From the NCBI GenBank assembly GCA_029256085.1, contig JAQSYP010000004.1, forward strand, positions 1 through 64,000: a stretch of DNA of 64,000 nucleotides, in the 5' to 3' direction. The stretch comes from Caryophanales bacterium. Lineage in GTDB: Bacteria; Bacillota; Bacilli; CAJFEE01. The position numbers and the translations under genes are program-made. The notes under the pieces are model-generated. The model was not told the origin of the DNA. It made no database searches and was given only the letters and a program-made list of their open reading frames with translations. Of the stretch, positions 1 to 64,000 are shown in pieces (the first letter of the stretch is position 1; each line of letters opens with the position of its first letter).

Positions 1-73
1 CATTTGCAATAGCATTACCTGAAGTAAATAGAAGTGTAATGGCTGCAAGTGAACTCAATAATTGTTTTTTCAT
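1..73 (-). CDS. N-terminus of a secreted protein (partial, CAP-family paralogue likely)
   Basis: Only the first 24 codons lie in the window; the gene runs off the left edge. The visible part is a signal peptide starting MKKQLLSSLAAI and ending near a GNAIAN cleavage region. It nearly matches the signal peptides of the two CAP-domain genes at 901-1845 and 2234-2815, and its 5' flank is almost identical to that of the latter. An AGGAGG ribosome binding site sits just upstream (complement of about 80-86). By inference it is a third member of the same secreted family, but the mature domain is not visible, so the CAP assignment rests only on the shared signal peptide and flank. Confidence 0.7.
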   Translation of the reverse strand, partial: MKKQLLSSLAAITLLFTSGNAIAN

Positions 74-193
74 TTGAAGACCTCCTGAAAAATTTTTTTG
101 TTTTTCTCTTGCCACTTCATAGTATCATAGAATTCGAGTTTAATAAGCTTTTGTAATATAGCATATTTTCTGAATTACTATATGATGGAAAGT
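38..193. repeat. Direct repeat copy 1: signal-peptide start plus 5' flank
   Basis: About 156 bp covering the first codons, ribosome binding site and upstream region of the partial secreted gene. It recurs at 2780-2936 with only one inserted T and one substitution visible by eye, and in a diverged form at about 1810-1970. This indicates recent duplication or gene conversion among the secreted-protein genes. Confidence 0.9.
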
Positions 194-385
194 TTATTTG
201 AATAAAATAATTGGTAAAATCTAGAATAAAGTCCACAAACCATGTGACAACTGTAATAGAAAACTTTTGTATTTGACTGACTATTTTTACATTTTGAATT
301 AAAGATGAATTATATGGAAAAAACTTTTTTAGGAATTTGCTATTAAACTACTAAAAAATATGATAAAATTAAACCTTTTTAAATT
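194..385. other. Intergenic, no feature recognised
   Basis: AT-rich spacer between the 5' flank of the partial secreted gene and the terminator of the small membrane protein. No open frame with a ribosome binding site, no RNA motif and no clear promoter was found. Confidence 0.6.
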
Positions 386-413
386 AAAAAAGGTCGCACC
401 ATTTGGTACAACC
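386..413 (-). terminator. Intrinsic terminator of the DUF3951-like gene
   Basis: GGTCGCACC and GGTACAACC (392-413) form a hairpin with G-U pairs around an ATTT loop. It is followed on the minus strand by a T-run (A-run at 386-391). It lies 12 bases past the stop of the small membrane protein gene. Confidence 0.75.
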
Positions 414-425
414 TAGGAGTTAATG

Positions 426-644
426 TTAAATTTTATTATTATTACCGTCTCCTTGAGAGTCATCCTTTGCAATAACTATTTGTTCTTCATGAAATTCTAC
501 ATTTGTCTGACCAGTTACTTTGTCGAATGGAGTATAGTATGTTGATACACTAATTTTTTTTATAAATACTTTGTAAAAACCGATTATGACTAATATAACT
601 ATAACAATAGGGAAACCTATTGCCATTAAATCAATTGTATTCAT
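426..644 (-). CDS. Small membrane protein, DUF3951-like
   Basis: A 72-residue protein with one N-terminal membrane segment (about residues 7-27, rich in I, V and F). A lysine-containing stretch follows, then a soluble tail with YTPFDKVTGQTNVEFHEEQ and an acidic, Asn-rich end. The TPFDxxTGQTxVEFHEE pattern is what I recall of the DUF3951 family of small Bacillus membrane proteins, whose role is unknown. The start is supported by AAAGGAGA about 8 bases upstream. It stands alone, with its own terminator at 386-413 and the CAP gene's terminators on the other side. The family name is from memory, not a search. Confidence 0.75.
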   Translation of the reverse strand: MNTIDLMAIGFPIVIVILVIIGFYKVFIKKISVSTYYTPFDKVTGQTNVEFHEEQIVIAKDDSQGDGNNNKI

Positions 645-699
645 AGGCGTTTCTCCTTTAAAACCAAATCTTTACCTTATATTTTTATATTATATACGC

Positions 700-723
700 A
701 AAAAAAGCTGCCGAACAGGCAGC
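700..723 (-). terminator. Intrinsic terminator (minus strand)
   Basis: GCTGCC / GGCAGC stem (707-712 and 718-723) with a 5-base loop, followed on the minus strand by seven T residues. It may be a backup terminator for the CAP gene ending at 901, which already has one at 850-887. Confidence 0.7.
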
Positions 724-800
724 ATCATTAACTGTATGTACTTTATCATTAACTTTTAACAACATATCATTAACTTTTACAATATATCATTAACTTTACG
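724..800. repeat. Short tandem array of about 21 bp (ATCATTAAC core, 4 copies)
   Basis: The core ATCATTAACT/ATCATTAACTTT starts at about 724, 745, 766 and 786, so spacings are 21, 21 and 20. The copies sit between two minus-strand terminators, downstream of the CAP gene. No protein frame is evident. The spacing of two helical turns resembles protein-binding iterons, but no function is shown. Confidence 0.8.
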
Positions 801-849
801 CAATATTTAATCAAAATAAAAAAACACCTTAAATCAACGTTTAAAACTA

Positions 850-887
850 AAAAAAGTAGACAAACTCGATTGTAAGAGTTTGTCTAC
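850..887 (-). terminator. Intrinsic terminator of the CAP-domain gene
   Basis: A perfect 12-bp stem GTAGACAAACTC / GAGTTTGTCTAC (856-867 and 876-887), followed on the minus strand by a run of T. It lies 14 bases beyond the stop at 901. Confidence 0.92.
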
Positions 888-900
888 AGTGAATATTCGC

Positions 901-1845
901 TTATTTACCGATAAACATTTGAGTCCAGTAGTTTCCGTCAGCAACGTAACCTACTCCAAGTGTAGTTGCAGAGGGTGATAAAATGTTAGCTCTATGACCA
1001 GCACTGTTCATCCATGCAGTAACTACTTCTTGTGGAGTTCTTTGACCTTGAGCAATATTTTCAGCTGCCCAAGAGTAAGTGATACCGAACTTCTTCATCA
1101 TATCAAATGGTGATCCGTAAGTCGGACTTGTATGACTGAAGTATTTCTTATCATGCATATCTTGAGACTTAGTTCTTGCAACACTACTTAATTTAGCATC
1201 AAGCACAAGTGGCTTAAGACCAGCTTTTGCACGCTCTACGTTAGTTAAATCAAAAACTTGCTTCTCATAAGCACTTACAGTTGTTGGTGTTTCAGCAACT
1301 GGTGCAGTCGGTTGAGTAACGACTGGTTTAGGAGCTGGTTGAGTTACAACCGGTGCAGTTGGTTTAGTTACAACCGGTGTAGTCGGTTGAGTAACAACGG
1401 GTTTAGGTTCAACTGCAACAGGCTTTGTAGGTTGAACATAATAATTAGGAACAAAATTAAATCCAGGTAAAGTATAGAAAGATTTTGTTGTATTTGTAGT
1501 TGGTTTTGTTGTTTTTACAGCCACGTTTTTATTTGAGTTTACTTCAGTTACAAACTTATATACGTTTGTTTCTACTTTTTTAATAGGTGCATCATTTAAA
1601 ACTACAGGCATTTTATTCGAACTAAACTTAGCTTCTAAATAATCTAAGAAAGTCGGGAATTCAACATTACTTCTTAGAGATTGAAAATCAATCCACTCAT
1701 TATTATCCCAAATTCCCCAACACGATAAACGATTAGCTAAATTGTCGTTTGATGTTGTTTTAGGAGCTTCAGCACTTGCAAAGTTATTTCCTGTAGTAAA
1801 AATTAATGCTATGGCTGCAAGTGAAGTCAATAATTGTTTTTTCAT
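901..1845 (-). CDS. Secreted CAP-domain protein (SCP/PR1, YkwD-like)
   Basis: A 314-residue secreted protein. Residues 1-25 form a signal peptide (MKKQLLTSLAAIALIF, cleavage near ASA-EA). Residues about 27-130 are a non-repetitive region of unknown role. Residues about 140-190 are a low-complexity Pro/Val/Thr linker built from VVTQPTAPV-type units. The C-terminal 120 residues are a CAP domain (Pfam CAP, PF00188) with VFDLTNVERAKAGLKPL, HDKKYFSHTSP, SWAAENIA and WMNSAGHRANIL; the His and Glu residues of the CAP cavity are present. The start is backed by an AGGAGG site. Family members in Bacillus (YkwD and others) have mostly unknown roles in the cell envelope or spore. It is a tandem paralogue of the gene at 2234-2815; their CAP domains differ at only a few positions. 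Confidence 0.93.
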   Translation of the reverse strand: MKKQLLTSLAAIALIFTTGNNFASAEAPKTTSNDNLANRLSCWGIWDNNEWIDFQSLRSNVEFPTFLDYLEAKFSSNKMPVVLNDAPIKKVETNVYKFVTEVNSNKNVAVKTTKPTTNTTKSFYTLPGFNFVPNYYVQPTKPVAVEPKPVVTQPTTPVVTKPTAPVVTQPAPKPVVTQPTAPVAETPTTVSAYEKQVFDLTNVERAKAGLKPLVLDAKLSSVARTKSQDMHDKKYFSHTSPTYGSPFDMMKKFGITYSWAAENIAQGQRTPQEVVTAWMNSAGHRANILSPSATTLGVGYVADGNYWTQMFIGK

Positions 1846-1970
1846 TTGAGAACCTCCTGAAAAATTTTTTTGTTTTTCTCTTGCTCCTTTAATATTATCA
1901 TAGAATAATAGTTTAGATAACTTTTGTAATATAATATATTTTCAGAATTACTATTTTGTGGTATTAAAAA
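1810..1970. repeat. Diverged copy 2 of the secreted-gene 5' flank repeat
   Basis: The signal-peptide start, ribosome binding site and about 120 bp upstream of the 901-1845 gene resemble the flanks at 38-193 and 2780-2936, with many substitutions. This copy is older than the other pair. Confidence 0.75.
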
Positions 1971-2182
1971 TATATCGTGTTTATCGTTTGTTCTCGATAT
2001 TACAGGCTTCATGAGTGCTTTTTGAAAAAATATTTCCTTCATAAAATGAATTATTTGGAAAAAATATTTTTTGAAAAAACTATATAAAACTATGAAAATA
2101 TATGGTATTATATTTAACGTTTTTTATAATTTTTAAATACTAAATTATGCATATGAATTATAATTTTTGGAAAACTAAAATG

Positions 2183-2213
2183 AAAAAAGTCGTATCATTT
2201 GATACGACCTTTT
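2183..2213. terminator. Bidirectional terminator hairpin
   Basis: A perfect 8-bp stem GTCGTATC-ATTT-GATACGAC (2189-2208), flanked by an A-run on the left and a T-run on the right. It ends minus-strand transcription of the CAP paralogue that stops at 2234. Its shape and sequence resemble the terminator at 386-413. Confidence 0.88.
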
Positions 2214-2233
2214 TGCAGCCATTTAAAACTATG

Positions 2234-2815
2234 TTATTTAGCAATAAACATTTGTGTCCAGTAATTTCCGTCAGCAACATAACCTACTCCAAGTGTAGTT
2301 GCTTTTGGTGATAAAATGTTAGCTCTGTGGCCAGCACTGTTCATCCAAGCAGTAACTACTTCTTGTGGTGTTCTTTGACCTTGAGCGATGTTTTCAGCAG
2401 CCCAAGAGTAAGTGATTCCGAACTTCTTCATCATATCAAATGGTGATCCGTAAGTCGGACTTGTATGACTGAAGTATTTTTTGTCATGCATATCTTGAGA
2501 TTTAGTTCTTGCAACACTACTTAATTTAGTATCAAGTACAAGTGGCTTAAGACCAGCTTTTGAACGCTCAACGTTAGTTAAATCAAAAACTTGCTTCTCA
2601 TAAGCGCTTACAGTTGAAGGTGTTTCAGCAACTGGTGCAGTCGGTTGAGTCACAACTGGCTTAGGAGCTGGTTGAGTTACAACTGGAGCTGTTGGCTTAG
2701 TAACTACCGGTGTAGAAGGTTTAGTAACTGGAGCCGTTGGTTTTTTTACAACCTTTTTAACAGGCTTCACAGCAACACAAATGGCTGCAAGTGAACTCAA
2801 TAATTGTTTTTTCAT
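2234..2815 (-). CDS. CAP-domain protein with shortened signal peptide
   Basis: A 193-residue paralogue of the 901-1845 protein. It has a Pro/Val/Thr linker (residues about 27-70) and a CAP domain in the C-terminal 120 residues with the same HYFSHTSP-, AAENIA- and GHRANIL-type motifs. The start is the ATG after AGGAGG, giving MKKQLLSSLAAI as in the paralogues; a longer upstream frame exists but only reads through the ribosome binding site. After residue 12 the sequence jumps straight to CVAVKPVKKVVKK, so the second half of the signal peptide and the whole N-terminal region of the paralogue are missing. The remaining hydrophobic core (LLSSLAAICVAV) has no clear cleavage site, and the lipobox is poor (I at -1). 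Export may be impaired, or the protein may stay anchored. Confidence 0.88.
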   Translation of the reverse strand: MKKQLLSSLAAICVAVKPVKKVVKKPTAPVTKPSTPVVTKPTAPVVTQPAPKPVVTQPTAPVAETPSTVSAYEKQVFDLTNVERSKAGLKPLVLDTKLSSVARTKSQDMHDKKYFSHTSPTYGSPFDMMKKFGITYSWAAENIAQGQRTPQEVVTAWMNSAGHRANILSPKATTLGVGYVADGNYWTQMFIAK

Positions 2816-2936
2816 TTGAAGACCTCCTGAAAAATTTTTTTTGTTTTTCTCTTGCCACTTCATAGTATCATAGAATTCGAGTTTAATAATCTTTTGTAAT
2901 ATAGCATATTTTCTGAATTACTATATGATGGAAAGT
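2780..2936. repeat. Direct repeat copy 3: signal-peptide start plus 5' flank
   Basis: Nearly identical to 38-193 (one extra T in the T-run, one G/T change). It includes the first 12 codons, the ribosome binding site and the promoter region. The identity stops inside the coding sequence, exactly where the protein loses the rest of its signal peptide. Confidence 0.9.
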
Positions 2937-3166
2937 AAAAATATTAATAAAGAAAATGTATCTTTAATAAAATTCGTCTTAACTCTTTGATGTCATAAAC
3001 TTACAAAGTTTTTCTAATTTTTATGACAATTAACACAATTCTATTTAACTTTCCATAATCTGGTTATTATTTTCTTGTTTATTTTGATTAAAAGGATTAT
3101 TATTCTTAAATAAACCATTAATATTAAGTGAAAAATCGCATTAACTCTGAGATGTGAGGTCGTTTT
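2937..3166. other. Intergenic region between divergent genes
   Basis: Upstream of the K+ transporter. It holds an imperfect hairpin (GTCATAAA at about 2992 pairing with TTTATGAC at about 3020) and two similar short stretches, TTAACTCTTTGATGTCA (about 2979) and TTAACTCTGAGATGTGA (about 3141). I looked for the c-di-AMP (ydaO) riboswitch that precedes some Bacillus K+ transporter genes and did not find its conserved core. Confidence 0.5.
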
Positions 3167-4501
3167 ATGTTTAAAAAGTGGAAGTATAATATGCTTCATA
3201 TAAACCCACAACGTTTTATTATGTTAAGTTATCTAATTGCCATGATAATAGGAACAATCTTATTGATGATACCAGCAGCAACCAAAAATGGGATATCTGT
3301 TACCGACGCAATGTTTGTAGCTACATCAGCTATAACTGTAACGGGTTTATCAACTGTAGATTTTGAGCAAGTTTTTACACGCTTTGGTATGACGATAGTT
3401 GTTTTATTAGTACAACTTGGGGGATTAGGAATAATGTCTTTTGCATCTCTAATCTTTATAATGTTAGGGAAGAAAATAGGGTTACAGGAAAGGATGTTAT
3501 TACAACAATCTTTAAATGTAAATTCTGTTGGAGGAGTAATTAGATTAGCGAAGTATCTATTTATATTTTCATTCACGATTGAATTTATTGCTTTTATCCT
3601 TTTATCTATAAGGTGGGTTCCAGAATACGGAATATACGATGGGGGATTTGCTGCATTTTTTCATGCTGTGTCAGCTTTTAATAATGCTGGATTTTCAGTT
3701 TGGTCGAGCAATTTAATAAATTTTGTGAATGATCCAAGTGTAAATATTATTATATCTATGCTAATAATACTTGGTGGACTTGGCTTTACAGTAATTGTAG
3801 ATATTTACATGAAGAGAAGCTTTAGAAAGTTAAGCTTGCATTCTAAATTAATGATCTCTGGTACTGTGTTAATAAACTTGATTGCCTTTATAATTTTCTT
3901 ATTTTTGGAGTATGATAACATCAAGACTTTAGGTTCTATGAAATTCGCAGATAAGTTATTGGCGTCTTATTTCCAAGTAATTACTTGTAGAACAGCAGGG
4001 TTTAACACGTTAAATATTTCTGATATTGAGTCACCAGCATTATTATTAATGATGATTTTAATGTTTATTGGAGGCGGTAGTGGGTCAACAGCAGGTGGGA
4101 TCAAGTTAACAACATTTATTGTTATTATTACCTCAGTATATTCTTTTTTAAGAGGTAATAAAAATATTGTATTATTTAGAAGAACAGTTAAAGATAGTTA
4201 TATTGTTAAGTCACTTGCGACTGCAATGATTCCAATATTTATTATTATCTCAATTGTTTTTGTAATGTCAGTAACTGAAAAGGATAATACACTCGAAACA
4301 ATACTATTTGAATCAGTTTCAGCATTTGGTACGGTAGGTCTAACGATGGGATTAACTTACGTATTAACGCCGATAGGGAAATATTTAATTATGTTTTTAA
4401 TGTTTTTTGGGAAAATTGGGCCCTTAACATTAGCGCTCTCTCTAGCTAAAAAAGACGATGTTAAAATTAAACATCCTACCGAAGATATTTTAACAAGCTA
4501 A
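3167..4501 (+). CDS. TrkH/KtrB-family potassium uptake protein (KtrB/KtrD type)
   Basis: A 444-residue integral membrane protein, the usual length of Ktr K+-translocating subunits. It has four channel-like repeats whose pore loops carry the expected Gly-centred filters: TVTGLSTVD near residue 60, FNNAGFSVW near 170, CRTAGFNT near 275 and SAFGTVGLT near 390. A glycine-rich GGGSGSTAGGIK stretch near 305 matches the family's gating-loop region. In B. subtilis, KtrB is encoded beside its regulatory RCK subunit KtrA, while KtrD is unlinked from KtrC. No RCK gene lies next to this one, so the KtrD-like arrangement is more likely, but the sequence does not separate them. The start follows a weak GTGAGG site. 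Confidence 0.93.
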   Translation: MFKKWKYNMLHINPQRFIMLSYLIAMIIGTILLMIPAATKNGISVTDAMFVATSAITVTGLSTVDFEQVFTRFGMTIVVLLVQLGGLGIMSFASLIFIMLGKKIGLQERMLLQQSLNVNSVGGVIRLAKYLFIFSFTIEFIAFILLSIRWVPEYGIYDGGFAAFFHAVSAFNNAGFSVWSSNLINFVNDPSVNIIISMLIILGGLGFTVIVDIYMKRSFRKLSLHSKLMISGTVLINLIAFIIFLFLEYDNIKTLGSMKFADKLLASYFQVITCRTAGFNTLNISDIESPALLLMMILMFIGGGSGSTAGGIKLTTFIVIITSVYSFLRGNKNIVLFRRTVKDSYIVKSLATAMIPIFIIISIVFVMSVTEKDNTLETILFESVSAFGTVGLTMGLTYVLTPIGKYLIMFLMFFGKIGPLTLALSLAKKDDVKIKHPTEDILTS

Positions 4502-4538
4502 AGTTTATCGTTGTATTCTTTGACGTTTTCTCCGAAAA

Positions 4539-4556
4539 ATTATAAAATTTTATAAT
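4539..4556. promoter_or_regulatory. 18-bp palindrome upstream of ferritin (PerR/Fur-like candidate)
   Basis: ATTATAAAATTTTATAAT is a perfect palindrome 25 bases before the ferritin ATG, overlapping a possible -10. It resembles the PerR box (TTATAATNATTATAA) in its arms, but the centre is one base longer. Iron-storage genes are common PerR/Fur targets. The assignment is inference. Confidence 0.4.
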
Positions 4557-4580
4557 AAGATAAAAAAGGTGGTATATATA

Positions 4581-5084
4581 ATGAAGGAAAAATTATTTAA
4601 TGACATTAATGATCAAGTGAATTTTGAATTATTCTCGGCGCATACATATTTATCAATGGCAGCGTATTGTTCAGCAGAAGGATTAGATGGATTTGCAAAC
4701 TTTTTCATCGTTCAAGCTGAAGAAGAAAGATTTCATGGAATGAAACTTTATGGATTTTTAAATGATAACGGATTCACTGTTCGTATCAAAGGTTTTGAAG
4801 ATCCTGAGTTTGAATTTGAATCATTATTAGACGTATTTGAAAAAGCACTTGAGCATGAAAAAGTTGTAACTTCACGCATTTATGCATTACAAGATACAGC
4901 ATATGAGTGCCGTGAATGGAAAACAATTAACATGTTAAATTGGTTTGTTGAAGAACAAGTAGAGGAAGAAGCATCATTTGATTCTCTAATTACGAAGCTT
5001 AAATTAATCCAAAATGATAGCAGTGCTATCTATGCTATGGATAATGAATTAGCTGCTAGAACTTTTACCCCACCAGCAAAGTAA
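4581..5084 (+). CDS. ftnA: Ferritin (FtnA-type iron storage protein)
   Basis: A 167-residue four-helix-bundle ferritin that oxidises Fe(II) and stores it as a ferric mineral in a 24-mer shell. Ferroxidase-centre residues are visible: Glu in NFELFSAHTYLSMA, the EEERFHGMKLY motif on helix B, Glu in ALEHEKVVTSRI, and EEQVEEEASF on helix D. The ATG after AAAAAAGGTGG is chosen; a GTG four codons earlier lies inside the ribosome binding site. It is a single gene, convergent with the SASP gene. A palindrome at 4539-4556 may be an iron- or peroxide-responsive operator. A repeat element (5088-5193) begins 4 bases after the stop codon. Confidence 0.93.
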   Translation: MKEKLFNDINDQVNFELFSAHTYLSMAAYCSAEGLDGFANFFIVQAEEERFHGMKLYGFLNDNGFTVRIKGFEDPEFEFESLLDVFEKALEHEKVVTSRIYALQDTAYECREWKTINMLNWFVEEQVEEEASFDSLITKLKLIQNDSSAIYAMDNELAARTFTPPAK

Positions 5085-5087
5085 AGT

Positions 5088-5193
5088 AAACTCGGCGATT
5101 GCCAAGCCTTTAAGGCGACGGCAGAGCCGTAATTGCACTTATGCGCTAGGAAAGTATGAACTAGTCAAAAGTTTATACTTTCATACTAGCTAA
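5088..5193. repeat. Dispersed structured repeat, copy A (three-hairpin element)
   Basis: 106 bp, read from ACTCGGCGATTGCC to TAGCTAA. It contains three hairpin units: ACTCGGC-GATT-GCCaAGc, GACGGCAGAGCCGT, and GGAAAGTATGAAC pairing with a GTTTATACTTTC-type arm. Its reverse complement matches 50219-50322 over the full length with few changes. A shortened copy is at 31933-31990 and an end fragment at 43993-44016. It is non-coding and lies between convergent ferritin and SASP genes. Confidence 0.9.
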
Positions 5194-5210
5194 ATAAATC
5201 GATAAAACAA

Positions 5211-5237
5211 CCCGAGTATTTAATACTCGGGTTTTTT
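5211..5237. terminator. Bidirectional terminator between ferritin and SASP genes
   Basis: A perfect 8-bp stem CCCGAGTA / TACTCGGG with a 5-base loop and a T6 tail on the plus strand. The A-rich left side supports termination of the minus-strand SASP transcript too. Confidence 0.9.
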
Positions 5238-5251
5238 CATTCACTATTCAA

Positions 5252-5449
5252 TTATTGATGAATTTGACCAGAGATTTGGCTCTCAGCAAGTTTTACTAAT
5301 CGCTTAGTAATTTCTCCACCAACAGAACCATTTGATCTTGACGCTGTATCTGAACCAAGTGTAACTCCAAATTCTGAGGCAATCTCATATTTGAATTGTT
5401 CTAAAGCTCCCTCAACACCAGGAACTAGTAATTGATTTCTATTTGCCAT
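5252..5449 (-). CDS. Alpha/beta-type small acid-soluble spore protein
   Basis: A 65-residue DNA-binding spore-core protein of the SspA/SspB family. These proteins coat forespore DNA, protect it from UV and heat, and are degraded by the GPR protease at germination. The hallmarks are present: LLVPG near the N-terminus, the GPR cleavage region [12 protein letters not shown], and [18 protein letters not shown] in the second DNA-binding helix. The second ATG (MANRNQLL) is chosen because AGGAG lies 9 bases upstream of it and abuts the first ATG directly. The mRNA leader contains a small hairpin (5474-5490). Forespore (sigma-G) expression is expected, but I could not place its promoter with confidence. 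Confidence 0.95.
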
Positions 5450-5473
5450 TTTGCTCATCTCCTATGAAAGTTT

Positions 5474-5490
5474 CATCTAGTAACTAGATG
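5474..5490 (-). promoter_or_regulatory. Leader hairpin before the SASP ribosome binding site
   Basis: CATCTAG-TAA-CTAGATG, a perfect 7-bp stem about 14 bases before AGGAG. It could stabilise the spore mRNA or modulate its translation. No functional evidence beyond position. Confidence 0.4.
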
Positions 5491-5554
5491 TACTTTTATT
5501 ATTACCATTTTTAAAAATAATGTAGATGGTAATACATAGAAAATGATTTATTTA

Positions 5555-6046
5555 CTATTTACCTGAGTATAGTTGTTCAAAATACTTTTTTTGAGCTTCT
5601 TTTAATTGAAGTAATGTAGACTCAGCTTCAGATTTTAGTAAATCTTGTTGTTCAGCAAATTTCTTATAGGATTCCTCTAGTTGTTCCTGTATTTGAACTA
5701 ATATACTATTCGGGAAAGTTGTAGGGTGTTGTTTTGAAACACTTAAAATCCTTTGGTTAAATTCATTAATTTGCTCTTGATATTTTATTAGTTGGTTATA
5801 TAAATCTTCTCCACCATATTCTTTTATATTTTCAAATAGTTGACTATTTGTAGACTTAAAGGAATCAGTGAAACTGCTATTAAATTCCTGTACAGCATTA
5901 TTTAACTCACTCCAATTTTCCTTATGTTTTATAAATGCATCCTCAGTTGCCTTTTCGTACATTTTGGTCGCGTTTACGATTGAATTATATGTGTTCATAT
6001 AATTCTCCCACAGTGTTTCAAATACTTCATTCGTTTTCTCGTTCAC
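5555..6046 (-). CDS. phaP: Phasin PhaP (PHA granule surface protein)
   Basis: A 163-residue hydrophilic, strongly helical protein (Glu-, Gln- and Lys-rich, heptad-like hydrophobic spacing, no membrane segment). It matches the B. megaterium-type phasin in size, composition and position. Phasins coat polyhydroxyalkanoate granules and set their size and number. The start is a GTG with AAGGAGG 9 bases upstream, giving MNEKTNEVF. It lies downstream of phaQ and overlaps its end by 20 bases, so the two are cotranscribed away from phaRBC. Expression is probably controlled by PhaQ in response to PHA, as known for B. megaterium. Sequence conservation of phasins is low, so the call leans on gene context. 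Confidence 0.85.
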   Translation of the reverse strand: MNEKTNEVFETLWENYMNTYNSIVNATKMYEKATEDAFIKHKENWSELNNAVQEFNSSFTDSFKSTNSQLFENIKEYGGEDLYNQLIKYQEQINEFNQRILSVSKQHPTTFPNSILVQIQEQLEESYKKFAEQQDLLKSEAESTLLQLKEAQKKYFEQLYSGK

Positions 6047-6431
6047 TATAGTTATCCTCCTTGAAATTTGAATATGGATTTAAAAATGTAGAATATATAT
6101 TAAAAAAATTACTAATTACATTTTGAGTTTTTTTCATCGAATCTGCCCAAATGCTCAAGTATTCTTCTCCGAGTTGAGTTATTGTATAGACTCTTTTTGC
6201 AGGGCCATCTTCAGTTGTCTGCCACACAGATGAAATTAAATTATCCTTCTCTAGCCTTCTTAGAGTCCTATAAAAGTTTCCTTGATCTATTCCAAAAAGA
6301 CCAAAGTTATTTAGTTCTTTCATTATTAAATATCCGTGTAGATTTATATTCTTAAGAATTAAAAGTATATACGGAGTGATTAGATTCTTATTAAGATTTG
6401 TAAAATGCTTATCAGACTTATCAATGCTCAT
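6027..6431 (-). CDS. phaQ: PhaQ, PadR-family PHA-responsive repressor
   Basis: A 134-residue PadR-type winged-helix regulator. The N-terminal two thirds carry the PadR fold, with TPYILLILKNINLHGYLIMKEL as helix 1-2, the GLFGIDQGNFYRTLRRLEKD recognition segment, and a wing VWQTTEDGPAKRVYTIT, followed by a dimerisation helix. In B. megaterium, PhaQ represses the phaQ-phaP promoter and is released by PHA. The start is the ATG of MSIDKSD, preceded by GTGGAGA; a GTG five codons upstream overlaps that site. Two inverted repeats in the divergent promoter region (6459-6474 and 6478-6493) are candidate operators. Confidence 0.9.
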   Translation of the reverse strand: MSIDKSDKHFTNLNKNLITPYILLILKNINLHGYLIMKELNNFGLFGIDQGNFYRTLRRLEKDNLISSVWQTTEDGPAKRVYTITQLGEEYLSIWADSMKKTQNVISNFFNIYSTFLNPYSNFKEDNYSERENE

Positions 6432-6458
6432 ACCACCACTCTCCACATATTTGCATTA

Positions 6459-6493
6459 ATTACATAAGTGTAATTTACATATACATGTATATG
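6459..6493. promoter_or_regulatory. Two adjacent inverted repeats, candidate PhaQ operators
   Basis: ATTAC-N6-GTAAT (6459-6474) and the perfect 16-bp palindrome CATATACATGTATATG (6478-6493). They lie 28-62 bases upstream of the phaQ start, within the phaQ/phaR divergent region. The ACAT/ATGT content fits PadR-family operators. Binding is inferred. Confidence 0.55.
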
Positions 6494-6615
6494 CAGACTT
6501 AAAGTATTGATGACAAAAAAATAAAATATCTTAATACTGCTGATTAGTTTGTAATATTTAAATAGAAATTTGAATACATATGACGTTAGCTCTACTTACT
6601 AACGGAGGTGATTGT

Positions 6616-7119
6616 ATGTTCGATACAAGGAATTTAGATCCATATAAAGTTTGGAAAGACATGTATGATAATAGCGAAAAATACTGGGGTAAAGTTTTAA
6701 ATGAAACGATGGCTAAAGAAGAATATGCAAAGTGGATGAGTAGCCTTTTAGATATGAACTTATTTTTTAATAAGTGGTATCAAGATGCAACTAAGGTATA
6801 TTTTGAAAGCTCTCAGGTGCCTACTAAGGAAGATTTTTCGAGAATAGCGAAGTTAGTTATTAATGTTGAAGATAAAGTTGATCATTTAGAGGACTTATTA
6901 GAAGGAATTACTGATACGAAAAATAATGATGAATTAGATATGAAAGTATCAAAATTAGAGAAAAAAATTGCAACATTAGAGGAAGCGTTAATCCAAATAT
7001 CTCAGTTAACTAAGATTCAATCTGAGAATGTTTCTTTACTTAATAGTATATACACTTCTTCAAGTAGCAAGAAAACAAGGACTAAGAAAAATTCAAATAG
7101 CGAAGGCGAGGAGAATTAG
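6616..7119 (+). CDS. phaR: PhaR, subunit of class IV PHA synthase
   Basis: A 167-residue protein that pairs with PhaC to form the active class IV PHA synthase of Bacillus. The N-terminal half holds the conserved PYKVWKDMYDNSEKYWG and LLDMNLFFNKWYQDATKVYF motifs. The C-terminal half is a predicted coiled coil (EDKVDHLEDLLEG through KLEKKIATLEEALIQIS), and the tail is Lys/Ser-rich. The start is the ATG in MFDTRNL, 6 bases after GGAGGTGA. It is the first gene of phaR-phaB-phaC, spaced 3 bases from phaB. It is slightly shorter than the roughly 200-residue B. megaterium protein, probably in the tail. Confidence 0.92.
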   Translation: MFDTRNLDPYKVWKDMYDNSEKYWGKVLNETMAKEEYAKWMSSLLDMNLFFNKWYQDATKVYFESSQVPTKEDFSRIAKLVINVEDKVDHLEDLLEGITDTKNNDELDMKVSKLEKKIATLEEALIQISQLTKIQSENVSLLNSIYTSSSSKKTRTKKNSNSEGEEN

Positions 7120-7122
7120 TTA

Positions 7123-7866
7123 ATGGTTAATATTGAGGGGAAAGTTGCTTTGGTAACAGGTGGCTCAAAAGGAATTGGAGCTTCTATTTGTAAGGTTCTA
7201 GCAAGTGAAGGTGTAAAGGTTGTAATAAATTACAATTCAAGTAAAGAAAGTGCGCAGTCTCTTGTTGATGAAATAAAAAATAATGGTGGAGAAGCCGACT
7301 TGTTTCAATGTGATGTATCAGAAATTGAAGAAGCAAAGGTATTAGTGGAAAACACTATTAATAAGTATGGTAGGCTTGACTTTTTAATTAATAATGCTGG
7401 TATTACTAGAGATAGGTCATTCAGAAAGCTTCTCCATGAAGACTGGAATAAAGTAATAGCTGTGAATTTATCTAGTGTTTACAATACGACAAATTCCGCA
7501 TTACCGCATCTTTTAAATTCTGAATGTGGAAGAATTATTAACATTTCATCCATTATTGGTCAGTCTGGAGGTTTTGGACAAACCAATTACGCTGCAGCTA
7601 AGGCAGGAATTATTGGCTTTACAAAGTCGCTTGCTCTGGAACTAGCTAAAACTGGTGTAACAGTAAATTCAATTTGTCCAGGATTTATTGAAACAAAAAT
7701 GGTATTAGATATTCCAGAGGAAATTAGAGATCAAATTAAGAATAAAATTCCTCAAAAAAGATTTGGTAAACCTGAGGAAATTGCCAAAGGTGTTTTATAT
7801 TTGATTAAAGATGGGGACTACATTACAGGTCAACAGTTAAATATTAATGGTGGTCTGTATATGTAA
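7123..7866 (+). CDS. phaB: PhaB, acetoacetyl-CoA reductase (SDR family)
   Basis: A 247-residue short-chain dehydrogenase of the FabG/PhaB group. It reduces acetoacetyl-CoA to (R)-3-hydroxybutyryl-CoA with NADPH, giving the PHA monomer. It has the cofactor-binding TGGSKGIG at residues 12-19, the NNAG motif near 90, catalytic Ser in INISSIIG (about 142), and the YAAAK pair (Tyr156, Lys160). The C-terminal GQQLNINGGLYM end is typical. GAGGAG lies upstream of the ATG. Its place between phaR and phaC supports PhaB over a fatty-acid FabG. Confidence 0.93.
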   Translation: MVNIEGKVALVTGGSKGIGASICKVLASEGVKVVINYNSSKESAQSLVDEIKNNGGEADLFQCDVSEIEEAKVLVENTINKYGRLDFLINNAGITRDRSFRKLLHEDWNKVIAVNLSSVYNTTNSALPHLLNSECGRIINISSIIGQSGGFGQTNYAAAKAGIIGFTKSLALELAKTGVTVNSICPGFIETKMVLDIPEEIRDQIKNKIPQKRFGKPEEIAKGVLYLIKDGDYITGQQLNINGGLYM

Positions 7867-7888
7867 GTAAGAGGGGGAAAATTTATTA

Positions 7889-8965
7889 ATGAGTAATGCT
7901 ATGTTAAATTTTTCAACAATTGGGTTCTCGAAAGAGGTAAATACATCACTAAAACGGTTTGAGAATGCTGCGAAAGTTTTGTGGAAAGACAGCGATCCAT
8001 TAGTAGGTCAAACTCCAAAAGAGATAATTTGGAGTAAAAATAAAACGAAATTATATAGATATATTCCTAAAGTGAAAAACCCTCATTCTGTTCCAATTTT
8101 ATTAATATACGCATTAATCAATAAACCATATATTCTTGATCTAACTCCAGGAAATAGCCTTGTTGAGTATTTAGTTAACAATGGATTTGATGTTTATTTA
8201 CTTGATTGGGGAACGCCAGGACTAGAGGATTCTTCTAATAAATTAGAGGACTATATTATAGACTTTATACCAAAAGCTGTAAGGAAAGTTCTAAGGAAAT
8301 CTGGAAAAGATGATATTTCCATTTTAGGTTACTGTATGGGTGGAACGATGGTTAGTATTTTTGCGTCTCTTTTTCCAGAGTTACCAATAAAAAATCTTAT
8401 ATTCTTAACAAGTCCATTTGACTTTTCCAATACAGGACTATATAAGAATTTATTACATGAGGAACATTTTAATTTAGATAAAACGATTGACACTTATAAA
8501 AATATCCCGCCTGAGATGATTGATTTCGGCAATAAAATGTTAAAACCTATTACAAATTTTATTGGTCCTTATGTATCATTAATAGATCGTTCAGAAAATA
8601 AGGAATTCGTAAAATCATGGAAACTAATGCAAAAATGGTTGAGTGATGGAATCCCATTTCCGGGTGAAGCATATAGGCAGTGGATAAGAGATTTTTATCA
8701 TAATAACAGCTTAATTAAAGCCGAATTAATTATGAGAGGTAAAAAAGTAAATCTAAAAAATATAACGGCAAATGTTCTTAATATTAGTGCCATTCATGAC
8801 CACATTGCAATGCCGTGTCAAGTTGAAGGATTACTTGATCAAATATCATCCGAAGATAAAATGAATGTTACTATTCCATCAGGTCATGTTTCAGTTGTGT
8901 TCGGTACTAAATCACTAACAATAACATATCCGACTATATTGAAATGGCTAGTTGAACGGTCATAA
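7889..8965 (+). CDS. phaC: PhaC, class IV PHA synthase catalytic subunit
   Basis: A 358-residue alpha/beta-hydrolase-fold polymerase that links (R)-3-hydroxyacyl-CoA units into polyester at the granule surface. The lipase-like box is GYCMGG with catalytic Cys149. The catalytic Asp is in SAIHDHIAMP (about 305) and the His in SGHVSVVFG (about 333). The conserved VYLLDWGTPG and FPGEAYRQW segments are present. The length fits class III/IV enzymes, which need a partner, here PhaR. It ends the phaRBC operon; only a weak hairpin (9029-9052) follows before the next small genes, so read-through is possible. Confidence 0.95.
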   Translation: MSNAMLNFSTIGFSKEVNTSLKRFENAAKVLWKDSDPLVGQTPKEIIWSKNKTKLYRYIPKVKNPHSVPILLIYALINKPYILDLTPGNSLVEYLVNNGFDVYLLDWGTPGLEDSSNKLEDYIIDFIPKAVRKVLRKSGKDDISILGYCMGGTMVSIFASLFPELPIKNLIFLTSPFDFSNTGLYKNLLHEEHFNLDKTIDTYKNIPPEMIDFGNKMLKPITNFIGPYVSLIDRSENKEFVKSWKLMQKWLSDGIPFPGEAYRQWIRDFYHNNSLIKAELIMRGKKVNLKNITANVLNISAIHDHIAMPCQVEGLLDQISSEDKMNVTIPSGHVSVVFGTKSLTITYPTILKWLVERS

Positions 8966-9028
8966 ATGGGAAAAAATTACACGGAAAATTAGTAATATAA
9001 AATCACGAAGGTGGCAAAATAATTCTCG

Positions 9029-9052
9029 TAAGCATTAAAGCTTACATTTTTA
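9029..9052 (+). terminator. Weak hairpin after phaC (possible terminator)
   Basis: GTAAGC-ATTAAA-GCTTAC followed by ATTTTTAA. The stem is only 6 bp and the T-tract is short. It could partly terminate phaRBC, or act in the leader of the small genes that start at 9068. Confidence 0.4.
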
Positions 9053-9067
9053 AGGGGGGCATTAGTA

Positions 9068-9235
9068 ATGGTCAAAAGACATGTCAAATATCGGGCTGCT
9101 GATAATAATAATAAAACCCCTAAAGAAAGTTTGCCACGCACTGAAAATGTAGCCCAATTTGAAGGTGATGAGCCACCTGAAAGAGCTCACAGAAATTCAA
9201 AAAAGGGCTTGCAAAATAGCTCAAAACTACTATAG
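9068..9235 (+). CDS. Small basic protein of unknown function (55 aa)
   Basis: A 55-residue protein starting MVKRHVKYRAADNNN and ending KKGLQNSSKLL. It is Lys/Arg/Asn-rich with no membrane segment or cysteine. A strong AAGGGGGGC site lies 7 bases before the ATG. Its stop codon TAG is embedded in the AGGAG site of the next gene, so the two are translated in tandem. Because the next gene resembles a spore SASP, this one may also be a minor spore protein. I do not recognise the family; the spore link is inference from the pairing and composition only. Confidence 0.7.
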   Translation: MVKRHVKYRAADNNNKTPKESLPRTENVAQFEGDEPPERAHRNSKKGLQNSSKLL

Positions 9236-9249
9236 GAGAGTGCACACGA

Positions 9250-9459
9250 ATGAGCAGAAATTGTTCTAACAACAACGAAAGAAACGCTAGAAATAACGCA
9301 AAAAATAATGCATATGCAAACAGTAACAGAAATGCAAGTGTAGAATTTTCTAGTGAATTAGCAGCATCAAGCAGAAATGCTCGTGACAACTCAAGCTCTA
9401 ACAATGATCGTAACGCACGTAATGCAAACAAAGCTCGTAACGCTCGTAACGAACGTTAA
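9250..9459 (+). CDS. Asn/Arg-rich protein resembling a gamma-type SASP
   Basis: A 69-residue low-complexity protein, about one third Asn and rich in Arg, Ser and Ala, with repeated NARN and NNxRNA units. The central NASVEFSSELAAS resembles the TEFASE GPR-protease site of gamma-type SASPs (SspE), which serve as amino-acid stores in spores. Unlike SspE it is basic, Arg- rather than Gln-rich, has a single protease-like site and one Cys at residue 5. The AGGAG site overlaps the stop of the preceding gene. A strong terminator follows. The gamma-SASP label is tentative; an Asn-rich spore-coat-type protein is the alternative. Confidence 0.7.
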   Translation: MSRNCSNNNERNARNNAKNNAYANSNRNASVEFSSELAASSRNARDNSSSNNDRNARNANKARNARNER

Positions 9460-9473
9460 TAATTATTAATTAC

Positions 9474-9507
9474 AAAAGACTTCTCCTTTATCTGGAGAAG
9501 TCTTTTT
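9474..9507. terminator. Bidirectional terminator
   Basis: AAGACTTCTCC and GGAGAAGTCTT form an 11-bp stem with a 7-base loop, A-run before and T-run after. It separates the convergent SASP-like gene and the radical SAM gene. Confidence 0.92.
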
Positions 9508-9513
9508 AATAAA

Positions 9514-11223
9514 TTATTTACTATAAATGGTTGGACTTTTTTGATTTGAAATAAATTCAATTATTAGTAACGAATGTTTTTCAATAATTTTATTTTCGTT
9601 AATATAAGCATCGTAGTCGAAATTAATTGGTTCGACTCTAACGTTTTTAGTGTAATAATTTAAATCATTATTAAGTTTTCCTTCACTTATTAACTCGATA
9701 AGAACCTTCTTTTTTTCATCCTTTTGTAAAGTGTCTTTCCACCAGAGTGTTTTAGGCTTTATAGAATAATGTTTATAATAATCAAGCTTCATAAGGGATT
9801 CTATTATGTTTATATTTTTGAAATTATTTTCATTTAAAAAACTATAAAGTCTAAAAAACAAATCTTGATATTGATGGCCAATTCGAGACCAATTATTATT
9901 TTCCCAATAAGTACCGAATTCTTGAAAGAAGTCCCATGGTGTTTTGAACAAATTATTTATGATGTAGTTAACAGTATTCGTAAATTTACCACTATTCCAA
10001 AACTTCTCTAAAACATCTTCAACTTGCTTCATTCTAGTTACTTCATCAAAGTTTAGCACGCTATTTTTAAGAATTTCATATGGTGGGAAATCAATGTACT
10101 CATACTCGTATTTATTAGCATAATCTCTAATTTCGGTACCACGAAGCATTTTTAAGAATCCTAATTGTAATTCTTCAGGTCTCATTTCAAAAACATCATT
10201 AAATGTTTTTCTAAATGATTCGTAATCTTCTTCTGGTAGGCCTGCAATTAGATCAAGATGTAGATCAATTTTGCCACCACTTTTTATTTTTAAGATATTA
10301 TTTTTAAGTTTCTCGAAATTTTGTCTTCTATTAATTATTTTATTTGTTAATTCATTTGTAGACTGAATTCCAATTTCAAATCTAAATAACCCAGCAGGAG
10401 CATTGTCGTTCAAATAATCAATGATTTCTGGTTTAAGAATGTCTCCTGTAATTTCAAATTGGAAAACACAACCTGGCTTATGTTCTCTAATTAAAAAAGC
10501 AAAAATATCAAGTGCATAATCTTTATCTGTATTAAAGGTTCTATCGAGAAACTTAATCGTTTTTGCCCCATGATTCATTAGAAAGGTTAGATCATCTTTT
10601 ACACGGTCTTTATTAAAAAATCTCATACCGACTTCAGTTGACGAAAGACAATACTGACAGCTAAATGGACAACCTCTGCTTGTTTCAATATATGTAATTC
10701 GTTTTGGTAGATTTGGTAAATCCTCTTCAAATCTAAATGGGGAAGGGATAGAGTCTAATTGTATTTTATCTTGAGGTGAATTTGTAATTATTTGATTACC
10801 ATCACGATAAACAATACCTTTAACTTTTCTCAAATCTAAATCTTCAATATTGTTACATAACTCTTTAAAAGTGGCTTCTCCTTCACCGTAAATGATTAGA
10901 TCTATATAGTTTACGTTTGCTAAGATTTTATCTGAGTTATAGCTAACTTCTGGTCCACCAATAAAAATAACTGTAGATGGTGAAACTTTTTTGATTATTT
11001 GGGCAACCTTAAAAATATATTCTATATTCCATATATAACAACTAAATCCAACTATTTTATTTTTTCTCTTTAATATTTCTGTTGCAATATTTAAGATTGG
11101 ATCTTTAATAGTAAACTCTAAAAGTCTTGGAGAATAGTCTGGTTGTACATAGGCTTTTAAATATCTAATTGCTAAATTTGTATGAATGTATTTGGCGTTA
11201 ATTCCTACTAGAGTAATTTCCAT
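9514..11223 (-). CDS. B12-binding-domain radical SAM protein (DUF4080 type)
   Basis: A 569-residue protein. Residues 1-140 form a cobalamin-binding-like Rossmann domain (GINAKYIHTNLAIRYLK, FSCYIWN, FIGGPEVSY). Residues about 170-400 are a radical SAM core with the CxxxCxxC motif CPFSCQYC, binding the 4Fe-4S cluster and S-adenosylmethionine. The C-terminal 170 residues match the layout of DUF4080. Such proteins in Bacillus have no established substrate; methylthio or methyl transfer is plausible. The ATG of MEITLVG is chosen since AGGAGG lies 8 bases upstream; the upstream in-frame extension is unsupported. It is divergent from lutABC. Confidence 0.9.
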   Translation of the reverse strand: MEITLVGINAKYIHTNLAIRYLKAYVQPDYSPRLLEFTIKDPILNIATEILKRKNKIVGFSCYIWNIEYIFKVAQIIKKVSPSTVIFIGGPEVSYNSDKILANVNYIDLIIYGEGEATFKELCNNIEDLDLRKVKGIVYRDGNQIITNSPQDKIQLDSIPSPFRFEEDLPNLPKRITYIETSRGCPFSCQYCLSSTEVGMRFFNKDRVKDDLTFLMNHGAKTIKFLDRTFNTDKDYALDIFAFLIREHKPGCVFQFEITGDILKPEIIDYLNDNAPAGLFRFEIGIQSTNELTNKIINRRQNFEKLKNNILKIKSGGKIDLHLDLIAGLPEEDYESFRKTFNDVFEMRPEELQLGFLKMLRGTEIRDYANKYEYEYIDFPPYEILKNSVLNFDEVTRMKQVEDVLEKFWNSGKFTNTVNYIINNLFKTPWDFFQEFGTYWENNNWSRIGHQYQDLFFRLYSFLNENNFKNINIIESLMKLDYYKHYSIKPKTLWWKDTLQKDEKKKVLIELISEGKLNNDLNYYTKNVRVEPINFDYDAYINENKIIEKHSLLIIEFISNQKSPTIYSK

Positions 11224-11333
11224 TATGACCCTCCTTAGGTAATGTGAATATTTTACCAAAAAAAGCTGATAAATGCATTGGGTGAAAAAATTTGTATAGT
11301 AATACGTTCTAAATTTGAAAGGAGACAACAAAA

Positions 11334-12059
11334 TTGAAGAAAAATGTATCGCTCTTTACTACATGTATTGTTGACGTGTACTATCCGCAAGTCGGTGTTG
11401 CAACTCTTGAACTATTAGAAAGTTTAGGATGCAAGGTTGATTATCCAAAAGAACAAACTTGCTGTGGACAACCAGCATTCAATTCAGGTTATTTTAAGGA
11501 TTCAAAAAAATCTATGAGAAACATGATTAAAGTTTTTGAACACGCAGAGTATGTAGTATCACCTTCAGGATCATGTGCTTTTATGTTTAAAGAATATCCA
11601 CATATATTTGACGATGAACCTGAATGGAAGGTAAGGGCCGAAAAATTAGCTGCTAAAACATATGAACTGACACAATTCCTAGTCAATGTATTAGGTGTTG
11701 AGGATTTAGGTGCAAAACTTGTAGGAAAAGGTACATACCACACTTCTTGTCATATGACACGACTTTTAGGAGTTAAGGAAGAACCTTTTAAGCTGTTAAA
11801 TAAGGTTTCTAATCTAGAAATGATTCCTCTTCCAGATGCTGACAGATGCTGTGGATTTGGAGGAACATTTGCTGTTAAAATGTCGGATATTTCAGAACAA
11901 GTAGTAGACGAAAAAGCAAAATCAATTATTAGTACAGGTGCAAACTATTTAATTGGCGCAGATGCTGGTTGTCTATTAAATATTGCTGGAAGATTACAAC
12001 GACTAGGTAGAGAAGATATTAAAGTTCTACACATAGCTGAAGTATTAAATAGCAAATAA
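11334..12059 (+). CDS. lutA: LutA, lactate utilisation (Fe-S)-binding protein
   Basis: A 241-residue member of the CCG-domain family (GlpC/HdrB-like). It acts with LutB and LutC as a cytoplasmic iron-sulfur complex oxidising L-lactate to pyruvate. Two CCG motifs are present: [13 protein letters not shown] near residue 42 and [10 protein letters not shown] near 165, each with partner cysteines (TTCIVD and TSCHMTR). The start is TTG after GAAAGGAGA, which aligns with known LutA N-termini. It opens lutA-lutB-lutC. In B. subtilis the operon is controlled by LutR and SinR; no operator was identified here. Confidence 0.95.
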
Positions 12060-12085
12060 ATATTTATAGACTGGAGGAACGAACA

Positions 12086-13513
12086 ATGTCAATGAAATTT
12101 AGTGATGCTCCTTTTAAAGACCGTCTTGGAAAGGGTATCAATGATACATTTATGAGAAAAGCTGTCGCGGGAGCGCAAGAGCGATTAGCTGGTCGTCGTT
12201 TGTTAGCTGCCGAAACACTTGGTAATTGGGAACAATGGAGAGAGTTATCTGAAGAAATTCGTCAACATACAATAAATAATTTAGACTTCTATCTTAACCA
12301 ATTAACTGAAAATATTGAGAAGTTAGGTGGGCATGTTTTCTTTGCAGAGACAAAAGAAGATGCAACAAAATACATTGCTGACGTTGTTAAGAATAAGAAT
12401 GCAAAAAATATTGTTAAAGCAAAGTCTATGGTTACAGAAGAAATCAACTTAAATCATGTCTTACTTGATATGGGATGCGACGTTGTTGAATCTGATTTAG
12501 GCGAATGGATTCTGCAAGTTGATGATTGGGAACCACCATCTCATATCGTTACACCAGCATTACATAAAAACAGAGAACAAATTCGGGAAGTATTTGAAAG
12601 ACAAGGATATAAAGGAACATCTCAACCTGAAGAAATGGCACGTTTTGCACGAGAACGTTTACGTGAGAAATTTCTAGCGTGCGAAGTTGGGATTACAGGT
12701 TGTAATTTCGCCATCGCCGAATCCGGATCTGTTACGCTAGTAACGAATGAGGGTAATGGACGAATGGTAACTACAGTACCAAAAACTCAAATTTCGGTAA
12801 TGGGAATGGAAAGAATTGTTCCTACATTTGCTGATATGGAAGTCCTTGTTGGAATGTTAACGCGTAGTGCTGTAGGGCAAAAACTTACTAGTTACATTTC
12901 CGTAACAACTGGTCCAAAACGTCCAGATGAAGTAGATGGCCCCGAGGAATTTCATTTAGTAGTTGTTGATAATGGCCGTTCTAAAATATTAAAATCAGAG
13001 TTTAAACAAGTATTACAATGTATTAGATGTGCAGCATGTTTGAATGTATGTCCGGTATATAGACACGTTGGTGGGCACGCTTATGGATCAATATATTCAG
13101 GTCCAATTGGGGCGGTCATTACCCCTCTGTTAGGTGGATATAAAGATAGTAAGGAACTCCCATATGCTTCAACTTTGTGTGGTGCATGTACAGATGCATG
13201 TCCAGTAAAAATACCTTTACATCAATTACTTCTAAAGCATAGAAGAAATATTGTTGAAAAAGAGGGTCTTGCTCCTATTGCTGAACAATTAATTTTCAAG
13301 GGTTATGGAATGGGCTTTAGTAATACATCCCTATACAAGTTAGGTACAAAGTTTGCTCCGTCTGCACTTAAAATGATGGCGATAGATGGAAAGACAATAC
13401 ATGATGGTATTGGTCCCTTAAAAGGTTGGACATCTAGTCGTGACCTTCCTGTACCAACAAGAGAAAGATTTCGTGATTGGTACGAAAAAAGAGAAAAGGG
13501 AGGTAATAAATAA
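12086..13513 (+). CDS. lutB: LutB, lactate utilisation iron-sulfur protein
   Basis: A 475-residue protein of the LutB/YkgF family. The N-terminal 300 residues are the LUD-type domain ([17 protein letters not shown] near 205). Two 4Fe-4S clusters follow: [12 protein letters not shown] near residue 312 and [12 protein letters not shown] near 365. A C-terminal tail ends with [15 protein letters not shown]. It is the electron-carrying core of the LutABC complex. TGGAGG precedes the ATG. The stop overlaps the lutC start by one base, indicating translational coupling. Confidence 0.96.
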
Positions 13514-14226
13514 TGAGTGGAACAGTATTGAATAAAGAAAAGTTTTTAAGTAAAATTTCAGCTGCATTAGGAAGAAATGAAATTCCTAAATCCGTGGAAA
13601 GACCTAAGTGGAAACATAATGTTCAGTGGGAAGTAATGAATGATTTTACAAATGAACAACTAGTAGATGTATTGGTTGCACAGTGTCAAAATATTCATAC
13701 TGAAGCTACTGTTACTACTAAAGAAAATCTTGGTTCAGTCGTTAAGGAAATTATTAACAGATTCGAAGGGAAATCGGTTTTAACATCTGTTGATGAAAGA
13801 TTTGAACAATATAACCTAGATAAAACATTGGAAGAAATTGAAACTTCAGGTATAAACACTTATAAGTGGAACAAATCTATGTCAAGAGAAGACAATATTG
13901 GTTCAGCAGCTGCTACCGACTTTGGAATTACATTTTCAAGTTACACTATGGCTGAATCAGGGACTGTAACGTTGTACGCGTCGGATGAATTTGGACGTTC
14001 AGTTAGTTTATTGCCCCCATATTGGATTTGTATAATACCTAAGGAAACAATTGTACCACGGTTCACACAAGTTGCTGACGTTTATCATAAGATGGCTCAA
14101 CGTGGAGAGCGTATTCCAACTAGTTTAAATTTCGTATCAGGTCCATCAAATTCTGCTGATATTGAAATGAATTTAGTAGTTGGTGTACATGGTCCAATTA
14201 AGGCATTTTATATTATTGTAGATTAA
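13513..14226 (+). CDS. lutC: LutC, lactate utilisation LUD-domain protein
   Basis: A 237-residue LUD-domain (YkgG-type) protein, third member of the L-lactate oxidation complex. The conserved SAAATDFGITFSSYTMAESG block (near residue 135) and the NFVSGPSNSADIEMNLVVGV block at the C-terminus are clear. There are no cysteine clusters, as usual. It overlaps lutB by one base, with GGGAGG in the lutB tail. Two hairpins follow (14235-14268 and 14293-14321). Confidence 0.95.
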   Translation: MSGTVLNKEKFLSKISAALGRNEIPKSVERPKWKHNVQWEVMNDFTNEQLVDVLVAQCQNIHTEATVTTKENLGSVVKEIINRFEGKSVLTSVDERFEQYNLDKTLEEIETSGINTYKWNKSMSREDNIGSAAATDFGITFSSYTMAESGTVTLYASDEFGRSVSLLPPYWICIIPKETIVPRFTQVADVYHKMAQRGERIPTSLNFVSGPSNSADIEMNLVVGVHGPIKAFYIIVD

Positions 14227-14234
14227 AGTATATT

Positions 14235-14268
14235 CTGCAAACAAACAACCAAAGGTGTTTGTTTGCAG
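14235..14268 (+). terminator. Hairpin after lutC
   Basis: A perfect 13-bp stem CTGCAAACAAACA / TGTTTGTTTGCAG with an 8-base loop, followed by TTCATTTTAT rather than a strict T-run. It may protect the 3' end, while the next hairpin does the terminating. Confidence 0.65.
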
Positions 14269-14292
14269 TTCATTTTATAACTTCATTATTGT

Positions 14293-14321
14293 TGCTCTCA
14301 ATTTGAGGGCATTTTTTTTTG
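14293..14321 (+). terminator. Intrinsic terminator of lutABC
   Basis: TGCTCTCA / TGAGGGCA stem with one G-U pair, followed by ATTTTTTTTTT-type sequence. Confidence 0.85.
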
Positions 14322-14617
14322 CCATTTTTTGGTGAATTATCAAAACATATATGTTATCTTATTATTTGTATAATATTTATTATCTGGTACTAATTGCTGA
14401 TAATAAATTGTGTTGGACAAACATATAATCTAATAACATATAAAGTAAAAATTGCCATATTGTAAATGTGAACTTTATGTTACAATGTGTTTGTTGAAGG
14501 TTCACTTAGCTGTTATAGTGCAACAGGAGACTCTGTTATATAATAGAAATGTAGCGACAAAACAATCCAAATTAACCTATTGTTGTACACCTGCATAAAC
14601 TGTATCAGTTAAATAAT
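14322..14617. other. Long non-coding upstream region
   Basis: About 300 bases between the lut terminator and the oxidoreductase promoter. It contains AACAG-GAGACT-CTGTT (a small hairpin near 14520) and several AT-rich palindromic patches such as ACATATATGT. No coding frame with a ribosome binding site and no known RNA family was recognised. Confidence 0.5.
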
Positions 14618-14646
14618 TTGACACATTTATTTGAATACAATAAAAT
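14618..14646 (+). promoter_or_regulatory. Sigma-A promoter of the oxidoreductase operon
   Basis: TTGACA (14618-14623), a 17-base spacer and TAAAAT (14641-14646), close to consensus. Predicted start near 14653 gives a leader of about 55 bases containing an AACTAT/ATAGTT inverted repeat before the GGGGAGGA site. Confidence 0.8.
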
Positions 14647-14707
14647 TTAACTATGATAAAGATAATTATTATATAGTTATTTGCATAAATTTTGGGGAGG
14701 AAGAAAA

Positions 14708-15721
14708 ATGTCAATTTTGCCAAAAAAGAACAGACTAGGCTTCTATGAAATAAGGCTAGAATCAATCGGTGGTCTTGGGGCAAACTTAGCTGGTAAAATG
14801 CTTGCTGAAGCAGGTGTGCTAGGTCTAGGTTTGAATGGTTCTAACTTTTCTTCGTATGGTTCAGAGAAGAAAGGCTCACCAGTTAAATCATTTGTAAGAT
14901 TTTGTGACCCAGAAGTAGAAATTCGTGATCATAGTCCAGTTGAAGAGCCTCATGTAATAGGAGTATTTCATGAAGCGTTATATAAGATGGTTGATGTTGT
15001 AAGCGGTTTAAGTCCTGATGGGATAGTAATCGTAAACTCAACTCGTGAAGCAGATGAAATCAAAAAAGACTTAGGATTGAAATATGGAACTCTTGTTGTC
15101 TTAGATGCCTTAACTATAGCAGTTGAAGAAAAGACCAAGGTAAATACTGCAATGTTAGGTGCTTTATTTAGAGTATGTGATTTCCTTGACGCAGACGCGA
15201 TGAGGAATGTGATTAGAAAAACATTTGAAAAGAAATACCCTCACTTTGTAGAGCCGAATATTAGGACGTTTGATCGTGGTTATAATGAAGTAACTTTCAC
15301 AGAATATCCAGTTCCTGCAGATGCTGAAGGTATGTCATTCAAGCGTGCAGAAACACCTACAGGATATTTAACGCAAGCAATTGGTGGTTTGATTGAAGCT
15401 AATGGTAATAGTGTTAAAAAGGACTTATCTGGATCACGTCAAGGATTCTTACCTGATTATAATGCAGAGAAGTGTATCCACTGCGCAAAATGTGATACAG
15501 CATGTCCTGACTTCTGCTTCGTATGGGAAGAGGGAGAAGATAAGCGTGGACGTAAGCAAATGTTCCTAAAGGGTATCGATTATCAATTCTGTAAAGGTTG
15601 TCAAAAGTGTGTAGTTGCTTGCCCAACTGAAGCATTAACAACTTTACGTGAAACTTTAGGTTATGCTGATGAAAAGCGTGTTCCACATCAATTCCCTCTA
15701 ATAACTGGAGGTGCACAATAA
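14708..15721 (+). CDS. 2-oxoacid:ferredoxin oxidoreductase, gamma subunit fused to a 2x[4Fe-4S] domain
   Basis: A 337-residue protein. Residues 1-190 are the gamma subunit (POR_N-type gamma domain: IRLESIGGLGANLAGKMLAE, SYGSEKKGSPVKSFVRF). The C-terminal part carries two ferredoxin clusters, CIHCAKCDTACPDFC near residue 256 and CKGCQKCVVACP near 295, equivalent to the delta subunit. The ATG in MSILPKK follows GGGGAGGA. It overlaps the alpha-beta gene by one base. Electrons would flow from the TPP site through these clusters to ferredoxin. The substrate (pyruvate, a branched 2-oxoacid or 2-oxoglutarate) cannot be read from the sequence. Confidence 0.9.
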   Translation: MSILPKKNRLGFYEIRLESIGGLGANLAGKMLAEAGVLGLGLNGSNFSSYGSEKKGSPVKSFVRFCDPEVEIRDHSPVEEPHVIGVFHEALYKMVDVVSGLSPDGIVIVNSTREADEIKKDLGLKYGTLVVLDALTIAVEEKTKVNTAMLGALFRVCDFLDADAMRNVIRKTFEKKYPHFVEPNIRTFDRGYNEVTFTEYPVPADAEGMSFKRAETPTGYLTQAIGGLIEANGNSVKKDLSGSRQGFLPDYNAEKCIHCAKCDTACPDFCFVWEEGEDKRGRKQMFLKGIDYQFCKGCQKCVVACPTEALTTLRETLGYADEKRVPHQFPLITGGAQ

Positions 15722-18024
15722 TGACGATTATGAAAGAAGATAAAAACTTGAATACTAATATTAGTGAAATGCCAGAACAGTTAGTTACATTTGAATCAGG
15801 TAATGAAATGGCAGCAACTGCTGCTGCTCAAATTAACTATCATATTATGGGGTATTTCCCGATTACTCCTTCAACGGAGATTGCGCAATACCTAGATATG
15901 ATGAAAGCACGTGGACTTCACGACATTAAATTAATTGCAGCTGATGGTGAACATGGTTCTGCAGGTATAAACTATGGTGCATCTGTAGCGGGCGCAAGAG
16001 TTTTAAACGCGACAAGTGCAAATGGTTTATTGTATATGATAGAACAATTACCAGTTCAAGCAGGAACTCGTTTCCCGATGGTTATGAATCTAGTAACTCG
16101 CTCAGTATCAGGCCCGCTTGATATTCGTGGTGATCACTCTGATTTATACTATGCTTTAAATACTGGATGGGTTATATTAACTGCAAGAACTCCACAAGTA
16201 GTTTATGATATGAATATAATGGCACTTAAGATTGCTGAACATGCAAAAGTACGCTTGCCGGTTATGGTGGCATATGATGGTTTCTTTACTTCCCACCAAA
16301 AACGTAAAGTAAGCTACTTTAAGGATAGAGAAGTAGTGCAAAAATTTGTAGGTCCAATGCCAACAGGTTATCCGAACACTTCAGATCCGACTAAGCCAAT
16401 TACAGTTGGAGCACATATGAATGGTGACGATCTATTAAACAACCATTACCAGCAGTCTGAAGCAATCTATAATGCTATGGAAGTATATCAAGAGATTGCT
16501 AGCGAATATGAAAAAATTTCAGGTCGTAAGTACGAAATACTAGATTTATATAAAATGGAAGATGCGGAAGTTGCATTATTCTTATTAAACTCTGCAGCAG
16601 AATCAGCTAAAGATGTAGTTGATCGCCTTAGAGCGAAAGGGATTAAAGCAGGAGTTATTAGTCCTAACATTATCCGTCCATTCCCTGCCGCTCAAATTCG
16701 TGAAGCATTAAAGAATGTTAAATCACTATTAATCGGTGAGAGAGCAGACTCATACGGTGGGCATGGTCCTAACTTAACGCATGAAGTAAAATCAGCTCTA
16801 CAAGAAGATAAAGAAAACAAAACAGTAGTTCTAAGTAGAGTTTTCGGATTAGGTGGTAAAGACTTTTATGCAGAAGATGCTGAAGCATTCTTTGATTTAG
16901 CAATCGACGCAGCTGAAAAAGGGTACGCTGAAAAGTATTTTGATTACTATGGAATTGTTCCTGGAAAGGAAGTAAATGCACTTAACCCAGTAATTGAATC
17001 TCATCAAGGTAAATATAACTCTGGTTTAATTGAAGTTACTGAAGATCTAGAAACAAATAAATTAAAAGTTAAAATCCCGCCTTTAAGAAACTTAACTGTA
17101 AAACCTAAGCGTATTGCAGCTGGACACGGTGCTTGTCCTGGTTGCGGAATCTTCTCTGCACTTGAATTATTCTTCAAGGGTATTGAAGGTGACGTAGTAG
17201 TATTATTCCAAACAGGCTGTGGTTATGTTACAACAACTGCATATCCGTATAGTTCTCATAAACAAACGATGATTCATAACTTATTCCAAAATGGACCTGC
17301 AACATTATCTGGTGCTCTCGAAGGATTTATGGAAATGAAGCGTCGCGGAGAAATTCAAGTTTCTGATGATGTAACATTTGTAATGGTTACTGGTGACGGT
17401 GGTATGGATATCGGTATGGGTTCAGCTATCGGTACAGCATTACGTAATCATAAATTAATTATGCTTGAGTATGATAATGAAGGTTATATGAACACTGGTT
17501 CACAAATGTCTTACTCAACGCCTATTGGCCATATGACTTCAACAACTTCAGTTGGTAAAACACAACAAGGTAAGTCTTTCCAACATAAGGATACTGCTCA
17601 GATTATGGCATCAACTCACATTCCTTACGTGTTTACTGGATCTGAAGCTTTCCCTGAAGATTTAGTTAAGAAGGCAGCAAAGGCGCAATGGTATGCCCAG
17701 AATTATGGAACAGTTTACGGGAAATTACTAATTACTTGTCCATTAAACTGGAAATCAGATGATAGTCAAGGTCAAGTTATAATGCAAGCTGCTGTTAATT
17801 CTAACTTCTTCCCGCTATATGAAGTTGAACGAGGAATTACCAATATTACTTGGAATCCCGAGGAGAAGAAGAAAAAGATTACTTTAGAAGAATGGTTAGC
17901 ATTCATGGGTAAGACGAAGCACATGCTAAAGCCTGAAAATGCTCATATAATGAAAGAATTTGAAAACGAAGTAGAAAGAAGATGGGGTATTCTTAAGGCA
18001 AAACACGAAAACCCTCTATTATAA
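15721..18024 (+). CDS. 2-oxoacid:ferredoxin oxidoreductase, alpha and beta subunits fused
   Basis: A 767-residue fusion. Residues about 20-440 are the alpha subunit, with GNEMAATAAAQINYH, the FPITPSTEIA motif and SADGEHGSAG-like and RGDHSDLY segments. Residues about 455-767 are the TPP-binding beta subunit, with AGHGACPGCGIF holding paired cysteines and the TPP motif GDGGMDIGMG (about 559) followed by YDNEGYMNTG. It decarboxylates a 2-oxoacid to acyl-CoA with ferredoxin as acceptor. The order alpha-beta in one chain and gamma-delta in another differs from the two-gene KorAB system of aerobic bacilli. It ends with a strong terminator. Substrate undetermined. Confidence 0.92.
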   Translation: MTIMKEDKNLNTNISEMPEQLVTFESGNEMAATAAAQINYHIMGYFPITPSTEIAQYLDMMKARGLHDIKLIAADGEHGSAGINYGASVAGARVLNATSANGLLYMIEQLPVQAGTRFPMVMNLVTRSVSGPLDIRGDHSDLYYALNTGWVILTARTPQVVYDMNIMALKIAEHAKVRLPVMVAYDGFFTSHQKRKVSYFKDREVVQKFVGPMPTGYPNTSDPTKPITVGAHMNGDDLLNNHYQQSEAIYNAMEVYQEIASEYEKISGRKYEILDLYKMEDAEVALFLLNSAAESAKDVVDRLRAKGIKAGVISPNIIRPFPAAQIREALKNVKSLLIGERADSYGGHGPNLTHEVKSALQEDKENKTVVLSRVFGLGGKDFYAEDAEAFFDLAIDAAEKGYAEKYFDYYGIVPGKEVNALNPVIESHQGKYNSGLIEVTEDLETNKLKVKIPPLRNLTVKPKRIAAGHGACPGCGIFSALELFFKGIEGDVVVLFQTGCGYVTTTAYPYSSHKQTMIHNLFQNGPATLSGALEGFMEMKRRGEIQVSDDVTFVMVTGDGGMDIGMGSAIGTALRNHKLIMLEYDNEGYMNTGSQMSYSTPIGHMTSTTSVGKTQQGKSFQHKDTAQIMASTHIPYVFTGSEAFPEDLVKKAAKAQWYAQNYGTVYGKLLITCPLNWKSDDSQGQVIMQAAVNSNFFPLYEVERGITNITWNPEEKKKKITLEEWLAFMGKTKHMLKPENAHIMKEFENEVERRWGILKAKHENPLL

Positions 18025-18032
18025 GACTTATT

Positions 18033-18065
18033 GAGCTGCAACTTTTGTTGCAGCTCTTATTTTTA
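18033..18065 (+). terminator. Intrinsic terminator of the oxidoreductase operon
   Basis: GAGCTGCAAC-TTTT-GTTGCAGCTC, a perfect 10-bp stem followed by TTATTTTTAA. Confidence 0.93.
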
Positions 18066-18160
18066 AGATAAACCACTAAGTTTTCCGGCAGGAGTCGAGC
18101 GATTAGTATACAGAAAATAAATAAAAAAATTCATACTTTAACGCATATTTTTTGTCATAA

Positions 18161-18264
18161 TTCGACAATTGGAAGATAAAACTCCTGAAGTGGAAGATAA
18201 ACCGAGACAACTGGCAGATAAAATGACTCAACTGGAAGATATAACACTCAAACTGGAAGATAAA
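18161..18264. repeat. 21-bp tandem array (CTGGAAGATAAA core, 5 copies)
   Basis: Cores start at 18169, 18190, 18211, 18232 and 18253, exactly 21 bases apart. Each has the form (C/T/G)TGG(A/C)AGATA(A/T)A. In one forward frame the array reads as heptads of the type QLEDKxx without interruption, but the frame is closed upstream by TAA and has no ATG or ribosome binding site. A perfect Spo0A-box-like heptamer, TTCGACA, sits at 18161-18167 at its left edge. Position is between an operon terminator and a hypothetical gene. Confidence 0.93.
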
Positions 18265-18451
18265 ATTTTTTCAATAAATTTTTATATTATTTGAAGCTAA
18301 GTTTTTTGTAGTATTATAGCGTTAAAAATAATGCAACCCTAATCATCATATAATTTTTGTTGGAAGAATTGTAAAAAGGTATTACAATATAATCATATAT
18401 AAATTTGTGCATTGGAATATTCAACTATAAGATAACTGAAAGTGTGATTTC

Positions 18452-18949
18452 GTGAAAAATAAACCACTTATACTAATGTTTATAACTGTATTTGTAATTT
18501 TTCTGTTTATGATAGAATTTTTTATGCTCGCTGGTAAAAGTGAAACGAATGAAAAGCCGATTATTAATAGTGGGTTTGTTAGATTAACTGATGAAGAAAT
18601 TATAAGTGTTATAAGGCAGGTATATAGTAATTTACATATACACTCGTCAAAAGAAGATATTATTACGGTTTTTGGAACAAATTTCAGTTCGGAGAGTCCT
18701 GATAAAGTATTAGGAAACACTTGGAATTATGAATATTTCAGAAATTATTCAGCGTCAGCTAATGGGGAGAATAAGAACGATATAGAACTATTAAAGGAAA
18801 GAAATCTAGGTATAAAACTTACGATTAAATTTAATGAACATAATTTAGTACATGAAGCAGAAATGCTATATGTAATGGGTAAATCTAATATAATATATAA
18901 AGTCTCGTTTAATTCTGATGGAACTGTAAATGAAACGATAATTAATTAA
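18452..18949 (+). CDS. Hypothetical membrane-anchored protein
   Basis: A 165-residue protein. Residues 5-27 form one hydrophobic N-terminal segment (signal anchor or uncleaved signal). The rest is a soluble, probably extracellular domain with DEEIISVIRQVYSNLHIHSSKEDI and a beta-rich C-terminal half. The start is GTG, since the upstream ATGs are out of frame; the ribosome binding site is weak (GAAAGTGTGA). No family recognised; a small PepSY- or cystatin-like fold is possible but unproven. It stands alone and shares a terminator with convergent glxK. Confidence 0.75.
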   Translation: MKNKPLILMFITVFVIFLFMIEFFMLAGKSETNEKPIINSGFVRLTDEEIISVIRQVYSNLHIHSSKEDIITVFGTNFSSESPDKVLGNTWNYEYFRNYSASANGENKNDIELLKERNLGIKLTIKFNEHNLVHEAEMLYVMGKSNIIYKVSFNSDGTVNETIIN

Positions 18950-18981
18950 AAAAGCTGAACTTATATTAGTTCAGCTTTTTA
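18948..18981. terminator. Bidirectional terminator
   Basis: AAAAAGCTGAAC and GTTCAGCTTTTT form a stem of about 12 bp with an 8-base loop. It serves the hypothetical gene on the plus strand and glxK on the minus strand, overlapping the last codons of glxK. Confidence 0.9.
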
Positions 18982-20108
18982 AATACTGTTAATAACCTTG
19001 CAATATTTGAACTTGTATTGACTATATTTTTATTTGCATGTTTAAGTGCAGTATCAAGAGTCATAACACTGTTAGTTATAGAAAATGCTGCTGTTATTCC
19101 GTTTTTATATAGTAACTCATTATCGAGTTCAACTGAACCACCTAGAGCAATAAGAGGGATAGTATACTTATTACACAAATCACTAATTCCCTTGATAACT
19201 TTGCCATTTAGGGTTTGTGAGTCTATTCTTCCTTCTCCGGTAATAACTAAATCTGATTCTTTAATGTGGTCCTCAAGTCTAGTTAAACTACTAATTATTT
19301 CAAACCCGGATTCAAGCGTTGCGTTAAGGAATGCCAATGTACCAGCACCTAAACCTCCAGCTGCACCTGATCCTGGATAATGCTCAATTTCTTTATCTAA
19401 CTTTTCTCTTAAGATTTTTGCATAATGCTTTAAGTTATCATCAAGAATTTGTACTGTCTCAGGCGAAGCTCCTTTTTGAGGTCCATAAACATACGAAGCA
19501 CCTGATGTACCAGTTAAAGGGTTTGTAACATCACAAGCGACAATAATTTCTGTTTGGTATATACGTTTGTCAATATTAGAAGTATCAACAAATTTCAACC
19601 CATGAAGGTTTCCGCCATTAGGGTTAAATTCAGCATCGTTTTCATCGTGAAATTTTACTCCTAAAGCTGAGGCCATTCCAGTTCCACCATCATTCGTTGC
19701 ACTACCGCCAATACCTAAGATGATTTTTGTTACACCCTTATTCAGCGCATCTAAAATCAGTTCACCAGTGCCGTATGTAGAAGTTACAAGTGGATTTCTT
19801 TCCTCAGATTTTAACAAACTAAGACCTGACGCTTCAGCCATTTCGATAATTGCTGTTTTTCCATTATCCATAATTCCATAAGTTGCAGTTATTTTCCTGA
19901 AAAGTGGGTCATGAACAACACAATTATAATATTCTCCTCCAGTAGCAGTGATTATTGACTTTACAGTACCCTCGCCACCATCCGCAAATGGGATAATTTT
20001 AAATTCTGAATCAGGTAATACTTTAGAAAATCCCTCCTGGATATAGTTCGCTACTTCTAAAGCTGAAAGGCATTCTTTAAATGAATCAGGCGCAATTAGT
20101 ATTCTCAT
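18966..20108 (-). CDS. glxK: Glycerate kinase (GlxK/GarK family)
   Basis: A 380-residue enzyme phosphorylating D-glycerate with ATP to phosphoglycerate (the 2-phospho product is usual for this class). The N-terminal IAPDSFKECLSALEVA and FADGGEGTV motifs, the central GGSATNDGGTGMASALG loop, the Gly-rich PGSGAAGGLGAG segment and VITGEGRIDSQT are all diagnostic. Length is normal. AAAGGAG precedes the ATG. It lies 10 bases downstream of a methyltransferase gene and is probably cotranscribed with it, although no functional link is obvious. Confidence 0.95.
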   Translation of the reverse strand: MRILIAPDSFKECLSALEVANYIQEGFSKVLPDSEFKIIPFADGGEGTVKSIITATGGEYYNCVVHDPLFRKITATYGIMDNGKTAIIEMAEASGLSLLKSEERNPLVTSTYGTGELILDALNKGVTKIILGIGGSATNDGGTGMASALGVKFHDENDAEFNPNGGNLHGLKFVDTSNIDKRIYQTEIIVACDVTNPLTGTSGASYVYGPQKGASPETVQILDDNLKHYAKILREKLDKEIEHYPGSGAAGGLGAGTLAFLNATLESGFEIISSLTRLEDHIKESDLVITGEGRIDSQTLNGKVIKGISDLCNKYTIPLIALGGSVELDNELLYKNGITAAFSITNSVMTLDTALKHANKNIVNTSSNIARLLTVFKKLN

Positions 20109-20118
20109 ATAATCTCCT

Positions 20119-20829
20119 TTATTTAATGCATTTTAAAATTAATGCAGATGATTGTTCAGAGTACGTATTTCCTTTGAAATCACCATAGGTCTCAACTACT
20201 GAAAAATATTTTTTACATATAGTGATTAAATCTACACTATTTATTAGTAAAAGCTGAACTTGATTAGTTAGATTCTCACCATTAACATTTATAATTCCAT
20301 TAAAAGTTATTGAGCTATTATTAATTGTATAAAACCTAGTAAATGAGATATCTTCATCCTGTGCTGTTAATGTTGGTAATTCAAATGTTTTTTCATTTTT
20401 AATTTTATCAAAATTTACAATTTGTAAAAGTAAAACACCAGATTCTGATAGTAAATTAAAACTATCACTAATTACTTTTTCGACATCTATTAGTGAATTA
20501 AGGTGGGGAAGAGTGTTTCCAATACATAATATGAGTCCGAAAGTATCGGGAAAATATTTTGGTGTATCAAGAATATTCCCTTCTACAAGTTTTATATCAT
20601 CAAAATTTTTAATTTTACCTTCAAACGTCTTTACCATAGAGGGATCGATTTCTAATGCTGAAACATTAAATCCTTCCTGTTGAAATAGGATGGCTGTTGT
20701 ACCTGTTCCTGCACCTAAGTCTAGTACAGTTTTATTTCTTAAGTTAAAACTTTTACATAATTCAATTATATTATTATTTGGTAAAAAAAACTTATCGTAA
20801 TATTTACTTAGAGCTTCGTAAAAATTCAT
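20119..20829 (-). CDS. Class I SAM-dependent methyltransferase
   Basis: A 236-residue Rossmann-fold methyltransferase. Motif I is VLDLGAGTGTTA (near residue 35); motif II is the acidic ALEIDPSM, and motif III is around GNILDTPKYF. The N-terminal FYEALSKYYDKFF is typical of small YrrT/UbiE-like bacillar enzymes. The substrate is unknown. TAGGAGG precedes the ATG. It is the upstream gene of a pair with glxK. Confidence 0.88.
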   Translation of the reverse strand: MNFYEALSKYYDKFFLPNNNIIELCKSFNLRNKTVLDLGAGTGTTAILFQQEGFNVSALEIDPSMVKTFEGKIKNFDDIKLVEGNILDTPKYFPDTFGLILCIGNTLPHLNSLIDVEKVISDSFNLLSESGVLLLQIVNFDKIKNEKTFELPTLTAQDEDISFTRFYTINNSSITFNGIINVNGENLTNQVQLLLINSVDLITICKKYFSVVETYGDFKGNTYSEQSSALILKCIK

Positions 20830-20952
20830 TTTTATTTTTCCTCCTAAAAATTGCTATTAAAAGTACACATTTATTTTTCTGAAACTATTGAAAAAACTTG
20901 AGAAAACAAGTATTTTAGACTATGGAGAATAAAAAAAACACGAGGTGTAAAA

Positions 20953-21759
20953 ATGATAAATGAAGGTGTTAACTACCTAGAAAAAACAGCGATTAGAAAA
21001 AAAGATCTAATTAACAATTCTATATTAGAATTTTATGTGCGAGCAATTCTTGCAACATTATATTTAGGATTAGCATTAGTTGTATCACTCAGATTAGGCG
21101 ATATGTTTCATCAAGTAGATTCTCCTGCTACGTATTTTATGGCAGCTGCATTTTTCGGAATGGCTCTAATTTTAATCATTTACGGTGGTGCTGAACTTTT
21201 CACTGGTAATACTATGTATTTTACAGTATCGACAATCCGAAAATCCACTACTATGGCTGATTTGACCAAAAATTGGATTCATACTTATGTTGGTAATTTA
21301 ATAGGCGCTGTTATAATTGCCGCTATTTTATATTTTGCGGGCGTATTCAAGGATATACCTGAAGAACATTTTCTATATTTAATTGCTCATAAAAAAGCTA
21401 CGGGAGCATTTGTAAATTTATTATTTAAAGGTATACTTTGTAACTGGTTAGTATGTTTAGCTTGTTTTCTTCCTATGATGATCAAGGAAAATGGTGCAAA
21501 AATTGCCATGATTATGTTAGTAATTTTCATGTTCTTTATTTCTGGATATGAGCATAGTGTTGCAAATATGGTTTATTTTGCGGTTACAATTGCACAATCT
21601 GGTTTTGAGGTAGTAACAATACAAGAAGTTGTAAGTAATCTAATTCCAGTAACAATTGGTAATATTATCGGAGGATCAGTTTTTGTTGGGATGTTGTATA
21701 CGTATTTTGCTAGAGGACAAGAGAAGAATAGTATTGCTCTTGAAAAGAAATCTGCTTAA
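20953..21759 (+). CDS. Formate/nitrite transporter (FNT family)
   Basis: A 268-residue channel protein with six predicted membrane segments. FNT signature regions are present: GGAELFTGNTMYF near residue 77 and GILCNWLVCLACF near 155, the latter being the second omega-loop region. FNT pentamers conduct formate, nitrite or related monovalent anions. The start follows ACGAGGTG. It sits just upstream of the Moco operon but has its own terminator (21773-21821). The neighbourhood suggests nitrite or formate traffic linked to molybdoenzymes, which is inference. Confidence 0.92.
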   Translation: MINEGVNYLEKTAIRKKDLINNSILEFYVRAILATLYLGLALVVSLRLGDMFHQVDSPATYFMAAAFFGMALILIIYGGAELFTGNTMYFTVSTIRKSTTMADLTKNWIHTYVGNLIGAVIIAAILYFAGVFKDIPEEHFLYLIAHKKATGAFVNLLFKGILCNWLVCLACFLPMMIKENGAKIAMIMLVIFMFFISGYEHSVANMVYFAVTIAQSGFEVVTIQEVVSNLIPVTIGNIIGGSVFVGMLYTYFARGQEKNSIALEKKSA

Positions 21760-21772
21760 ATTATAACTGTTT

Positions 21773-21821
21773 AGACCGACGAGAAGCACATTCAAAGTGT
21801 GCTAAAACGTTGGTCTTTTTT
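21773..21821 (+). terminator. Nested-hairpin terminator after the FNT gene
   Basis: The outer stem AGACCGACG / CGTTGGTCT encloses a second hairpin AGCACA-TTCAAAG-TGTGCT and is followed by T6. Confidence 0.85.
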
Positions 21822-21925
21822 AAATTTGATATCGTTGATCAGCTACTATTTTTGCTTTTTTATTTTTTAATTCCTTGTAACATGTTATACTTAATTTAGA
21901 CAAATTTTAGACAAAGGTGATGTCT

Positions 21926-22954
21926 ATGACAAAAAATAATAATGCCCCATTAGATACGTTGAAACGACCACTTTTCGACTTGAGGATATCTATTACTGAT
22001 AGATGTAATTTCAGATGTACTTATTGTATGCCATCTGATATATTCCCAACAGATTATGGTTTTCTTCCAAAAACTACTATTCTTTCATATGAAGAAATTA
22101 TTAAAATTGCAACTAATTTTGTTGAGTTAGGTGTACGTAAAGTTAGAGTTACAGGTGGAGAACCGTTACTTCGAAAAGATGTTGTCCAACTAGTAGAAGG
22201 CCTAAATAAGATTGAGAACTTAAGAGAAATTGGTTTAACTACTAACGGGGTCCTTCTTCCTAAATATGCTAAGCAGTTAAAGAATGCAGGATTAAAACGA
22301 GTTAACGTTAGTTTAGATGCAATAAATAATGATGTTTTTACGAAAATGAATGGTAATAAAGGTACAGTTACAGATGTGCTTAAAGGTATTGACGCAGCTT
22401 TAGATGCTGGCTTAGGTGTTAAAATAAACATGGTAGTCAGAAAAGGCTGGAATGAGCAAGAAATTGTTCCAATGGCTAAATACTTTAAAGAAAAATCAAA
22501 TATAACTTTAAGATTTATAGAATTTATGGATGTTGGTGCAAGTAATGGTTGGAGATTAGATGATGTAATTCCTAGCAAGGAAATTTTAAACGAATTACAA
22601 AAATTCTCACAACTTGAACCTGTTAATCCTGATTACTATGGTGAAGTTGCCAAGAGATATAAATACTTAGACTCAGATTCTGAAATCGGATTTATAACTT
22701 CTGTTACAGAAACATTCTGTTCAAGCTGTACAAGAATTAGAATTTCTGCTGATGGTAAAATATACACGTGCTTATTTGCATCTGAAGGTCATGACATTAA
22801 GTCTATTGTTAGAAATGGTGCAACAAATGATGATATAAAAGATTATATTATCGATGTGTGGAATAAGAGAGAAGACAGATATTCAGATGTTAGGCATATT
22901 AATACTTTCCCTGAAAAGAGAAAGAAAATTGAAATGTCTTATATAGGGGGATAA
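21926..22954 (+). CDS. moaA: MoaA, GTP 3',8-cyclase (radical SAM)
   Basis: A 342-residue enzyme catalysing the first step of molybdenum cofactor synthesis, converting GTP to 3',8-cyclo-7,8-dihydro-GTP. The N-terminal radical SAM cluster is CNFRCTYC (Cys27, 31, 34) and the second 4Fe-4S cluster is FCSSCTRIR... with a third Cys in IYTC near residue 280. VRVTGGEPLLRKD is the SAM-binding glycine motif. The ATG of MTKNNN is chosen because AAAGGTG lies 6 bases upstream; GTG and ATG codons further upstream overlap that site. The usual C-terminal GG is present (YIGG). First gene of moaA-moaB-moaE-moaD-moaC-moeB. Confidence 0.96.
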   Translation: MTKNNNAPLDTLKRPLFDLRISITDRCNFRCTYCMPSDIFPTDYGFLPKTTILSYEEIIKIATNFVELGVRKVRVTGGEPLLRKDVVQLVEGLNKIENLREIGLTTNGVLLPKYAKQLKNAGLKRVNVSLDAINNDVFTKMNGNKGTVTDVLKGIDAALDAGLGVKINMVVRKGWNEQEIVPMAKYFKEKSNITLRFIEFMDVGASNGWRLDDVIPSKEILNELQKFSQLEPVNPDYYGEVAKRYKYLDSDSEIGFITSVTETFCSSCTRIRISADGKIYTCLFASEGHDIKSIVRNGATNDDIKDYIIDVWNKREDRYSDVRHINTFPEKRKKIEMSYIGG

Positions 22955-22956
22955 AA

Positions 22957-23469
22957 ATGAGTGTTCACGAGCATAAATCAAAAGCACCAAAATCTGTTAA
23001 TTGTATGATTATTACAGTATCAGATACACGTGATTTTGATACGGACACAAGTGGTAAATTAATGGAAGAGTTACTACTAGGCAATAGCCATACTGTGACT
23101 TTACGAAGAATTGTAAAAGACGATCGTAGTCAAATTGAAAGCGCTTTAAATGAAGGTTTAATAAATGATAATATTGATATTATTTTAATAAATGGTGGCA
23201 CTGGTCTTGCAAAAAGGGATGTCACTATAGAAACATTAAAACCAATGCTTGATAAAGAAATGGTTGGGTTTGGAGAAATCTTCAGAATGCTAAGTTATAC
23301 TGAGGATATTGGTTCAGCAGCAATTCTTAGTAGAGCCATCGCTGGAGTTAAGGATGGCAAGGCGATTTTTGCAACACCTGGTTCAAAGGGTGCAGTTAAG
23401 CTTGCGATGGAAAAATTAATTTTGCCAGAGCTCTCTCATGTCGTATGGGAGCTTAGAAGGTCTCACTAG
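22957..23469 (+). CDS. moaB: MoaB, molybdenum cofactor biosynthesis protein
   Basis: A 170-residue MoaB/Mog-family protein that binds molybdopterin and probably adenylylates it before metal insertion. The conserved INGGTGLAKRDVTIETL and FGEIFRMLSYTEDIGSAAILSRA motifs are clear, as is ATPGSKGAVKLAMEKLI. It starts 2 bases after moaA, with GGGGG in the moaA tail as ribosome binding site. Confidence 0.95.
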   Translation: MSVHEHKSKAPKSVNCMIITVSDTRDFDTDTSGKLMEELLLGNSHTVTLRRIVKDDRSQIESALNEGLINDNIDIILINGGTGLAKRDVTIETLKPMLDKEMVGFGEIFRMLSYTEDIGSAAILSRAIAGVKDGKAIFATPGSKGAVKLAMEKLILPELSHVVWELRRSH

Positions 23470-23481
23470 GGGGAAATCATT

Positions 23482-23943
23482 TTGAATTTTGAAATTACAG
23501 ATAAGCCAATTATTACTCAAGATATTATAAATAAAGTAGTTGATAGAAACGCGGGTGCAGTTACTACATTTATAGGTACAGTTAGAGAGTTAACTAAAGG
23601 TAAAAAGACTTTATTTCTTATATATGAAGCATACGAGAAAATGGCAGTTAAACAACTTAGTAGAATAGGTGATGAAATTATTGAAAAATGGCCAAATGCC
23701 AAAGTAGCAATAACTCACCGAGTGGGTAAATTAGAAATAACTGATATCGCTGTAGTGATCGCTGTTTCTACACCTCACAGAAAAGATGCTTATGATGCAA
23801 ATGAATACGCAATCGAACGAATTAAGCAAATAGTGCCTATCTGGAAAAAAGAGCATTGGGAAGATGGCGAGACATGGGTTGGGAATCAACTTGAAACTGA
23901 ACAATATCCTACTGGAAAGCCGGAAGGAGTTAGCCATGATTAA
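23482..23943 (+). CDS. moaE: MoaE, molybdopterin synthase large subunit
   Basis: A 153-residue catalytic subunit of molybdopterin synthase; it uses MoaD thiocarboxylate to add the dithiolene sulfurs to precursor Z. Conserved GAVTTFIGTVRELTKGK, LIYEAYEKMA and HRVGKLEITDIAVVIAVS are seen, with the C-terminal PIWKKEHWEDGETWVGN carrying the active-site Lys. The start is TTG after GGGGGAAAT. It overlaps moaD by 8 bases. Confidence 0.95.
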   Translation: MNFEITDKPIITQDIINKVVDRNAGAVTTFIGTVRELTKGKKTLFLIYEAYEKMAVKQLSRIGDEIIEKWPNAKVAITHRVGKLEITDIAVVIAVSTPHRKDAYDANEYAIERIKQIVPIWKKEHWEDGETWVGNQLETEQYPTGKPEGVSHD

Positions 23944-24169
23944 TTTACTGTTGTTTGCAAATTTTCAAGAAGTTATTGGATCTAAGGCATTAAGTCTTGA
24001 ATTAAATGTAAATAATATTTTAGAATTAAAAAACTATCTATTATCTAAATATCCAGAATTGGATTTTAATTTTGTAATGGTAGCTGTGAATGAGGAATAT
24101 GCAACAGATGAAACAGTTATTAAATCTGGAGACGTAGTAGCATTTATACCTCCAGTTAGCGGTGGTTGA
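23936..24169 (+). CDS. moaD: MoaD, molybdopterin synthase sulfur carrier
   Basis: A 77-residue ubiquitin-like protein ending in the obligatory GG (PPVSGG). The C-terminal Gly is adenylylated by MoeB and converted to thiocarboxylate. The start is the ATG at 23936, preceded by GGAAGGAG; a longer frame starting inside moaE is not needed. It overlaps both neighbours' reading regions, as usual in tight Moco operons. Confidence 0.93.
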
Positions 24170-24182
24170 TAGGAGGGGCTTT

Positions 24183-24692
24183 ATGGAATCATTTACACAT
24201 TTTAATGAGCAAGGTAGAGCAAAAATGGTAGATATTTCTTCAAAAGATGATACCAAAAGAACAGCAATAGCAGCGTCAAGTATAGTTGTTAGTAAAGCAA
24301 TTTATGATGGAATAACTATGCAAACTTTAAAAAAAGGTGACGTTCTAGCAGTGGCACAAGTATCTGGAATTATGGCTGCAAAAAAAACATGGGATATTAT
24401 TCCGATGTGTCATGTAATTGAGCTTAAAGGTGTTAATATAACATTCGAGTGGCAAAAACATAACGATGACAATTACGAACTACTAATAGAAGCGACAGCA
24501 AACACCACTGGTGGGACAGGTGTGGAAATGGAAGCATTAACAGCTGCATCAGTGACAGCACTTACAGTTTATGATATGTGTAAAGCTGTAGATAAAGGTA
24601 TGGTTATTGGTCCTACTTATCTGTTGAGAAAAACTGGTGGTAAGAGTGGAGACTTTACTGCAAATACAAAATTACAGTGGTTTAATAAATAG
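24183..24692 (+). CDS. moaC: MoaC, cyclic pyranopterin monophosphate synthase
   Basis: A 169-residue enzyme that acts after MoaA to form cPMP (precursor Z). Conserved motifs are [17 protein letters not shown] at the N-terminus, [12 protein letters not shown] (the active-site CH) near residue 77, and [24 protein letters not shown] near residue 118. The ATG follows TAGGAGGGG; an in-frame GTG seven codons earlier lies over the moaD stop and is less likely. Confidence 0.95.
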
Positions 24693-24700
24693 GTGAAACT

Positions 24701-25723
24701 ATGAATAAAGAGCGGTATTCAAGGCAAATACTTTTCAATGCAGTAGGTGAAGACGGTCAAAAGCTATTACTAAAAAGTCATGTTCTAATAATTGGAGCTG
24801 GAGCTCTTGGTTCGAGTATTAGTGAAGTGCTTGTTCGTGCTGGAGTTGGAAGGATTACTATAATTGACCGCGATTATGTGGAAGAAAGTAATTTGCAAAG
24901 ACAACAGTTATATTCAACAAACGATGCACTAATACAAATGCCGAAAGCTATTGCTGCTGAAAAGAGACTTAATGAAATAAATAGCGACGTGGTTATTGTC
25001 CCTATTGTAGGACATGCATCTATAGAAATGCTTCAAGACATTATTCCAAATGTTGATCTAGTAATGGATGGCACAGATAACTTTGAAACTAGACTTATAA
25101 TTAATGATTTATGTATTAAGAATGATAAACCTTGGATATATGGTGCTTGTGTGTCTTCATATGGTTCTTCATTTACGATTTTGCCGAATAAAACTCCATG
25201 TTTGAATTGCTTGTTACAATCAGTTCCGTTACAAACTTTAACTTGCGATACAGCAGGTATTTTATCTCCGACAGTTAATCAAGTCGTTGTACATCAAAGT
25301 ATGGAAGCATTAAAGATTCTAACAAATAATTATGAATCATTAAGAAATACTTACTTAACATTCGACTTATGGAAAAATATTAGCCAATCTATTAAAGTTA
25401 TTAACGCTAAAAAAGCCGATTGTTTAACTTGTGGGCAAACAAGGACGTACCCATATATATCAAGCGAAAATCAAACAAAAACTGCGATCTTATGTGGTAG
25501 AAATACGGTCCAAATTAGGCCATCAAAAACTCATAGCTTAAGCTTTGATCAAGTAAAGAAACGAATGAGCAGTCTATATACAGATTTCAGTGAGAATGAA
25601 TTTTTGGCTTCTGCCTTAATAGATAACAAAAAGGTTGTTGTCTTCAATGATGGTAGAGTCTTAGTTCATAATACAAAAGATGAAGCTAAGGCTATGACTA
25701 TTTATCAAAAACTTTTCGCCTAA
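24701..25723 (+). CDS. moeB: MoeB/ThiF-family sulfur-carrier adenylyltransferase
   Basis: A 340-residue E1-like enzyme. It has the nucleotide-binding GAGALGSSISEVLVRAGVG (near residue 32), IDRDYVEESNLQRQQLY with the catalytic Arg/Gln residues, and two zinc CxxC pairs (TPCLNCL and ADCLTCG). The C-terminal 90 residues replace the rhodanese domain of longer homologues. Last in the moa operon, so MoaD is the likely substrate. ThiF acting on ThiS is the alternative, since the two families are close. The ribosome binding site is weak (AGGTGAAAC). Confidence 0.9.
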   Translation: MNKERYSRQILFNAVGEDGQKLLLKSHVLIIGAGALGSSISEVLVRAGVGRITIIDRDYVEESNLQRQQLYSTNDALIQMPKAIAAEKRLNEINSDVVIVPIVGHASIEMLQDIIPNVDLVMDGTDNFETRLIINDLCIKNDKPWIYGACVSSYGSSFTILPNKTPCLNCLLQSVPLQTLTCDTAGILSPTVNQVVVHQSMEALKILTNNYESLRNTYLTFDLWKNISQSIKVINAKKADCLTCGQTRTYPYISSENQTKTAILCGRNTVQIRPSKTHSLSFDQVKKRMSSLYTDFSENEFLASALIDNKKVVVFNDGRVLVHNTKDEAKAMTIYQKLFA

Positions 25724-25736
25724 AGAATTTGGCAAC

Positions 25737-25764
25737 TTGCTTTAATTTTCAAGATTGTTATAAT
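25737..25764 (+). promoter_or_regulatory. Sigma-A promoter of argS leader
   Basis: TTGCTT (25737-25742), a 16-base spacer and TATAAT (25759-25764), placed just before the T-box leader. Confidence 0.7.
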
Positions 25765-25784
25765 AGCATATAGATATTTAAAGT

Positions 25785-25970
25785 TTATGATAAAGAAAGT
25801 AGTTTTTTATTTAAGGTAAGCGAGCTAGGGGTGGTGAGAGCCTAGTCTAAATAAAAAATGAAGCGCACTTTTGAAACGTCTTTTTTGACCGGAGAATTCC
25901 GTTATCATTACAAAGGGGCTCAGTCTGAGCAAAAAGAGTGGTACCGCGGGAATTTCTCGTCTCTTTTTGT
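25785..25970 (+). promoter_or_regulatory. T-box leader of argS, Arg (CGC) specifier
   Basis: Stem I is recognisable: a GATAAAGAAAGTAG base with the AGTA motif, complementary TTTTTTATTT / AAATAAAAAA arms, and a distal GGTGGTGAGAGCC loop. The specifier loop reads GAAG-CGC-ACTTTTGA, with CGC (25864-25866) an arginine codon. Stem-loops CGGA-GAA-TTCCG and GCTCAG-T-CTGAGC follow. The T-box AGAGTGGTACCGCGG is at 25935-25949, and the antiterminator pairs CAAAAAGAG (25930-25938) with CTCTTTTTG (25961-25969). Uncharged tRNA-Arg would bind and turn argS on. I do not see a competing terminator before the argS ribosome binding site. Confidence 0.93.
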
Positions 25971-26006
25971 TTAGGGTGAGTCTATTTATTTTTGGAAGGA
26001 GAACTT

Positions 26007-27695
26007 ATGAACACAAAATTAATCTACGCACAAGAGCTACATAAGGTATTACATGAAAATCTGGAATTAGAAAAAATTATAACATTGATTGAAACGCCTA
26101 AGCACGATACTCATGGAGATTTAGCATTTCCATGCTTTGAATTATCTAAGGCATTCAGAAAAGCACCGATGGCGATTTCAGCGGAAGTAGCAGGTAAAAT
26201 TAATAGCCCGTTCTTTGCTAAAGTTGAAGCTATGGGACCATATGTAAATGTTTTCCTTAGTAGAGAACAAATATCTAAAGAAATAATCAAAGAAGTAAAT
26301 AAAGAAGGCGTAGCATATGGTTCACTTGATTTTGGAAATGGAAAGAACGTAGTAATTGATTTCTCGTCTCCAAACATTGCTAAACCGTTCTCAATGGGAC
26401 ATCTGCGCTCAACAGTAATAGGAAATGCAATAAAGAAAATTTCGCGAAAATGTGGATATAATGTAATTGGAGTTAACCATGTTGGTGATTGGGGAACACA
26501 ATTCGGGAAGTTAATTTATGCATATAAAACTTGGGGCATTGAAGAAGACGTAAAAGCAAATCCTATTAAAGAACTATTCAAATTGTATGTTAAATTTCAT
26601 GATGAAGCAGCTAATAATCCATCTTTAGAAGATGAGGGCCGTTCATGGTTTAAACGTTTAGAGAATGGCGATCAAGAAGCATATGAGTTATGGACGTGGT
26701 TCAGAGATGTTTCTTTGAAAGACTTTTCTAGGATATATGACCTATTAGGTGTTGAATTTGATTCATTCAATGGTGAAGCTTTCTATAATGATAAAATGGA
26801 CAAGATGATTGCACTATTAGAGGAAAAGGATTTATTAACTGAGTCGGAAGGGGCTATGGTTGTAAATTTAGATGAAAATGGAATGCCACCATGTTTAATT
26901 AAAAAGTCAGATGGTGCAACATTGTACGCAACACGGGATCTAACAGCTGCTTTATATCGTCAAGAAACATATAAGTTCGATCGTGCAGTATATGTGGTTG
27001 GTGGTGAGCAAGCACTACATTTCCAACAGTTATTTCATGTTTTAAGAAAAATGGGTATGGATTTTGTGGATGGAATGTCACATGTACCATTTGGTTTAAT
27101 GCTTAAAGATGGTAAGAAAATGTCTACTCGAAAGGGGAAAATAGTCTTACTTGAAGAAGTTATAAATGATGCAATTTCACTTGCGCAGGATAATATTAAT
27201 GAGAAAAATCCAAACTTATCAAATAAGCAAGAGACTGCACGACAAGTTGGAATCGGTGCTGTAATTTTCCATGATTTAAAGAATGAACGTACTAACAATG
27301 TTGAATTCTCACTTGAACAGATGCTAAAGTTTGAAGGGGAAACTGGTCCTTATATACAATATACTCATGCTCGTGCATGTTCAATTCTACGCAAGGGTGT
27401 GGATATTGAATTAGATGAAATCAAGGGATTTGAAGATGATTATAGCTGGCAAATAGTTAAGGAATTACAATTATTCCCGAATGTTATTGAAAAGGCATTT
27501 GAAAAATACGAGCCATCTGTTGTTGCAAAGTATTTAATTGATTTAGCTCAAAGCTTCAATAAGTACTATGGTAATACAAGAGTTTTAGAAGAAGATAATT
27601 TATTAATTTCACGTTTAGCTCTAGTTAAAGCGGTTGTTAATGTTCTTAACGAAGGACTAAGAATTCTAGGTATAAGCGCTCCAGAGGAAATGTAG
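26007..27695 (+). CDS. argS: Arginyl-tRNA synthetase
   Basis: A 562-residue class I aminoacyl-tRNA synthetase joining arginine to tRNA-Arg. The HIGH-type motif is in SSPNIAKPFSMGHLRS (about residue 120-135) and the KMSKS-type motif is KMSTRKG (about 371). The C-terminal anticodon-binding domain ends in APEEM. GGAAGGAG lies 6 bases before the chosen ATG; a TTG five codons earlier starts within that site. T-box control and the sequence type suggest it could be a regulated or second ArgS of this organism, which cannot be checked in the window. Confidence 0.95.
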   Translation: MNTKLIYAQELHKVLHENLELEKIITLIETPKHDTHGDLAFPCFELSKAFRKAPMAISAEVAGKINSPFFAKVEAMGPYVNVFLSREQISKEIIKEVNKEGVAYGSLDFGNGKNVVIDFSSPNIAKPFSMGHLRSTVIGNAIKKISRKCGYNVIGVNHVGDWGTQFGKLIYAYKTWGIEEDVKANPIKELFKLYVKFHDEAANNPSLEDEGRSWFKRLENGDQEAYELWTWFRDVSLKDFSRIYDLLGVEFDSFNGEAFYNDKMDKMIALLEEKDLLTESEGAMVVNLDENGMPPCLIKKSDGATLYATRDLTAALYRQETYKFDRAVYVVGGEQALHFQQLFHVLRKMGMDFVDGMSHVPFGLMLKDGKKMSTRKGKIVLLEEVINDAISLAQDNINEKNPNLSNKQETARQVGIGAVIFHDLKNERTNNVEFSLEQMLKFEGETGPYIQYTHARACSILRKGVDIELDEIKGFEDDYSWQIVKELQLFPNVIEKAFEKYEPSVVAKYLIDLAQSFNKYYGNTRVLEEDNLLISRLALVKAVVNVLNEGLRILGISAPEEM

Positions 27696-27717
27696 TAACA
27701 TTAAATTAATATATATC

Positions 27718-27751
27718 AAAGCTGCTATTTCATAAAAAATAGCAGCTTTTT
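27718..27751 (+). terminator. Intrinsic terminator of argS
   Basis: AAAGCTGCTATTT pairs with AAATAGCAGCTTT, followed by T residues. The stem may also serve the convergent deacetylase-like gene. Confidence 0.92.
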
Positions 27752-27758
27752 CTAATAT

Positions 27759-28571
27759 TTAGTGGCTATCGTTTAAAGCAGTGAAGGGTAGTATTCCCTT
27801 GTATTTATTAGATTTTATATAAAACTGTTTAGAAATGGGAACAATCAGTACTCTTTTCCGCCATACCGGTGAATATGTTCTTAAAGCTTTTGACGTCATT
27901 TTACCAGGTATTCCGACATGTCCGATTGCAACTACATTATTTTGCTTATTGAATAGCGAAATCAATTTTGATGCTTGATGATTAATGTGAGCTGGTTCGT
28001 ATACGTCATCAAAAAAGTAATCATTTTCTAGATAAGGTACATTATATTTTTTTGCTAGTAGTTCGCTAACATTACTAGAATTAGTGCGACTATTTAAGAA
28101 TACTAACCCGCGTTCCTTACAAACTCTCATGATTATTTCCATTACTCTTTTATCAGCTGTTGCTTTTGATCCCATATGATTATTAATTCCAATTGCATAT
28201 GGAACTTCATCTAAGGCTCTTAGTACACGACTACGTATTTCCTTAGAACTCAAAGACGTTATTATGGGATTTGGACCAAGCCAACTTGCTTTTCCATGGT
28301 TCGGCTCCATCGGGAGGTGCAAAAGTACTTCATACCCTTTTTTATGAGCAGAAATTGCATCTTGTTTTGAAGAGGGGAGAAATGGCATTACAGCAACAGT
28401 AATGGGTAAATCAAGTTCCATCATTTCCTTTGTACCTATCATATTATTACCGAAATCATCTATTACAATCGATAGATACTTTGGTGTTAAATCACTCTGA
28501 GAATAAGTAGTCATGGTGGTAGTTAAACTAAAAATAAAGGTGATTAATATTATTTTAAATGCCAGTTTCAT
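27759..28571 (-). CDS. Secreted divergent polysaccharide deacetylase family protein
   Basis: A 270-residue protein with an N-terminal signal peptide (KLAFKIILITFIFSLTTTM) and a NodB-like barrel. LSIVIDDFGNNMIGTKEMM holds the Asp pair, ITVAVMPFLPSS the next strand, LHLPMEPN and INNHMGSKAT the metal-site-like His residues, and FLNSRT the conserved Ser/Arg motif. This fits the divergent polysaccharide deacetylase family (YibQ/DUF610). Substrate unknown; cell-wall glycan is plausible. The ATG of MKLAFK is chosen since GGGAGCGA lies 7 bases upstream. Confidence 0.9.
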   Translation of the reverse strand: MKLAFKIILITFIFSLTTTMTTYSQSDLTPKYLSIVIDDFGNNMIGTKEMMELDLPITVAVMPFLPSSKQDAISAHKKGYEVLLHLPMEPNHGKASWLGPNPIITSLSSKEIRSRVLRALDEVPYAIGINNHMGSKATADKRVMEIIMRVCKERGLVFLNSRTNSSNVSELLAKKYNVPYLENDYFFDDVYEPAHINHQASKLISLFNKQNNVVAIGHVGIPGKMTSKALRTYSPVWRKRVLIVPISKQFYIKSNKYKGILPFTALNDSH

Positions 28572-28726
28572 TTTATAATCGCTCCCGAGAATTTTGTCGA
28601 TAATTATTTTGCTGAAATACGCCATATTTTATGTAATTTATTTTACTTTTATAGAATTATTTGTAATAATTCTAATTACATAAGATAAATCTACTCAGCA
28701 TATAAATGTAGATTTGAGGAGCTTTG

Positions 28727-28957
28727 ATGTTTATGTTATTTATTTCTCTTAAAATGACACTCATTTTATACGACATAAAATATAAACAACAGGCGATGTA
28801 TATTTATGGTGATCTTTTTGGTTTAAGACATGTAAAAACTATAAGTATAAGCCAAGAAATTGATATTCTTTTAGTTAAGTACCAAAAACTAAAACTAAAG
28901 CGTGACAAACTTATAGGGAAAAGAAAAAGAACCCTTCAAGGAATCTGGTTCTTTTAA
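28727..28957 (+). CDS. Spo0E-like aspartyl-phosphate phosphatase family protein
   Basis: A 76-residue helical protein. The segment FGLRHVKTISISQEIDILL followed by VKYQKL matches the Spo0E signature (SQELDxLIxxY), where the Ser-Gln-Glu-x-Asp residues contact the phospho-Asp of Spo0A. Such proteins dephosphorylate Spo0A and delay sporulation. The N-terminal 15 residues (MFMLFISLKMTLILY) are more hydrophobic than usual, so translation may begin at a later Met. AGGAG lies 5 bases before the chosen ATG. A hairpin (28925-28955) overlaps the last codons. Confidence 0.72.
   Translation: MFMLFISLKMTLILYDIKYKQQAMYIYGDLFGLRHVKTISISQEIDILLVKYQKLKLKRDKLIGKRKRTLQGIWFF
28925..28955 (+). terminator. Terminator overlapping the Spo0E-like stop
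   Basis: AAAAGAACC / GGTTCTTTT, 9-bp stem with a 13-base loop, inside the last ten codons and followed by AAAATTTATT. Moderate strength. Confidence 0.55.
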
Positions 28958-28974
28958 AATTTATTAAATTCAAA

Positions 28975-29006
28975 ACAGAGGACTTGGCACACGCCAAGTC
29001 CTCTGT
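28975..29006. terminator. Strong hairpin, terminator of the UreH-like gene
   Basis: A perfect 14-bp stem ACAGAGGACTTGGC / GCCAAGTCCTCTGT with an ACAC loop. On the minus strand a TTTTG stretch follows, so it mainly ends the gene at 29016. Confidence 0.88.
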
Positions 29007-29015
29007 ATATTATTA

Positions 29016-29669
29016 TTAATTTAACCAAAGTCTAAAAAGACCTTCTGTTACTCCTAGATTGTACATGTAGTATACACCGAATACTGTGCTTATTACTCCA
29101 GTCGCTTGAGCCATTCCTTTGTTTAAACTTAATTTATTTGAACTGAAAACAAATGGAATTCCTATAATTGTTGTAAAGAAAAGCATTCCAAGGATTGTGC
29201 CGACACCAAATATTAAAATATAAATAGCTCCCTCAATAGCAGTATTAACCGTACTCATTGTTAAAATTACCATTGCTCCACTACCAGCAAGTCCATGAAT
29301 GAAACCAATAAACATTGATTTACCATATGATACATTTTTATGAGTATGTGTATGAGACGAGTCTTGAAGCTTTTTGAAGGATATAATAGTTGTAATCCCT
29401 AAATAAACAAGCATAATACCAACTAAAAATTCTAAAGACATAGCCCACTTTTCAGGTATCTCACCTTTTAAAACTATTAAAAATATTCCTACTAAAAATA
29501 GAGTAATAGTATGTCCAATTCCCCAAAAAACTCCGGCTAATGATGAGCGCATTAATTTTTTGCTTTGGCTAGCAATTGTAGATACTGCAATAACATGGTC
29601 GGGTTCTATTGCATGCTTTATTCCAAGTACAAATCCAAGAGCCAAAACTGTTAAAAAGCTAAGTTCCAT
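29016..29669 (-). CDS. UreH/NicO-like membrane transporter
   Basis: A 217-residue membrane protein with about six segments. The GIKHAIEPDHVIAVS motif in the first segment matches the HxxxxDH nickel/cobalt signature of the NicO/UreH superfamily. A His cluster (HTHTHK) sits in the central cytoplasmic loop, as in Ni/Co exporters and importers. The metal and direction are not determined. The ATG after GGGGAAG is chosen over an upstream in-frame start. Confidence 0.85.
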   Translation of the reverse strand: MELSFLTVLALGFVLGIKHAIEPDHVIAVSTIASQSKKLMRSSLAGVFWGIGHTITLFLVGIFLIVLKGEIPEKWAMSLEFLVGIMLVYLGITTIISFKKLQDSSHTHTHKNVSYGKSMFIGFIHGLAGSGAMVILTMSTVNTAIEGAIYILIFGVGTILGMLFFTTIIGIPFVFSSNKLSLNKGMAQATGVISTVFGVYYMYNLGVTEGLFRLWLN

Positions 29670-29772
29670 TTTTCTTCCCCTTTGACTAGTTGTTTTTCTT
29701 ACTAAATAATAACACATTTAATATATTACGTGTCACTATACATTCTCTTAAATTAGATTCATAAATATACAA

Positions 29773-31272
29773 TTACTTTGCAATCGGAAGCTTAACTGTC
29801 ACTGTTGTTCCCTCGTGAATTATACTATCAAAAACTATAGAACCTCCATATGACTCAATTAATCGTCTACATACAATTAGTCCTAATCCAGTACCTGTAT
29901 CTTTAGTTGTAAAAAAAGGTTGGAATAATTTTTGAATTATTTCTTCATCTATACCACAACCGTTATCAATAATTTTTAAATATACATAATTATTATCTTT
30001 ACTACTAGTTATTGTAAGTAGACCACCATGATCCATAGCATCAATAGCATTTTTGCTAAGATTAAGTATTATTTGTTTTAAATGATCTTTAGAGCAATTG
30101 ATAGGTAATATATCATTGTAACATGAATGAACGTAATCAATACTTTTTAGATAGGATTCTGATCTAACAACAGGTTCAACTTCTTTTAGAATGTCATTTA
30201 GATTATATGTATTAGTTATTTCAGCAGTAGGTTTACCTAGAATCATAAACTCACTAACAATTTCGTTTATTCTTGTTATTTCATCTTGAATGACCTTGAT
30301 ATAAAATTGATCCTCTAGGTCATCCTTATGTTTTTCAGAAATTAAACTTACAAGACCTTTAATTCCGGTTAAAGGGTTTCTAATTTCGTGTGCAGTTCCT
30401 GCAGCTAGCTGCCCGATTAATTCTAGTTTTTGTGAGTTAATTAATTCTTTGTAGTTATTACTTTCATCTCTATATCTAAACATGCAGTATGAAATGAATA
30501 AAACTAAAGTAAAGAAGAAAAATGTTGTTTGAAAGGGGATGATAAAGTTAATAATTTCGGATGTAGATACTTTTCTAGGCTTCATCGCTATTTTCCAGTT
30601 TAGCTCTTCTAATTTAAAAGATTTAAATTCTTGATTATTATATTTAATTTTATTACTAGTTTCATAAATAATCTTATTATCACTTTGTAATAACTTAAAG
30701 CTACTTTCATCATTTACTGCCATTCCCAAATCTTCAATAAATTGATATTTTAACAATCCTACTAAAACGTATTTAGGTTTACCATCGGAATTTAATATAG
30801 GTGTATTTATTTTAATATAATTTTTACCTCTGAATTGATTTGATAATACGACAGAGCCAACAGTTTTTTTTCTTTTAAGTGATTCATGAAAACCATAATC
30901 CTTATTAACTTCTGATGACAAAGTATAATTAAATGTATCAGATCCACCTAAGTAGTCACCTACCGAATTATATAAATAAATTCCATGATATCTATTTTTA
31001 TCAATCAGTAAATTTCTTAATTTAAAGTTAAAATATTCTTTTGAATGATTATCGTTAATTGAACTTCTTATACTTCTTAAATCACCAACAGCTAAACCTA
31101 ACACATGATTAAAGTATTGAGCTTCATGAGTAAGGTAATTTGATGCAAAATCTTTGCTTTCTTGAATTTTTATTGTATAAATATGAAAGTAAAATATTAG
31201 CCCAAACAATATATTAGGAACGATTATTATTAAAGAAAAATATTTAAGCATATTTTTACTGATAATTTTCAT
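29773..31272 (-). CDS. Orphan sporulation-type sensor histidine kinase (KinD-like)
   Basis: A 499-residue membrane kinase. Residues 10-31 form TM1, 35-235 an extracellular dCache-like sensor, and 246-266 TM2. No HAMP is evident. The H-box AAGTAHEIRNPLTGIKG has phospho-acceptor His295, and the ATPase domain has N-box NLSKNAIDAMD, DNGCGI and GTGLGL. The H-box is of the type found in Bacillus KinA-KinE, which feed Spo0F/Spo0A. There is no response regulator nearby, fitting a phosphorelay kinase. It is divergent from a MarR gene; the shared upstream region holds a 25-bp inverted repeat and a Spo0A-box-like heptamer. GGGAGA precedes the ATG. Confidence 0.88.
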   Translation of the reverse strand: MKIISKNMLKYFSLIIIVPNILFGLIFYFHIYTIKIQESKDFASNYLTHEAQYFNHVLGLAVGDLRSIRSSINDNHSKEYFNFKLRNLLIDKNRYHGIYLYNSVGDYLGGSDTFNYTLSSEVNKDYGFHESLKRKKTVGSVVLSNQFRGKNYIKINTPILNSDGKPKYVLVGLLKYQFIEDLGMAVNDESSFKLLQSDNKIIYETSNKIKYNNQEFKSFKLEELNWKIAMKPRKVSTSEIINFIIPFQTTFFFFTLVLFISYCMFRYRDESNNYKELINSQKLELIGQLAAGTAHEIRNPLTGIKGLVSLISEKHKDDLEDQFYIKVIQDEITRINEIVSEFMILGKPTAEITNTYNLNDILKEVEPVVRSESYLKSIDYVHSCYNDILPINCSKDHLKQIILNLSKNAIDAMDHGGLLTITSSKDNNYVYLKIIDNGCGIDEEIIQKLFQPFFTTKDTGTGLGLIVCRRLIESYGGSIVFDSIIHEGTTVTVKLPIAK

Positions 31273-31317
31273 AATTTTCTCCCAATTTTCGTCATTTATT
31301 TTAAAGTAACATATTTT

Positions 31318-31370
31318 GGTAATAATTGTAATAATTATTACCCTATTGTCGAAAGATTAATGGTAATAAT
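31318..31370. promoter_or_regulatory. Inverted repeat, half-site and Spo0A-box in divergent region
   Basis: GGTAATAATT-N5-AATTATTACC (31318-31342) is a perfect 10-bp inverted repeat, and a further GGTAATAAT lies at 31362-31370. This suits an operator for the neighbouring MarR protein. Between them, TGTCGAA (31347-31353) matches the core Spo0A box. Function is inferred. Confidence 0.6.
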
Positions 31371-31454
31371 GGAAGCGTTGACAAAATATTTAAAAGTTTA
31401 ATATAATTATCTTGAAATCAAGATATTGTAATTTCTTTATATTTGGAGGTACTT

Positions 31455-31892
31455 ATGAACAAAGAACTTGAAGACTTAAAACTTTTTATTGTTTTATCAA
31501 GAGCATTTAGAGCGATAAATGATATAGCGAATAAATCTATTGCTACATTTAAGTTAAATCCTACTGAATTTGCTGTATTGGAGCTTTTGTTCCATAAAGG
31601 TGAAATTCCATTGCAACAAATAGGAAGTAAAATACTAATCGCTAGCGGTAGCATTACTTACGTTGTTGATAAGCTTGAAAAGAAAGAGTTGTTAATTAGA
31701 AAGCATTGTGCAAAGGATAGGCGAGTGATTTATGCGGTACTTACAGAAAAGGGAAGGGAACTAATGAGGGATATTTTTCCTAAACATAAGAAAGTAATGC
31801 TTGAAGCTCTAGCAGGGTTAGATAATAATGAACAGGAAGAGTTAATAATCCTTTTAAAAAAACTAGGGTATTATGCAGTAAACATAAAATAA
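31455..31892 (+). CDS. MarR-family transcriptional regulator
   Basis: A 145-residue winged-helix regulator. The DNA-binding domain lies at about residues 30-100: PTEFAVLELLFHKGEIPLQQ, KILIASGSITYVVDKLEKK as recognition helix, and CAKDRRVIYAVLTEKGREL as the wing. The Asp-Arg-Arg of the wing is typical of MarR. The ATG follows TTGGAGGT. The effector is unknown. It likely binds the palindrome at 31318-31342 and may govern itself and the divergent kinase gene. Confidence 0.93.
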   Translation: MNKELEDLKLFIVLSRAFRAINDIANKSIATFKLNPTEFAVLELLFHKGEIPLQQIGSKILIASGSITYVVDKLEKKELLIRKHCAKDRRVIYAVLTEKGRELMRDIFPKHKKVMLEALAGLDNNEQEELIILLKKLGYYAVNIK

Positions 31893-31922
31893 AAGCTTGT
31901 GCCGATTTGGCACAAGCTTTTA
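31889..31922. terminator. Bidirectional terminator of the MarR gene
   Basis: AAAAGCTTGTGCC / GGCACAAGCTTTT, a perfect 13-bp stem with a 5-base loop, beginning 1-2 bases from the stop. Confidence 0.92.
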
Positions 31923-31932
31923 TTTCTATAAA

Positions 31933-31990
31933 GAAAGTATAATTGCAACTATGGCTCTGTCGTAGCATAAAATCCGGCAATCGTCGAGTT
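31933..31990. repeat. Dispersed structured repeat, copy C (internally deleted)
   Basis: GAAAGTAT is followed directly by TGCAACTATGGCT...GCATAAAATCCGGCAATCG-type sequence. Compared with copy B (50219-50322) about 40 bases containing the large hairpin are missing, and there are several substitutions. It ends 3 bases before the motB stop. Confidence 0.75.
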
Positions 31991-31993
31991 ACT

Positions 31994-32743
31994 TTATTTA
32001 GTAACTGTTTGTGTAGGCTGGATTAAAACTTCAACTCTACGATTTTTTTGTCTACCTTCTGGGGTTTTATTCGTAGCAACAGGTTTAAATTCTCCAAAAC
32101 CTTTACCACTAAAATTTCTTGGATCCAGATCTTTATTATCTAGAATTACCTTCATAAAATTTACAGCTCTCATAACTGAAAGGTGCCAGTTAGAATCAAA
32201 CTGAGAGTTCTTAATTGGTACATTATCAGTATGACCGGTAATTGTTATATGAACTGGTGGATTGATAACTAAAAGTTTTGAAATATCACGAGCTATTTTA
32301 TTCTCGGCTTTACCCATTTCTGCTTTACCAGATTCGAACAAAATATCATCGCGAATTGTTAGCATAAGCCCTTCTTTAGTAATAATAGTCGCAACTTCAT
32401 CCTTTAGGTCTTTCTCAACTAAATAATCATCCACTCTAGCTTTTAGTGTTTCTAGTGTATCTTTATGAATCTTTGCTGTATTATTACCGTCATCATTATC
32501 CTTAAGTTTCTCACCAGAAGCAGGTTCTAACTGTGGATTTGGGTATTCAAGGATACTAGAACTACTATTAAAAATTGCCTGAAAAGTATCACTCATTTGT
32601 TTGAACTTAACTGAATCTACATTACTAGAAGCATATAAAACTATGAAAAGTGCTAATAAAAGTGTTAATAAATCGGCATAAGGTATTAACCAGCTTTCAT
32701 CAACATGACCTTCGCCATGGCCCTTTTTTTTACGTCTAGACAC
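31994..32743 (-). CDS. motB: MotB, flagellar motor stator protein
   Basis: A 249-residue stator subunit. The single TM (residues about 17-42) includes the proton-binding Asp in PYADLLTLLLALF. The C-terminal OmpA-like peptidoglycan-binding domain has ITGHTDNVPIKNSQFDSNWHLS and NRRVEVLI. Close agreement with Bacillus MotB favours MotAB (proton) over MotPS (sodium). The start is GTG overlapping the motA stop by one base, with GAAGGTGG upstream. Confidence 0.95.
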   Translation of the reverse strand: MSRRKKKGHGEGHVDESWLIPYADLLTLLLALFIVLYASSNVDSVKFKQMSDTFQAIFNSSSSILEYPNPQLEPASGEKLKDNDDGNNTAKIHKDTLETLKARVDDYLVEKDLKDEVATIITKEGLMLTIRDDILFESGKAEMGKAENKIARDISKLLVINPPVHITITGHTDNVPIKNSQFDSNWHLSVMRAVNFMKVILDNKDLDPRNFSGKGFGEFKPVATNKTPEGRQKNRRVEVLIQPTQTVTK

Positions 32744-33531
32744 TAGTTGCCACCTTCTTCTTTTTTATCAAGTAACTGCCTTTCACCTGAAGATAAGTAT
32801 GCAGATAGCTTTTGCTCTATTAATCTAGGAGGTTGTCCTTCAAGTACTGATAGAACACCTTCAATTACTAATCGTTTTTCTTTTACTTCAGCCTTTGATT
32901 TCATACGAAGTTTATTTGCAAATGGATGCCACATAACATAACCAGTGAAGATACCGAATAGTGTTGCAACGAATGCTGCAGCAATTGCTGCACCTAGTGC
33001 ATCTGTATCATCCATATTACCTAGTGCTGCTATTAGTCCTAAAACTGCTCCAAGTACCCCAAGTGTTGGAGCGTAAGTACCAGCTTGAGTAAAAATATTT
33101 GCCCCAATTGAATGACGCTCTTCCATTGCATCTATTTCTTCATTTAACACGTCTCTAATAAAATCTGCTGATTGTCCATCAATTGCGAGCATAAGACCTG
33201 ATTTTAAAAATTCATCATCTAATTCATTTACTTTAGCTTCAAGTGCTAATAAACCGTCTCTTCTAGCAACTTCAGAAAGCTTAGAAAAAGTTTTAATTAG
33301 ATCGGGGATACCGCTCTTTTTAGCACCACCAAAGATAATTTTTAGCAATTTAGGGAAATTTTTTAAATCTTGTGCAGGGAAAGCAATTGTTACTGCAGCA
33401 ATCGTCCCAGCGAAAATAATTAATGACGCAGCTGGGTTTAATAGTACACCGAAACTTATATGTTTTGCCATCATCCCTAATGCAACTGCTAGAAATCCTA
33501 AAACTAAACCAACGACCGTTGCTATATCCAT
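32743..33531 (-). CDS. motA: MotA, flagellar motor stator protein
   Basis: A 262-residue membrane protein with four TM segments. The cytoplasmic loop (ARRDGLLALEAKVNELDDEFLKSGL, AMEERHSIGANIF) provides the charged residues contacting FliG, and TM3-4 contain AGTYAPTLGVLGAVLGLIAAL and the conserved Pro. It forms the ion channel with MotB. The ATG of MDIATVV, 8 bases after AGGGAG, is preferred to a GTG three codons earlier. No sigma-D promoter was recognised upstream. Confidence 0.95.
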   Translation of the reverse strand: MDIATVVGLVLGFLAVALGMMAKHISFGVLLNPAASLIIFAGTIAAVTIAFPAQDLKNFPKLLKIIFGGAKKSGIPDLIKTFSKLSEVARRDGLLALEAKVNELDDEFLKSGLMLAIDGQSADFIRDVLNEEIDAMEERHSIGANIFTQAGTYAPTLGVLGAVLGLIAALGNMDDTDALGAAIAAAFVATLFGIFTGYVMWHPFANKLRMKSKAEVKEKRLVIEGVLSVLEGQPPRLIEQKLSAYLSSGERQLLDKKEEGGN

Positions 33532-33906
33532 TTTTTCCACTCCCTAGTATGCTTACCCTTATGGTCTTTTAAATTAATGTTGTTTTTTGTAAAAACATGA
33601 AATGACACATAATATTAGTATAAGAAATTTACGGTTAAAATTCTACTAATCTTATTAAAAATATAACATATTCTTCAAAAAAATAGTATTTTAGATATAC
33701 AAATAATAACCATGCCTACAATGAATCTTAATTTCACAAGTATTGATTGTTTAAATGTAATACTGAAAAATCAGCCCAAATTGTTAAAGAAAAGTATTGT
33801 CATAATCTTCTCAAGTGAAAACATAAAATATATGATGATGATAATAAAAAGAGCCTTTCATAGGCCCTTGATTGTCTCGATATGTTATTATGTAATGGTA
33901 AGAAAA
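33532..33906. other. Intergenic region upstream of motA
   Basis: About 375 bases. Apart from the terminator of the YkvS-like gene (33844-33869) it appears empty. A 70-codon plus-strand frame at 33712 has no ribosome binding site and covers that terminator, so it is not called. Confidence 0.6.
33844..33869 (-). terminator. Terminator of the YkvS-like gene
   Basis: On the minus strand, AAGGGCC-TATGAAA-GGCTCTT (one G-U pair) followed by TTTATTATT. Confidence 0.75.
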
Positions 33907-34113
33907 TTATCTAACAAGCTTTAATTCATCAAAGCTCTTTGCAACAATAGTGTAGTTCTTATGATTAACAACTGTTAAGGGTTCTATTTCTAAATCTTTA
34001 AAGTTTTCCATGTATGTTAAATCTACTATGACAGAATTTTTATTTAGTTTAGTTACTATGCCTTGGAGCCCATCTTTAAATTCAACAACATTTCCTGTTT
34101 CAGCAATATTCAT
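33907..34113 (-). CDS. YkvS-like (DUF2187) small protein
   Basis: A 68-residue protein with a KOW/SH3-like layout: AETGNVVEFKDGLQGIVTKL, then NSVIVDLTYMENFKDLEIE and LTVVNHKNYTIV. These match YkvS of B. subtilis (DUF2187) nearly motif for motif. Function unknown. AGGAG precedes the ATG by 8 bases. Divergent from an MFS transporter, with a Spo0A-box-like TGTCGAA at 34200-34206 between them. Confidence 0.88.
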   Translation of the reverse strand: MNIAETGNVVEFKDGLQGIVTKLNKNSVIVDLTYMENFKDLEIEPLTVVNHKNYTIVAKSFDELKLVR

Positions 34114-34254
34114 TTATTGTTCTCCTTTTTTAGCTACTAATATATGATTATAGTAGTATTTATTAATTTTTCAACAATATTTTGAAAATGTGCTTAAATT
34201 GTCGAAATTTTTTTTAGATTTAAACAATATCAAATAGACAAAGAAGGTATTAAA

Positions 34255-35478
34255 ATGTGGAATAACCGTAATGTGTTAATAATTCTTGCTAGTGAGTTTG
34301 TGGCAGGAATAGGCATGTGGTTAGGTATAATTGGAAACTTAGAATTTCTACAAAATCATGTTCAATCAGATTTTCATAAATCAGTTATTATCTTTTTAGG
34401 CTTGTTAATGGGGATCTTATTTGGTCCAGCAGCGGGCAGAGCAATTGATAAGTTTAGTAAGAAAAAAGTGTTAATATATTCAGGACTATTCAGAGCTATA
34501 ACAGTTTCTTTCATGTTCTTTGCAATCCAAACTAGTAATGTGATTTTTATGGTACTTTTTATTATGTGTTTAAATATTAGTGCGGCATATTACTTTCCTG
34601 CAATTCAGGCAACAATCCCATTAGTTGTTAACGATAATAAACTTTTAGCCCTTAATGGTATCCATATGAATGTTAATACAATTGCTAGAATAATAGGGAC
34701 GGCTGTAGCGGGGATTTTATTATTAAAAATTTCTTTAATGATGCTTTATGTATATTCAATGTTAGCGTATTTCATAATAACGTTATTCAATTGCTTTTTA
34801 AGATTTGAAGAAGACAAAAATACTTCTTTAAATAATGAAGAGGAGAAGAAAAAAACTGGATTTATGGAAACCTTCAAAATAATTAAGGAAAATAGACTAG
34901 TCTCTTTAGGATTATTATTGAGTTTTGTACCAGTATTTTTTATTGGGAGCATTAATTTAACTGTATTGAAAATCAGTGTCTTACAAGATGATGCATCAAT
35001 TAAAGGTCTACTTTACACGTTTGAGGGAGTATTTTTTATGTTGGGTGCATCATTAATTAAGAGGGCTTCAGTTGGAAAAAATATTATCCCAATACTTATA
35101 ATGAGTGCTTCTGGAATAGCAATATCAGAGTTTTTACTCTTTTTTGCGCAATATAAATCAATTTCAATTATTGCATTTAGTATTATTGGGTTTGCATTAG
35201 GTTCATTTTTTCCTTTATTATCAACGCTGTTTCAAAAATCTGTGCCAAAAGATTTACATGGAAGATTTTTCTCTTTTAGAAATATGCTAGATCGCATTAC
35301 ATTTCAAATCGTTTTATTAAGCACTGGTGCTTTATTAGATTTAATCGGATTACAAAAAATGGTTGTAGTGTTTGGGGGCTTTTCTGTTTTTCTAATAACC
35401 TATTATATCTTCCTACAGAGAAGACATCCGCTAACATTTGTTAACGAGAAAAATGGTATTGAAGCCACAACCGCATAA
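34255..35478 (+). CDS. MFS transporter
   Basis: A 407-residue major-facilitator protein with about 12 membrane segments. The loop 2-3 motif is degenerate (GPAAGRAIDKFSKKKVL), and a charged central loop (FEEDKNTSLNNEEEKKK) splits the two halves. It resembles the MFS_3/enterobactin-exporter-like drug-efflux group (YfiS/YkuC style in bacilli). Substrate unknown. The ribosome binding site is AGAAGGT. It is monocistronic. Confidence 0.88.
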   Translation: MWNNRNVLIILASEFVAGIGMWLGIIGNLEFLQNHVQSDFHKSVIIFLGLLMGILFGPAAGRAIDKFSKKKVLIYSGLFRAITVSFMFFAIQTSNVIFMVLFIMCLNISAAYYFPAIQATIPLVVNDNKLLALNGIHMNVNTIARIIGTAVAGILLLKISLMMLYVYSMLAYFIITLFNCFLRFEEDKNTSLNNEEEKKKTGFMETFKIIKENRLVSLGLLLSFVPVFFIGSINLTVLKISVLQDDASIKGLLYTFEGVFFMLGASLIKRASVGKNIIPILIMSASGIAISEFLLFFAQYKSISIIAFSIIGFALGSFFPLLSTLFQKSVPKDLHGRFFSFRNMLDRITFQIVLLSTGALLDLIGLQKMVVVFGGFSVFLITYYIFLQRRHPLTFVNEKNGIEATTA

Positions 35479-35534
35479 AATTTTTAATCTTTAGAGGGAA
35501 ACTTATAGTTTATGTAGAATAAATTTGTAATAAA

Positions 35535-35563
35535 GTAAAACTCGCAAGTTATGCGAGTTTTAC
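35535..35563. terminator. Bidirectional terminator overlapping the GNAT stop
   Basis: GTAAAACTCGCA / TGCGAGTTTTAC, a perfect 12-bp stem with a 5-base loop between convergent genes. Confidence 0.9.
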
Positions 35564-36054
35564 TTCCAAAATTGATAAAAATCTACGTCTAGCCATTTAT
35601 CAAACTTATATCCGACTGCTGTTAATGTTCCCATATATTTAAAACCTAATTTATTATGTATGTGAACACTTGATTCGTTACCAGTAGTTATTACAGAAAT
35701 AATTGTTTTAATATTGAAATTATTTGCTGCGTCTAGTAAATTATTAATTAACGATGTTGCTATTCCATACCCACGATAATTTTCATGGACATATACTGAT
35801 AGCTCTGCTGTTTGCTTATATGCTTCCTTTTCCCTAAATGGGCTTAGTGAGGCATAACCTGCGATTTGATTATTTGCTGTAGCAACAATAATTGGATGTG
35901 TTGGTGAAAGTTTCTCAAACCATTGGATACGTTGTTCTAAAGTCTGATGATTAATATCAAATGTGGCTGTTGTATTATCAACTGCATGATTATAAATATC
36001 CAAAATTTGTTGAATATCTTCGAAAAGGGCTGGTCTGATACTAATATTATTCAT
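35560..36054 (-). CDS. GNAT acetyltransferase, phosphinothricin-acetyltransferase-like
   Basis: A 164-residue enzyme starting MNNISIRPALFEDIQQILDIYNHAV, typical of the PAT/YwnH subgroup. The acetyl-CoA loop YRGYGIATSLINNLL (Q/RxxGxG/A) is present, then NESSVHIHNKLGFKYMGTL. Family members acetylate phosphinothricin, methionine sulfone or similar amino acids. The ATG follows AGGAGG. Confidence 0.9.
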   Translation of the reverse strand: MNNISIRPALFEDIQQILDIYNHAVDNTTATFDINHQTLEQRIQWFEKLSPTHPIIVATANNQIAGYASLSPFREKEAYKQTAELSVYVHENYRGYGIATSLINNLLDAANNFNIKTIISVITTGNESSVHIHNKLGFKYMGTLTAVGYKFDKWLDVDFYQFWK

Positions 36055-36233
36055 AAATTGCCTCCTACTTGAAATAAAAAGTATTAATGTAATTGTAATT
36101 GGTAACATATATTATTATACGGAATGTTTAGTAGTTAGTAAGTAGAAATTTTTTTTAATTTATCTGTATTAGTACAATTTGAATTGATTAAACTTGATGT
36201 GTAACAATTTATGTTATAATGGAGGTGCTTCGA

Positions 36234-37163
36234 ATGGCTATTCAGGATATGAATTTTGATCATTTTAGAGCTAAAGAAAGAGAATGGGAAGATAGAGAAG
36301 GTATAATTAATAATTTGGATTGGCTAAAGCAAGGGGAGGAACTGTATAGGTGTTTTCTAGATAACTGTCCTAGTTGTCACCCTTTTTTGCATAGATTAGT
36401 TACAATTAAGCTTTATTTAGGTTTGCATGATCCTGCAAACTGGAATGAAATAGAAGAATTATTATTTAATTTCAAAACAGATAAAGAAAATTCTTCATTT
36501 TATCATTATTACAGGGGGATATTGGCGTTTATGAGAAAAGACTTTGACGTTGCAGTTAATCATTTTAATTCTACTTTACTTGATAAATATAAAGGTAAAC
36601 CTTATAGAGATAGAATCTCACAAAGAAGTAAGTCTAAGTATTATATTCATAAATCTAATATTCTAAAGAATGCAAGTGTTGAAAAAATAGAACCAGTCCC
36701 AACACATGTTACTAAAGAAGAGCTTAATCATAAGAGTTATATTTATTTTTCAAAGAACACAAGCAATACTGAAATTACTCAAGAGGACTATATTAATTTA
36801 ATAAGAGATCGTAAAACCTTTATCATTGATGCGTCGAATGATTTATTTAGATTTATTAGATACAATAATAAAATTGTCGAATTGCCTTTTATGGAAGGCT
36901 TAGTTTTCGAATATATTATTAAAAATAAGGATATTGTGTATTTAGACGACATTGCTCAAAACTTATTTCACGATTGGATGACACCGATTAAAACTGCAAA
37001 ACGAAGTGTCGAGAAGCTTAGGTTCTTGCTTAAAGAAAAGCTAGATGCAAATATTTACCAATCACTTAGAATTTATGGCAATTATTATAAATGGGATTTA
37101 GAAAGTGACTGGGGTTTTATTTATACAAACGATTCTATTATTAATATGATAAATAATGATTAG
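36234..37163 (+). CDS. Unknown protein with N-terminal helical repeats and C-terminal winged helix
   Basis: A 309-residue protein. Residues 1-140 are helical, resembling a TPR-like module (LHRLVTIKLYLGLHD, YYRGILAFMRKDFDVAVNHF). Residues about 190-290 look like an OmpR-type winged helix: an N-terminal sheet (FIIDASNDLFRFIRYNNKIV), LPFMEGLVFEYIIKNKDIVYL, DDIAQNLFHDW, then VEKLRFLLKEKL as recognition helix. This resembles a SARP/BTAD-style regulator with the order reversed. No receiver or known sensor domain. The ATG after GGAGGTG is chosen. I do not recognise the family; the regulator role is inference. Confidence 0.7.
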   Translation: MAIQDMNFDHFRAKEREWEDREGIINNLDWLKQGEELYRCFLDNCPSCHPFLHRLVTIKLYLGLHDPANWNEIEELLFNFKTDKENSSFYHYYRGILAFMRKDFDVAVNHFNSTLLDKYKGKPYRDRISQRSKSKYYIHKSNILKNASVEKIEPVPTHVTKEELNHKSYIYFSKNTSNTEITQEDYINLIRDRKTFIIDASNDLFRFIRYNNKIVELPFMEGLVFEYIIKNKDIVYLDDIAQNLFHDWMTPIKTAKRSVEKLRFLLKEKLDANIYQSLRIYGNYYKWDLESDWGFIYTNDSIINMINND

Positions 37164-37167
37164 TAAA

Positions 37168-37198
37168 AAGCCGACCTATATTGAATGGTCGGCTTCAT
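37168..37198 (+). terminator. Intrinsic terminator
   Basis: AAGCCGACC / GGTCGGCTT, a 9-bp stem with a 10-base loop, 5 bases past the stop of the winged-helix gene; the downstream tail is only moderately T-rich. Confidence 0.8.
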
Positions 37199-37237
37199 TA
37201 TTGTTAGATGAATACCATCGGCTATGGACGGTGGTCA

Positions 37238-37942
37238 TTATTTTATTGCGGTTTCTAATGCTACTTTAATCATTTCATTGAATGTTGTCTGTCTTTCCTC
37301 CGACGTAGTTTCTTCCCCTGTAAATACATGGTCACTTACTGTTAAAATGGTTAAGGCGTTCACACCATATTTTGCGGCTATTGTGTAGAGTGCAGTAGTT
37401 TCCATCTCAATTGCTAAAACACCGTGTTCAGCTAACTTTTTTACAGTCTCCATACTATCTCTGTAAAACATATCTGCAGTTAAGATGCTACCGACATGCA
37501 GATTAAGATCATATTCAATACCAATGTCATATGCATCTTTTAATAATTTAAATGAAGCAGTCGGAGCATAGTCAAAGCCAGGGAATTTCAAGCGATTCAT
37601 TGATGAATCTGTGCATGATGTCATAGCTATAATTACATCTCTAACTTTTACATTATCTTGTATCGCACCACAAGTTCCGACGCGAATTAAATTCTTTACG
37701 TTATAACTTTGAATAAGTTCATTTACGTATATTCCAATTGAAGGAATGCCCATTCCAGTACCTTGTACTGAAATTCTATGACCTTTATAAGTACCAGTAA
37801 AACCAAGCATTCCTCGAACCTCGTTATAACAAACTACATTTTCTAGGAACGTATCTGCTATATATTTAGCTCTTAATGGGTCACCAGGTAATAGAATTGT
37901 CTCAGCTATTTCTCCTTGTTTAGCTCCTATATGTATACTCAT
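37238..37942 (-). CDS. deoD: Purine-nucleoside phosphorylase (DeoD type)
   Basis: A 234-residue hexameric-type phosphorylase cleaving purine (deoxy)nucleosides with phosphate to base and (deoxy)ribose 1-phosphate. Motifs: [41 protein letters not shown], and [15 protein letters not shown] with substrate-contacting Glu residues; catalytic Asp in TVSDH. The ATG of MSIHIG follows GGAGG; the longer upstream frame is unsupported. It is divergent from the germination operon. Confidence 0.96.
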
Positions 37943-38094
37943 ATTTTTGCCTCCTATAAAACATATTGTTAAATAATATTTTTTCAATAAAATTATTTTC
38001 AACTCAAATATAATACTAATTTGTTTACAAATATTACTAATAAAATATCTTGTTAAGAGCATTATAAGGATAATTATATCAATAGGGTGAGTTT

Positions 38095-39636
38095 ATGGAT
38101 ACAAAACAATACGTAAATAAAAAGCAGTTAGAAAATAAAATTGATAGAAATAAAACTATTTTAAAGGAAACATTTAATAAAAGCCAGGACTATATAAGTA
38201 GAGAAATCTCTTTAGGGAATGGAAAGTATAAAATATTAATTAATTTTTTTGATGGTTTAGCTGATTCGAAATATATTAATGATTTTATAATTGAAACTAT
38301 TCTTAATCATGAGAAACATATACTACTTAACTTTATAGAAAATGGTCCAGAAGGTGTTTTAAATGTATTTTTTAATACTGCTATTTCTTCAAGTAGTATT
38401 TCAAAAACTAAGAGCTTAAGTGAAATATATCTAAACTTAATTGAGGGTAATACAGTAATAATTTTTGATGGAATTAATGAGGCATTTATAGTTCCTACAC
38501 CAGGTTGGAAAGATAGAGGTGTAGGTGAAACAACTGTAAATAATGTCATTAGAGGACCGAGGGAAAGCTTCACAGAAACTCTTAGAACGAACACCGCCCT
38601 TATACGTAGAAGAATAAAGGATGAGAGTCTTTGCTGTGAACAGATCAGAATTGGTAATATGACTAAAACAATAGTTGCCTTAATGTATTTAGACGGTGAA
38701 GTAGATGAAAATGTCCTTTCATTACTTAAAGAACGATTAAACAAAATTGATATCAAAGGAATACTTGAAACAGGAAACATAGAGGAATTTATAACTGAAG
38801 AAATGTATACACCATTTCCAACAGCATTTAATTCAGAAAGACCTGATACTGTAGCTGCTAACATATTAGAAGGTAAAGTTGCAATAGTCGTTGATGGAAC
38901 GCCATTTGTATTAACAGTTCCAGCACTATTTTCTGAGTTTTTCACATCAGCAGATGATTATTACAACAAATGGGATATATCAAGTGCAGTTCGTTTATTA
39001 AGATACCTTGCTTTTTTTATTGCGTTATTAGGACCATCTGTATATATAGCTTTAACGACGTTTCATCAAGAGATGATTCCAACACAATTATTAATGAGTC
39101 TTGCTGCACAACGTGAAGGTGTACCATTTCCTGCTTTTGTTGAAGCCTTAATAATGGAAGCGACGTTTGAGGTTATCAGGGAAGCTGGTCTTAGAATGCC
39201 AAAACCACTTGGACAGGCAATATCGATTGTTGGTGCGTTAGTAATTGGGCAATCGGCAGTAGAAGCTGGATTTGTTTCCGCAGCAATGGTAATTGTTGTC
39301 GCAATAACAGCATTATCGTCAATTGTTTTCCCAGCTTATAATATGGCTATTCCAGTTAGAATGCTAAGATTTTTAATGATGTCACTTGCTGCCTCCTTCG
39401 GGTTATTTGGGATTGCTGTAGGACTATTCACTTTATTAATCCACTTAACATCCATAAGGTCATTTGGTGTAAACTATATGATTCCTTATGCTCCAAATAG
39501 TAAATATTTACTTAGAGATACACTAATTAGAGCTCCCTATAAATCATTTAATAAAGAAATTCAGAATTCAAATATAAAATTTAAACCAATCGTATTAAAT
39601 ACACCGAGGGATAGTAATGATAATGAGAAAAACTAA
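38095..39636 (+). CDS. Spore germinant receptor A subunit (GerA family)
   Basis: A 513-residue inner-spore-membrane protein. The N-terminal half is the soluble GerAA domain with RGPRESFTETLRTNTALI, the signature of the family. The C-terminal half has about five membrane segments, with PFPAFVEALIMEATFEVIREA and a glycine-rich GQAISIVGALVIGQSAVEAGF. It acts with B and C subunits as a nutrient-gated channel. It overlaps the C-subunit gene by 20 bases. Operon order is A-C-D-B. The germinant cannot be predicted. Confidence 0.94.
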   Translation: MDTKQYVNKKQLENKIDRNKTILKETFNKSQDYISREISLGNGKYKILINFFDGLADSKYINDFIIETILNHEKHILLNFIENGPEGVLNVFFNTAISSSSISKTKSLSEIYLNLIEGNTVIIFDGINEAFIVPTPGWKDRGVGETTVNNVIRGPRESFTETLRTNTALIRRRIKDESLCCEQIRIGNMTKTIVALMYLDGEVDENVLSLLKERLNKIDIKGILETGNIEEFITEEMYTPFPTAFNSERPDTVAANILEGKVAIVVDGTPFVLTVPALFSEFFTSADDYYNKWDISSAVRLLRYLAFFIALLGPSVYIALTTFHQEMIPTQLLMSLAAQREGVPFPAFVEALIMEATFEVIREAGLRMPKPLGQAISIVGALVIGQSAVEAGFVSAAMVIVVAITALSSIVFPAYNMAIPVRMLRFLMMSLAASFGLFGIAVGLFTLLIHLTSIRSFGVNYMIPYAPNSKYLLRDTLIRAPYKSFNKEIQNSNIKFKPIVLNTPRDSNDNEKN

Positions 39637-40819
39637 ATTAATAATTATATTATGTACAATATTGCTTTTATCGGGTTGTTATAACAGAAGAGAATTAAAT
39701 GACCTAGCAATAGCTGTTGGTATGGCAATTGATTATAAGGATGGTAAATATTCTGTCACGGTGCAAGTTGTTGATCCAAATTCTGCGTCAGCTAGAAAAC
39801 CTGCATCTGGGTCAACTCCAGTAATAATTTATAACACAAAAGCTGATTCAATATTTGAAGCGGTAAGAAAAATGACTACTATTTCACCGAGAAAGATATA
39901 TTTTTCACATGTGCGAATAATTGTTATTGGTGAAGAGTTAGCGAGAAAAGGTATTGGTGAGTCACTTGAGATGGTTACACGAGATCCAGAGTTTCGTTCT
40001 GATTTTCATGTAGTAATTTCAAAAGAAATAGATGCAAAAAAAGTGTTGTCAGTATTAACTCCACTAGAAAATTATAGTGCACAAAAATTATTTGATTCAT
40101 TAGCTGTTTCAGAAAAAGCTTGGGCGCCAACAAATGCTATCGAGTTTGATGCTTTAATTTCTGACATGTTAACGTATGGAAAAAGTCCAGTAATTACAGG
40201 AGTTGTAGCTAAAGGTGATGTAGATGATGGAAGTGAAATGAAAAATATAGAAAAAACTAACCCGATTACTAAGTTGAAGTTTTCAGGTTTAGGAGTTATT
40301 AAGGGGGATAAATTAGTTGGTTGGTTAGATGAAGTTGAAAGTAAAGGTTATAACTACATAATTGGTGAAGTTCAAAGTACTGTAGGACCAATTGAGTGTC
40401 CTGATAAAGGAAAAGTAATCATAGAAGTAAACAATGTAAAATCCAATATTAAGGGTAAATTTGTTAACGGAAAACCAAAAATTAAAGTTGAATTAAACTA
40501 TGAAGTAAACGTTGCAGAAGTTCTTTGCAAAAATTTGAACTTAACTAATCCTAAACATATTGAAATTCTTGAAAAAAACACAGAAGAGCGAAATATAGAA
40601 ATTCTAAAGACATCAGTAAAAAAATCAAAAAAATTAGGGGCAGATATTTATGGGTTTGGGGTTGCATTGTATAGAGATAATCCAGAGGAGTGGCACAAAA
40701 TCGAGAAAAAATGGGCTGAAAGTGGGTTTAAAGAAGTTGAAGTAGAATATAAGTCAGAATGCAAAGTAAGAAGGACTGGAACAACAAGTGAATCATATTT
40801 GAAAGATATAAAGGAGTAA
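39617..40819 (+). CDS. Spore germinant receptor C subunit lipoprotein (Ger(x)C)
   Basis: A 400-residue Ger(x)C-family lipoprotein. The signal peptide ends in LLLSGC, a perfect lipobox with lipidated Cys21 or nearby. CYNRRELNDLAIAVGMAIDY is the conserved mature start. Domain layout is as in GerAC (three alpha/beta domains, SGLGVIKGDKLVGWLDE in the middle). The ATG at 39617 is 6 bases after GAGGG; another ATG two codons on is possible. It overlaps the A subunit and is followed 2 bases later by the small D gene. Confidence 0.94.
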   Translation: MIMRKTKLIIILCTILLLSGCYNRRELNDLAIAVGMAIDYKDGKYSVTVQVVDPNSASARKPASGSTPVIIYNTKADSIFEAVRKMTTISPRKIYFSHVRIIVIGEELARKGIGESLEMVTRDPEFRSDFHVVISKEIDAKKVLSVLTPLENYSAQKLFDSLAVSEKAWAPTNAIEFDALISDMLTYGKSPVITGVVAKGDVDDGSEMKNIEKTNPITKLKFSGLGVIKGDKLVGWLDEVESKGYNYIIGEVQSTVGPIECPDKGKVIIEVNNVKSNIKGKFVNGKPKIKVELNYEVNVAEVLCKNLNLTNPKHIEILEKNTEERNIEILKTSVKKSKKLGADIYGFGVALYRDNPEEWHKIEKKWAESGFKEVEVEYKSECKVRRTGTTSESYLKDIKE

Positions 40820-40821
40820 AA

Positions 40822-41070
40822 ATGATTTATTATATAGCTATGGCAATTATACTCATTTCTTTTTTTATTAGAGGATTAAAAAAACAAAGGAAACAAAAAA
40901 ATATAAAAGATACTATTTATTTATCTGTTGTCAATGTTTTAGCATTTGGTTTATTATATTTAATTACATTTAAGGTCAATATTAAAAATCCATTAGATTA
41001 TGTTCATCCAATTACTGATCCATTAAATAATTTGATAAACAATATTATTAATTATGGAGGAGAAAAATGA
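40822..41070 (+). CDS. Small 2-TM protein in germination operon (D-subunit type)
   Basis: An 82-residue protein with two hydrophobic segments (about residues 2-18 and 32-52) separated by a strongly basic loop (RGLKKQRKQKNIK). The tail includes ITDPLNNLINNIINYGGEK. It is translationally nested: AAGGAG upstream, and its end overlaps the B-subunit start by 4 bases. Small two-TM D proteins are reported in some gerA-type operons of Bacillus and modulate receptor output. I cannot assign it by sequence similarity; the call rests on position and topology. Confidence 0.8.
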   Translation: MIYYIAMAIILISFFIRGLKKQRKQKNIKDTIYLSVVNVLAFGLLYLITFKVNIKNPLDYVHPITDPLNNLINNIINYGGEK

Positions 41071-42197
41071 ATGAAGAAACTAAATTAACTCCATTTCAGT
41101 TTAGTTGTTTAGTCTTTATTTTTATTATTAGTAGTTCAACTTTACTGGTCCCGAAACTAAGTGCTACTTTTGCAAAACAAGATGCATGGATCGCGACTAT
41201 TTTATCTTTAATTATAGGTGTTTTCATAGTAAAACTCTATATTTTAATATGTTGTAAGCATCCTTCAAAAAACTTAATTGAAATTAATGAAATAGTATTC
41301 GGTAAATTTATTTCAACTATTATATCTAGTATCTTACTCTTATATACAGTCATAATTACTGCGGGATTATTAAGACAATTAGGAGATTTTTTACTAGTAA
41401 CGCTACTTTCTGAAACTCCGATAGAAGTAATAGGGTTTATCTTAATTCTTCTAATAACATATATTGCCTTTAATGGACTAAATGTATTAGCAATGGCTAC
41501 AGAAATAATAATTCCTTTTGTAGCAGTGACTCTAATAATGTTATTTATTTTTTATATACCAAATGTTGAAATAAATAATATACTACCAATGTTTGAGGCT
41601 TCAAATGGTGAAGTTTTAAAAGCAACACTAGTTACACTGTGCTACCCGTACTTAGATTTAATAATATTTATGCTTTTGATACCACTAATTAAAAAAGATG
41701 AAAAAACTAGTAACGAGTTTATTTATTCAACTATTATTGGTGGGCTTGTTATAATTATTTTCACATTTTTTTGCTTAACAATATTAAGACCTGGATTTAC
41801 GGTCAATGCGAATTATCCCGTTTATGTAGTAACAGAGAAAATCAATATTGGTAATTTCATCCAAAGGATAGAAGCATTAGTAGGTATTCTTTGGGTATCG
41901 TCATTAATTATTAAAATAACAATATGCTTTTTAGCAGTGCTCACTGCTTTTAAATCTATAACTAAAATAAAAGATATTAGCCCATTTATATATCCATCAA
42001 GCGTGATTTGTTTTGTATTATCACTGTTCTTATTTCCGAATATAGTGTATTTTAATCAAGAAACTATAATCCATTTATGGCCACCACTCTTAATTATAAT
42101 TGGGTTTCTATACCCATCAATCCTTTTAGCAACGATTTACATAAAAGATTATTTAAATAAAAATAAAACAAGTTATACTCCAAAAAAAGCTAATTAG
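41067..42197 (+). CDS. Spore germinant receptor B subunit (GerAB/permease family)
   Basis: A 376-residue membrane protein of the amino-acid/polyamine permease-like GerAB family with about ten segments, beginning LTPFQFSCLVFIFIISSSTLL. It is the germinant-binding subunit by analogy with GerAB, which binds L-alanine. GGAGGAG lies upstream, inside the D gene. Last gene of the operon; no clear intrinsic terminator follows before the phosphate-transport genes. Confidence 0.93.
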   Translation: MNEETKLTPFQFSCLVFIFIISSSTLLVPKLSATFAKQDAWIATILSLIIGVFIVKLYILICCKHPSKNLIEINEIVFGKFISTIISSILLLYTVIITAGLLRQLGDFLLVTLLSETPIEVIGFILILLITYIAFNGLNVLAMATEIIIPFVAVTLIMLFIFYIPNVEINNILPMFEASNGEVLKATLVTLCYPYLDLIIFMLLIPLIKKDEKTSNEFIYSTIIGGLVIIIFTFFCLTILRPGFTVNANYPVYVVTEKINIGNFIQRIEALVGILWVSSLIIKITICFLAVLTAFKSITKIKDISPFIYPSSVICFVLSLFLFPNIVYFNQETIIHLWPPLLIIIGFLYPSILLATIYIKDYLNKNKTSYTPKKAN

Positions 42198-42211
42198 TAA
42201 ATAAAATGAAT

Positions 42212-42250
42212 TGTAAATTTATTGTAAATTTTCCTGTTAGATATTGTAAA
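42212..42250 (-). promoter_or_regulatory. Candidate Pho box upstream of DUF47-pit
   Basis: On the minus strand four hexamers TTTACA, CTAACA, TTTACA, TTTACA (plus-strand complements at 42245, 42235, 42223 and 42212) are spaced 10, 12 and 11 bases. This is the layout of B. subtilis PhoP boxes (TT(A/C/T)A(A/C/T)A-type repeats, about 11-bp period). It lies about 70 bases before the DUF47 gene of a phosphate-transport pair. Inferred, not shown. Confidence 0.6.
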
Positions 42251-42302
42251 TTTGTTCAGAACAACTACAATAAAGATTGTGTGATTTTGTAGAACAAATT
42301 TA
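42248..42302 (+). promoter_or_regulatory. Long-range inverted repeat in the DUF47-pit leader
   Basis: AAATTTGTTC (42248-42257) and GAACAAATTT (42293-42302) are perfect 10-base complements separated by 35 bases. An inner CTACAA / TTGTAG pair is also present. It could fold in the leader RNA or be an operator pair. Confidence 0.5.
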
Positions 42303-42320
42303 AATATTGGGGGATCTATA

Positions 42321-42941
42321 ATGATTTTTTCACCAAAGCAAGATAAGTTCTTTAATTTACTGCATTCATTCGGATTAAATTTAGAGGAAGCTGGTAAGTA
42401 TTTCGTAAGTTATAAACTTAAAGACGTTAGTGATCTTAAAGAATACTCATGTAAACTTAAAGACTACGAACATAAAGGCGATACTATTATACATACTATT
42501 ATCGCTGAGTTAAATAAAACATTCATTACACCGATTGAAAGAGAAGACATTTTACATTTAGCAATGACTATGGATAATGTTTTAGATGGGATAGAGCATT
42601 ATGCAGCACGTCTTGAAATGTATTCAATCACTCAAGTTGACGACTATATGGATCAATTTTCAAAACACATATATGAAGCGACAAAAGAAATTCTTGAAGC
42701 TGTTAAATTAATAAGCCAACGTAAGTTAAGTGAATTAAGACCTATCGCAATAAGAATTAAAGATTACGAATCACGCTGTGATGAAGTTTTACGTGTATCT
42801 ATTAAGCATCTTTTTGCTAAAGAAACAGATGTAATAAAAATTATACAATATAAAGAGATTTATGAACTACTTGAGAGTATTGCTGATGACTGTCAAGACG
42901 TTGCTAACACACTAGAATCTATTGTAATGAGAAACGCATAA
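42321..42941 (+). CDS. DUF47 (PhoU-like) accessory protein of Pit
   Basis: A 206-residue all-helical protein of the DUF47/YkaA family. The EYSCKLKDYEHKGDTIIHTIIAEL helix and DNVLDGIEHYAARLEMY with paired acidic residues are the family's metal-binding-like motifs, and the same pattern recurs in RIKDYESRCDEVL / LLESIADDCQDVANTLE. Genes of this family nearly always precede pit and are thought to control it. GGGGG lies 6 bases before the ATG, and pit begins 14 bases downstream. Confidence 0.92.
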   Translation: MIFSPKQDKFFNLLHSFGLNLEEAGKYFVSYKLKDVSDLKEYSCKLKDYEHKGDTIIHTIIAELNKTFITPIEREDILHLAMTMDNVLDGIEHYAARLEMYSITQVDDYMDQFSKHIYEATKEILEAVKLISQRKLSELRPIAIRIKDYESRCDEVLRVSIKHLFAKETDVIKIIQYKEIYELLESIADDCQDVANTLESIVMRNA

Positions 42942-42955
42942 GGAGCTAAATTACA

Positions 42956-43954
42956 ATGGATACTCTGTTTATTATAACTATTTTAATTGTAGTTGCAGCT
43001 TTAGCGTTCGACTTTATAAATGGTTTTCATGATACTGCTAACGCGATTGCAACATCTGTATCAACGAAGGCATTAAAGCCTACTCATGCCATTATTTTAG
43101 CAGCTGGTATGAACTTTGTCGGTGCCTTAACTTTTACTGGGGTAGCAAAAACAATCTCAAAAGGAATTGTAGACCCTTTCCAATTACCGAATGGTGGATT
43201 AGTAATACTTGCAGCTTTAATCGCTGGGATTTTTTGGAATCTTTTAACTTGGTATTATGGGATACCAAGTAGTTCTTCTCATGCTATTATTGGTTCGATT
43301 GCGGGTGCAGCTATTTCAGCTGCAGGGTTCAATTCTATTGAGTACGCTGGATTTCTTAAAATAATCCAAGCACTTGTTATTTCTCCAATTATTGCTCTAT
43401 CAGTTGGATTTTTAATGATGACTCTTTTCAAGCTTATTTTTAGTAATTTTAACTTGCATAAAACTAATAGAGGATTTAGATTAATGCAGATAGGTACTGC
43501 TGCAACTCAGGCTTTTACTCACGGTACTAATGATGCTCAAAAAGCAATGGGTATCATAACGATGGCTCTAATTGCAAACGGGTATCAAACGTCTGGTGAA
43601 GTTCAAGATTGGGTAAGATTATCATGTGCTATCGCGATGGGTCTAGGTACGTCTGTTGGTGGTTGGAAAATAATTAAAACAGTTGGTGGAAAGATTATGA
43701 AAATCAGGCCTGTAAATGGTGCTGCAGCAGACCTTTCATCTTCAATGATTATTTTCGGATTTACATGGTTACATCTACCTGTTAGTACTACTCACGTAAT
43801 TTCTAGTGCAATTATGGGTGTAGGTGCTGCTCACCGTAAAAAAGGTGTTAAGTGGGGTACAGCTCGTAATATAGTACTTACTTGGATAGTTACATTACCA
43901 ATCTCAGCAACTGTTGCTGCAATTGTATATCAATTACTAGTATTAATGTTCTAA
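42956..43954 (+). CDS. pit: Low-affinity inorganic phosphate transporter Pit
   Basis: A 332-residue PiT-family permease that imports metal-phosphate with protons. The duplicated PiT signature is present: DFINGFHDTANAIATSVSTK near residue 20 and FTHGTNDAQKAMGI near 188. About ten membrane segments, and GIPSSSSHAIIGSIAGA and LPVSTTHVISSAIMGVG repeats. It is translationally linked to the DUF47 protein. The operon lies behind a candidate Pho box, so phosphate-responsive control is plausible. Confidence 0.95.
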   Translation: MDTLFIITILIVVAALAFDFINGFHDTANAIATSVSTKALKPTHAIILAAGMNFVGALTFTGVAKTISKGIVDPFQLPNGGLVILAALIAGIFWNLLTWYYGIPSSSSHAIIGSIAGAAISAAGFNSIEYAGFLKIIQALVISPIIALSVGFLMMTLFKLIFSNFNLHKTNRGFRLMQIGTAATQAFTHGTNDAQKAMGIITMALIANGYQTSGEVQDWVRLSCAIAMGLGTSVGGWKIIKTVGGKIMKIRPVNGAAADLSSSMIIFGFTWLHLPVSTTHVISSAIMGVGAAHRKKGVKWGTARNIVLTWIVTLPISATVAAIVYQLLVLMF

Positions 43955-43963
43955 ATTAGATTT

Positions 43964-43993
43964 GCCTGTTCAAACTGGACAGGCTTTTTTTTT
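43964..43993 (+). terminator. Intrinsic terminator of DUF47-pit
   Basis: GCCTGTTC / GGACAGGC stem (one G-U) followed by nine T residues. Confidence 0.92.
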
Positions 43994-44016
43994 GCTAACT
44001 GGAAAGTATAAACTTC
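43993..44016. repeat. Dispersed structured repeat, fragment D
   Basis: TGCTAACTGGAAAGTATAAACTT resembles the first 24 bases of copy B (GCTAATAGGAAAGTATGAACTT), in the same orientation and again immediately after a terminator T-run. The rest of the element is absent or unrecognisable. Confidence 0.5.
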
Positions 44017-44172
44017 ATTCACTAATTGTAAAAGTTTGGTATTATTAGAGTAGATAATAAATTACATGTTTTTCCAGTATCATAATTAGCATTAGCACAA
44101 AATTTCAGTCCCTTTTTAATTTGCTAGTATTAAATTACTGGATCCAACCAAAAGATAAAAGGGAGAGTAAAA

Positions 44173-44757
44173 ATGTTCAAGCTTAATGAGGTTAAAATAA
44201 GAAAATTATTAATTTCTGACATAGATATTATGTACTCATGGGAAGAATGTGAAACATTTAGATATTTATGTGGTAGTGCACAACTTCCTAACTATGAATT
44301 GTATTATAAACGGTTTGAGAACTATATTAGATACGGGAAAGAAACACTATTTCTTTTTGCAATTGAAGTGAATAATCAAGTAATTGGAAGAGTTGAACTT
44401 GGTCGAGTCGATTATACAAATAAAAGTGGAGCAGTTGGAATTGTTATAGGAAAAGAGAACGACAGAAATAGTGGTTATGGCACTAAAGCATTGATGCTAA
44501 TTTTAAATTATGCATTTAATGAATTAAATTTAAACAGGGTGTTTTCAGAGGTTTATTGTTTTAATATTGCTTCGCAGAATTTAATGGAACGTGTTGGTTT
44601 TTTTCTTGAAGGAACTATGAGACAAAATGAATATCATTTTGGGAAATACACTGACATGTTCTTATTCAGTATTTTATCTAATGAATACAATAGTAGGTAT
44701 GAAAACATTATTAATGATATTGTTTATGAAAATAATAATTTAACTAATAGTAGGTGA
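44173..44757 (+). CDS. GNAT N-acetyltransferase (RimJ/RimL type)
   Basis: A 194-residue acetyltransferase. The acetyl-CoA-binding segment is VIGKENDRNSGYGTKALMLIL, followed by NRVFSEVYCFNIASQNLMERVGFFLEGTMRQ, the hallmark of the RimJ/RimL/SpeG group. The C-terminal 25 residues are an Asn-rich extension. The substrate (protein N-terminus or small amine) is unknown. AAAGGGAGAG lies before the ATG. Confidence 0.88.
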   Translation: MFKLNEVKIRKLLISDIDIMYSWEECETFRYLCGSAQLPNYELYYKRFENYIRYGKETLFLFAIEVNNQVIGRVELGRVDYTNKSGAVGIVIGKENDRNSGYGTKALMLILNYAFNELNLNRVFSEVYCFNIASQNLMERVGFFLEGTMRQNEYHFGKYTDMFLFSILSNEYNSRYENIINDIVYENNNLTNSR

Positions 44758-44795
44758 TAATAAAATATTATCAAATAAAGTAATGGGGGATTTCT

Positions 44796-45671
44796 GTGAA
44801 ACATTTATTTAAACCTATTCCGTTACTATTACTTATTTTATTTCTAATTACACCTAATACAGTTAATGCAAAGGCTATTTCTGAATCAAATCCAACCTTT
44901 AATAATATGCATATTAAATTCCTAAATGTTGGACAAGGTGATGGAATTATAATTAAATTGCCAAATGGAAAATCAATACTTGTTGATGCTGGACCAAGAG
45001 AAGCTAGTGAAGTCGTATTAAATGGTCTGGTTCAAATGAATATAAAGAAACTTGACCTAGTAATTAGTACACATCCAGATATTGATCACATTGGCGGTTT
45101 AATTGACATCTTAAGAGTAGTTCCTGTAAAGAAAATTTATGATAGTGGTAAAGGTTACGATACATTAACATATCTAGAGTACATAAGACTTGTTCATGAG
45201 AGGAAAATCCCTTTTTCCATAGTACGAGAAGATAAGTACATTAAGTTAGACAAGAAAGTAAAGATAAAAGTATTGAATTCTGGAGAGGGTAAGGCCTTCA
45301 ATAATAATGCTAGTATCGTTCTTATGGTTACGTATAAAGATGTAGACATTTTATTAGCAGGTGATGCTGAAAAAATTGTTGAGATGAAATTAATTAGTAA
45401 ATATAACATTAAAAGTGAGGTCCTAAAGGTTGCACATCATGGATCTTCCTCATCCACTTCGGGATTATTTCTTAATCGAGTAAGCCCATTATATGCTATT
45501 ATTTCAGTAGATAAAAATAGTCCTTTCAAGCATCCACATAAGTCTGTAGTAAAACGTTTGAAAAACAACAATATTAAAATATTCTCAACTGCAAAATACG
45601 GTGATATTAATTTAAGAACAGATGGTACTAATTTAGTAATTGAAAATGAAACACTTCCTATTCACGATTAA
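44796..45671 (+). CDS. Secreted ComEC/Rec2-like MBL-fold hydrolase
   Basis: A 291-residue protein with a signal peptide (KPIPLLLLILFLITPNTVNA) and a metallo-beta-lactamase domain of the ComEC type. Motifs: KFLNVGQGDGIIIKLPNGKSILVDAG, STHPDIDHIGG (metal-site Asp/His pattern HPDxDHIGG), LLAGDAEK and VLKVAHHGSSSSTSG. In ComEC this domain is attached to a DNA-uptake channel and degrades the non-transported strand; stand-alone secreted versions are widespread and of unclear role. An extracellular nuclease is plausible. The start is GTG after GGGGGAT. Confidence 0.9.
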   Translation: MKHLFKPIPLLLLILFLITPNTVNAKAISESNPTFNNMHIKFLNVGQGDGIIIKLPNGKSILVDAGPREASEVVLNGLVQMNIKKLDLVISTHPDIDHIGGLIDILRVVPVKKIYDSGKGYDTLTYLEYIRLVHERKIPFSIVREDKYIKLDKKVKIKVLNSGEGKAFNNNASIVLMVTYKDVDILLAGDAEKIVEMKLISKYNIKSEVLKVAHHGSSSSTSGLFLNRVSPLYAIISVDKNSPFKHPHKSVVKRLKNNNIKIFSTAKYGDINLRTDGTNLVIENETLPIHD

Positions 45672-45695
45672 TTTGTGCTTTTTGATTTGAATAAA

Positions 45696-45747
45696 ATAAA
45701 AGAGCTTAATTCGAGAACTTCCACTAGGGAGTCAGAACTAAGCTCTT
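45696..45747. terminator. Bidirectional terminator between MBL gene and feoB
   Basis: AGAGCTTA (45701-45708) and TAAGCTCT (45739-45746) enclose a 30-base loop that contains a secondary ACTTCC/GGAGT pairing; T-rich sequence follows on both strands. Confidence 0.7.
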
Positions 45748-45756
45748 AGTTATTTT

Positions 45757-47760
45757 TTAAGAAAAAAATACAAGTGTCTGATAAATTAAGAATGATATTA
45801 TATAGGCAATTATAAGAGGGTAAATTGCTGAAAATACAGTAATAGTTAATGATTTTGTTTCTTTTATAATTGTCGCGATTGTTGCTAAACAAGGGACATA
45901 AAGTAATACAAAAATTAAAAAGCTAATTGCTGAAGAAAAGGTGAAATTTTGATTTAATACTTCACTTAATTGTAAAGTATTGTTTGTTTGGAAAACAATA
46001 TTCATTGTTGAAACAATAATTTCTTTGGCGACAAACCCTGTTAATAGAGCAACTCCTGCTTGCCAGGTTCCAAAACCTAATGGTGAGAGCATATCTCCAA
46101 TCTTAGAACCGATAAGTGCTATATAGCTATTTTCGATCGGAACACCATAACCACTTGGTCCATATACTCCACTAAACCAGATCAGAAGACTTCCTAGGAA
46201 TATCGTTGTTCCAGCTTTTTCGATGAAGCCCTTACCCTTCTCCCATGTTGTACGTATTAAAGTTTTTACATGTGGAATTCTATATGGTGGTAATTCGAAC
46301 CAGAAGATAGTATTTTCATTTTGAAATAAAATATTTGAAAAAGTTTTAGCTATAACAAGTGCTAACACAATTCCAATAATATATAAACTTAAAAAGATTA
46401 CTGCCTGATTTTTTGTGAAAAATACGGATACAAACATTGCATACACAGTTAATCTTGCTGAACAAGACATAAAAGGCAATACAAGAATAGTCAATAGTCG
46501 TTCCTTTGTGTTTTCAATCGTTCTTGTGGCCATTACTGCGGGTGCATTGCAGCCAAAACCAATTATCATAGGTATTAATGATTTTCCGTTTAAGCCAAAG
46601 TATTGCATTAATCTATCAAATAACACTGCAATTCTTACCATATATCCTGAATCTTCAAGTAATGAAATAAAAAAGAATAAAAGGAAAACTTGTGGAACGA
46701 AAGATATTACACCACCAACCCCAGGTATTATTCCATTTAAGACCGAATCAACAACCCACCCTTCAACTCTGAGCATTTGGAATAAATTTTCAATAATAGT
46801 TGAAAAATCACCCCTAATATACGAATCAATTATATTAGAAAGAGGGCTACCAACCCATTCAAATGTTATCTTAAATACTAATAGCATTATTGTTAAAAAC
46901 AAAAATGGTCCAAGATAATTATTTAAAATTATAGTATCGATATACTTTGTATAGCTTAAATAGATAGACTTATTTATAGTTACACATGAAGATAGAATTT
47001 TATCAATATGATTGCTTCTTATCTTCATAAAGATTGTCTTTAAGTTATTTGTTTTATAGTAATTTTTTAATTCTTTTTGTTGCATAGTTAGAATGTCATA
47101 AAAAACTATTTTATTAGAGCAATTTCGTAAAATATGGTTAATTATAATACTATTTCCTTCTAAGCATTGAATTGCATACCATTTACGATGTCCGACTAGA
47201 GAAGTAGGTAAAAGGGGCATTAATTTATTAATCGAGAGTTCAATTTCTTTACCATAGTATAAGTTAAATGTTCCCTTTGAATTATCTATTAGATTTATAT
47301 TGTTAAGAATATCATTAACCCCATAATCTTTTCTTGCAATGCTCTTAATAATTTTAACGCCAATCATTTTTTCGAATTTTTGAAGGTCAATATTAATACC
47401 ACGTTTCTTAGCAACATCCATCATGTTTAAAACTATCATTATCGGCACACCAAGTTCTAGTATCGATAATGTAAGTTGAAGATTTCTACTTAATTGTGAA
47501 GAGTCTACAATATTAATTAGACCGTCATATGTACCATTTATTAAATAATTAGTTGAAATAGACTCATCTTTAGAAATAGGGTTAGTTGAGTAAATACCTG
47601 GAAGATCTATTAAAGTTGCATTTTTAACAGAAAGTAGCTTACCGATTTTCTTTTCTACAGTAACTCCACTCCAATTGCCAACATACTCATAGGAACCAGT
47701 TAAGGAGTTAAATAAAGATGTTTTTCCTGTATTCGGATTTCCAATTAGACCAATCTCCAT
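45757..47760 (-). CDS. feoB: FeoB, ferrous iron transporter
   Basis: A 667-residue Fe(II) importer. Residues 1-165 are the G-protein domain: GNPNTGKTSLF at 7-17, G3 DLPGIYS, G4 NMMD and G5 SIARK. Residues about 290-660 are the transport domain with two GATE repeats: GVISFVPQVFLLFFFISLLED with MIGFGCNAPAVMATRTI, and GWQAGVALLTGFVAKEIIVSTM. The usual length is about 660-770. AAAGGAG lies 10 bases upstream of the ATG, inside feoA, giving a 53-base overlap. No FeoC gene is seen. Confidence 0.95.
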   Translation of the reverse strand: MEIGLIGNPNTGKTSLFNSLTGSYEYVGNWSGVTVEKKIGKLLSVKNATLIDLPGIYSTNPISKDESISTNYLINGTYDGLINIVDSSQLSRNLQLTLSILELGVPIMIVLNMMDVAKKRGINIDLQKFEKMIGVKIIKSIARKDYGVNDILNNINLIDNSKGTFNLYYGKEIELSINKLMPLLPTSLVGHRKWYAIQCLEGNSIIINHILRNCSNKIVFYDILTMQQKELKNYYKTNNLKTIFMKIRSNHIDKILSSCVTINKSIYLSYTKYIDTIILNNYLGPFLFLTIMLLVFKITFEWVGSPLSNIIDSYIRGDFSTIIENLFQMLRVEGWVVDSVLNGIIPGVGGVISFVPQVFLLFFFISLLEDSGYMVRIAVLFDRLMQYFGLNGKSLIPMIIGFGCNAPAVMATRTIENTKERLLTILVLPFMSCSARLTVYAMFVSVFFTKNQAVIFLSLYIIGIVLALVIAKTFSNILFQNENTIFWFELPPYRIPHVKTLIRTTWEKGKGFIEKAGTTIFLGSLLIWFSGVYGPSGYGVPIENSYIALIGSKIGDMLSPLGFGTWQAGVALLTGFVAKEIIVSTMNIVFQTNNTLQLSEVLNQNFTFSSAISFLIFVLLYVPCLATIATIIKETKSLTITVFSAIYPLIIAYIISFLIYQTLVFFS

Positions 47761-47992
47761 CTATCTCTAACTCCTTTACCAATATACATATCGCATCCTC
47801 ATGTCGTATGCAAAAAGTTTGTCCCCATGACTCTAAAATTACAGGACCGTTGAAAGCCATTTTTTTGACCACTTTTATACTACAATTCTCTGAAATTCCG
47901 AACTCTAATAGTCTTTGTATTAATATCGTATTATTAGTTTTAATTTCTATTACTTTAGCGTGACTCCCAACTTTAACGTTAACTAATCTCAT
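47708..47992 (-). CDS. feoA: FeoA, ferrous iron transport accessory protein
   Basis: A 94-residue SH3-like FeoA protein: MRLVNVKVGSHAKVIEIKTN, then QRLLEFGISENCSIKVVKKM and a C-terminal barrel strand. The extra 20 residues after the barrel (ELEIDGDWSNWKSEYRKNIFI) come from the region overlapping feoB by 53 bases and look non-conserved; an original stop may have been lost. FeoA modulates FeoB. A GGGGTG site precedes the ATG. Confidence 0.88.
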   Translation of the reverse strand: MRLVNVKVGSHAKVIEIKTNNTILIQRLLEFGISENCSIKVVKKMAFNGPVILESWGQTFCIRHEDAICILVKELEIDGDWSNWKSEYRKNIFI

Positions 47993-48184
47993 TGCGCACC
48001 CCTAATCTATATTAGAATTTTAACTATTATATGCTAGGTTAATTGAAAACGTTGTCATATTTTAAGCGCTAAACTTGTTGTTAAATCTACATATTTAGAG
48101 TGAAAAAAACGATGAATTAAATAGACATAATTTTTCGAAAATTGTATAATTTTGTAATAAATATATGGACAGGGGAGATATATA

Positions 48185-50173
48185 ATGGGTAAAAGTCTAC
48201 AGAAGAAGCTAATGGTAATATTTACTATTCTAATTACACTAGGAATACTTTCAGCACAGCTCATTACATATTTTCTAGTTAAAGATCAAGTTAGATCCGA
48301 AGTTGAATCAAGAGGGCATGCAATGGCAGCGGAGCTAAAAAATGATATTAGTGAAACTATAAAAGTGTATAGTATGGATCTTGATCGATATAGTAAAGAT
48401 ATTAGACTATATAACTTAGCTATAACAGGTGATAAAAAATTAGAAAATGAAATTAAAGAAGATTTTCATGTTTATTTAACAAATAAAACATCTGCAAATG
48501 CGACATATTTAGGAACAATGGATAAAAAATTTCATATTAGCCCTTTTATGAATATTCCATCAGACTATGATCCAACTGCTAGACCATGGTATATAGCTGC
48601 AGTTAATAATTTTGATAGAGTTATATGGACAGATCCTTATTTTGATAAAGTCACAGGACACTTTACAATTACAGGTGCAAAGGCTATATTAAAACCTTTC
48701 TCTAATGAGGTTGTCGGGGTTGTAGCAACAGATTTCACATTTAATGGAATAAAAGAGATGTTAAATAGTAAGGATTTAGGTTTTAAAGGATATCCGTTCT
48801 TATTAGATTCAAATGGATTTGCAATTGTCCATCCTAAATTCGCTGGAAAAGACATAAAGAAGATTGATTACATTGCTCCAATTTTAAAGAAGAATAGTGG
48901 ATACTTAGAGGGTACTTTTGACGGAGAAAAGAGAATTACTTACTATGAAACTATGCCACTAACAAATTGGAAGGTCGGAGTAGTTTATAAAGAAAAAAAT
49001 TTATTTAAAATATTAAGTGAAATTTTAATGTCAACTATTATTATTGCGGTTTTAGCGGTGATAGTAACGTTAACTGTTGTTTATTATGTATCTGTAAGAA
49101 TTTCTCGTCCAATTAGAAATTTAGCGTTTGAAGTGCAAAAAATGTCAGAAGGCGACCTAACTGTTTACGTTACACCAAAAACAAGTGATGAAGTTGGTCA
49201 ACTTACAATCAGCTTTAATAACATGGTTGCACAAATGAATAATTTAATCGTAGAAGTTGAAAAATCCGTAGTTGATGTAAGTAAATCTGCTGAGAGTTTA
49301 AGTGCTATCTCACAAGAAACAATTGCTACATCTGAGGAGGTTGCATCAGCAATAAATGATGTTGCTAAAGGTTCAACTGCACAAGCAAATGAAGTAGATA
49401 AGGTAATGGAGAGTACTGAAAAACTTGGACTTATGATTGAGAAAGTAAATAATTCGATTGATTCTATGAATAATCTTTCATTAGAAACTACTAATGCATC
49501 TAAAGATGGAATGAATAGAGTTAAGGATTTACGCATTCGTTCAACAGAAACCCTTGATGAAATAAAAGCTGTTGAACAAACAATAGCCGAACTTGTTATT
49601 AGTGTAAAGGAAATAGAGAGCATAATTGGAACTATAAATGAGATTTCAGCTCAAACAAATTTATTAGCTCTTAATGCAAGTATAGAAGCTGCTAGGGCCG
49701 GTGAATCTGGTAGAGGGTTTGCGGTTGTTGCAGATGAGGTTAGAAAATTAGCGGAGCAATCTGCAAAAGCAACAGAACAGGTTAAGAGTACAATTAGCGC
49801 TATTCAAGTCGAGACTGAGCTAGCAATGAATGCAATGAAGAAAACTAAACAAATTAGTCTACAAACTGAAGATGCAGTTAATACTACAGAAATTTCATTT
49901 ACAACAGTTACTGAGGTATCGAATAAACTTGTGGATTTAATAAGTAACGTTTATAACGAGACGTCAAAAGTGAATGAATCAAAGGCGCTGGTTTTAAATG
50001 GAGTAAAAAATATATCGCTCGTTACACAACAATCTGCAGCTACTGCTGAGGAGGTAAGTGCATCAACAGATGAACAATTAATAGTTTTAAATAATATTGC
50101 AAAATCAGCTGAAGTATTGAATGATTCAAGTAGCAAATTAACTGAGCTAATAAAGAGATTTAAAATTAAGTAG
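48185..50173 (+). CDS. Methyl-accepting chemotaxis protein (dCache type)
   Basis: A 662-residue chemoreceptor. Residues about 10-32 are TM1, and 35-275 a periplasmic-side dCache ligand domain (with [13 protein letters not shown], typical of dCache pockets binding amino acids). Residues about 282-304 are TM2, 305-360 HAMP ([26 protein letters not shown]). The signalling domain follows, with hairpin tip [27 protein letters not shown] at about 480-510. No Arg/Glu pentapeptide at the C-terminus. AGGGGAGAT precedes the ATG. Together with motAB this indicates a chemotactic organism. Confidence 0.95.
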
Positions 50174-50190
50174 TCCTAATTTGTTTGCAA

Positions 50191-50219
50191 AAGGTATCGA
50201 GAATTCGATGCCTTTTTTT
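50191..50219 (+). terminator. Intrinsic terminator of the chemoreceptor gene
   Basis: AAGGTATCGA / TCGATGCCTT (one G-U), 10-bp stem with a 4-base loop, then T-run. Copy B of the repeat starts right at its tail. Confidence 0.9.
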
Positions 50220-50322
50220 AGCTAATAGGAAAGTATGAACTTTGACTAGTTCATACTTTCCTAACGCATAAGTGCAACTACGGCTTTGCCGTCGCATTAA
50301 AGGCTCGGCAATCGCCGAGTTT
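50219..50322. repeat. Dispersed structured repeat, copy B (inverted relative to A)
   Basis: 104 bp from TTAGCTAATAGG to GCCGAGTTT. The three hairpins are better preserved than in copy A: GGAAAGTATGAACT / AGTTCATACTTTCC, ACGGCTTTGCCGT and GCTCGGCAATCGCCGAG. It matches the reverse complement of 5088-5193 across its whole length. It is placed directly after the chemoreceptor terminator. Confidence 0.92.
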
Positions 50323-50525
50323 TTCTGTGAAAATAAAAAATGTTGGGTTAAAAATAGAGGATACTTAAAAAGTCGTCAAACATATTATTGATGTTTTTAA
50401 AAATACTTCTTAACTGTTCATAGACGCTAAAGTCTCAGAATAAGCAATATGTCTGTATATTTTTTTTGAATATTGTAAAAATATGTTATATTTTAATAAA
50501 GTAATGTAATGAGGGGGTAATTAGT
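50323..50525. other. Intergenic, upstream of the diguanylate cyclase
   Basis: About 200 AT-rich bases with no clear RNA motif. I looked for a c-di-GMP riboswitch (GGTCACGCACAGGGCAAACC-type core) because of the downstream GGDEF gene and found none. Confidence 0.55.
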
Positions 50526-51818
50526 ATGGCCGAGTATAATGATTTTGAGCCAATTGAAATTTTAGTCGTTGAAGAAAATCAGAAGGATAGAGAAATTATT
50601 TCTAATCTACTTACCTCATTAAATTTAAACTTTATAGTTGAGACATCTGTAGAATCAGTTTTAAATAGACTTAATAACTATTCTCCCGAAATTATTGTAT
50701 GTGACATGTACGATAATGATAATGTCAATTTAATTAATTGTATTAGAAAAGTTAACAATGAGATAAAAATAATTGTAATTACAGATAATATTGATAGTTT
50801 AAGTTGCATTAATGCATTTGATAATAGTGTGTATAAAATATTGACTAAACCAATATTAAATAAAGAGTTTACTAGGATAATCTTTGAATGTTGTGAATTT
50901 ATAAAAGTACAACAACAACTTAAAAAACAGAGGCATTTCGCAAGAGTGCTAATGGATTATCAAAAGGATTTAATATTTATTGCAAGATGTAATAAAATAA
51001 TAGATTGTAATAAGAGTTTTCTTAAATTTTTTAATTACATTAGTTTAGATGAATATTTGGAAAAACATTGTAGCTGTTTTGCCAATCTATTTAATTTGAA
51101 CTCATGTTTACCACATAAGTTTACTTGCAATTCTAATAAACTGAAAATAGATGACATAAATGAGACAACAATTAAAATTCATGTGCCTGACAAGCATGGA
51201 GAGAATAAGACATTCTTTGTAAGAGCAATAGATATTGATCCTTTAAAGGATGAAATGCTAGTAGTGTTTACTGATATAACTTTTTTAGAAGAAGAGAATA
51301 AAAAAATAGAAATTCTTGCTAATACTGATCCACTTACTAAAATTTATAATAGACTAAAGTTTAACGTCATTGCTGTAGAAGAGATTTCTAGAGTAAAGAG
51401 TAATATGGGTAATTTATCGGTAGTATTATTTGATATAGATCACTTTAAAAAGGTAAATGATAATTACGGTCATATAATAGGAGACGAAGTATTAGTAAAA
51501 CTTGCCGCATTAGTAAGAAGCATGTTAAGAAAGACAGACACCCTAGCTCGATGGGGTGGTGAGGAGTTTATAATATTACTTGCGGACTCTAATGAGTATG
51601 AATCATTAATTTTTTGCGAGAGAATTAGAAAGAAAATAGAAGAAGCTAATTTTAATGTAGCAGGAAATATTACTTGTAGCTTTGGCGTATCTTCATATTC
51701 TGTAAATAAGACTCTAGAAATTTTAATAAGTGAGGCTGATAGTGCACTTTACATAGCAAAAAACTCAGGCAGAAACAGAGTAGAACTTTACTCTGATACA
51801 ATTGTGAATTCAAATTAG
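50526..51818 (+). CDS. Receiver-PAS-GGDEF diguanylate cyclase
   Basis: A 430-residue signalling protein. Residues 8-125 are a receiver domain with phospho-acceptor Asp60 (IIVCDMYD) and Lys108 (LTKPI). Residues about 135-260 are PAS-like and unusually Cys-rich (about eight Cys, including CSCFANLF and NSCLPHKFTC). Residues about 265-425 are GGDEF, with LTKIYNRLKFN, LFDIDHFKKVND and RWGGEEF (343-349) intact. An RxxD inhibitory site is not obvious. It would make c-di-GMP under control of an unknown kinase. GAGGGGG precedes the ATG. Confidence 0.92.
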   Translation: MAEYNDFEPIEILVVEENQKDREIISNLLTSLNLNFIVETSVESVLNRLNNYSPEIIVCDMYDNDNVNLINCIRKVNNEIKIIVITDNIDSLSCINAFDNSVYKILTKPILNKEFTRIIFECCEFIKVQQQLKKQRHFARVLMDYQKDLIFIARCNKIIDCNKSFLKFFNYISLDEYLEKHCSCFANLFNLNSCLPHKFTCNSNKLKIDDINETTIKIHVPDKHGENKTFFVRAIDIDPLKDEMLVVFTDITFLEEENKKIEILANTDPLTKIYNRLKFNVIAVEEISRVKSNMGNLSVVLFDIDHFKKVNDNYGHIIGDEVLVKLAALVRSMLRKTDTLARWGGEEFIILLADSNEYESLIFCERIRKKIEEANFNVAGNITCSFGVSSYSVNKTLEILISEADSALYIAKNSGRNRVELYSDTIVNSN

Positions 51819-51832
51819 TAATGGAGGAATTT

Positions 51833-52705
51833 ATGTTGAAAAAAATTGGGTTTATTGGTACTGGTGTAATGGGAAGTAGTATGGTGAAAAATCTACTTAA
51901 GGCTGGCTATGAGGTTCATGTATTTAATAGAACTAAAGAAAAAGCTGCAGCATTAACGGAATTCGGCGCTATACTACACAAGGAAATATCAACATTAGTT
52001 AAGTCATGTGAAGTTATAATGACTATGGTTGGTTTTCCAAGTGATGTTTCAGAAATATATTTCTCAGAAGTTGGTATTATTAAGAACGCTAATAAAAATG
52101 CTATTTTAATTGATTTTACAACTTCAACCCCATCATTAGCAGTAGATATTTACAATAAAGCTAAAGAAGTTGGTCTTAGTTCATTAGATGCTCCAGTAAC
52201 TGGTGGAGATATTGGTGCAAGGGATGGGAAACTTGCGATTTTAGTTGGTGGAGATGAAAGTACATTTAATGAAGTTTATCCAATTTTAAATGTGTTAGGA
52301 AATAACATAATTTATCACGGCGAAGCTGGTAATGGACAACATGTTAAGATGTGTAACCAAATTACGATTGCATCAAATATGCTAGGTGTTTGTGAAGCTA
52401 TGGCTTATGCTAAGTTTGCTGGTCTTGACCAAGATAAAGTTTTACAAAGCATTTCTACTGGTGCAGCTGGTAGCTGGTCCTTAACAAATTTAGCACCAAA
52501 GATGCTAAAAGAGGATTTTAAACCAGGTTTTTATATAAAGCACTTCTTAAAAGATGTAGGAATTGCAATTAATGAGGCAGAAAAAATGGGACTTGAAACC
52601 CCAGGTCTATCTTTGTCAAAACAATTATATGAAGACTTTGCTAGTCAAGGTGAAGAAAATAGCGGAACACAAGCCTTATATAAGAAATATGTTAATAAAC
52701 TATAA
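51833..52705 (+). CDS. NAD(P)-dependent beta-hydroxyacid dehydrogenase (YkwC-like)
   Basis: A 290-residue member of the 3-hydroxyisobutyrate dehydrogenase family. Dinucleotide-binding GFIGTGVMGSSMVKNLL is at residues about 5-20, substrate-binding DAPVTGGDIGARDGKLAILVGG near 125, and catalytic Lys in GNGQHVKMCNQ near 172. The closest recalled relative is B. subtilis YkwC. Substrate unknown. The ATG after GGAGG is chosen; an ATG four codons earlier is the start of that site. Confidence 0.9.
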   Translation: MLKKIGFIGTGVMGSSMVKNLLKAGYEVHVFNRTKEKAAALTEFGAILHKEISTLVKSCEVIMTMVGFPSDVSEIYFSEVGIIKNANKNAILIDFTTSTPSLAVDIYNKAKEVGLSSLDAPVTGGDIGARDGKLAILVGGDESTFNEVYPILNVLGNNIIYHGEAGNGQHVKMCNQITIASNMLGVCEAMAYAKFAGLDQDKVLQSISTGAAGSWSLTNLAPKMLKEDFKPGFYIKHFLKDVGIAINEAEKMGLETPGLSLSKQLYEDFASQGEENSGTQALYKKYVNKL

Positions 52706-52708
52706 ATT

Positions 52709-52740
52709 AAAAGAACTAAGAGTTCTCTCTTAGTTCTTTT
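52709..52740. terminator. Bidirectional terminator between dehydrogenase and nifS
   Basis: AAAAGAACTAAGAG-TTCT-CTCTTAGTTCTTTT, a perfect 14-bp stem. It overlaps the last codons of nifS. Confidence 0.93.
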
Positions 52741-53837
52741 ATTACTTCTACTAGCTTATTTATATGGGTAAAGTTTGTAAATTTCCCAAATGAAATTCTT
52801 ACAAACTGTCTTGCAGCATCTCTAGTTAAACCGATAGCGAGCATTGTACTAGAAGGGTCCTGTAAACCAACTTTACATGCACTTCCAGTTGATATTGCAA
52901 TACCATTTTTATCACATTCCAACATTAAATATTGACCTTCAATCCCTTCAACACTAAAGCCAATTATATTTGGTATTTGATTCGTACCATAAATTGTAAC
53001 TGGAAGCTGATTGTTTAATAATAAATTTCTAAAATGAGAGTTTAATTTTGAATAATAATGGTAGTTATTATTCAATTCGGAATAAATATCAGTTGCAGCT
53101 GTAGTAAGTGCAGAAATTGATGGTACATCTAGTGTTCCTGAACGAAAACCTTTTTGATGAGTTGTTCCACTTACAATAGGGGACCATTTGACATCAGGAT
53201 TTATGTAGCAAAATCCGACTCCTTTTGGTCCATAAATTTTATGACTAGAAAATGATATAGAATCTATATTCAATTCATTTACATCTATTACAATTTTTCC
53301 AAATGCTTGTACGGCATCAGTGTGAAAAATAACATTATTTTTCCTTAAAAGAGATCCAATCTTTTTAATATCTTGAATTGTACCAATTTCTGAGTTAACA
53401 AAACTAATACTAGTAAGTATTGTATCTGGTCTAAGTGATTTTTCGAGTTCATCTAGTGAAATTCTGCCATATATATCTGAGGTTAAGTACGTAACGTTAA
53501 AGCCATCTTTTTCTAACTCATTAAAAAGATTTAAAATAGAAGAGTGTTCTGTCATTGTTGTTATAATATGGTTCCCTTTTTTCTTATTACCTTTTAAAAT
53601 TGACGTTATGGATAAATAATTTGCCTCTGAACCGCTACTAGTAAAGAAAATACCATCACTATTACAATTTAATATTTTACCCAATTGCTTCTTAGCTAGT
53701 TCAACAATGTTATTTGCTTCTAATCCGATGTTATGTATACTTTGACTGTTACCGTAGTATTTTCTAGATATTTCATTGTACGTGTTTAATGCGTTTTCAC
53801 TTATAGGAGTGGTTGCGGCATAATCTAAATAGATCAA
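52716..53837 (-). CDS. nifS: Cysteine desulfurase NifS (NAD-biosynthesis associated)
   Basis: A 373-residue PLP enzyme freeing sulfur from cysteine. YLDYAATTPIS at the N-terminus, TTMTEHSSILN, SISFSSHKIYGPKG (PLP-Lys) and GTTHQKGFRSGT are diagnostic, with active-site Cys in STGSACKVGLQDP. The start is TTG (MIYLDYAATT) 6 bases after AAGAGGTG; a GTG three codons earlier lies in that site. It is divergent from nadBCA as in B. subtilis, where NifS builds the Fe-S cluster of NadA. The NiaR/YrxA repressor usually next to nifS is not in this window. Confidence 0.93.
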   Translation of the reverse strand: MIYLDYAATTPISENALNTYNEISRKYYGNSQSIHNIGLEANNIVELAKKQLGKILNCNSDGIFFTSSGSEANYLSITSILKGNKKKGNHIITTMTEHSSILNLFNELEKDGFNVTYLTSDIYGRISLDELEKSLRPDTILTSISFVNSEIGTIQDIKKIGSLLRKNNVIFHTDAVQAFGKIVIDVNELNIDSISFSSHKIYGPKGVGFCYINPDVKWSPIVSGTTHQKGFRSGTLDVPSISALTTAATDIYSELNNNYHYYSKLNSHFRNLLLNNQLPVTIYGTNQIPNIIGFSVEGIEGQYLMLECDKNGIAISTGSACKVGLQDPSSTMLAIGLTRDAARQFVRISFGKFTNFTHINKLVEVIKELRENS

Positions 53838-53969
53838 TATTGTCACCTCTTAGAATGGTTGTATCTTCTTGATACATCTATCTTTTTTATATTTTATCTT
53901 GTAAATAGTTTATGATTATGTAAAACTAAGTGTCAAGGTGAAGATTATTTGTATTTAAGGAGAGTAAAC

Positions 53970-55466
53970 ATGACATCTGCAGACATTATAATTGTTGGAA
54001 GTGGTTTAGCAGCTTGGATGGTTGCTAGAAATATAGCTAATAATAAAAAAGTTGTCATGATAACAAAGAAAACTATTAACGATAGTAATTCAATTCTTGC
54101 TCAAGGTGGTATTGCAGTACCAATATCAGAAAACGATAATTGGAAAAGCCACTTAGAAGATACATTAAGAGCAGGCGGATATATTAATGATAGTGAAGTA
54201 TCATGTGAGATAATCAGAAATTCAAAGCAAGAGATTGAAAGACTTATTGAAGAAGGTATGCAATTCGATAAGGATACAAATGGTGAATTTAATTTAGGAT
54301 TAGAAGGTGCCCACTCTTCTAGACGTATATTACACTCTGGTGGAGACGCAACTGGAAGATCGATAATGAATTTTCTTTTTGATTCAAAGCCAAGCAATCT
54401 TTCTATTGTTGAAAATACAAGTGTTCTAGATTTAATTATAGATAATGGTAACTGTCGTGGTGTAGTTACAAAGAATTCAACAGAAGAAACTGAACTTTTT
54501 TTCTCAAATCATGTTGTATTAGCTACTGGCGGAATAGGTTCTATATATTCTTTTACTTCTAATGATTCTTCAGCTACTGGTGATGGACTTGCGATTGCAC
54601 TTAGAGCTGGTGCAATCGTTAAGGACTTAGAGTTTATTCAGTTTCATCCTACACTTTTATATAATAATGGAGAAACATTAGGTTTAATTTCCGAAGCAGT
54701 CCGTGGAGAAGGTGCTAGAATTGTTGATGAATTTGGTAATGAAATTTTAGCTGATGTTCATCCACTAGGGAGCTTAGCACCACGTGATATTGTCGCTAGA
54801 GAAATCTATAAGAATATTAGGTTAGGTAAAAAAGTATTTTTAGATATTAATATGGTAGATAAGTTTGAGAATAAATTCCCAACTATAACAAAAATGTTAA
54901 ATGATAATGATATTATCTATAAGAACGGTCTTCTGAGAATTGTTCCAGGAGCTCACTTTCATATGGGTGGAATTAAGACAGATATAAATTCGAAAACGAA
55001 TATCGAGAGACTGTACGCTGTAGGAGAGGTAGCGTGTACTGGCTTTCATGGCGCAAATAGATTAGCTAGTAATTCACTATTAGAATGTATTGTTCAAGGA
55101 GCAAAATTAGGAAAGTATTTAAATGATTTTGAATGCGAGAAGATAAATGAATTTATCCCAGAAATATCAAGTGGGCTAATAGTAAGAAATTTACCATCAT
55201 ACAATGAGATTAGAAAAATGGTAATGGAAAATTTGGGTATAATTAGAAATAGTCAAGACTTACTAAACTTAATTAAATGGATAGAAGGCTTTAAGCCTTT
55301 TGTAAAAACTAGCTACAAAATGAGCAAGGAATCATGGGAAATACTCAATATATTACAAGTCTCATATTGGATTGCTGTTGCAGCATACTCTCGAAAAACA
55401 AGTATTGGTGCGCATCATATAGAAAATATCGAATTAAATTACAATTTAAAGGCATCTCATAACTAG
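53970..55466 (+). CDS. nadB: L-aspartate oxidase NadB
   Basis: A 498-residue FAD enzyme oxidising L-aspartate to iminoaspartate, first step of de novo NAD synthesis. DIIIVGSGLAAWMVARNI is the FAD-binding start, SNSILAQGGIAV and HSSRRILHSGGDATGR follow, and FIQFHPTLLY and SEAVRGEGARIVDEFG are the substrate-side motifs. The ATG of MTSADI follows AAGGAG; an upstream in-frame start is less likely. First gene of nadB-nadC-nadA. Confidence 0.95.
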   Translation: MTSADIIIVGSGLAAWMVARNIANNKKVVMITKKTINDSNSILAQGGIAVPISENDNWKSHLEDTLRAGGYINDSEVSCEIIRNSKQEIERLIEEGMQFDKDTNGEFNLGLEGAHSSRRILHSGGDATGRSIMNFLFDSKPSNLSIVENTSVLDLIIDNGNCRGVVTKNSTEETELFFSNHVVLATGGIGSIYSFTSNDSSATGDGLAIALRAGAIVKDLEFIQFHPTLLYNNGETLGLISEAVRGEGARIVDEFGNEILADVHPLGSLAPRDIVAREIYKNIRLGKKVFLDINMVDKFENKFPTITKMLNDNDIIYKNGLLRIVPGAHFHMGGIKTDINSKTNIERLYAVGEVACTGFHGANRLASNSLLECIVQGAKLGKYLNDFECEKINEFIPEISSGLIVRNLPSYNEIRKMVMENLGIIRNSQDLLNLIKWIEGFKPFVKTSYKMSKESWEILNILQVSYWIAVAAYSRKTSIGAHHIENIELNYNLKASHN

Positions 55467-55480
55467 GTTGGTGACATTCA

Positions 55481-56326
55481 GTGAATAAATTTCTAGTAAA
55501 AAAAGCGTTAGAAAACTTCTTTATAGAAGACATTGGTGAACGTGATATAAGTACTTCTATTTTTCCAGATGAATTAGTAACTACTGGAAGCTTTATTGCT
55601 AAATCTGATGGGATTATATGTGGGTTTCCTATTTTAATAGAAGCATATAAATTGTTTGAGGAAGATGTTAAAGTAGAATTGTTTATTAATGAAGGTAGAT
55701 ACGTTAAATCAGGAACTATCATTGCAACTGTGATTGGCCCAATTAAAGTACTTCTTGCAGCAGAAAGAGTAGTTCTTAATTTATTACAACGTATGAGTGG
55801 AATTGCAACACAAACTAATATAGCAGTTCAAACTCTTGATAGCAGTCACTCACGTGTTTGTGATACTCGTAAGACAATGCCGGGTTTAAGAATTTTTGAC
55901 AAGTATGCGGTTAGATGTGGTGGGGGTTTTAACCATCGCAGTGGGTTATACGATACCGTAATGCTAAAAGATAATCACGTTGCCTTCGCTGGCTCTATTA
56001 AAAGTGCAATAGAAGCCCTGAGAGGTACTTTAGGTCATACTGTTAAAATAGAGGTTGAGACCGAAAATATTGAACAAGTTATTGAAGCAATAGATGCAAA
56101 AGCTGATATAATTATGTTTGATAATGCTACACCAAATGAAGTCAAGGAGTATTGTTCATTAGTACCATCAACAATAATCACTGAAGCTTCAGGAGGAATT
56201 AACTTAGAAAATATATCTATGTATCGCGATACAGGAGTAGATTATATATCCTTAGGGATGCTAACACATTCTGTCAAAGCATTTGACATTAGCTTCAATA
56301 TTGAAGGCAGCTTTAAGAGGAGGTAA
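55481..56326 (+). CDS. nadC: Nicotinate-nucleotide pyrophosphorylase NadC
   Basis: A 281-residue phosphoribosyltransferase converting quinolinate to nicotinate mononucleotide. Motifs: [57 protein letters not shown] and [11 protein letters not shown]. The start is GTG with a modest AGGTTGGTGA site. It ends 4 bases before the nadA start. Confidence 0.95.
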
Positions 56327-56330
56327 AAGT

Positions 56331-57437
56331 GTGAACTGGTTATTAGAAGAATCAAAACTCTTCCAAGAAAAACTACCAACGACAATTGAAAATATGTCGT
56401 TAATCGAGTTAGAACAACGTGTACGGGAAATCAAGGATAAATTAGGAGAAAAGCTTCTTATATTGGGTCACCACTACCAAAAAGACGAAGTAATAAAATT
56501 TTCAGATGCTGTTGGAGACTCATTGCAACTTGCACAATACGCAGAAAAAAATGATACAGCTAATCATATAGTATTTTGTGGTGTACATTTTATGGCTGAG
56601 ACAGCTGATATTTTAACTAATGACGACCAACATGTTATTCTTCCAGATTTAAGAGCAGGTTGTTCAATGGCGGACATGGCAACTTACGAGCAGACTATTA
56701 AGGCATGGAAAGTACTTACGGAAAAATACGGGAATGATATTATACCGGTTACTTATGTGAATTCCACTGCTGAAATCAAAGCGTTCGTAGGTGAAAAAAA
56801 CGGAACAACAGTAACTTCTTCTAATGCGGAAAAAATTGTAGAGTGGGCATTAAATCAAGGAAAAATAATATTCTTCTTACCAGATCAACATCTTGGCAGA
56901 AATACTGCTCATAAATTAGGTGTTGATTTAGCAGAAATGGCTATTTGGAACCCAATCACAGAAGAATTAGAAATAGAAAATAATACTCAAGATATCAAGG
57001 TAGTTTTATGGAAGGGACACTGTTCAGTTCATGAGAACTTTACCGTTGAGAATATAAACTCTATAAGAAGTATCCATAAAGATATAAACGTTATTGTACA
57101 CCCTGAATGTACTTTTGAAGTAGTTCAAGCTTCAGACTATAATGGCTCAACAAAATATATTGTAGATGTTATAAATGCTGCTGAAAAAGGGACTAAGTGG
57201 GCAATTGGAACTGAACACAATTTAGTTAATAGGTTAATAAATGATAACATGGATAAACAAGTTTATTCACTCAATCCTTATATGTGTAGTTGCTTAACGA
57301 TGAATCGAATAGACTTAAAACACCTAGTATGGTCTTTAGAAAATATTTTGAAAAAAGATGTTAAAAATATTATTAAAGTAGATCAGCAAGTTGCAGTAAA
57401 TGCAAAAAAAGCACTCAATAAAATGATGAATCTATAA
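56331..57437 (+). CDS. nadA: Quinolinate synthase NadA
   Basis: A 368-residue [4Fe-4S] enzyme condensing iminoaspartate with DHAP to quinolinate. [60 protein letters not shown] and HPECTFEV are conserved. Cluster ligands are the Cys in FCGVHF, in VHPEC and in [12 protein letters not shown]. The start is GTG after AGAGGAGGT; an upstream in-frame ATG inside nadC is unlikely. Length equals B. subtilis NadA. Confidence 0.95.
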
Positions 57438-57445
57438 AATGTTTG

Positions 57446-57491
57446 AAGACCATATTAAAACTCAACAGTTTGGGTTTTAATATGGTCTTTT
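57446..57491 (+). terminator. Intrinsic terminator of nadBCA
   Basis: A perfect 16-bp stem AAGACCATATTAAAAC / GTTTTAATATGGTCTT followed by TT(T)AAAT. Confidence 0.92.
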
Positions 57492-57698
57492 AAATATATA
57501 AAGAATTTAAAAGTTGAAACATTGATTTAACTTTGTTTTTAGCGTATTCCTATTTAAAATCAGAAGCAAGCATATGCGAAAGGCTAAGCACTTTTATGGA
57601 CTTGGCCTTTGTCATTTTTATTTTATTTATAGATTTTGATTGACTTCTCTATCATATAAATATTTATTTTGAATATTTTTTAGTAGGGAGGTGGTTAA
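57492..57698. other. Intergenic, nothing recognised
   Basis: About 200 bases upstream of the DUF669-like gene. No promoter or RNA motif was assigned with confidence; AGGGAGGTGG at its end is a strong ribosome binding site. Confidence 0.5.
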
Positions 57699-58064
57699 AT
57701 GGGACTATTTGATGATATAGAAGATAAATTTTCTGTAATTGAAGATGGTAGATATGTAGTTAAAATAGAAGATTATAGAAGAGAGACAACAAAGAAGGGG
57801 ACTAAGCCGATAAGATGGGAGTTATCTCTTATTGATGGAGGCAAGGGTCAATTACCTACTAAATTTAGTCATGTAGAGAGTAATGCAGGGTTTCAAATCC
57901 TCCTAAGGGAGTTAAGAAACTTAGGATTTAAGAAACCACGGACGACAATCGAGTTAGAAGTTCTACTTGAAAATCTAAGAGGCTCACTTGTGGAAATAGA
58001 AATTACTACAAAAGATGTGGATTTAGATCTAAGGGAAGTAACTTTTATTAAAAGAGTATACTAA
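57699..58064 (+). CDS. DUF669-like protein (phage-type, orphan)
   Basis: A 121-residue soluble protein: EDGRYVVKIEDYRRETTKKG, KPIRWELSLIDGGKGQLPTK, GFQILLRELRNLGFKKP and a final strand LREVTFIKRVY. This layout (Gxyxvxiedx.., wxLxivdG, later LxxlG) resembles DUF669, a family of phage single-strand DNA-binding or recombination-accessory proteins. No phage gene lies nearby, and base use looks like the neighbours. It could be a domesticated phage gene. The family call is from memory and moderate. A perfect terminator follows. Confidence 0.65.
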   Translation: MGLFDDIEDKFSVIEDGRYVVKIEDYRRETTKKGTKPIRWELSLIDGGKGQLPTKFSHVESNAGFQILLRELRNLGFKKPRTTIELEVLLENLRGSLVEIEITTKDVDLDLREVTFIKRVY

Positions 58065-58076
58065 AACAAATACATA

Positions 58077-58116
58077 ATGGGAATCTGACATGTTTTTAGT
58101 CAGATTCCCATGTTTT
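58077..58116. terminator. Bidirectional terminator
   Basis: A perfect 13-bp stem ATGGGAATCTGAC / GTCAGATTCCCAT with a 9-base loop, then GTTTTATT. It lies between the convergent DUF669-like gene and the aminotransferase. Confidence 0.92.
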
Positions 58117-59266
58117 ATTGTAAATTAATATAGTTTTCTATACGATCAAGTGCTTTCTTTAGAGTGTCCATTGAATATGCGTATGATAATCTAAAGAATC
58201 CATCACCATAATTCGAGAAAACACTCCCTGGAATAACACCAACTTTTGCGTTATTAGCTAATTGTATTGCAAAATCGTAAGAATTGGCATTATATTTTCG
58301 GTGGTCAATGAAGAAATAGAAGGCACCATTTGGATTAACAACATCGAATCCTACCTTAGTTAAACGGGAATAAACGTAATCTTTCCTTTTTCTATATTCT
58401 TCAAGCATTATTTTTGAATCATCTTTACTAGTAGTAACAGCCGCAAGTGCAGCTGCTTGAGAAATAGATGAAATACATGTTGTACTATATTGTTGAACTT
58501 TTAAAGCTTGAGAAATAAAAGATTCACTGCCCATTAGGAATCCAACTCTCCACCCAGTCATTGAGTGGGATTTTGATAGGCCGTTTATAACGATTGTTTT
58601 ATTTTTTAGGCTAGGAAAATTCGCTAATGAAAAATGTTCGTTCATGTATGTTAACTCACTATATATTTCATCGCATAAAAGCCAAATATTATTCTTTTCT
58701 AGTAATGGCAAAATAGTTTCATATTCATCTTTATTCATTGTTGCACCAGTTGGATTAGAAGGGAAAGGGAAAATAATACACTTAGTTTTTTCTGTAATGC
58801 ACTTTTCAAGCTGCTCCCTAGTATATTTAAAGTTTGTGGTCGAAGTGTCAATATGAACTGCCTTAGCTTTACAAAGTGTTATTACAGGTTCGTAACCTGG
58901 ATAAATTGGTGCTGGGAGTATTACTTCATCTCCTTCTGATAAGATTGCTCTTAGACTTATATCTATTGCACCAGTTGCTCCATTTGTAATAATTATCTCA
59001 GAGTTCGGGTTATAAATTAAACTGTATTTTTCTTTTAAATAAGATGAAACAGCATTTCTTAAATCTAGTTTACCAGCATTATCAGTATATGAAGTTTGAT
59101 TATTGTTAATTGCATCAATAGCTGCATTTTTAACCGGGGTAGGTGTATCAAAATCAGGTTGACCAATTGTTAATTGAATTAGATCATCAATCTTATGAAT
59201 CTCTCGCATGAAGGTTCTAATACCTGATATCTGGATATCTTCAACATTTTGATTAAAGTTTAACAT
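58115..59266 (-). CDS. patA: PatA-type class I/II aminotransferase
   Basis: A 383-residue PLP aminotransferase. LTIGQPDFDTPTPVKNAA, TNGATGAIDISLRAIL, PAPIYPGYEP, NPTGATM, and the PLP-Lys region NGLSKSHSMTGWRVGFLMG are visible, with the carboxylate-binding Arg in FFRLSYAYSM. It resembles B. subtilis PatA, which transfers an amino group in the acetylated branch of lysine/DAP synthesis. A broader aromatic or aspartate specificity is possible. Confidence 0.85.
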   Translation of the reverse strand: MLNFNQNVEDIQISGIRTFMREIHKIDDLIQLTIGQPDFDTPTPVKNAAIDAINNNQTSYTDNAGKLDLRNAVSSYLKEKYSLIYNPNSEIIITNGATGAIDISLRAILSEGDEVILPAPIYPGYEPVITLCKAKAVHIDTSTTNFKYTREQLEKCITEKTKCIIFPFPSNPTGATMNKDEYETILPLLEKNNIWLLCDEIYSELTYMNEHFSLANFPSLKNKTIVINGLSKSHSMTGWRVGFLMGSESFISQALKVQQYSTTCISSISQAAALAAVTTSKDDSKIMLEEYRKRKDYVYSRLTKVGFDVVNPNGAFYFFIDHRKYNANSYDFAIQLANNAKVGVIPGSVFSNYGDGFFRLSYAYSMDTLKKALDRIENYINLQ

Positions 59267-59369
59267 TAATAGTGACCCCTTTAATATGTGATTTACTCAA
59301 ATAAACTTTTATCTATAATAACACATAGAATGTCTACTTATAACAAAAAATATGATGGGTGAATTATAG

Positions 59370-60311
59370 ATGATAAGAATTATTGCTTATAAAGAAGACA
59401 ATTCATATGTGAAATTAAACTCATTAGAAGACTTGAATAGTAATAGTTATGAGTGGTATTGGATAGATTTTTGTAACCCAGATGAAAGTGAGATTGAACT
59501 TTTAAAAAGCAAATTTAATTTTCATCCATTAAGCATTGAAGATTGTATTTATGATTTCCAGAGACCCAAATTAGATGTTTATGATGATTATAACTTCTTT
59601 GTTTTTCATGCAGTAGATAATGAAAATGCAAAATTTAGTGAAGTAAATATTTTTGTTAGAGAAAGATCGTTAGTTACTTTCCATAAGAGTTTATGTCAAC
59701 AAATAGATAATCTGATTGAAAAGATTTTAGTAAGTAAAAATAAAATAGAAATACATAATATTTGGTTTGAGTTACTTGATACAATCGTAGATAATTATTT
59801 TCCAGTCATGTATAGAATAGAAGATTGTATCAATGAATTGGAAGTAAATATAAATAAGTCAAATATTGAAACAATTCTAAGTGAATTATTCAAGATAAGG
59901 TCTGAATTAGCAACTTTAAGAAGATCTATACTACCTATGCGAGAATTATTGTACAAAGTTTTAAATGATAGAACATTAGAATTCAAAAATAATAAGGTTG
60001 AATACTTTAGAGACATACATGATCATTTAGTTGCGCTAACTGAAATGGTGGAAGGGAGTAGGGAATTCACTTCTGATATTAGGGATAATTATCTATCGAT
60101 GAACTCTTTCAGAATGAATTCAATTATGAAAACATTAACAATTATAACGACACTTTTTATGCCGTTATCATTTATTGCTGGGATTTATGGTATGAACTTT
60201 ATAAATATGCCGGAACTTAGTTTTAAGTATGGTTATTTTATTTTAATAGGATTCATGATGCTTGTTGTAATTATAATGATCAGTTGGTTCAAGCGAAAAA
60301 AATGGATTTAA
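59370..60311 (+). CDS. corA: CorA-family magnesium transporter
   Basis: A 313-residue CorA protein. The large cytoplasmic N-terminal domain includes WYWIDFCNPDESEIELL and HPLSIEDCIYDFQRPKLDVYDDYNFF. Two C-terminal membrane segments flank the signature YGMNF near residue 275, and a basic KRKKW tail ends the protein. It forms a pentameric Mg2+ (or Co2+) channel. The ribosome binding site is weak (GATGGGTG). Confidence 0.93.
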   Translation: MIRIIAYKEDNSYVKLNSLEDLNSNSYEWYWIDFCNPDESEIELLKSKFNFHPLSIEDCIYDFQRPKLDVYDDYNFFVFHAVDNENAKFSEVNIFVRERSLVTFHKSLCQQIDNLIEKILVSKNKIEIHNIWFELLDTIVDNYFPVMYRIEDCINELEVNINKSNIETILSELFKIRSELATLRRSILPMRELLYKVLNDRTLEFKNNKVEYFRDIHDHLVALTEMVEGSREFTSDIRDNYLSMNSFRMNSIMKTLTIITTLFMPLSFIAGIYGMNFINMPELSFKYGYFILIGFMMLVVIIMISWFKRKKWI

Positions 60312-60353
60312 TCATTGATTTCTTTGTCTTTAAGTCAGTGGTATTTATCTAAT

Positions 60354-60390
60354 AAAAAAAACCCTTGTTAATAATAAAATTAACAAGGGT
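60354..60390. terminator. Bidirectional terminator
   Basis: ACCCTTGTTAA / TTAACAAGGGT, a perfect 11-bp stem with an 8-base loop and an A-run to the left, so strongest for the minus-strand gene at 60398. Confidence 0.9.
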
Positions 60391-60397
60391 AAATATA

Positions 60398-60601
60398 TTA
60401 ATATCCATAATCCCAATCAACTTGGTCTTCTTGCCATAAAACTCGTGTAACATAATTATAATTTTTCATTTCTTGCTTTAAAGAACAAGTGCATTTTACA
60501 CAACCACATTGCTTTCTAATTTCTTCATACACTGCCTTATCAATGTTCTCAAGAATTTTCACGCCATGCTCTCCTTGGAAAAGAATAGCAGTACCCTTCA
60601 T
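60398..60601 (-). CDS. Small Cys-rich protein of unknown function (67 aa)
   Basis: A 67-residue protein starting MKGTAILFQGEHGVKILENI. A CGCVKCTC cluster (about residues 32-39) suggests metal or redox binding, and the tail is acidic and aromatic (WQEDQVDWDYGY). There is no membrane segment. The ATG after GGGGAGA is chosen; the longer upstream frame is unsupported. It has its own terminator. No family recognised. Confidence 0.72.
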   Translation of the reverse strand: MKGTAILFQGEHGVKILENIDKAVYEEIRKQCGCVKCTCSLKQEMKNYNYVTRVLWQEDQVDWDYGY

Positions 60602-60780
60602 GAGTCTCGTCTCCCCTTTTTTGAACCGTTCATTTTTCAACCAGTATAATAATATACAAAAACTCATAAAATATCTACTGTTTTTTAAAAATTTAACTAA
60701 TATTTCATAAACAGAAAAATGTGGAAGGTTATTGTATTTTCAAGTATATGTACAATTTAGATTTAAAATGAAATGAATTA

Positions 60781-62289
60781 TTAATTTTTCTCTTTAATTT
60801 TACTTGTCGTTTCTAATTTATCTGTTCCCATAAATGAAACAGCAACAGCTGCAATAATTATTGCAAAAGCACCGAATTTATATATATCTGAAATTGAATC
60901 TGCTAAAGCTGCAACAATCTTTTCAAGCTGATCAGTAGGAATTACTTCTCGCATTTCCGGTGAAAAAAGTACACTTGGATCATTTGACTTATTATCAAAA
61001 TCAGGTAACTTCTCCTCGATTAGTCCTGAGAAGGTTTTAGTTTGAAAAGAGCCAAATATTGTAATACCGAGTGTCATCCCAAGTGATCTAAAGAATGACA
61101 TTGATGCATTAGCTGCACCTCTCTCTGAGATTTCAGTCTTATGCATACTTGTTAAACCTAATAAAGAGAAAGAAAACCCAACGCCTATTCCAGATAGTAT
61201 AATATATAATGTTAATATTGATTTAGGTGTATTTGTATCTATTGTTCCAAGGAGTGAGACACCAGTGATAAAAAAAACAATTGAAATTGACATTAAATTT
61301 CTAAATGAAATTTTACTTGCAAACTGCCCAGCAAACTGTGACCCTACAACAGAAGCTAACATCATTGGAGTCAAAATATGTCCAGCTGTTGTAGGACTAG
61401 CACCATATACACCTTGGACAAAAATTGGTATATAAACTGTTATTGTTACAAAAATGCCGCCGTATATAAGTCCTATTACTTGAGTAGATGCAAATAATCT
61501 TCTCTTAAACAAATAAAAAGGGATTATTGGATCAGATGCTTTCTTTTCTGCAAAAATAAATAGTATTAAACAAATAAGAAAAAGTCCAAGTAAGGTAACT
61601 ATTACTAATGAGTCCCAATCATACATTTTACCGCCAAGCTCCAAGGCAAACATTAAAGGGATAATAGCACCAAGTAATGTAATAATACCTAACCAGTCAA
61701 TTTTTTGCTGCTTGGGCTTTAACATCTCGTGATAGTTCCTAGTGATTAAGTACAATGATATTAAACCAAATGGAAGATTAATATAAAAAACCCATCTCCA
61801 ACCAATGAATTCTGTTATGTATGCTCCAAAAAAGGGACCAAAGACACTAGAAAGCCCAAATACGGCACCAAATAAGCCAGTCATTTTTCCTCTTTTTTCT
61901 GGAGGGAAAATATCATAAATAATTGTGAAAGCTATTGGAAGCAATGCACCACCACCAATACCTTGAATGGCTCTAAAGCTTGCCAATTGAACAATACTAT
62001 TAGCCATACCACAAAGTGCAGACCCCGTTAGAAATAAAATTAGGCCAATCATATAAAATCTTTTTCTTCCATACATATCAGATAGTTTGCCGAAAATTGG
62101 CATCCCAGCTAGTACAGCAATCATGTAAGCTGATGTTACCCAAATAAAATGTTCAAGACCTTTTAATTCAGAGACGATTGTCCCCATAGCAGTTGCTACA
62201 ATTGTATTATCCATAGCGGACATTAAAATTCCTAACAGTAGCCCCAAAACTACTAGCTTTATATTTCCTTGCTTATGCTCCACAAACAT
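60781..62289 (-). CDS. DHA2-family MFS multidrug efflux pump (14 TM)
   Basis: A 502-residue drug:proton antiporter of the EmrB/QacA subfamily with 14 membrane segments. Motif A is GKLSDMYGRKRFYMIG, motif C-like GLFGAVFGLSSVFGPFFGAYI, and the N-terminal LDxT motif is MSAMDNTIVATAMGTI. The substrate is unknown. The start may be the ATG at 62289, close behind AAGGAGTGA, or the GTG two codons later, which is better spaced. Monocistronic. Confidence 0.9.
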   Translation of the reverse strand: MFVEHKQGNIKLVVLGLLLGILMSAMDNTIVATAMGTIVSELKGLEHFIWVTSAYMIAVLAGMPIFGKLSDMYGRKRFYMIGLILFLTGSALCGMANSIVQLASFRAIQGIGGGALLPIAFTIIYDIFPPEKRGKMTGLFGAVFGLSSVFGPFFGAYITEFIGWRWVFYINLPFGLISLYLITRNYHEMLKPKQQKIDWLGIITLLGAIIPLMFALELGGKMYDWDSLVIVTLLGLFLICLILFIFAEKKASDPIIPFYLFKRRLFASTQVIGLIYGGIFVTITVYIPIFVQGVYGASPTTAGHILTPMMLASVVGSQFAGQFASKISFRNLMSISIVFFITGVSLLGTIDTNTPKSILTLYIILSGIGVGFSFSLLGLTSMHKTEISERGAANASMSFFRSLGMTLGITIFGSFQTKTFSGLIEEKLPDFDNKSNDPSVLFSPEMREVIPTDQLEKIVAALADSISDIYKFGAFAIIIAAVAVSFMGTDKLETTSKIKEKN

Positions 62290-62449
62290 TCACTCCTTAA
62301 TACGCATATTATAATTATAGACAATTACCAAATATATACAAATATTTGATTAATTAAGTAAAATAATTTTCGAATTAACTATTTATAAGAATTATAATTA
62401 ATTATTTGCATAGTATATCTTGAAAAAGACTCCTAGTGAGGTGTTAAAT

Positions 62450-62887
62450 ATGGACGGGTTAAATAGTTTAGAATGTATCGTGTATTGTAACTTTGGGACT
62501 CCAGGTGATTCTAAGACATTTGAATGTGATAATATGTGCGAGCTATTAATTCATCACGAAGTTATCTTGAAAATAGAATTAATAAATAAATCTAAAGATA
62601 ATTTAGAAGATATTTCGATTTCTCATATAAAGAGGGTGGGTGGTATTATTCCACAAGATTCTATATTAAATGATAAAGGTAAAGTTAAATATATTTACGA
62701 TAGCCTCAAATGGAAGCTCGAGCGCTTAAATATTGGTGAAAAGGCAGTTTTGACTTTTAAATATTTAATAGAAGATTGTACACCTTTCTCACTAACACCT
62801 TTAAAAGTATCATATGATTATTCGATTAATAATAAGTATTTTGGACCTTATGATTCAAATAAATTTAAAATTATTTGTAATCGATAA
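62450..62887 (+). CDS. DUF11-like (conserved repeat domain) protein
   Basis: A 145-residue beta-rich protein. VILKIELINKSKDNLEDISISHI, then WKLERLNIGEKAVLTFKYLIED follow the pattern of DUF11-type Ig-like repeats (tN.g...l.nV.v.D, W.lg.l..Ge..tlt). Those usually occur in large surface proteins; here a single copy stands alone without signal peptide. The ATG after GTGAGGTG is chosen over a TTG ten codons upstream. Function unknown. Confidence 0.68.
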   Translation: MDGLNSLECIVYCNFGTPGDSKTFECDNMCELLIHHEVILKIELINKSKDNLEDISISHIKRVGGIIPQDSILNDKGKVKYIYDSLKWKLERLNIGEKAVLTFKYLIEDCTPFSLTPLKVSYDYSINNKYFGPYDSNKFKIICNR

Positions 62888-62918
62888 TGTTCAGCCTTTA
62901 CACTTTCATATGAAATAA

Positions 62919-62946
62919 TGCACATAGAAAGTTTTCTATGTGCATT
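62919..62946. terminator. Bidirectional terminator
   Basis: TGCACATAGAAA-GT-TTTCTATGTGCA, a perfect 12-bp palindromic stem between convergent genes. Confidence 0.9.
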
Positions 62947-62953
62947 TAATAAT

Positions 62954-64000
62954 TTAATATTTTTGATTCTCTTTAATTTCAATTAGATAATCAATTAATT
63001 CCTGACTTGTAATTGGCTTACTGATAAAATACCCTTGTACGTAGTCACAATCTGTATTTTTAATCATTTTAAATTGTTCTCCAGATTCTACGCCCTCAGC
63101 TACTATTTTCATATTTAGTTTCTTTCCGAGAGTAATAATTTCCTCAAATATAATTTTTCCGAATTCACTATTTAAATTATCAACAAACAACTTATCTACT
63201 TTTAATGTACTTGCTTTAAATTGAAGTAAATATTTAAAAGAACTATATCCACTACCGAAATCATCAATACTCATTTTTATGCCTGAATCCTCTAGCTGTT
63301 TCATAGTCAGAACTAATCGCTCAGGATTTTGCATAGAAACTGTTTCGGTTATTTCAAAGTTTAAATGCTCTCCAGAGACATTCTCATTATTTAATATTTT
63401 TTTAACGCTATTTACAAAGTCTCTATTAGAAATCTGTTTATAGCTTAAGTTAATACATATAGTTAAATTAATGTCAGCGATTTCCTTGACTAGTTTTTGA
63501 AACTTACACGCCTCTTTTATTAACCAGTTACCGAGAGGTACTATGATCCCTGTTTGCTCAGCTAAGTCTATAAAATGGACTGGGTTTAACACACCTAGAG
63601 TGGGATGTAACCATCTAAGTAATACTTCAACACTCTCAATCTTTTGATTTTTTATATTATATATTGGTTGATAGACAAGAAAAAATTCTTTATTTAATAG
63701 TGCATTCTTAAAATCTTTATTTAAGTTATAGGTTGATGTTGGCAAATTATAGGATATATTATCAAAAAAGTTAATATAATCGAAGCCGTATTTTTTTGAA
63801 TTAGTACACGATGTTTCAGCTCGAAGAAGTAACTCTGTGTAATCATTTATTGTATCGTTTAATGCACATCCAATGTTAAAAAATAATTCTAATTTTACAC
63901 CGTTAATGTAATAAGGTTCTTTTAATTTGTCTAGTAAACGATTTAGTATTAGTTCAACTTCACCCTTATTTTTTACATCTACTAGAATTATCCCGAATTT
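62954..64000 (-). CDS. GGDEF-EAL protein (partial, 5' end outside window)
   Basis: The frame stays open to the right edge, giving 348 residues without a start. The first 85 residues are the C-terminal part of a GGDEF domain (LLLRAETSCTNSKKYGFDYINFF). Its catalytic loop is not visible. Residues about 95-345 are an EAL phosphodiesterase domain with EVLLR replacing EALLR, CINLSYKQ, EITETVS, IDDFGSGYSS, KVDKLFVDN, VAEGVES and YVQGYFISKP. Metal-binding and catalytic residues are present, so c-di-GMP hydrolysis is likely. The apparent internal start at 63745 is a TTG without a ribosome binding site and is not the gene start. Confidence 0.92.
   Translation of the reverse strand, partial: KFGIILVDVKNKGEVELILNRLLDKLKEPYYINGVKLELFFNIGCALNDTINDYTELLLRAETSCTNSKKYGFDYINFFDNISYNLPTSTYNLNKDFKNALLNKEFFLVYQPIYNIKNQKIESVEVLLRWLHPTLGVLNPVHFIDLAEQTGIIVPLGNWLIKEACKFQKLVKEIADINLTICINLSYKQISNRDFVNSVKKILNNENVSGEHLNFEITETVSMQNPERLVLTMKQLEDSGIKMSIDDFGSGYSSFKYLLQFKASTLKVDKLFVDNLNSEFGKIIFEEIITLGKKLNMKIVAEGVESGEQFKMIKNTDCDYVQGYFISKPITSQELIDYLIEIKENQKY

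Follow-up and report, generated by a model that had tools for sequence, protein, structure and literature searches.

The 64,000-nucleotide stretch of Caryophanales DNA analysed here (hereafter, the window) carries two adjacent genes whose products together contain all four parts, alpha, beta, gamma and delta, of a PorCDAB-type 2-oxoacid oxidoreductase. We consider this two-chain enzyme to be, with a probability of roughly 0.78, a pyruvate:ferredoxin (or flavodoxin) oxidoreductase, which would have arisen from a porC-porD-porA-porB gene order by the joining of gamma to delta and of alpha to beta. It is of a known kind, having the parts and order of PorCDAB, and its two-chain pairwise fusion is widespread in bacilli. 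Bacilli are generally described as obtaining acetyl-CoA through pyruvate dehydrogenase or PFL; the two-chain enzyme would represent a third route, on which some lineages may depend mainly or even solely. The por pair matters since the organism appears to have no ordinary pyruvate dehydrogenase, and since it is preceded by a conserved sequence that resembles a control element and of which we found no earlier account.

Architecture and relatives of the two-chain enzyme

The first gene (14708..15721, + strand; ATG at 14708, stop at 15721) encodes a gamma-delta chain of 337 amino acids and is preceded by an RBS-like GGGGAGGA (14694..14701, +), as read from the sequence. The initial annotation had placed the start of the locus at 14618, where a predicted promoter has its -35 hexamer; the gene itself starts at 14708. 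The chain comprises a POR domain (PF01558, residues 21-193, 111 bits) and a 4Fe-4S dicluster of Fer4 families (about residues 251-311), and passes the subfamily model TIGR02175 (117 bits vs a cut-off of 81). Its cysteines C256, C259, C262, C266, C295, C298, C301 and C305 are present in all 63 aligned rows (51 of them distinct, three from loci with masked stretches). The second gene (15721..18024, +), with an intrinsic-terminator-like stem 3' of it (18033..18056, +), encodes an alpha-beta chain of 767 amino acids with two TPP-domain halves and domain II (POR_N at 34-259, 190 bits; PFOR_II at 282-386; TPP_enzyme_C at 548-655), and is matched by PDB chains of PFOR and OOR. Pfam domains and cysteines thus bear out both fusions that had been annotated, alpha to beta and gamma to a 2x[4Fe-4S] module.

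Residues T31, E64, R114 and N996 of PFOR align with T49, E77, R127 and N591 of the alpha-beta chain, and we take the roles of these and of the cluster residues to be those of PFOR. Among 30 fused rows, E77, R127 and N591 are invariant, position T49 is threonine in 28 and serine in two, and C472, C475, C500 and C673 are kept in all, such that every TPP, proximal-cluster and ferredoxin-cluster residue expected of the PorCDAB type is present in the window pair. Several 2-oxoacid enzymes probably have these same active-site residues, which are thus compatible with other substrates as well. An AlphaFold prediction of the alpha-beta chain, built on 13 alignment rows, gave a poor model (mean pLDDT 46).

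As the initial annotation had held, the enzyme differs from both KorAB and NifJ, whose models fall below cut-off on the window pair (TIGR03710, 95 bits of 483; TIGR02176, 202 bits of 911). NifJ has the same domains and aligned residues and likely catalyzes the same reaction, but does so as one chain of about 1,170 amino acids with a different domain order; the KorAB-type enzyme of the window's own genome (L169) likewise has two chains and belongs to the same superfamily, but its gamma part is fused to alpha, its beta part stands alone, and it falls outside the fused clade. Chain B (315 amino acids) of an oxalate oxidoreductase, presumably from Moorella (PDB 5c4i), matches the gamma and ferredoxin parts, whereas the alpha and beta parts of that enzyme are separate chains on another branch of the tree, and it reads PIRP where the window has PITP (T49 in place of the arginine). 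PorCDAB itself shares the four functional parts, the gamma-delta-alpha-beta gene order, the active-site and cluster residues and the best model scores, yet it has four chains rather than two, and the window's clade forms a long separate branch.

In the alpha tree all fused alpha parts tested (30/30) form one clade with a support of 100/100, VOR and KOR lying outside it and OOR elsewhere, and in a FastTree of the beta parts the fused rows fall on one side of a branch with a support of 0.98. The nearest unfused alpha outside NifJ in these trees is that of Sulfurovum; the fused clade joins NifJ and Sulfurovum via long branches, in a tree holding few enzymes of known substrate. The phylogeny proposed earlier as a check goes half of the way to refuting the initial annotation: it delivered a single clade with the same fusion, but no member with a measured substrate was found in the open-licence PMC literature, where we also found no description of a characterised fused enzyme, which does not prove that there is none.

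Substrate and direction of the reaction

The best family model for the alpha part was PorA (PRK09622, 309 bits), followed by PadG (220), VorA (199) and OOR (194), and for the beta part PorB (PRK11865, 211 bits), followed by VorB (187), OOR (152) and PadI (130). The pyruvate equivalog cut-offs were missed throughout (309 of 590 for PRK09622, 211 of 405 for PRK11865 and 108 of 270 for PorC_Meth_Thtga), which leaves the substrate unassigned by any model. The window's genome encodes a NifJ (L168; TIGR02176, 1996 bits vs a cut-off of 911) whose match to the alpha-beta chain is 29% over 391 positions, a PFL, a haem-copper oxidase, and separate VOR-type (560 bits vs 399) and KOR-type (705 bits vs 483) enzymes; a 2-oxoacid dehydrogenase E2 was not found in it. 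With a NifJ far over its cut-off and a PFL, pyruvate is not necessarily the task of the two-chain enzyme in this genome. The spore germination genes within the window fit the description of the host as a spore former, but although there is a haem-copper oxidase, 'aerobic' is too simple in view of PFL, NifJ, the VOR- and KOR-type enzymes and the E2 that was not found.

The best argument for pyruvate comes from a genome of the same family (G001, a MAG listed as 100% complete and 1% contaminated), whose only POR domain is that of the two-chain enzyme. Searches of G001 for E2 and PFL found neither, and no PDH E1-alpha exceeded the cut-off (best match 6.4e-6). Against this argument stand the nature of G001 as a MAG, in which the missing enzymes may be assembly gaps, and an acetolactate-synthase-like protein encoded in it that stays below the cut-off of its own model (313 bits vs 538) and of the pyruvate oxidase model (200 vs 742).

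From these sequences we infer the following course. The alpha and beta halves would hold TPP and the proximal 4Fe-4S cluster; pyruvate, supplied for instance by the adjoining lactate oxidation genes, would be decarboxylated on TPP, electrons would pass from the proximal cluster through the two gamma-delta clusters to ferredoxin, and the acetyl group would be transferred to CoA. At low oxygen the enzyme would thus provide acetyl-CoA together with electrons of low potential. In the window's genome, the two-chain enzyme, NifJ and PFL might jointly replace pyruvate dehydrogenase.

It is unlikely, though conceivable, that the enzyme instead serves, for example, amino-acid breakdown, with 2-oxoisovalerate, an aryl 2-oxoacid or a broad range of 2-oxoacids as its substrate. 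The good scores of PadG, VorA and VorB, the NifJ already at hand for pyruvate, and a clade in which no measured substrate was found would suit such a role, but the PorA and PorB models outscore the rest, the VOR and KOR types are represented in the genome by enzymes of their own, the two-chain enzyme is the sole POR-domain protein of G001, where the searches for E2, PFL and an E1-alpha over cut-off found none, and lactate oxidation next door would yield pyruvate. Less probable still is reverse operation as a pyruvate synthase, forming pyruvate from acetyl-CoA, CO2 and reduced ferredoxin, the latter reduced in relatives by a nearby Etf/FixC-type complex. EtfB-like, EtfA-like and FixC-like genes do occur in the downstream flank of 32, 29 and 26 of 80 named loci, respectively (their representatives match the EtfB, Etf-alpha-type and FixC models, all below cut-off), but other genes intervene between them and por, no such cluster was found beside the por genes of the window, and the lactate-oxidation neighbourhood and an FNR-type box upstream of many por loci (described below) better suit the breakdown of pyruvate.

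Distribution among Bacilli

The fusion is not unusual: both fusions are present in the 80 named loci kept from the scan (the gamma-delta match being partial in two, L034 and L047), and of 151 genomes sampled across the class, 31 have fused por. As 22 of these 31 also have PDH E1-alpha over cut-off, the two-chain por is an addition in most of them. E1-alpha over cut-off is lacking in 9/31 fused-por genomes vs 14/120 others (p 0.024, uncorrected for relatedness; the 23 genomes without it were assigned by E-value, in agreement with a tally of 128 over cut-off), and PFL is present in 14/31 vs 38/120 (p 0.20). E2, searched in 27 chosen genomes out of the 151, was missing in nine, four of which also lack the fused enzyme while five have it (among the five is G255, with a listed completeness of 84%). 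Nitrate respiration correlated only weakly with fused por, and the link was set aside (NarG over cut-off in 13/31 vs 24/120, Fisher p 0.018, uncorrected for relatedness), and a larger fusion of 1,526 amino acids in G153 proved to be an artefact of masked bases. A split operon of identical gene order is found in Peptoclostridium. The sole annotated fused record that we encountered, from Monoglobus, bears a generic name only.

The upstream region and neighbouring genes

The long non-coding stretch noted 5' of the por genes is real and contains two terminator-like stems (14235-14268 and 14293-14311, +) and a motif pair. Upstream of it lie lutABC-like genes (11334..14226, +, lutC ending at 14226; LutB TIGR00273, 647 bits vs a cut-off of 445; CCG and LUD domains), which upholds the annotated lactate oxidation directly upstream; the arrangement recurs, 24 of the 80 named loci having a lutB homologue in their upstream flank. 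The proposed route from lactate through pyruvate to acetyl-CoA, with ferredoxin as acceptor, would fit this arrangement. A single lut-por operon was rejected owing to the intervening stems, and the two are predicted to be neighbours transcribed separately.

The sigma-A promoter annotated for por does exist as a predicted site, TTGACA-17-TAAAAT (14618..14646, +), with 11/12 matches. Such sites are not above shuffles, however (12 observed in 14180-18500 vs 17.7 expected), and TTGACA-N17-TANNAT is found in 4/79 upstream regions, the window among them, so the promoter element alone is weak evidence. An FNR-type box (TGTGA-N6-TCACA, up to one mismatch) occurs in 57/79 upstream regions vs 0.6 expected, in line with pyruvate breakdown at low oxygen; none was found upstream of por in the window, where the best candidate has three mismatches. 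Across the 79 regions Rex and CodY motifs gave zero hits each and cre (CcpA) four for one pattern and zero for the other, and an Rfam search of 14200-14760 returned no real match (a chance snoRNA family, 21 bits vs a cut-off of 65).

A further conserved element is CTGTTATA, present in 70/79 upstream regions vs 1.2 expected, for which no description was found in the open-licence PMC literature, itself no proof of absence. The window has two copies 23 bp apart (14510..14517 and 14533..14540, +). We tentatively propose, as a possibility short of even odds, that tandem CTGTTATA at 22-23 bp is the operator of an undescribed low-oxygen pyruvate-cleavage regulon (por and, in some lineages, pfl), and that in the window's family, where neither of the two genomes yielded an E2, ferredoxin-linked enzymes of this class carry central carbon oxidation, even where a haem-copper oxidase is present. 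Somewhat doubtful is the reading of the copies as mere promoter elements or inherited non-coding sequence: CTGTTATAAT matches the extended -10 consensus TGnTATAAT, and 15 class loci have CTGTTATAAT-type copies located roughly between -90 and -170, but of 107 CTGTTATA copies only 23% continue with A (55% T, 18% C), 34 of 40 successive spacings in the frequent tandem pairs are 22 bp, and the loci, 1.71 Mb in total, contain 54 tandem pairs, all of them upstream of a gamma-delta gene (52 by label, two by position). Evidence from pfl falls on both sides. Three copies of CTGTTATA precede pfl in the window's genome, but when 13 fused-por genomes were searched on either strand within 600 nt upstream of pfl, 12 of the 16 regions had neither CTGTTATA nor CTGTTATT; in genomes without fused por, 2/4 had one copy. 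No copy of either motif was found before the genome's own NifJ, VOR and KOR genes. If operators, these sites would point to a regulator that could be found, and they open to experiment the question of the conditions under which a facultative bacillus turns to oxidizing pyruvate with ferredoxin.

Beyond lut, the window carries another recurrent neighbour of por, a gene for a B12-binding-type radical SAM protein (9514..11331, - strand); none of the 25 NCBIfam matches listed for the protein exceeds its cut-off, and a homologue is present in 53 of the 80 named loci.

A two-chain oxidoreductase, probably from a single fusion lineage

The gamma-delta gene runs from ATG 14708, preceded by GGGGAGGA (14694-14701), to 15721 on the forward strand, where the alpha-beta gene begins with a one-base overlap (15721-18024), followed by a terminator-like stem (18033-18056); two terminator-like stems also lie between lutC and the por genes. 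The initial annotation had described two genes with paired fusions, and this was borne out by Pfam, which placed POR and 4Fe-4S dicluster domains in the one and POR_N, PFOR_II and TPP_enzyme_C in the other. Since the split operon of Peptoclostridium acidaminophilum has the gene order gamma, delta, alpha, beta, two such chains are the expected product of a pairwise joining of neighbours.

Upon alignment, T49, E77, R127 and N591 of the alpha-beta chain fell onto the active-site residues T31, E64, R114 and N996 of PFOR. E77, R127 and N591 were kept in all 30 fused proteins, as were cysteines C472, C475, C500 and C673, and the T49 position was occupied by threonine in 28 of them and by serine in the other two, unlike oxalate oxidoreductase, which has R there. 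In the gamma-delta alignment, every row (63/63, 51 of them distinct) had the eight cysteines that belong to its two ferredoxin-type clusters.

A tree built from 50 alpha parts grouped the 30 fused proteins in one clade (100/100), with the VOR- and KOR-type enzymes of the window's own genome, G000, outside it. Oxalate oxidoreductase grouped with two split enzymes, and the fused clade joined NifJ, a placement flagged as long branches meeting; when NifJ, KOR and VOR were left out, the clade stayed whole and neighbored a Sulfurovum alpha subunit. As the fused rows fell together in the alpha trees and again lay on one side of a branch in a beta FastTree (0.98), a single fusion lineage is likely.

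A contig scan yielded at least 581 stretches encoding a relative, of which the best 80 were kept (75-81% identity). Among these 80, titles were mostly of Bacillaceae-type genera, with two unexpected exceptions, Chryseobacterium sp. ISL-80 and Pseudomonas sp. ISL-84, perhaps mislabelled. In all 80 a gamma-delta match lay directly before the alpha-beta gene, although those of loci L034 and L047 were only partial. A full-length fused match was present in 31 of 151 genomes of the class sample. Some match was obtained in 235 of 249 genomes of the phylum sample; among the matches listed, few were full-length and unbroken (G000, G023, G220, G216 and G044, with G153 partly masked), and many others were separate alpha or beta stretches or lay inside NifJ-sized frames. 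A fused copy with 53% identity in Monoglobus pectinilyticus bears only the generic annotations 'thiamine pyrophosphate-dependent enzyme' and '2-oxoacid:acceptor oxidoreductase family protein'.

The por pair probably encodes a two-chain variant of pyruvate:ferredoxin oxidoreductase that is common in Bacilli, mostly ordinary in kind, and apparently uncharacterised; in a search of open-licence PMC literature, mostly listings, we recognised no description of it. According to PMC9424855, 2-oxoglutarate oxidation linked to ferredoxin is high in the strict aerobe Brevibacillus massiliensis and pyruvate:ferredoxin activity is very low, a precedent for ferredoxin-linked 2-oxoacid oxidation in aerobic bacilli. 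What merits follow-up is the E2-less gene content of the window's family and, upstream of por, the conserved pair of motifs.

Pyruvate genes in the window's family and class

G000 (2.63 Mb, 17 contigs, completeness given as 100%) encodes four POR-domain proteins: the two-chain enzyme, NifJ (L168; TIGR02176 1996 bits, cut-off 911), a VOR-type enzyme (L167; VorB model 560, cut-off 399) and L169 (TIGR03710 705, cut-off 483), which we take to be of the KOR type. NifJ and PFL, which G000 also has, are both available beside the two-chain enzyme. A haem-copper oxidase subunit (523 bits) and a second PF00115 protein of 757 aa, which we read as a nitric oxide reductase, were also found in G000, and NarG gave no match there. 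A 2-oxoacid dehydrogenase E2 (PF00198) was not found in this genome, which has the haem-copper oxidase, NifJ and the VOR- and KOR-type enzymes; a search for PDH E1-alpha returned nothing better than an 8.5e-7 match.

The gamma-delta chain of the same-family genome G001 is 100% identical to that of L072, a locus titled Candidatus Harrysmithimonas galli (chicken MAG), and the alpha-beta chains of the two score the same. G001 has one POR domain, and searches of it found no PFL, E2 or PF00115 protein and, for E1-alpha, a best match of only 6.4e-6; its TPP enzymes include an acetolactate-synthase-like protein. Provided that the G001 assembly is complete, the only candidate in the families searched for converting pyruvate to acetyl-CoA there would be the two-chain enzyme.

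Across the class sample, E1-alpha exceeded its cut-off in 128 of 151 genomes. E2 was missing from 9 of the 27 genomes searched, five of them with the fused por (G000, G001, G253, G255, G274) and four without it. Since PDH is also present in 22 of the 31 fused-por genomes, its replacement by the two-chain enzyme would be confined to certain lineages.

Conserved motifs upstream of por

We compared 79 upstream regions of 300 nt, from the window and 78 named loci (among the best 80 of at least 581). The motif CTGTTATA, with window copies at 14510 and 14533, occurred on either strand in 70 of the 79 (1.2 expected), against a background of 0.013 per 300 nt in the remainder of these loci. Successive copies were spaced by 22 bp in 34 of 40 cases, the window's by 23. 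When each pair was permitted one mismatch, we counted 54 tandem pairs spaced by 21-23 bp in 1.71 Mb of loci, though these are not independent events, as some loci overlap or are near relatives; 52 were labelled as preceding the gamma-delta gene, and position places the remaining two there as well (L047, whose gene match is partial, and L160, outside the labelling set). Of 33 further loci, 20 had the motif or a one-letter variant; in L118, L125, L128, L129, L131 and L133 an extra copy lies 141-142 nt downstream, reading CTGTTATAAT in 5 of the 6.

The motif also precedes pfl in G000: of the 600 nt before the gene (L193, G000 C1:195700-196700), positions of about -243, -205 (reverse) and -55 hold exact copies, three in all. 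A near copy, CTGTTACA, was read by eye 23 bp past the last. In PMC5289569, a primer used with the Geobacillus thermoglucosidasius pfl promoter carries the motif twice, at a distance of 23 bp. Among 16 pfl upstream regions taken from 13 fused-por genomes, however, 12 had no copy. We consider CTGTTATA a putative, and probable, binding site of a regulator, the main rival to this reading being that the copies themselves serve as promoter. Single copies were also seen in two Evansella loci (L052, about 12285; L063, about 13384), each before a gene for a small protein ending CE(D/N)CEGEI.

Allowing up to one mismatch, we found an FNR-type box (TGTGA-N6-TCACA) in 57 of the 79 regions, versus 0.6 expected from shuffles, and 53 of the 57 sit 75-120 nt before the gene. 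Such a box was present in 10 of 33 further loci; the best candidate in the window's upstream region has 3 mismatches.

Neighbouring genes

Neighbourhood counts refer to the best 80 of at least 581 relatives and, as gene order is shared by descent, are not independent. A B12-binding-type radical SAM gene (window 9514-11331, reverse strand) recurred near por in 53 loci, and 24 had a lutB homologue in their upstream flank. A lactate permease scoring over the LctP cut-off was present in 13 and an LldR-like regulator, below its cut-off, in 14. Downstream lay EtfB-like (32/80), EtfA-like (29/80) and FixC-like (26/80) genes, whose representatives score below model cut-offs. The radical SAM gene, lutABC and por occur together in the window and, in a different order, in G001.

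At 20953-23469 (+) the window carries a formate/nitrite transporter followed by MoaA, which exceeds its cut-off, and by a protein resembling MoaB; G001 likewise has a MoaB-like gene after por (L156). At 7123-8965 (+), storage polyester synthesis is a possible role for a short-chain dehydrogenase and a protein of the alpha/beta-hydrolase type that matches PhaC_N. The spore germination genes at 38095-42194 (+), GerA, GerAC and a spore permease, are consistent with a spore former.
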